In this document: positions 1-18,141 of the stretch, piece by piece
Numbering within the stretch: the stretch's first letter is position 1
How the letters are laid out: each line of letters opens with the position of its first letter
Origin: an uncultured Methylobacillus sp.
GTDB taxonomy: Bacteria > Pseudomonadota > Gammaproteobacteria > Burkholderiales > Methylophilaceae
Assembly (NCBI GenBank): GCA_946478865.1
Contig: CAMLDO010000037.1
Coordinates: 1 to 18,141 of the forward strand
Length of the DNA: 18,141 nt
Direction of reading: 5' to 3'
Position numbers and translations under genes: made by a program
The notes under the pieces: generated by a model
What the model saw: the letters and a program-made list of their open reading frames with translations, nothing else
Databases searched by the model: none
Told to the model about the DNA's origin: nothing

Positions 1-78
1 TTCCCAACGCATTTCCTGTTTTATGAGCGCTGCCATCTTTTGCCCCATGTCATCAGAAAAATAATCCGAAGCTTCAAT
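1..78 (-). CDS. possible 5' end of a leftward gene, truncated by the window edge, start codon unclear
   Basis: On the minus strand a strong Shine-Dalgarno AAGGAG (91 to 86) precedes an open frame that leaves the window without a stop. The frame reads EASDYFSDDMGQKMAALIKQ near its start. At the expected distance from the AAGGAG there is no ATG or GTG in this frame, only ATT (78-76), and a TGA lies directly before it. An in-frame ATG occurs at 48. A TTG one base further on (77-75) opens a different frame that stops after about 18 codons. I do not recognise the protein. It could be a gene with a rare ATT start, a gene starting at the internal ATG, or a decayed 5' end. Confidence 0.35.
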   Translation of the reverse strand, partial: MEASDYFSDDMGQKMAALIKQEMRWE

Positions 79-246
79 TCACTTTCTCCTTATTGATAGG
101 TTTTTGATTGGTACGCGCGAATGCCTTTTGATACCAAGGGATGATACTCTAGCGGAAATATGCGTTGTAGGTATCTGAAAGGACTGGATTCTGGGGCAAG
201 CCAGGAATGATGATGCTCTCCCTAGCCCTCGGCAAACCCCATAAAT

Positions 247-1362
247 TTACAGGCTCAATAACTTTTCCGCGTCTCTTACTGGATACCCCAACGCTTCTCC
301 AACAGCCTTGTGCGTCACCTGTCCCCGATGCACATTCAATCCGTTCCGCAAATGCCTATCCTGCCGCAATGCCTCCAACCCTTTATCCGCCAATGCAATC
401 ACATAAGGCAACGTGGCATTGTTGAGCGCATAGGTGGAGGTAATGGGGACCGAGCCGGGCATATTGGCGACACAATAGTGCAGTACACCCTCCTCCAAAT
501 ACACCGGGTCGTCATGCGTCGTCGGCCGCGCGGTTTCGCTGCAGCCGCCCTGATCGATGGCGACATCGACGATGACGGAACCGGGCTTCATGCTGCGCAC
601 GATGTCGCGGGTGATGAGCTTGGGTGCCGCCGCGCCGGCGATGAGGACGGCGCCGATGACGAGGTCGGCCTGGGCGCAATGCAGGGCGATGGCTTCCGTT
701 GTGGAAAACACGGTAAAAAGCGCATTGCCGAAACGCGTCCGCAAGCGTCGGAGCGCTTCGGGATTGCGGTCCAGCACCCAGACTTCCGCGCCCAGGCCCA
801 CGGCCACGTCTATCGCCTGCGTACCGACTACCCCCCCGCCGATCACCACGACCTTGGCCGGAGCCACGCCCGGCACGCCGCCTAACAAGATGCCGCGCCC
901 GCCATGCGCCTTTTCGAGAAAATACGCCCCGGCCTGCACCGAGAGTCGGCCCGCGACTTCGGACATGGGCGTGAGCAGCGGCAGACTGCCGTCATCGGCG
1001 GTCACGGTTTCATAGGCAATGCAGGTAGCGCCGGAGGAGATGAGGTCGCGCGCCTGTTCCGGATCGGGCGCGAGGTGGAGGTAGGTGAAGAGGATTTGCC
1101 CTGGCTGCAGCCAGGCGCGTTCCACGGCTTGCGGTTCCTTGACCTTGACGATGAGATCGGACGCGTCGAACACTTCGCGCGGCGTGGCGACGAGGCGCGC
1201 CCCGGCATCCGCGTAGTCCTGATCGGCCGCACTTATCCCGGCACCCGCTCCGCTCTCCACGACGACTTCGTGCCCGCGCGCGACAAGCTCCTGCACACTG
1301 GCCGGCACGAGGCCGACCCGGTATTCGCGAATCTTGATTTCCCTGGGTACGCCGATACGCAT
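247..1362 (-). CDS. ald: alanine dehydrogenase
   Basis: NAD-dependent L-alanine dehydrogenase of the AlaDH/PNT family, 371 residues, the normal full length. In the cytoplasm it interconverts L-alanine with pyruvate plus ammonium, and in some bacteria also glyoxylate with glycine, an NADH-consuming step under low oxygen. The sequence closely follows the Mycobacterium enzyme I know. It starts [10 protein letters not shown], has the KVKEP loop with substrate lysine K75, the YLHLA segment with catalytic H96, the [14 protein letters not shown] stretch (here [10 protein letters not shown]), the Rossmann glycine motif IGGGVVG (about 174-180) and DVAIDQGG with catalytic D270. The ATG at 1362 has an upstream GGAGGG. 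It appears to be a single-gene unit: the next minus-strand gene upstream starts at 3009, and a plus-strand small gene lies between. Confidence 0.95.
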
Positions 1363-1586
1363 TTTGCCCTCCGCTTTGGACAGTCTTTATTCCCGCTTGC
1401 GCCGGGCTCGCCTGGAAGTCTGCCATCTCATTTGCTCTGACCACGTACTCGGCCATTCGTCCTCGCCGAGCCGTGGCACATGGCGCGGCAGCGGGAAATA
1501 GCCCTTACGTACCCCTCCCCTGCGGAACAAATTTCGATGGCTCAATGCCCAATAGCTGGATAGCTCATGGTCAAGGGAGGTAGAAC
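1363..1586. other. intergenic region between ald and a small divergent gene
   Basis: This 224-base divergent spacer must hold the promoters of ald (minus) and of the small membrane protein (plus). I found no convincing -35/-10 pair. It contains the ten-base string GCCCTTACGT at 1501-1510, which recurs exactly in the histidine kinase/DUF2934 spacer at 16052-16061. No RNA gene or terminator was seen. The longer open frames crossing it lack ribosome binding sites and look like shadows. Confidence 0.4.
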
Positions 1587-1757
1587 ATGAAGACCGATCC
1601 CAGATTCGCGGTATGCGTATCTTTGGCAATGTATGCCTTCTGCTTTGCGGCGGGCGTGTTTGCCACCTATCTCTGGGTGCGTGGTCCGCACGAGTGCACG
1701 ACGAGTGTTCGACACGAGCACGTAACCGTGGAGTACGTTACGCAATGCCATTTGTAG
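1587..1757 (+). CDS. small single-pass membrane protein, 56 residues, unknown function
   Basis: A short gene with an excellent ribosome binding site (AAGGGAGG, 6 nt before the ATG). The product begins MKTDPRFAVCVSL. A hydrophobic helix covers about residues 8-30 and ends with ATYLWVRGP, followed by a short polar tail with two cysteines (residues 37 and 54) and two histidines (42 and 44). The layout suggests an inner-membrane micro-protein with an exposed Cys/His tail. I recognise no family. Supporting a real gene are the Shine-Dalgarno, an uninterrupted frame with a sensible hydrophobic profile, and its position alone between two minus-strand genes. Function is unknown; a metal-binding or regulatory role is speculation. 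Confidence 0.6.
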   Translation: MKTDPRFAVCVSLAMYAFCFAAGVFATYLWVRGPHECTTSVRHEHVTVEYVTQCHL

Positions 1758-1887
1758 TTTCAACCGGTTCGCGCGATTGATTTAGCCCTGATTTATTCCC
1801 GCCAGTTCGCCAGCGAAGCGGCGGCAGATCGCCGTACGCTTCAAAAATCCCACTGACTCAGCGACAGAAACGTTCTGGACGACGGCC

Positions 1888-3009
1888 TTACTTTGCGGCC
1901 AGACGCCAGAGCGACGTGATTTCCTGCGCGCGCGCAGCATGCAGCGGGTCTTCCCGATCGAAGGCCTTGGCATGCTGCGGACGGGTATCGAGGCGGTCGA
2001 TGACCTTGAGGCCGGCATTCTCGATGGCGGAGAGCAGCATCTCGCGCGAACGCAGGCCGAGGTGCTCGGCGATGTCGGAGAGGATCAGCCAGCCTTCCCC
2101 GCCCGGTTCCAGATGGTCTTTCAAACCGTGCAGGAAACCTAGCAGCATGCGGCTGTCCGGGTCGTACACTGCGTTTTCGATGGGCGAGCTGGGTTTTGCC
2201 GGTATCCATGGGGGATTGCAGACCACGAGCGGCGCCCGGCTCTCGGGAAAAAGATCGGCACGGACGATTTCGACCTGCTGCGCCAGCCCGAGCCGGTCGA
2301 TGTTTTCGCGGGCGGATTGCAGTGCGCGCTCGTCCTGGTCGGTGCCGATCACGCGCTGCACGCCACGCCGGGCGAGCACGGCGGCGAGTACGCCAGTGCC
2401 GGTGCCGATATCGAAAGCGAGGGTTTTCTGCGGCAACGGCGCCTGATCGACCAGCGCGACATATTCGCCGCGCACCGGGGAAAACACGCCGTAGTGCGGA
2501 TGGATACGCTCGCCCAGCGTGGGAATCGCCACGCCTTTCTTGCGCCATTCGTGAGCGCCTATCAATCCGAGAATTTCGCGCAAGGAAACCACTGAAGGCT
2601 GGCCGCCGGGGCCGTAGGCTTCCTCGCATGCCGCTTGCACCTCAGGCGCGCGGCGCAAGGGAATGCGATAGTCGGCATCCAGCGGAATCAGCAGCATGCC
2701 CAGCGTGCGGGCGCGTTGCCCTTGCGCCTGACGGTGCAGGTGAAATGCCTCGGCAGGCGTCGCGCCCTGCTTGCGCGGCTTGCGGTCGATGCGGCGCGCC
2801 ATCGCTTGCAGCAATTGCTTCGCGTTCTGGTAATCGCCGCGCCACAGCAGCGCCGTACCTTCGCAGGCCAGGCGGTAGGCCGCATCGGCCTTGAGCATAT
2901 CGTCCGCGATCTGCACGCGCCTGGGCGGCGGCACGGCGGCTTCGGAACGCCAGCGAGCAGTATGCTCCGTCCCGCCTTCGGTCCAGCTGATGATCGGAAA
3001 ATCCGGCAT
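1888..3009 (-). CDS. class I SAM-dependent methyltransferase with NPPW motif
   Basis: A 373-residue protein. The N-terminal ~190 residues are a helical domain I do not recognise (PDFPIISWTEGGTEHTARW at the start). The C-terminal half is a Rossmann methyltransferase: motif I DIGTGTG at about 200-206, acidic residue in IGTDQD, then VVCNPPWIP with the NPPW tetrad at 265-268. NPPW is the signature of methyltransferases that modify a planar amide or exocyclic amine (PrmC/HemK glutamine N5, or RsmC/RlmG/TrmN6-type nucleic acid N). The likely substrate is therefore a protein glutamine or an RNA base, not identified here. Its ATG overlaps the upstream DUF808 stop by one base (TGATG), so translation is probably coupled. 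A longer frame extending to 3759 is only read-through of the alternative frame of the neighbour. Confidence 0.85.
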   Translation of the reverse strand: MPDFPIISWTEGGTEHTARWRSEAAVPPPRRVQIADDMLKADAAYRLACEGTALLWRGDYQNAKQLLQAMARRIDRKPRKQGATPAEAFHLHRQAQGQRARTLGMLLIPLDADYRIPLRRAPEVQAACEEAYGPGGQPSVVSLREILGLIGAHEWRKKGVAIPTLGERIHPHYGVFSPVRGEYVALVDQAPLPQKTLAFDIGTGTGVLAAVLARRGVQRVIGTDQDERALQSARENIDRLGLAQQVEIVRADLFPESRAPLVVCNPPWIPAKPSSPIENAVYDPDSRMLLGFLHGLKDHLEPGGEGWLILSDIAEHLGLRSREMLLSAIENAGLKVIDRLDTRPQHAKAFDREDPLHAARAQEITSLWRLAAK

Positions 3010-3932
3010 CAGGCGGCCCGCGCAGCCTTGTAGAGTTTGGTCGCCAGCGTGACGACCACGAGGATGATCGCACCGGCGATCACGCCTGCGACAGCGTCGA
3101 TAAGCATGCCGGAAATCGTGGCGAGGCCGGGGATACCCTGCAAGCCGTGGGTGAGGCTTTCGACCACGTGATGCCAGCCGGGGATGCCGTGCATGAGGAT
3201 GCTGCCGCCGACCATGAACATCGCGACGGTACCCGCGATGGAGAGCGTTTTCATGAGGATAGGCGCAGCGCGCAGGATCACGGCGCCGAATGCGGCGAGC
3301 GCCCCGCCCTTCTTGCTGAGGTACAAACCGGCATCGTCCAGCTTCACGATGCCCGCCACCAGACCGTATACGCCGACCGTCATGAGCAGCGCAATCACGA
3401 CCAGGACGCTGACCTGCGTCATGAAGGGCGCGGTCGCGACCGTGCCGAGCGTAATTACGATGATTTCGGCGGAGAGAATGAAATCGGTACGCACCGCGCC
3501 CTTGATCTTCTCCTTCTCGAAGGCGACCAGATCGACCGCCGGATCGGCAATGGCCTTCACCTGCTCGGCATGGTTGTGGCTGTCCTCTTCCTTGCTGTGC
3601 AGAAAGCGATGCGCGAGCTTCTCGAAGCCCTCGAAGCACAGGAAAGCGCCGCCCAGCATGAGCAGCGGAATGATGGCCCATGGCAGCAAGGCGCTGATCG
3701 CGAGCGCCGATGGCACGAGGATGGCCTTGTTGATGAGGGAGCCCTTGCCCACCGCCCACACCACGGGCAGTTCGCGGTCAGCTGTGATGCCGGACACCTG
3801 CTGCGCGTTGAGCGCGAGGTCGTCGCCAAGTACGCCCGAAGTCTTCTTGGCGGCCACCTTGCTCATCGCCGCCACGTCGTCGAGGATGGTCGCAATGTCG
3901 TCGATGAGGGTTAACAGACTGCTTCCGGCCAT
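3009..3932 (-). CDS. DUF808 family inner-membrane protein (YedI-like)
   Basis: A 307-residue integral membrane protein of the DUF808/YedI family. The N-terminus [20 protein letters not shown] and the following [17 protein letters not shown] stretch are characteristic. Hydrophobic segments lie at roughly residues 70-100, 140-185, 205-245 and 270-298. Between the first two is an acidic/histidine loop including [10 protein letters not shown]. The molecular function of the family is not established. The ATG at 3932 has AAGGAG at good spacing. It is the second gene of a three-gene minus-strand operon, 16 nt after the SPFH protein and overlapping the methyltransferase start. Confidence 0.9.
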
Positions 3933-3948
3933 TTAATTGCTCCTTGTG

Positions 3949-4737
3949 TTAGCGCGGATTGAGGGAAATGAACGGTGTATTCGCGCCGCTCACCTGGGGC
4001 AGCTGGCCGTTCCACTTTTCGATAGCCTTGAGCTGTACATACTCGGCACCGCCCTGCGCGCGGATGGCTTCCGCCTGAATACGGATGGTTTCGGCTTCGG
4101 CCTTGGCCATCGCCACCTTCTGGTCAGCTTCGATCTTGATGCGCTCCAGATCGTTCCTGGCCTTGAGCGCATTCTGCTCGGCCGTTTGCTTGGCTTCGAT
4201 GGCATGGTCGAACGAGGCGCTGAACTGGAAGTTGGTGATCTGGATCGCTTCCACCACGATGTTGTACGGCGCGAGCTGGTTGCGCAATGCGAGCTCCACT
4301 TCCTGCTTCACTTCCTCGCGCTTCGCCAGCAGATCTTCGGCGCTGTAGCGCGCCACCACGGCCTTCACCACCTCCTGAATGCGCGGGTCAATCACCTTGG
4401 TTTCCACATCGAGGCCCACTCGACTGTAAGTATCCTTCAAGACGTTGGGATCGAGGTGATAGTTCAGCGCGACCTTGGTACTTACGCGCTGCAAATCACG
4501 CGTGCCTGCGTCAGCCGGGCTTTCGGCCTTGAGGGTACGGACATCGACTATGACAGTACTGTCCATGAACGGCACCTTGAGATGCAAACCTTCGGACTCG
4601 ACAGCCTTGATCTGGCCGAAACGGAAAACAATGGCGCGTTGGCCGGAAGTCACAGTGTAGAAACAATCCGAAATAATGCTGAGACCGATAATGCCGGCGA
4701 TGGCCAGCACCGCGTACTTGATGATATGCGTTGGCAT
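3949..4737 (-). CDS. SPFH/prohibitin-family membrane protein
   Basis: A 262-residue SPFH (stomatin/prohibitin/flotillin/HflK-C) protein. An N-terminal membrane anchor covers about residues 7-25. The SPFH domain follows, with SGQRAIVFRFG, LHLKVPFMDS and the RVSTKVALNYHLDP stretch. A long charged helix (about 185-235, with repeated KAEAETIRIQAEAIRAQGG-type heptads) probably forms the coiled coil that drives ring assembly. Prohibitins form large membrane ring assemblies that organise membrane domains and modulate AAA proteases. The ATG has AAAGGGG upstream. It is first in the operon with DUF808 and the methyltransferase. It is shorter than HflC and not paired with HflK, so a prohibitin-like call is preferred over hflC. 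Confidence 0.9.
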   Translation of the reverse strand: MPTHIIKYAVLAIAGIIGLSIISDCFYTVTSGQRAIVFRFGQIKAVESEGLHLKVPFMDSTVIVDVRTLKAESPADAGTRDLQRVSTKVALNYHLDPNVLKDTYSRVGLDVETKVIDPRIQEVVKAVVARYSAEDLLAKREEVKQEVELALRNQLAPYNIVVEAIQITNFQFSASFDHAIEAKQTAEQNALKARNDLERIKIEADQKVAMAKAEAETIRIQAEAIRAQGGAEYVQLKAIEKWNGQLPQVSGANTPFISLNPR

Positions 4738-4820
4738 GCTGCTTCCCCTTTGAAAGAAAGACTGCTTATTGTTGTTGTGCGCCCTTGCAGCGCGTGAGCA
4801 GTATAACGCGGAGTCGGCAG

Positions 4821-5873
4821 CTAACGACGGGGCCGGATAATTTTGCGACGCAGCAGGTACATCGTGAGCCCGGTCACCATGAGGATGGCGGGGACCAGCC
4901 CGGACGCGAACAGCAGCCAGGTATGCCAGCCACCTAGCACTTCACCGGTATGCAGCGGGTATGCCCAATTGAACCATTGGCGTCCCGCATCAGCCTTTGC
5001 AATGGGAATATTTTTCACGATTTGGCCGGTATACGGATCGAGATAAATGAAATTCAGCCCATTGGTATGCGGGTCATCCGGCATGCGCTTGCGCACCAGT
5101 ACTGGTTTATCGGCAGCCCCAGGAATCGCTATGATGCTGACGCGTCCGCCAGGCATGTTCTGATTGGCTATAGCGACGAGCCGATCAAGCGGCAGCCTCG
5201 CGTCGCCTGCCAATACTTTGGGAATCTTCGGGGTGGATTTATCGAACATCCGATTGAGGAAATCGGTCGTGGGCGCAGAAAAACAGAGCGTGATCCCCGT
5301 AATCAATGCCACCAGGAGCGCCGGCAAAGCCAGAATGCCGGCTTGGGCGTGCAGGTCATGGTGCGTGAGAAACAGGCTGCGGCCGAATCGCATCTGCCAC
5401 AAGGTTTTCCAGGTACGGGGCAGCCACAGAACCAGCCCCATGATAGTCAGCGCGAGGAAGCCGACGGCGAGCCATCCGGCTACTTTTTCTCCCGGCTTGC
5501 CATTCAGCAACTCGGAATGCATCTCGAACATCCAGCCGCTCGGCCAGTAATCGGAAGGTCGGACTTCGATAATCCTGCCGCTGTACTGGTCGATGACGAT
5601 GTGCGTCGAGTATTCCGGACCTCCCCAAACCTGATAGGCGCGGTCATTCCTGCTCGACATGCGAAGCAGGATATCGCCCGACGGCAGCATGGGCGCCGCC
5701 TTGTCGAGCAGAGTTTGCAGCGGCAGCGATTCGGCCTGAGTGTCCAGGCGATAACCGGGGCTGGCAATCTCACGCTCGTAGATCAACCAGCAACCCGACA
5801 AGGTGATGACGACCATCGCCAACCCGAGCGTCAGCCCGAGCCAGCGATGCAACCAGCGCAACGCAGCTTTCAT
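4821..5873 (-). CDS. PepSY-associated transmembrane protein, iron-uptake operon
   Basis: A 350-residue PepSY/TM-helix inner-membrane protein. Four predicted membrane spans: near the start (LHRWLGLTLGLAMVVITLSG), about 130-150 (AGWLAVGFLALTIMGLVLWL), about 180-205 (ILALPALLVALITGITLCF) and near the C-terminus (LLFASGLVPAILMVTGL). Periplasmic PepSY-type segments lie between them. The HRW at the start of span 1 and the HHDLHA motif before span 3 are histidines typical of the family. Such proteins accompany siderophore receptors and are thought to assist periplasmic reductive release of iron from the siderophore; that role is inferred from family and context. I chose the ATG at 5873, 4 nt after the receptor stop; a longer frame would overlap the receptor. 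Confidence 0.88.
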   Translation of the reverse strand: MKAALRWLHRWLGLTLGLAMVVITLSGCWLIYEREIASPGYRLDTQAESLPLQTLLDKAAPMLPSGDILLRMSSRNDRAYQVWGGPEYSTHIVIDQYSGRIIEVRPSDYWPSGWMFEMHSELLNGKPGEKVAGWLAVGFLALTIMGLVLWLPRTWKTLWQMRFGRSLFLTHHDLHAQAGILALPALLVALITGITLCFSAPTTDFLNRMFDKSTPKIPKVLAGDARLPLDRLVAIANQNMPGGRVSIIAIPGAADKPVLVRKRMPDDPHTNGLNFIYLDPYTGQIVKNIPIAKADAGRQWFNWAYPLHTGEVLGGWHTWLLFASGLVPAILMVTGLTMYLLRRKIIRPRR

Positions 5874-5877
5874 GCGA

Positions 5878-7935
5878 TCAGAAGTCAAACTTGACGCTAG
5901 CCTTGACGGTGCGCGGAGCGCCAACGCCGAGGAAACCGTTGCCTGCGGTATTCCAGTAGTTCTTGTCGGTCAGATTATCCACGACCAGTTGGAAGGTCGT
6001 TTGCTCGCCGCCAACCTTGGTCACGTAGCGGGCGCCAGCCGTATAGGTGGTGTAGCCGCCGATGAATGCCTGGTTCTGGTTGTTAACTGCACGCTCACCC
6101 ACGTAGAACATACCACCGCTCAAGGCGAGCCCCGGCACGGAAAGCAGACGGTACTCCGCGAACAGGCTGGCCGTCTTCTCCGGCGTGTTTTCCGGCGTCT
6201 TGCCGTAGGTAGAGGCATTAGCCCGGTTTAACTGCTCTGCATCCATCAGCATGGCCGAAGCAGCCAGCGAAAGGCGCGGCAGGATTTCGCCGGTAGCCGT
6301 AAATTCCAGCCCTCGGTATTCGGCCAAGCCGTTAAGTCCGAAGATATTGGTAACTGGGTCCGTGAAGGTCGATGGACGTTCGATCTCGAAATAAGCCAGC
6401 TGCAGAAGCAGGTTATGCAGTACCTGCGACTTGATGCCGAACTCGTGCTGCTTCGACTTCACCGGGTCGAGTACATCGCCGTTATTGGCAGCAGTTGCAG
6501 GTGCCTGGCCACTTTCTTCCAGGCCTTCGACATAGCTGGCGTATACCGACGTATTCGGGAACAACTTGTACAACAGCGAAACCGAAGGCGACACTTCGTT
6601 GGCGCTATAGTCATCCTGGTCATAATTGCTGGCGCGTGCGCCGACCATGGCCTGCCAGCGATCACCAATCAGGATGCGGTCGAACAGGTAGAAGCCGCGA
6701 TCGTAAATGATAGGGTTGGAGAATCCGGTGGGTGCATTGGGTCCGACCGCTGCGATATCTACCGGATTGTAATAGTTCTGCGTGAAATCCTTGTTGGCGT
6801 AGTTGGTGGTCCGGCTTTCGCGTTTGTTGGCGGTATAACCGAATGACACCTCGTTGATCACGCTGCCCATCGGAATGCGTCCGAAAAGTTCGGTACGTAC
6901 GTTATCGTTGATGAACTCCTGGTCGCGCGTATAAGAAACACGCAAAGTACCCGCTCCTGTCGCCATATTGCTGAAGCGAAACTGCGAGAAATTACGGTCG
7001 CGCTCGGTTTCAGCGTGGCCGGTTTCAAACAGCAAGGACCAATTGTCATTAAAGACGTAATCTGTGCGGAACAGAATGTTGGTGGCTTCGGCATCGTACT
7101 TCTGCCATTCGCTTGCGTGATTACGCTCTGCCGGCGGAGTACGCGGAAGCGCGATACGGCCGTTTACAGCTGCCGGCAATGCAATCGCAGCCTGTTCGGA
7201 AACATCCTTGCGGTAATGTTCGATGTCGAGCTTGAAGGCCAGGTTATCGGTTGCACGCCAATCCAGGGCCACAGCTTCCAGCGCCCGATGGCCTGAAAAG
7301 TTGTCGATGCCGATATCTTCTTTGCCCGTGACAAGGTTAATACGCGCACCGAACTCCTGACGCTCGCCGAATCGCTTGCCGTAATCCACATGCGCGGACA
7401 TCGCACCGAACTCGTTGGCGCCGAGGGTAACGCTCTTTACCTCTTTCGGTCCGGCACGCTTTGTCACCATGTTCACGATGCCTGAGGGCGGCACAAAACC
7501 GTAATATAGGGAGGAAGCGCCTTTCAATACCTCTACTCGCTCCTTGTTTTCCAGAGGAATGTCGATCAGGTTGATGATCGGAAGCGAGCCGTTGAGGCGA
7601 TAATTTCCCCGATTCTCGACCAGGATGCCGCGAATGGAGATATTGTCGTAAGTCGAACCATTCAGTTGCGAGCGCGTTACGCCCGCGGTATTCCGCAGCG
7701 CACCGAAGAGACTATTCGTTGCCTGAGCGTCAAGCACTTCACGCGTCACGACATTAGTCGTGAGCGGTACATCAACCGGATCCATGTCGCGAAACGTACC
7801 GACCTGCACGGTTTTCGAACTATAGCTGCCGGTATTTTCAGCACGAACTTCGATTTCTTCGAGTTGGATCAGATCTTCTGCATAAGCGGGAGGAATAGTT
7901 GCCAGAACGAGCAACCAGACTTTCTTGAGTTTCAC
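5878..7935 (-). CDS. TonB-dependent siderophore receptor
   Basis: An outer-membrane ferric-siderophore receptor, 685 residues. A signal peptide (MKLKKVWLLVLATIPPAYA, cleavage before EDLIQ) is followed by a TonB-box-like segment (EEIEVRAE). The plug domain occupies about 45-160, with NTAGVTR, ISIRGI, the RVEVLKGASSLYYG segment and the SGIVNMVTKRA end. The remainder is a 22-strand-type beta barrel ending in the classical terminal phenylalanine (KASVKFDF). This matches the TonB-dependent siderophore receptor class; the ligand cannot be told from sequence. The upstream region carries a Fur-like box over the promoter, so iron repression is expected. The PepSY gene follows after 4 nt and is certainly co-transcribed. 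Confidence 0.95.
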   Translation of the reverse strand: MKLKKVWLLVLATIPPAYAEDLIQLEEIEVRAENTGSYSSKTVQVGTFRDMDPVDVPLTTNVVTREVLDAQATNSLFGALRNTAGVTRSQLNGSTYDNISIRGILVENRGNYRLNGSLPIINLIDIPLENKERVEVLKGASSLYYGFVPPSGIVNMVTKRAGPKEVKSVTLGANEFGAMSAHVDYGKRFGERQEFGARINLVTGKEDIGIDNFSGHRALEAVALDWRATDNLAFKLDIEHYRKDVSEQAAIALPAAVNGRIALPRTPPAERNHASEWQKYDAEATNILFRTDYVFNDNWSLLFETGHAETERDRNFSQFRFSNMATGAGTLRVSYTRDQEFINDNVRTELFGRIPMGSVINEVSFGYTANKRESRTTNYANKDFTQNYYNPVDIAAVGPNAPTGFSNPIIYDRGFYLFDRILIGDRWQAMVGARASNYDQDDYSANEVSPSVSLLYKLFPNTSVYASYVEGLEESGQAPATAANNGDVLDPVKSKQHEFGIKSQVLHNLLLQLAYFEIERPSTFTDPVTNIFGLNGLAEYRGLEFTATGEILPRLSLAASAMLMDAEQLNRANASTYGKTPENTPEKTASLFAEYRLLSVPGLALSGGMFYVGERAVNNQNQAFIGGYTTYTAGARYVTKVGGEQTTFQLVVDNLTDKNYWNTAGNGFLGVGAPRTVKASVKFDF

Positions 7936-8000
7936 GATAACTTTTCCACGAATAGCGATTAAACACGGCTACAAAGGGTGCGTGCCGTTAGAAAGTCGCC

Positions 8001-8006
8001 ATTATA
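8001..8006 (-). promoter_or_regulatory. -10 box of the siderophore receptor promoter
   Basis: Read on the minus strand this is a perfect TATAAT, about 65 bases before the receptor ATG at 7935. The upstream -35 candidate (GATAAC, 16 bases before) matches the consensus poorly. That is common for promoters in which a Fur site occupies the -35/-10 spacer. Confidence 0.6.
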
Positions 8007-8008
8007 AA

Positions 8009-8031
8009 TGAGAATAATTCTTGTTATCTCA
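8009..8031 (-). promoter_or_regulatory. Fur box-like operator
   Basis: An AT-rich imperfect inverted repeat with arms TGAGAATAA and TTATCTCA around a short centre. It resembles the Fur consensus GATAATGATAATCATTATC and covers the region immediately upstream of the TATAAT at 8001-8006. Fur with bound Fe(II) would block RNA polymerase here, fitting the siderophore receptor-PepSY operon it precedes. The assignment rests on sequence likeness and context. Confidence 0.75.
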
Positions 8032-8076
8032 TTTTTTGTATCGTGAAAGCTTTATCTCCGGCGCCAAACAACATGA

Positions 8077-9276
8077 TCAATGCCCTGGAATCGGGCTGGC
8101 CTTGCGTTTGGGGGCGTATTTGTCGTTGATGCTGCCGTCGGGTTCGAGAATTTTCTGTTCGCGCGTCCACAGATTGAGGGCACGCTGCTTCATTGCCATG
8201 CTGGGATAAGTACGTTCGATGATAACCATGCCGAATAACTGGCGAAACTGCGCCTTATAGGCCTTGCTTTCGGGTTTGCCAGCGGAGGTATTGGGATTCT
8301 TGAGCATCTCGTCCACTTCGCTATCGCTGAATGCGAGTGAATTCTGTGCAGGATCGCCGCCCGCCCCGGCTTTATCTTGAGTCGAGGCGAGCGGCTGCGG
8401 CTGGGGGTCTGTCTGCAGGGATTCGGCATCGGGCGCAGGGTTGGGCACTGCAGCCACGGATTCGGAAATGGCCGGATTGGACTGGGGCACGATGTCTTCC
8501 GGAATGGGAAGCACGGCGGGTGGATCGGGCGCGACGCCGGAAGTCCGGAAGTCCGATTGCGGCGGCATCTCGAAATTGGCCGCCTCCGGCAACGGCCTGT
8601 ACTCGTTGTGGGCAGCTTCGGCGCGTTCTGCCTTTTCGCGCAGCAGATCGGGACGGGATTCGCGCAGGTTGAAATACACGCCGCTGGCACCGACCGCGAG
8701 GATGGCGAAAAACACCAGCGCCAGCACGATCATGATGGTGGCGTTGTCATGATCGCTGGAAGCGTTGCTGCGTTTGCGCTTCGGCTCCGGCGTGGTGATC
8801 TCGACATCGGAATCCTGCTGGATACGCCGATGGAGGGCTTCCGCGCTCAGCATCGGTTCATCCTCCGGCAAGGACAATTCCCGCTGGCGGGCCGAAGGCA
8901 TGGGAGCAGCCGGCTCGCGCCCGGACTTAATCGCCTCTCTTGGTGCGGCTGGCGCAGTCGTTTTCTGCCTGCGCGGGATAACCTCCGGCGCGGCTACCGC
9001 AGCCGCGTATCCAGAGGACGTAGCTTCACGCTTGGGAGCGGCAGGCGGAGGCTCGCGCCGGGGAGGCGGAGGTGTCGGCTCGCGTTTCGGCGGCGTGGCA
9101 GCCGCCTGAGCCGTATCCTGCGGCAAGACGTCGCGTGCGGCGGATCGCCGGTAACGCATGCCCGGCTGTGGGCCGGGGATAGGCGCTTGTGCAACAGCCG
9201 GTTTCAATGACTGACCGCACTCGTCGCAGAACTTCGCGCCAGGTCGGTTCACCGCACCGCATTTCGTGCAGATCAT
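8077..9276 (-). CDS. zinc-ribbon protein with proline-rich linker and one transmembrane helix
   Basis: A 399-residue protein starting at the ATG with AAGGAGAAT in front; a longer frame to 9342 has no better site. The N-terminal zinc ribbon has two CxxC knuckles (C3, C6, C17, C20: MICTKCGAVN, FCDECG). A long disordered Pro/Ala/Arg-rich stretch follows (about 25-175), then one membrane span (about 181-203, IMIVLALVFFAILAVGASG). After another Pro/Asp-rich linker comes a compact C-terminal segment (about 335-385) with YKAQFRQLFGMVIIERTYP. This suggests a cytoplasmic metal-bound sensor tethered to a periplasmic domain, but orientation is not proven. I know of zinc-ribbon membrane proteins of this general plan and cannot name a function. 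It follows the BCAM0308-like gene by 117 bases. Confidence 0.8.
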   Translation of the reverse strand: MICTKCGAVNRPGAKFCDECGQSLKPAVAQAPIPGPQPGMRYRRSAARDVLPQDTAQAAATPPKREPTPPPPRREPPPAAPKREATSSGYAAAVAAPEVIPRRQKTTAPAAPREAIKSGREPAAPMPSARQRELSLPEDEPMLSAEALHRRIQQDSDVEITTPEPKRKRSNASSDHDNATIMIVLALVFFAILAVGASGVYFNLRESRPDLLREKAERAEAAHNEYRPLPEAANFEMPPQSDFRTSGVAPDPPAVLPIPEDIVPQSNPAISESVAAVPNPAPDAESLQTDPQPQPLASTQDKAGAGGDPAQNSLAFSDSEVDEMLKNPNTSAGKPESKAYKAQFRQLFGMVIIERTYPSMAMKQRALNLWTREQKILEPDGSINDKYAPKRKASPIPGH

Positions 9277-9346
9277 CGGATTCTCCTTATTGCCCGCCCA
9301 CGGATGCCGCTGCATGCGTGCATCGTCTGTAGAAACAGGCACTTTT

Positions 9347-9363
9347 CGGCAGCAGCGCTGCCG
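9347..9363. other. perfect hairpin between the BCAM0308-like and zinc-ribbon genes
   Basis: CGGCAGC (9347-9353), a three-base loop, then GCTGCCG (9357-9363): a seven-pair perfect stem in a 117-base gene gap. On the transcribed minus strand it is followed by AAAAG and not by a T run, so it is not a standard intrinsic terminator. It could attenuate, act as an mRNA processing or stability element, or be chance in GC-rich DNA. Confidence 0.35.
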
Positions 9364-9393
9364 GTTGAAACCCCGGAAAAGAAAATAAAGGCG

Positions 9394-9903
9394 CTAGCGC
9401 GTCCAGTGGACGCGCAGCAGATCGCGGGCGGCGTTATGGTGATATTCGAGATCGCCCTGATAGTGGTGGTGCAAAGCCGCGCCAAGGAAGTGGGCGAGCC
9501 GGATATCGGTGGTTGTAATCAGCATGTAGCCATCGTCGCGCGCCTCCTCCATGAGGCGCATCAATGGATTTTCCAGCCGTTTGCGTTCCGCCTGATCGTG
9601 TAGCAGCGCGATGATCTCATCGAAGTGCTCGCCGAAAAATGCTCCGCTCAGCAGAAGATAGCCGGCCGGCTCGTGCTTCTCGATACGATCGCAGGCGGGG
9701 CATATGGCCTGGTTGGCGCTGACCGGAACCGGCCCCCAGCGCCAACGCCCTTCCATGTAGATGGCGTCGCATTTCGGGCATACCGTGGGCTCCAGCAGCT
9801 TAGTCGCGGCTTCCAGATAAGCCTTCTTTGCCCGCTCCTCGAAGAACACCTCGTCAGGCAGAATGGGGTTGTAACCGAAGGACAGGTCCTTGGGGATCTC
9901 CAT
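9394..9903 (-). CDS. BCAM0308-like protein with two CxxC knuckles
   Basis: A 169-residue cytoplasmic protein. After MEIPKDLSFGYNPILPDEVF and a helix it has a four-cysteine zinc site (C42-P-K-C45 and C68-P-A-C71 followed by DRIEKHEPAGYL). A C-terminal alpha/beta region follows with DDGYMLITTTDIRLAHFLG and a histidine-rich stretch (HHHYQGDLEYHHN). This matches what I recall of the BCAM0308 family, named after a gene in the Burkholderia cenocepacia low-oxygen-activated region; its biochemical role is unknown. The knuckle spacing and the phrase CPxCDRI loosely recall NMD3-like zinc domains, so ribosome or RNA association is possible but only an inference. AAGGAGA precedes the ATG. It lies 21 nt after HPF-cold-shock copy 1, so they form one transcript. 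Confidence 0.72.
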   Translation of the reverse strand: MEIPKDLSFGYNPILPDEVFFEERAKKAYLEAATKLLEPTVCPKCDAIYMEGRWRWGPVPVSANQAICPACDRIEKHEPAGYLLLSGAFFGEHFDEIIALLHDQAERKRLENPLMRLMEEARDDGYMLITTTDIRLAHFLGAALHHHYQGDLEYHHNAARDLLRVHWTR

Positions 9904-9924
9904 ACCGTCTCCTTGTCTTGTGAC

Positions 9925-10479
9925 TCAATGCAAGCGGGGGTTATGGTGGCGCCCCACGCTCACACGCTTGGCCTGCGGACCCTCGCTGCTCAGCTCATCG
10001 ATGAATTTCACCTCATCGCCCGCTTTCAGCTGATCGAAGGTCGTGCTGGTAACGTTGTCGCGATGAAAATAATGCAGAGTGCCGTCCGGGCTCTCGATGA
10101 AGCCATATCCTTCTTCCGGATGAATCTTGCTGACCAGCCCCACCTGCTCCTGCGCATGCACCTTGGTCTCGCGGCGCAGTTTGCGCACATAGCCTTCCAG
10201 CTGGCGCTTGGCGAGCTCGAATGCCTCGCGCACGGCAGCATACGGATCTTCGTGATGGTCGCGGTTGACGACGATCTCGTTGCCGTGAACACCCATGTCG
10301 ATGCGTACGTTGAACTGGTTGCCTCGCTGGTTGTGCCGGTGCGGCATATCCACCACTACGCGGCACGATACGAGCTGCCTGCAAAACCCCTCCAGTTTCG
10401 CCACTTTTTCGCGGATAACGGTTTCAAGGGCATCGGAATGGGGCATGTCGCGTATGGTGATCTGCAACGGAACTTGCAT
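9925..10479 (-). CDS. HPF/RaiA ribosome-hibernation domain fused to a cold-shock domain, copy 1
   Basis: A 184-residue two-domain protein. Residues 1 to about 100 are an S30AE (HPF/RaiA/YfiA) fold: LQITIRDMPHSDALE, the RVVVDMPHRH strand, GNEIVVNRDHHEDPYAAVREAF. Residues about 112-178 are a cold-shock OB domain with an RNP1-like EEGYGFIESPDG, an RNP2-like HYFHRDNV and the ending GPQAKRVSVG. HPF domains bind the decoding centre of the 30S subunit and stop translation. Long HPF forms normally carry a dimerisation domain where this one has an RNA-binding cold-shock domain. The ATG at 10479 is chosen for its CAGGAGGA; the frame extends 19 codons further with no comparable site. It is about 60% identical, without gaps, to copy 2 (12134-12682). 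The BCAM0308-like gene follows in operon. Confidence 0.92.
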   Translation of the reverse strand: MQVPLQITIRDMPHSDALETVIREKVAKLEGFCRQLVSCRVVVDMPHRHNQRGNQFNVRIDMGVHGNEIVVNRDHHEDPYAAVREAFELAKRQLEGYVRKLRRETKVHAQEQVGLVSKIHPEEGYGFIESPDGTLHYFHRDNVTSTTFDQLKAGDEVKFIDELSSEGPQAKRVSVGRHHNPRLH

Positions 10480-10725
10480 GACGGTCCTCCTGAAAAATCG
10501 TTGGGCACTGCCTGAATACCCGGCAGCCCTCTGCACACTTATCCCCGTGCTACAGACGCATACCGGCCTTACAGGATGTGATCACAACTTTGCGGCAAGG
10601 TTCTCGCGGGCAGGAGCCCGTTCAGGCCATTTTCCGGCAGCCGGTAAAACTTTATGGGAACTGAGGGCGTCTCAAGGGATGGCCGCCGCATACGGCCCGG
10701 CCATTTGATCAATAGGAGAATTCAT
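10480..10725. promoter_or_regulatory. divergent control region between HPF-CSD copy 1 and the DUF3330 gene
   Basis: A 246-base divergent spacer. It holds CGCATACCGGCCTTAC at 10557-10572, a shortened variant of the element at 16039-16061 (CGCATAC, then GGCC, then TTAC). It also holds a perfect ten-base palindrome TGTGATCACA at 10577-10586. The palindrome has the two CRP/FNR-type half sites abutting with no spacer, so it is not a normal CRP site. I could not fix -35/-10 boxes for either gene. No gene or terminator was seen. Confidence 0.4.
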
Positions 10726-10929
10726 ATGGAACAGCATTACATGGACCCGCGCGAGGAAGAAAAGATTTCCTGCGCCAGCTGCATGAAGGATATACCGCGC
10801 TCCGCAGCCAAAAGCTCGGAAGCATCCGGATATACCCTGTATTTCTGCGGTGCGGACTGCTACAACGAATGGAACCGCCAGGCGGAGCGCGCCCATCTCA
10901 AGCAACCTGCGGAACACCAAACCCGCTAA
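10726..10929 (+). CDS. DUF3330 small zinc-binding protein
   Basis: A 67-residue protein with a treble-clef-like metal site: C16-A-S-C19 near the start, then FCGADCYNEW supplying C41 and C45. This pattern (CxxC ... FCGxxCY) matches the DUF3330 proteins I remember, which are also found next to mercury-resistance and Tn3-type elements; no such element is present here. The ATG at 10726 has TAGGAG seven bases upstream and is preferred to the start at 10654, which lacks one. It is transcribed divergently from HPF-cold-shock copy 1 and convergently to the alcohol dehydrogenase. A redox- or metal-responsive role is suggested only by the cysteines and neighbours. Confidence 0.82.
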   Translation: MEQHYMDPREEEKISCASCMKDIPRSAAKSSEASGYTLYFCGADCYNEWNRQAERAHLKQPAEHQTR

Positions 10930-10964
10930 TCCCGCCTTACTTCTCACCACCGCAACACCTTCCG

Positions 10965-10981
10965 CGCCCGCGTTCCGGGCG
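10965..10981. other. hairpin in the convergent DUF3330/alcohol dehydrogenase spacer
   Basis: CGCCCG (10965-10970), a five-base loop, CGGGCG (10976-10981). It sits in the 132-base gap between the convergent DUF3330 and alcohol dehydrogenase stops, where a two-way terminator is expected. No T run follows on either strand, so termination is a weak inference from position. Confidence 0.25.
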
Positions 10982-11061
10982 GTACTCCCTGAAAAACGAA
11001 TACCTTCCGGCAAACCGGCGTGAGGGGTGGCTGCGCTCGTTTATTGCTGCCGACCCGTGCT

Positions 11062-12045
11062 TTACGGCATCAATACCGCCGCGCCGCGCACCCTGCCATG
11101 GCGCAGCGCATCCAGCGCCTCGTTGGCATGCTCCAGCGGATAGCGTTCCACCTCGGTGCGCACGCCAGCCTTCCAGGCCAGCTTGAGGAATTTCTCGCCG
11201 TCGCGCCGTGTGAGGTTTGCGACGGAACGCACGGTGCGCTCCCCCCACAGCAGATCGTAGGAAAACGCGGGAATCTCGCTCATGTGGATACCGGCGCAAA
11301 CCACGGTGCCGCCCTTGGCCGTGCGTTTCAAAGCCTCGGGGACCAATGCACCGACCGGTGCAAAAATGATGGCGGCATCCAGGAGTTCGGGAGGCGGTTC
11401 GGTACTGCCGCCGGCCCAGACGGCACCGAGCTCGCGGGCGAATTGCTGGCCTGGCGTGTCGCCGGGTTTGGTGAAGGCATAAACCTGTCGCCCCTGCGTC
11501 CTGGCAAGCTGGGCGACAATATGGCCTGCGGCGCCAAAACCGTAGATACCCAGCCGATACGCATCGCCCGCCGCCAGCAGAGAACGGTAGCCGATCAGCC
11601 CGGCACAAAGCAGCGGCGCGGCTTCCGCATCGCTGTATCCCTCGGGAATCGCAAAGCAGTAGCGCTGGTTGGCAACGGCGTATTGCGCATAGCCGCCGTC
11701 CAGCGTGTAACCCGTGAACTGCGCCTGATCGCACAGGTTCTCGCGCCCGCTGCGGCAATAGAGACAGTGTCCGCATGTCAGGCCCAGCCACGGAACGCCG
11801 ATGCGCTCGCCGATAGCGAAACGTATCGTTCCCGGCCCGATTGCCGCCACAGTGCCGACGATTTCATGGCCAGGCACCAGTTGATGTTTCGGATGCTCCA
11901 GCTCGCCGTCCACGACATGCAAGTCGGTGCGGCATACTCCACAGGCGCTGACCTTCAGCAAAAGCTCACCCGCCTTCGGTTCGGGTACGGGCAATTCAGC
12001 CGGTACCAGCGCATGCTGGGTGGCGTCGAGCATCATTACTTTCAT
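11062..12045 (-). CDS. zinc-dependent alcohol dehydrogenase
   Basis: Medium-chain (MDR) zinc alcohol dehydrogenase, 327 residues. The catalytic zinc ligands C35 (ACGVCRTDLH), H60-E61 (PGHE) and C147 (PLLCAGLIGYRSL) are present. The structural zinc site has C91, C94, C97 and C105 (CGHCLYCRSGRENLC). The Rossmann motif is YGFGAAGHIVAQLA at about 168-181. It oxidises alcohols or, more likely in an anaerobic setting, reduces aldehydes such as acetaldehyde with NAD(P)H. I chose the ATG at 12045 (MKVMMLDATQ), the family's usual beginning; the frame continues 59 codons upstream into low-complexity sequence overlapping the HPF gene. The ribosome binding site is weak (GGAA). It follows HPF copy 2 by 88 bases and is probably the last gene of the nitroreductase-CBS-HPF transcript. 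Confidence 0.93.
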   Translation of the reverse strand: MKVMMLDATQHALVPAELPVPEPKAGELLLKVSACGVCRTDLHVVDGELEHPKHQLVPGHEIVGTVAAIGPGTIRFAIGERIGVPWLGLTCGHCLYCRSGRENLCDQAQFTGYTLDGGYAQYAVANQRYCFAIPEGYSDAEAAPLLCAGLIGYRSLLAAGDAYRLGIYGFGAAGHIVAQLARTQGRQVYAFTKPGDTPGQQFARELGAVWAGGSTEPPPELLDAAIIFAPVGALVPEALKRTAKGGTVVCAGIHMSEIPAFSYDLLWGERTVRSVANLTRRDGEKFLKLAWKAGVRTEVERYPLEHANEALDALRHGRVRGAAVLMP

Positions 12046-12133
12046 CGATATTCCATTCGCAGTAGCGGCACACAAGGGCGCCGGGCCGGAGGCAAGTGCT
12101 CCGACCCGGCGATTCTCGGTTATTTTTTCAGAC

Positions 12134-12682
12134 TTATTGCGGGATATGGTGCTTGCCGATACTGATGCGCTTGGCTTGTGGCCGGCCGGAGGCGAATTCC
12201 TCCACGAAGCGCACTTCGTCACCTTCTTTCAGCTTCTCGAAGCGGGGAGCGACGACGTTGTCGCGATGAAAATACAACTCGGTACCGTCCTTGCCGGCGA
12301 TGAAGCCGAAGCCTTCCTCGTGGGAAATCCGCGCAATATGGCCGCTGTATTCCGCCACATGCGCCTTGGTCTCGCGGCGCAGGCGGTGCACATAGTCTTC
12401 CAGTTGCCGCCGCGCGGCGTCGAACGCATCGCGCAGAGCCACGTACGGGTCTTCATGATGACGGCGATTGACGACGATTTCGTTGCCGGGCACGCCGAGG
12501 TCGATATTGACGCCGAATTCCTTGCCCTGCTGGTGATGCCGATGTGGCATTTCCACCACCACGCGGCAGGAAATCACATGCGCGAACAAGGCTTCCAGCT
12601 TCCTGATCTTGTCGCGGATGTGGGTTTCGAGCGCTTCAGAGTTGGGCATATCGCGCAGGGTGATTTGTAGCGATGCAGGCAT
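12134..12682 (-). CDS. HPF/RaiA ribosome-hibernation domain fused to a cold-shock domain, copy 2
   Basis: A 182-residue paralogue of the gene at 9925-10479, colinear without gaps over the alignable length. I counted about 110 identities. The S30AE domain is residues 1 to about 100 (LQITLRDMPNSEALE, RVVVEMPHRHHQQG, GNEIVVNRRHHEDPY). The cold-shock domain is about 112-178 (EEGFGFIAGKDG, YFHRDNV, RPQAKRISIGKHH). The most divergent stretches are the loop around residues 31-37 and the linker between domains (about 108-118). The expected role is ribosome inactivation combined with RNA binding during stress. The ATG at 12682 has AAAGGGG before it. A TTG 7 codons upstream overlaps the CBS stop and is a less likely start. 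It lies 17 nt after the CBS gene. Confidence 0.92.
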   Translation of the reverse strand: MPASLQITLRDMPNSEALETHIRDKIRKLEALFAHVISCRVVVEMPHRHHQQGKEFGVNIDLGVPGNEIVVNRRHHEDPYVALRDAFDAARRQLEDYVHRLRRETKAHVAEYSGHIARISHEEGFGFIAGKDGTELYFHRDNVVAPRFEKLKEGDEVRFVEEFASGRPQAKRISIGKHHIPQ

Positions 12683-12699
12683 GACTGACCCCTTTCTTA

Positions 12700-13149
12700 T
12701 CAACGACGTGTTTGTATTTCCTTCTGTTGCTCGCGCGTGACCATTCGGGCCAGCGCGTGCAATTCTTCGGACAGCAGCCCCAGCAGGTCGTCCAGGGTGA
12801 CGATACCGACCAGATCGCCGCTGTCGCTGACGAGGGGAAGGCGGCGCACGGCCATCGTGCGCATTTGCTGGATGGCCTCGAACAGGCCGACGCTTTCCTT
12901 CACCGTCATGAGCTCGGCCGACATGATGTCGCCGATGGTGAGCACTTCGGGGTCGAGGCCGGGCGCGACAATTTCCAGCACGATGTCCCGGTCGGTAATG
13001 ATGCCGACCGGCAATTCGCGACCGTCACGGTTTTGCACGACGACGACTGTCCCGACATGATGGTGGCGCATGAGCTGCGCCGCTTCATAAACACTGGTGT
13101 CGACGCTCGCGGTGACCACTTCCCTGGTGCAGAACTCTCCGAGAGGCAT
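12700..13149 (-). CDS. CBS-pair domain protein
   Basis: A 149-residue protein made almost only of two CBS domains, at about residues 8-62 (EVVTASVDTSVYEAAQLM, GTVVVVQNRDG, VGIITDRDIV) and about 74-130 (IMSAELMTVKESVGLFEAI, VRRLPLVSDSGDLVGIVTLDDLL). A short helical tail follows. Stand-alone CBS pairs bind adenosine nucleotides (AMP, ATP, NADH or S-adenosylmethionine) and act as energy or redox sensors for a partner protein. AAGGAGG precedes the ATG at good spacing. The gene sits 17 nt after the nitroreductase stop and 17 nt before HPF copy 2, so it is in the middle of an operon. Sensing energy state to tune ribosome hibernation is a reasonable inference, not shown. Confidence 0.92.
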   Translation of the reverse strand: MPLGEFCTREVVTASVDTSVYEAAQLMRHHHVGTVVVVQNRDGRELPVGIITDRDIVLEIVAPGLDPEVLTIGDIMSAELMTVKESVGLFEAIQQMRTMAVRRLPLVSDSGDLVGIVTLDDLLGLLSEELHALARMVTREQQKEIQTRR

Positions 13150-13166
13150 GCCGTGCCCTCCTTGGT

Positions 13167-13766
13167 CTATTGTTGTTCAACAGGTACCCGATTCAGAATG
13201 AGCGGCTCGCGGCGCGGTGTCGGCGGCGGCTCTTCCGCCGGATAACCCACGATGATGGGCGCCACCGCCGCATACTTTTGCGGAATGCCGAAGGCCGATT
13301 TGATGGAAGGCTCGTTCAGCGCCGTCAGGGCGCACCCCACCACGCAACTGCCCAGCCCCATCGCACACGCTGCCAGCATGAGGTTTTCCGCCGCCAGCCA
13401 GCTATCGGCCGCGGAAAACGGGCACGAGGTGTCGCCGCAGATGACGATCAGCGTGCCGGCATCGTAGAAGATATTGAAATCGGAATCCGCGAAGGTCTCC
13501 AGATCGTGTCTGGAACGCATCTGTCCGAGACGCCGCACCTCATCGAGGAAAAGCGGCTTGGCCAGGTCGGAAATATGTTGCAGCGCGGATTTGTCGTCGA
13601 TGACGGAGAAGGCCCAGGGTTCGCCATGGAAGGCGCTGGGCGCGTGGATGGCGGCTTCGAGCAGCAGGCGCACGACTTCGCGCTCAACCGGCTGGGAAGT
13701 GTAATGCCGGACGGAGCGTCTCGCCAGAATCGCCTCGTAGACATTCATTTCCACCGCGTGCCGCAT
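13167..13766 (-). CDS. nitroreductase-family flavoprotein
   Basis: Nitroreductase (NADH oxidase/flavin reductase-like) of 199 residues, an FMN enzyme that transfers electrons from NAD(P)H. The FMN-binding start ARRSVRHYTSQPVEREVV and the HAPSAFHGEPWAF motif are seen at about residues 16-54. Later come SWLAAENLMLAACAMGLGSCVVG (about 122-145) and the C-terminal PIIVGYPAEEPPP. The natural substrate is unknown. Two starts are possible: the ATG at 13766, with GAGG nine bases before, or an in-frame ATG at 13748 (MNVYEAIL), which is nearer the usual family start. It is the first gene of the run nitroreductase-CBS-HPF-alcohol dehydrogenase. Upstream lies the CGCATACGTG element. Confidence 0.9.
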   Translation of the reverse strand: MRHAVEMNVYEAILARRSVRHYTSQPVEREVVRLLLEAAIHAPSAFHGEPWAFSVIDDKSALQHISDLAKPLFLDEVRRLGQMRSRHDLETFADSDFNIFYDAGTLIVICGDTSCPFSAADSWLAAENLMLAACAMGLGSCVVGCALTALNEPSIKSAFGIPQKYAAVAPIIVGYPAEEPPPTPRREPLILNRVPVEQQ

Positions 13767-13834
13767 TCCTGAAACCTCGCCTCTTATGCGATTTCAAGGT
13801 AGCAAGTTTCAGCAGCGCATGACATCCGCGCAAA

Positions 13835-13844
13835 CACGTATGCG
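13835..13844 (-). promoter_or_regulatory. CGCATACGTG element upstream of the nitroreductase operon
   Basis: On the minus strand this reads CGCATACGTG, identical to the ten bases at 16039-16048. It lies about 69 bases before the nitroreductase ATG and about 55 bases before a possible -10 (CATAAG, 13788-13783). It is partly overlapped by the short palindrome ATGCGC-A-GCGCAT (13840-13852). It is proposed as a binding site of the adjacent FixJ-like regulator; the proposal rests on repetition and position. Confidence 0.45.
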
Positions 13845-13860
13845 CAGCGCATGAGGTTAG

Positions 13861-14481
13861 TCAGGCCGGAACGAGGCCGCCCTCCTGAGCAATACGGGCA
13901 AGGTCGAGCAGATTCAGCGCGCCGGTCTTGTGCATGATCTTCGCCTTGTGGATTTCCACTGTCCGGTGGCTGATGCCGAGACGGCGCGCAATTTCCTTGT
14001 TGGGATGGCCGACCACCGCCAGCAGCATCACCTCGCGCTCGCGTTCGGTCAGTTCATCCAGCAGCGCGCGGGTTTGCTGCATGCGTGTCACCTTTTCCAG
14101 CAGCTGCGAGCCCGACTGTACGGCGGCATGCACGCTCGTGATCAGCTTGTCGCGCGTGACCGGCTTGGTGAGGAAATCCACCGCACCCGCCTTGATCGCA
14201 CGCACGCTCATTGGAATATCGCCATGCCCGGTAAGGAAAATCACGGGCAACAGGATTCCACGCCGCGCCATTTCTTCCTGCAACTGCATCCCATCCATGC
14301 CTGGCATGCGGATATCGATGATCGCGCAGCCATAGGCGTCGGTTTTGCAACTTCCCAGGAAGGCTTCGGCGCTTTCGAATGCTCGCACGGGGAAATCCGC
14401 CTGCTCGATCATGAGACTTAACGAATCGCGAATCGCGGGATCGTCATCGATGATGAATACGGTCGCTGGGAGAGTGGTCAT
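13861..14481 (-). CDS. FixJ-like response regulator (receiver + LuxR-type HTH)
   Basis: Two-component transcription factor of 206 residues. The receiver domain (about 6-120) has the acidic pocket D12-D14, phospho-acceptor D56 (IIDIRMPGMDG), T84 (FLTGHGD) and K106 (FLTKPV), all intact. After a linker helix (LLEKVTRMQQTRALLDELT) comes the NarL/FixJ HTH (about 143-205) with LTEREREVMLLAVVGHPNKE and ISHRTVEIHKAKIMHKTGA. The GHGDIPMSVRAIKAGAVDFL stretch is the hallmark of the FixJ/TodT/StyR branch. The start ATG overlaps the kinase stop (ATGA), so kinase and regulator are coupled and very likely partners. Likely targets are the neighbouring stress genes. Confidence 0.94.
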   Translation of the reverse strand: MTTLPATVFIIDDDPAIRDSLSLMIEQADFPVRAFESAEAFLGSCKTDAYGCAIIDIRMPGMDGMQLQEEMARRGILLPVIFLTGHGDIPMSVRAIKAGAVDFLTKPVTRDKLITSVHAAVQSGSQLLEKVTRMQQTRALLDELTEREREVMLLAVVGHPNKEIARRLGISHRTVEIHKAKIMHKTGALNLLDLARIAQEGGLVPA

Positions 14482-15971
14482 GACGAAAATGGCAAAGTGA
14501 AATGAAAGATGCCGCCGCCGGGACTGGCATCCGCCCAGAGTTCACCGCCGTTGGCCTCGACCAGCGCGCGGCTGATTGCGAGCCCCATGCCCACGCCGCG
14601 CGACTTGGTGGTGAAAAACGGATCGAATATCCGCCGAGCCTGATCGGCATCGAGACCAGGGCCGCTATCCTGTACAGTCACCAGAGCAAATTTGCGATCC
14701 GCCATGGACTGGATGCGCACGAGGATCTCCCCGTCGTCCAACCCGTGCTCGCGCATCGCCTCACACGCGTTGCGCATGAGATTGACCAGCACTTTCTGAA
14801 TCTGCAAACGGTTGGCTTTGACCGGCGCCATTTCCAGCGGAAATTCAAGCACCTCGCGATACAGCCCTAGGCCATCGCTCTGCACGACAGCGGCGGCTTC
14901 GTTCACGACTTCCGCCAGGTCCATCGGCTCGGGGATGAGATCGCCCTGATGCAGAAACTCCATGAGCTCGTGCAGCTTGCTCCCCGCACGCTGCGCCTGC
15001 TCGACACAGCAGTTTAGCGCACGTGTCAGCTTTTCCGGCGCCTCGATATGGTTCAGCTCGTGCAGCGCGACCTCGCTATAGGCCGAGAGTGCGGCCAACG
15101 GCTGGTTGAGCTCGTGGGCGATCGCGGAGGCCGTCTGCGCCGCCACCTGGCGCTTGAGCAGGGTTTCCATCGCTCCCCGCTGCTCGCGCAGCTTGAGCTC
15201 CGACTGCTTCTGCTCGGTAATTTCCTGGATCACCCCCACCACCCGCACCGGCTGCCCGTCCTCGAAAATGACTCGCCCGGTCGAGGCGATCCAGCGCGCT
15301 TCGTTGTCGCCTGGCCGCAGGACACGGAAATCAGCGCGGTACTCGCCATTGCCCGCAGGATCGAAGGCCCGCTCCAAGGCCGCCTGGCGCGGAATGCGGT
15401 CATCAGGATGTATGAGTTCGAGGAATTGTTCGTAGGTGATGCCGTCCTCCGGCAAGCCGAGAATAGCGAGCGAGCGGGCATCCCAGTGCAGCGTGTCGCT
15501 GCCGAGATCGCGGTCGAACACACCGAGCCCGGCGGCATCTTCGGCAAGACGCAGGCGCTCCTCGCTTTCCTGCAGCAGGCGCTGTGCCTCACGGTTATAG
15601 GTGGCATCGAAAAAAGAAATCAGGACGTAGGTGCGGCCCTGATGCAGCAGCGGGCTCAGGCCGATATCGACTTGCAGCTCCCGTCCATCGCGGCTCAGCG
15701 CCAGCAGATTGCGTCCACGTCCCATCGGGCGCTTCTCGGGGCGGGAAACATACTGACGCATGTAACGTTGGTGGTGTTCGCGCAAACGCGGGGGTATCAG
15801 CATCTCGACAGGCTGGCCGTGTAGCTCATCGCCAGAGTAACCGAACAACTGCCAGGCAACCGGATTGGACACCTGCATGACGCCATCGCTGTCCGCCAGC
15901 ACCAGGGCTTCTGCCGACGCTTCAAACAGGCTGTAAAAACCCAGATCTTTCAGTGGATTGGAAAATTCCAC
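14478..15971 (-). CDS. double-PAS sensor histidine kinase, FixL-like
   Basis: A 497-residue kinase without membrane spans, so a cytoplasmic sensor. PAS 1 is about residues 12-125. It contains REHHQRYMRQY and GRGRN followed by SRDGRELQVDIGLSPL; H67 aligns with the haem-binding histidine 200 of Bradyrhizobium FixL and the arginine of GRGR with FixL R220. PAS 2 is about 138-256 (LGVFDRDLGSDTLHWD, HPDDRIPRQAALERAF). The H box is AIAHELNQPL with phospho-acceptor H286. The N box is NLMRNACEAM (N401), G1 DSGPGL, F box FDPFFTTK, G2 GVGMGLAI. The start codon is GTG at 15971, preceded by GGGGGAG. It overlaps the response regulator by four bases. Oxygen or redox sensing is inferred from the FixL likeness; many non-haem PAS domains share this histidine. 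Confidence 0.92.
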   Translation of the reverse strand: MEFSNPLKDLGFYSLFEASAEALVLADSDGVMQVSNPVAWQLFGYSGDELHGQPVEMLIPPRLREHHQRYMRQYVSRPEKRPMGRGRNLLALSRDGRELQVDIGLSPLLHQGRTYVLISFFDATYNREAQRLLQESEERLRLAEDAAGLGVFDRDLGSDTLHWDARSLAILGLPEDGITYEQFLELIHPDDRIPRQAALERAFDPAGNGEYRADFRVLRPGDNEARWIASTGRVIFEDGQPVRVVGVIQEITEQKQSELKLREQRGAMETLLKRQVAAQTASAIAHELNQPLAALSAYSEVALHELNHIEAPEKLTRALNCCVEQAQRAGSKLHELMEFLHQGDLIPEPMDLAEVVNEAAAVVQSDGLGLYREVLEFPLEMAPVKANRLQIQKVLVNLMRNACEAMREHGLDDGEILVRIQSMADRKFALVTVQDSGPGLDADQARRIFDPFFTTKSRGVGMGLAISRALVEANGGELWADASPGGGIFHFTLPFSS

Positions 15972-16164
15972 CCGACTCCCCCACGTGGCCTAGCCGATAG
16001 CTTACGCCAATTGTCCGAACCTCCGCAATTCAGCTTTCCGCATACGTGCAGGCCCTTACGTGCTTACCCGCATTTTGACTTGAAACCAAGCGCGCTAAAG
16101 TGCTGTCCATCCGGTCATTAGATGATTTGTCAGGGGTTAGTTAAATCATTTCACGGAGCCCGCA
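15972..16164. promoter_or_regulatory. divergent promoter region, kinase/regulator versus DUF2934-PAS
   Basis: A 193-base divergent spacer. For the plus-strand operon a possible sigma-70 promoter is TTGACT (16075-16080) with TAAAGT (16096-16101), spacer 15, slightly short. Directly upstream of that -35 lie CGCATACGTG (16039-16048) and GCCCTTACGT (16052-16061), followed by GCTTACCC. This is the position where an activating FixJ-type regulator would bind. No convincing kinase promoter could be fixed. Confidence 0.45.
16039..16061 (+). promoter_or_regulatory. tandem CGCATACGTG / GCCCTTACGT element
   Basis: Two TACGT-containing ten-mers separated by three bases. The first recurs exactly at 13835-13844 (opposite strand, before the nitroreductase). 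The second recurs exactly at 1501-1510 (before the small membrane protein). A contracted version is at 10557-10572. Its end is 13 bases before a TTGACT -35 candidate. Suggested operator of the neighbouring two-component regulator. Confidence 0.45.
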
Positions 16165-16359
16165 ATGAAAACCAGCAGAGTCAAAAACAAGGCGGCCATC
16201 TCACCTGCCGCATTAACCATGCAACAGCAATCACAGCCTCCATCCGAGAGTATCGCCGAGCAAGTCGCAATAGCAGCGTATTTCAAGGCAGAAGCGCGAG
16301 GATTCGAACCCGGCCACGAACTCGAAGACTGGCTGGCCGCGGAAAGCGAGGTGCATTGA
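16165..16359 (+). CDS. DUF2934 domain small protein
   Basis: A 64-residue protein. The N-terminal half (MKTSRVKNKAAISPAALTMQ and a Gln/Pro/Ser stretch) is basic and probably disordered. Residues about 28-64 form the DUF2934 motif: SIAEQVAIAAYFKAEARGF followed by EPGHELEDWLAAESEV. The domain is widespread in small bacterial proteins and its function is unknown. GGAG lies eight bases before the ATG. The stop overlaps the next start by one base (TGATG), so the two products are translationally coupled. It heads the operon divergent from the kinase. Confidence 0.88.
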   Translation: MKTSRVKNKAAISPAALTMQQQSQPPSESIAEQVAIAAYFKAEARGFEPGHELEDWLAAESEVH

Positions 16360-16775
16360 TGGCTACCCAGCTAAAACCGCCTGCCACGACCGGACACGTG
16401 CATACCGAATTTACAGAATCCACCACCGACGAGCCTGCGGTATTCACTCTGGATGCCAATGGCCTAATCCGCAACTGCAACAAGGCTGCCGGTCAACTGC
16501 TCGGATGCTCCAGCAGTTTGCTGGTGTGGCAACACGTCTCGAACATCCTGCCTCAGCTGTCAGGCACAACGCTGATGCTGGACGGCCACGTCAATCCCCG
16601 ACTGCGTTTCCTCTCCCGTATCGGGCATCACTTCCAACTCGCCATTCCTGGCGGCAAGCGCGATTCAGGACGCATTTTCATCAATGATCTGGAAAATGCG
16701 GGGCGCCATATCGTCCGCCTGATCGTCTATCCCGACGGGCATCCGACACTGACTGACAGTCCTCAACACCACTAG
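16359..16775 (+). CDS. solo PAS-like domain protein
   Basis: A 138-residue protein. After a polar N-terminus (about 1-25) it has a PAS-like core: AVFTLDANGLIRNCNKAAGQ, LLGCSSSLLVWQHVSNILPQL, a less typical middle, then GRIFINDLENAGRHIVRLIV as the last strands. No output domain is present, so it is either a ligand-bound adaptor or modulator, perhaps for the neighbouring PAS kinase, or a remnant of a larger sensor. The start at 16359 is set by the TGATG overlap with DUF2934; a longer frame from 16122 would read through that gene in another frame. The PAS assignment is by pattern (DxxGxIxxxNxAxxxLxG) and is moderately sure. A terminator follows 18 bases after the stop. Confidence 0.75.
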   Translation: MATQLKPPATTGHVHTEFTESTTDEPAVFTLDANGLIRNCNKAAGQLLGCSSSLLVWQHVSNILPQLSGTTLMLDGHVNPRLRFLSRIGHHFQLAIPGGKRDSGRIFINDLENAGRHIVRLIVYPDGHPTLTDSPQHH

Positions 16776-16793
16776 CCGGCAGGCTTTCCACAG

Positions 16794-16828
16794 CGCAGGC
16801 CCATGCAATATGAGCCTGCGATTTTTTT
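16794..16828 (+). terminator. rho-independent terminator of the DUF2934-PAS operon
   Basis: Stem CGCAGGC (16794-16800) with GCCTGCG (16814-16820), seven perfect pairs. The 13-base loop can add a short inner CAT/ATG stem. It is followed by A and seven T (16822-16828). It stands 18 bases after the PAS gene stop, exactly where an intrinsic terminator is expected. Confidence 0.88.
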
Positions 16829-16956
16829 GCCGGCTGTTTGCTCTTCCGGCGAACCTTCCCCAGCCCCTCACTGTCCTTTCTGAAGTCAACCGCATCGAAA
16901 AGAAACGACGCGCCTGAACCGCGCCGACCTCCCGCCAACCCGAGACTGGGGGAAAA

Positions 16957-17748
16957 ATGAAGGAGCCCGAAACGTACCCGCATTTATGGCGCGGACTGCC
17001 GGAACGCGTGCGGCTGCCCGTACCCATGATTCCGCAGCCGGATGAAACCACCTGCGGCCCGACCTGCCTCAACGCCATCTATCGATACTGGGGAGAGGAC
17101 GAGCGCCTCCTGGATAGCATTGGTCGCACCTGGAAAATGGAACGCGGCGGCACTTTCGCGGTTTTTCTCGCCTGCGACGCCTTGCGCAAGGGTTACAAGG
17201 CGACCATTTACACCTATAACCTGCTGGTGTTCGATCCCACCTGGTTTCGGCCAGGCGTGGATATCGCCGAACGTCTGCGGGCGCAACGTGCGCTCAAGCA
17301 GGATCCCCGGCTGCAGCACGTGACCGAGGGGTATCTGGAATTCCTCAGCCTGGGCGGAAAATTGCGACTGGCCGATCTTTCACGGCACCTGATACGCGGC
17401 TGGCTGCGGCGCCGCATTCCCATACTCACCGGGCTCAGCTCGACTTTCCTGTACCGCGCACCCCGCGAGTTCGGCTTGCAGGACGTGCCGGACGATGTGC
17501 AAGGCACGCCATCCGGGCATTTTGTCATCCTCTCCGGATACGACCGCAATGCGCGGACCGTGCTGGTATCGGACCCTTATCAGCCTCATCCCTACGGCAA
17601 GCAACTGGAATACTGGATTAATATCGACCGGCTCATCGGCGCAATCATGCTGGGTATCGTCACGCACGATGCCAATATGCTGGTCATTCATTCTCCGCGC
17701 GTCACTACGGTTGGAGGGCTCGATGCAACCGCTGATCGTGGTCAATAA
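16957..17748 (+). CDS. stand-alone C39-like cysteine peptidase
   Basis: A 263-residue cytoplasmic protein with the papain-like C39 fold. Q27 (oxyanion) and C33 lie in PQPDETTCGPTCLNAIYRYWG, H188 in SGHFVILSGYD and D206 in VLVSDPYQP, so the Cys/His/Asp set is complete. No signal peptide, membrane span or ABC ATPase domain is present, unlike bacteriocin exporters in which C39 removes a double-glycine leader. Family members of this soluble kind occur beside RimK-like ATP-grasp ligases; here the RLAN/RimK gene starts 26 bases before this gene ends. The ATG has GGGGGA in front. Possible roles are hydrolysis of, or trimming before, an ATP-grasp-made amide bond; the substrate is unknown. Promoter elements were not recognised. 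Confidence 0.85.
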   Translation: MKEPETYPHLWRGLPERVRLPVPMIPQPDETTCGPTCLNAIYRYWGEDERLLDSIGRTWKMERGGTFAVFLACDALRKGYKATIYTYNLLVFDPTWFRPGVDIAERLRAQRALKQDPRLQHVTEGYLEFLSLGGKLRLADLSRHLIRGWLRRRIPILTGLSSTFLYRAPREFGLQDVPDDVQGTPSGHFVILSGYDRNARTVLVSDPYQPHPYGKQLEYWINIDRLIGAIMLGIVTHDANMLVIHSPRVTTVGGLDATADRGQ

Positions 17749-18141
17749 TCTTCCCGACTGGCCATTCGATATACCCGGCGTGCATGTCGTTTCCGCCCGC
17801 AGCTATCTCAGCGATCCCGCTTTCGGGCAGGACCGCAATTTCAAGGTTTACAACCTGTGCCGCTCGCACCACTACCAGAGCCTGGGCTATTACGTCTCGC
17901 TGCTCGCCGAAGCGCGCGGACACAAGCCGATTCCGCGTGCCAGCGCCATGGAGGACGTGCAGTCGCAGAATCAGATCCGGCTGCTGACAGGCGGTATCGA
18001 TGACCTTATCCAGCACGCGCTGGCGCCGATCAAGTCCGACCGCTTCGAGCTAAGCGTGTATTTCGGGCGCAATATCGCCCATCGCTACGACAAGCTGAGC
18101 CTGGAACTTTTCGATCTGCTGCAAGCGCCGCTGCTCAAGGC
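17723..18141 (+). CDS. RLAN-domain RimK-like ATP-grasp protein, 5' part (runs off window)
   Basis: An open frame from ATG 17723 (GGAGGG upstream, inside the end of the C39 gene) to the right edge with no stop, about 139 codons. The product begins MQPLIVVNNLPDWPFDIPG. It contains FKVYNLCRSHHYQSLGYYVS then LLAEARGHKPIPRAS, and later FELSVYFGRNIAHRYDKLS. This is the RLAN domain (RimK-like ATP-grasp N-terminal), normally followed by an ATP-grasp ligase domain that adds amino acids, often glutamate, to a protein or peptide carboxylate. The ATP-grasp part itself lies outside the window, so ligase activity is inferred from family architecture. The 26-base overlap with the C39 gene points to co-translation and joint function. 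Confidence 0.85.
   Translation, partial: MQPLIVVNNLPDWPFDIPGVHVVSARSYLSDPAFGQDRNFKVYNLCRSHHYQSLGYYVSLLAEARGHKPIPRASAMEDVQSQNQIRLLTGGIDDLIQHALAPIKSDRFELSVYFGRNIAHRYDKLSLELFDLLQAPLLK

What the first reader, a model, noticed from the sequence alone, without database searches (positions are those of the whole stretch)
8077..16775. Compact low-oxygen or dormancy-type stress island with its own FixLJ-like control
Two HPF-cold-shock fusions, a BCAM0308-like protein, zinc alcohol dehydrogenase, CBS pair, nitroreductase, DUF3330, DUF2934, solo PAS and a PAS kinase/FixJ regulator lie side by side. I recall most of these families from the lxa (low-oxygen-activated) locus of Burkholderia cenocepacia, where they are induced under oxygen starvation. 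Here a kinase and regulator sit in the middle and share upstream elements with the target operons. The set reads as a switch into a hibernating, redox-balanced state.
Basis: partly seen in the sequence, partly recalled or inferred. Interest (0 to 1): 0.8.

Follow-up and report, generated by a model that had tools for sequence, protein, structure and literature searches.

The report
Ribosome-hibernation island under its own switch
A bacterial gene cluster that seems to put ribosomes and redox metabolism to rest carries its own sensor and regulator, which probably switch the genes on through a very regular DNA signal, and one of its proteins looks like part of a ribosome factor known from archaea and eukaryotes.

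Summary
The nearest genome found, Methylobacillus sp. MM3, keeps nearly the whole set in order. "Its own control" is supported: an element TACGTGYTYRCRCGGATT lies before the nitroreductase operon and the DUF2934-PAS pair, and in relatives a TAnnnT box follows exactly 21 nt later in 37 of 40 sites. Of 150 family genomes, all 27 with the element encode the FixJ-like regulator; none of the 116 scored regulator-negative has it.

The lxa label is only partly supported: a Burkholderia BCAM0308 region shares BCAM0308 and alcohol dehydrogenases, not HPF, CBS or nitroreductase. Oxygen as the signal is unproven; the kinase's haem-position His is invariant in 8 of 8, the Arg position is not.

New here: BCAM0308 proteins resemble the zinc-finger plus eL22-like, P-site part of NMD3 and often lie beside HPF and CBS genes. 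Best reading: a FixJ-type dormancy switch on a ribosome-hibernation cassette, with HPFcold on the 30S and perhaps an NMD3-like factor on the 50S.

The parts
14478..15971 (-). soluble PAS-PAS-HisKA-HATPase sensor kinase (FixL-like kinase core)
   Evidence: Pfam; FixL model 247 bits, below cut-off 850; orthologues next to the regulator in relatives
13861..14481 (-). FixJ-like response regulator (receiver + LuxR-type HTH)
   Evidence: Pfam; FixJ model 214 bits, below cut-off 255; co-occurs with the element
13823..13840 (-). regulator-type element TACGTGTTTGCGCGGATG before the nitroreductase operon
13796..13801 (-). TACCTT, -10-like box 21 nt after the element
   Evidence: spacing shared by 37 of 40 relatives' sites
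13167..13766 (-). nitroreductase-family protein, first gene of the operon
   Evidence: PF00881 108 bits
12700..13149 (-). CBS-pair protein, possible adenylate sensor (inference)
   Evidence: PF00571
12134..12685 (-). HPF-cold-shock fusion 2 (HPFcold type); an upstream start at 12703 is possible
11062..12054 (-). zinc alcohol dehydrogenase
   Evidence: TIGR02822; kept after HPF2 and BCAM0308 in MM3
10726..10929 (+). DUF3330 small cysteine-containing protein, divergent from HPF1
   Evidence: PF11809; same arrangement in MM3
10577..10603 (.). 27-base stretch TGTGATCA... conserved with MM3 between DUF3330 and HPF1; regulator unknown
9925..10494 (-). HPF-cold-shock fusion 1 (HPFcold type)
9394..9903 (-). 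BCAM0308 family protein, NMD3-like zinc finger plus eL22-like domain
8077..9276 (-). zinc-ribbon protein downstream of BCAM0308
   Evidence: PF13240; matching pieces at the same place in MM3
16057..16074 (+). regulator-type element TACGTGCTTACCCGCATT before DUF2934-PAS
16096..16101 (+). TAAAGT, -10-like box 21 nt after the element
16165..16359 (+). DUF2934 small protein
   Evidence: PF11154 50.6 bits
16359..16775 (+). solo PAS-like protein, possible feedback partner of the kinase (inference)
   Evidence: sub-threshold PAS; 60% identical homologue at the same place in MM3

Best explanation
The region is a growth-arrest (dormancy) island with a dedicated FixJ-type two-component switch. Shown by sequence: the kinase-regulator pair is linked to nitroreductase, CBS, HPF and BCAM0308 genes in members of one family, and a stereotyped promoter (TACGTGYTYRCRCGGATT, 21 nt, TAnnnT) sits before target genes. 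Inferred: the soluble PAS kinase senses a cytoplasmic cue (oxygen, redox or another small ligand) and phosphorylates the regulator, which binds the element next to the -35 position and recruits RNA polymerase to nitroreductase-CBS-HPF2-ADH and DUF2934-PAS. HPFcold then fills the 30S decoding and mRNA channel and covers the anti-Shine-Dalgarno end; the NMD3-like BCAM0308 protein binds the large subunit near the P site; the CBS protein reports adenylate state; nitroreductase and alcohol dehydrogenase dispose of reducing power; the PAS protein may feed back on the kinase. HPF1-BCAM0308 itself lacks the element here and is probably under a second signal.
For: Synteny with MM3. Kinase-regulator beside nitroreductase within 1.5 kb in 19 of 30 regulator loci. 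Element in 27 of 150 family genomes, all 27 regulator-positive, 0 of 116 regulator-negative; 17 of the 27 were not used to define it. Box at +21 in 37 of 40 and 8 of 9 family sites against 1 of 14 sites outside the family. The element precedes nitroreductase, DUF2934-PAS, BCAM0308 or CBS in different genomes. HPF2 matches ribosome-bound HPFcold 9t0z at E 1.5e-40. BCAM0308 matches NMD3 by Pfam and fold. HPF within 1 kb of BCAM0308 in 9 of 40 order genomes.
Confidence: 0.55

Rival explanations
1. It is a compact lxa locus proper: an oxygen-limitation locus with a haem-binding FixL-like sensor.
For: BCAM0308 and zinc alcohol dehydrogenase are shared with lxa, and lxa ends in a two-component pair. 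BCAM0308 protein rises in sequential chronic-infection isolates. In Bradyrhizobium, genes with FixK2-type boxes include nitroreductase, CBS, Hsp20 and USP genes (table fragment). The haem-ligand-position His is invariant in 8 of 8 kinases.
Against: HPF, CBS and nitroreductase absent around BCAM0308 in B. stagnalis; no universal stress protein among 20 window proteins scanned; kinase and regulator matches there are only about 29% identical; the FixL Arg position is R in 4, K in 3, T in 1 of 8.
Confidence: 0.2
2. The island is a redox or nitro-compound stress response, and BCAM0308 and HPF are passengers that act little on ribosomes.
For: Nitroreductase is the first gene after the element in many genomes; some element-bearing genomes lack BCAM0308 (11 of 27).
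Against: HPF, CBS and BCAM0308 stay together in other families without that regulator and often without nitroreductase.
Confidence: 0.15
3. The element and box are read by another factor, and the kinase-regulator pair controls something else.
For: Binding was not tested; four genomes have a related regulator without the element.
Against: All 27 element-bearing genomes have the regulator; an element lies between the kinase and DUF2934-PAS in the window and MM3.
Confidence: 0.08

Closest known systems
lxa locus of Burkholderia cenocepacia (BCAM0275a-BCAM0323)
   Same: BCAM0308 family protein, zinc alcohol dehydrogenase, a two-component pair
   Different: No universal stress protein among the window proteins scanned; HPFcold, CBS and nitroreductase not found in the Burkholderia region tested; lxa's proposed regulators are CRP-family proteins, here a FixJ-type regulator with its own element
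FixLJ two-component systems (and the similar DosRS dormancy regulon of mycobacteria)
   Same: Soluble PAS kinase with FixL-like core and FixJ/NarL-type regulator; DosRS controls nitroreductases and stress proteins under hypoxia (passages)
   Different: Below FixL and FixJ equivalog cut-offs; haem unproven; hibernation genes beside the pair
HPFcold (CBU_0020 type)
   Same: HPF domain plus cold-shock domain, same length, E 1.5e-40
   Different: Two copies here, in an island with BCAM0308, CBS and a regulator
NMD3
   Same: Zinc finger plus eL22-like domain by Pfam and fold
   Different: 169 residues; no match to the eL31-like core as a whole, the SH3 or the OB domain; bacterial; partner of HPF genes rather than a known subunit-assembly factor
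HibA of archaea
   Same: Combines CBS and HPF functions in ribosome hibernation (passages)
   Different: HibA is one fused protein with four CBS domains; here a separate CBS pair is encoded next to HPF-CSD

Membership tests
lxa locus | BCAM0308 family protein | tested here: met
   NF040826 162 bits, cut-off 100
lxa locus | gene content shared with a Burkholderia BCAM0308 region | tested here: not met
   B. stagnalis, about 48-50 kb either side: BCAM0308, ADH and weak kinase/regulator matches only; J2315 itself not available
lxa locus | universal stress proteins | tested here: not met
   none among 20 window proteins scanned
lxa locus | induction by low oxygen | not testable with these tools
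   needs transcripts
FixLJ | PAS histidine kinase followed by FixJ-type regulator | tested here: met
FixLJ | equivalog score for FixL and FixJ | tested here: not met
   247 of 850 and 214 of 255 bits
FixLJ | haem-binding oxygen-sensing PAS domain | tested here: inconclusive
   His 8 of 8; Arg position R 4, K 3, T 1; residue roles recalled
HPFcold | HPF domain plus C-terminal cold-shock domain | tested here: met
   both Pfam domains above cut-off in both copies; 9t0z
HPFcold | binds ribosomes and the anti-Shine-Dalgarno end | not testable with these tools
   known for the Coxiella protein only (passages)
NMD3 | Pfam NMD3 above gathering score | tested here: inconclusive
   window member 14.9 bits, cut-off 24.9; 8 of 8 relatives picked for a prior NMD3 label pass; 24 of 75 reach E 1e-5
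NMD3 | eL22-like domain fold | tested here: met
NMD3 | SH3 and OB domains | tested here: not met
   protein ends at 169 residues; alignments end at chain residue 248

The most novel reading that the evidence does not exclude
The BCAM0308 family is a bacterial offshoot of the NMD3 zinc-finger/eL22-like module that caps the large subunit's P site during dormancy, acting with HPFcold on the small subunit and a CBS adenylate sensor: a two-subunit hibernation system that one family has put under a FixJ-type regulator with a fixed-spacing promoter.
Probability: 0.35. Interest if true: 0.82.

Novelty: new variant of a known kind. Interest (0 to 1): 0.62.

Why it matters
It gives a concrete, testable function to a protein family named only after an oxygen-induced Burkholderia gene, links an NMD3-like fold to bacterial ribosome hibernation, and defines a promoter code by which this dormancy-type regulon can be read from sequence in one family. 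If right, large-subunit protection in bacterial dormancy would share an origin with a subunit-assembly factor of archaea and eukaryotes.

Tried and rejected
No whole genome is held for the window, so the regulon was read in relatives. Rfam (gathering) and tRNA scans of the window were empty. A kinase search of plasmids at E 1e-60 gave nothing. A 12-base version of the element is no better than chance in the window (9 found, 10.2 expected), so only the full element and its box are used. At order level the element was rejected as background (13 of 300 genomes, MM3 included, control 9): 13 of the 14 outside sites lack the box; the one that has it lies in a BCAM0308-positive genome (G359) and was not followed. 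Sequence searches of solved structures with BCAM0308 gave only chance-level hits; NMD3 came from Pfam and fold comparison. A weak casein-kinase-II-beta match is shown by 1 of 22 members at E 0.1 and was set aside. In one search, not in 23 or 77, the M. jannaschii control rang for the BCAM0308 model below cut-off; not pursued. Haem in the kinase is left open. A TGTGATCA stretch before HPF1 is conserved with MM3 but fits no box I can name (boxes recalled). Paper searches for BCAM0308, HPF with CBS, nitroreductase and FixJ, NMD3 with hibernation, COG1499 and a Methylophilaceae hypoxia query showed, in the listings, no report of this module or of BCAM0308 as a hibernation factor in the held library; databases already label relatives 'NMD protein'.

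Full report
What is there. On the minus strand lie kinase (14478-15971), FixJ-like regulator (13861-14481), nitroreductase (13167-13766), CBS pair (12700-13149), HPF-CSD fusion 2 (12134-12685), zinc alcohol dehydrogenase (11062-12054), then HPF-CSD fusion 1 (9925-10494), BCAM0308 family protein (9394-9903) and a zinc-ribbon protein (8077-9276). On the plus strand are DUF3330 (10726-10929), DUF2934 (16165-16359) and a PAS-like protein (16359-16775), the last sub-threshold in Pfam. Nitroreductase, CBS, HPF2 and ADH are 17, 14 (or -4 with the upstream HPF2 start) and 79 bases apart and read as one operon (coordinates; operon is inference).

Conservation. A scan of genome contigs with the BCAM0308 protein gave one confirmed locus, in Methylobacillus sp. 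MM3 (78%); the scan finds close relatives only. MM3 keeps kinase, regulator, nitroreductase, CBS, HPF2, a second BCAM0308 copy, ADH, three further genes, DUF3330, HPF1, BCAM0308, zinc ribbon, DUF808, methyltransferase and alanine dehydrogenase in order, with DUF2934 and PAS divergent from the kinase. The window lacks the second BCAM0308 copy and the three genes. In the family of MM3, BCAM0308 is in 20 of 150 genomes (17 over the cut-off). Of 20 stretches around these hits, kinase-regulator-nitroreductase-CBS-BCAM0308 lie together in L028, L031, L032, L036, L037 and L041, more loosely or cut off in L029 and L039; the other 12 lack the pair in the stretch held, some of them on short contigs. Of 30 regulator loci with about 1.5 kb on each side, 19 show nitroreductase next to the regulator.

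Own control. Reading the stretches upstream of nitroreductase side by side showed the same element in 10 relatives and the window. Searched in 150 family genomes with up to 1 mismatch, TACGTGYTYRCRCGGATT occurs in 27; the reversed control pattern in 6. The regulator (E 1e-50; at most 20 candidates scored per genome) occurs in 34 of 150. All 27 element-bearing genomes are among the 34 and none of the other 116 has it (overlap counted by me; Fisher 1.2e-23, ignoring shared ancestry). Ten of the 27 had served to define the element; 17 had not. Nineteen of 20 BCAM0308 genomes are regulator-positive; G139 is the exception. Sixteen of those 20 have the element; 11 element-bearing genomes lack BCAM0308. 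Of the seven regulator-positive genomes without the element, G033 and G045 have it with two mismatches before CBS with the box in register, G024's regulator contig has no nitroreductase in the stretch held, and G090, G096, G102 and G137 carry a kinase-regulator pair without nitroreductase beside it.

Promoter geometry. Among 49 distinct sites inside the fetched family loci (many listed matches had no locus), TAnnnT begins exactly 21 nt after the element in 37 of 40 with up to 1 mismatch and 8 of 9 with 2; no other offset from 4 to 33 exceeds 8 of 40. In 14 sites from genomes outside the family it is 1 of 14. Both window sites have the box. The box was not part of the pattern used to find the element. 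No sigma-70 consensus pair is found in 8000-17000 (2.6 expected), as for activator-dependent promoters (inference). In different genomes the element precedes nitroreductase, PAS (usually about 300 nt on, DUF2934 between where it was seen), DUF2934, BCAM0308 or CBS homologues. Other genes found as the longest frame within 420 nt are Memo-like (two genomes), a DksA/TraR-type zinc finger, YceI (box one base out of register), DUF1451 (two mismatches), and, further off, archease and Hsp20; in both Hsp20 cases DUF2934 lies between. At order level the element is at background while BCAM0308 is in 43 of 300 genomes. This control is a family feature.

Beyond the family. Around 40 order-level BCAM0308 genes (39 genomes) a CBS homologue lies in 15, HPF in 13 (one only a 36-residue piece), an AAA_33 protein in 9, ADH in 6. 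In 40 of the 43 BCAM0308 genomes (MM3 and two with partial hits left out), with 75 HPF genes in all, an HPF gene lies within 1 kb of BCAM0308 in 9, within 5 kb in 11, within 10 kb in 13 (distances read by me). With about two HPF genes per genome of several megabases, well under one would be expected within 1 kb (my estimate). CBS, HPF and NMD3-like genes thus often travel together without the FixJ-type pair: the hibernation cassette looks like the core, the switch a family addition.

Relation to lxa and oxygen. Table 2 of PMC4981469 (seen in full) lists BCAM0308, alcohol dehydrogenases and BCAM0322/0323 in lxa and names no HPF, CBS or nitroreductase. In a B. stagnalis replicon, 48-50 kb either side of BCAM0308 gave ADH (36% and 67%) and weak kinase/regulator matches; FtsH follows BCAM0308, which fits BCAM0309, 'cell division-related metallo peptidase'. 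For oxygen: BCAM0308 protein rises in sequential isolates (PMC6127331 passages), and a table fragment of PMC9104804 lists nitroreductase, CBS, Hsp20 and USP genes with FixK2-type boxes in Bradyrhizobium. The kinase's first PAS domain has the ligand-position His in 8 of 8 but R, K or T at the Arg position; such a His is also common in PAS domains not known to bind haem (recalled). Oxygen is plausible, not shown.

Verdict. The lxa label is too narrow, and the signal is open. What is new is the coupling of a FixJ-type, fixed-spacing promoter to HPFcold and CBS genes, and an NMD3-like protein in the same island.

Noticed in passing
window 16957-18139: A C39-like peptidase and a RimK-like ATP-grasp protein (cut by the window end) follow the PAS gene; 68-71% identical homologues lie directly beside BCAM0308 in two other order-level loci (L170, L171).
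   Followed up: partly
window 10577-10603: TGTGATCA-centred stretch conserved with MM3 in the DUF3330/HPF1 gap; possibly the control of the HPF1-BCAM0308 genes.
   Followed up: partly
L058, L063, L089, L079, L065: The element also precedes Memo-like, DksA/TraR-type zinc finger, YceI and DUF1451 genes in relatives, so the regulon is wider than the island there.
   Followed up: partly
L001:5609-8670: MM3 carries an AAA_33 protein, an AHSA1-like protein and an NnrU-like membrane protein inside the island; AAA_33 homologues lie near BCAM0308 in 9 of 40 order-level loci.
   Followed up: partly
window 16041-16074 and relatives' loci: Many PAS-side sites in relatives are preceded by ATAAGGGC..GCCCT, forming an inverted repeat up to the element; the window has a second TACGTG copy there instead.
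   Followed up: no
window 3949-7935: Band-7, PepSY and TonB-receptor genes lie between the zinc-ribbon gene and DUF808 in the window; in MM3 zinc ribbon and DUF808 are adjacent, so these look inserted or rearranged.
   Followed up: no
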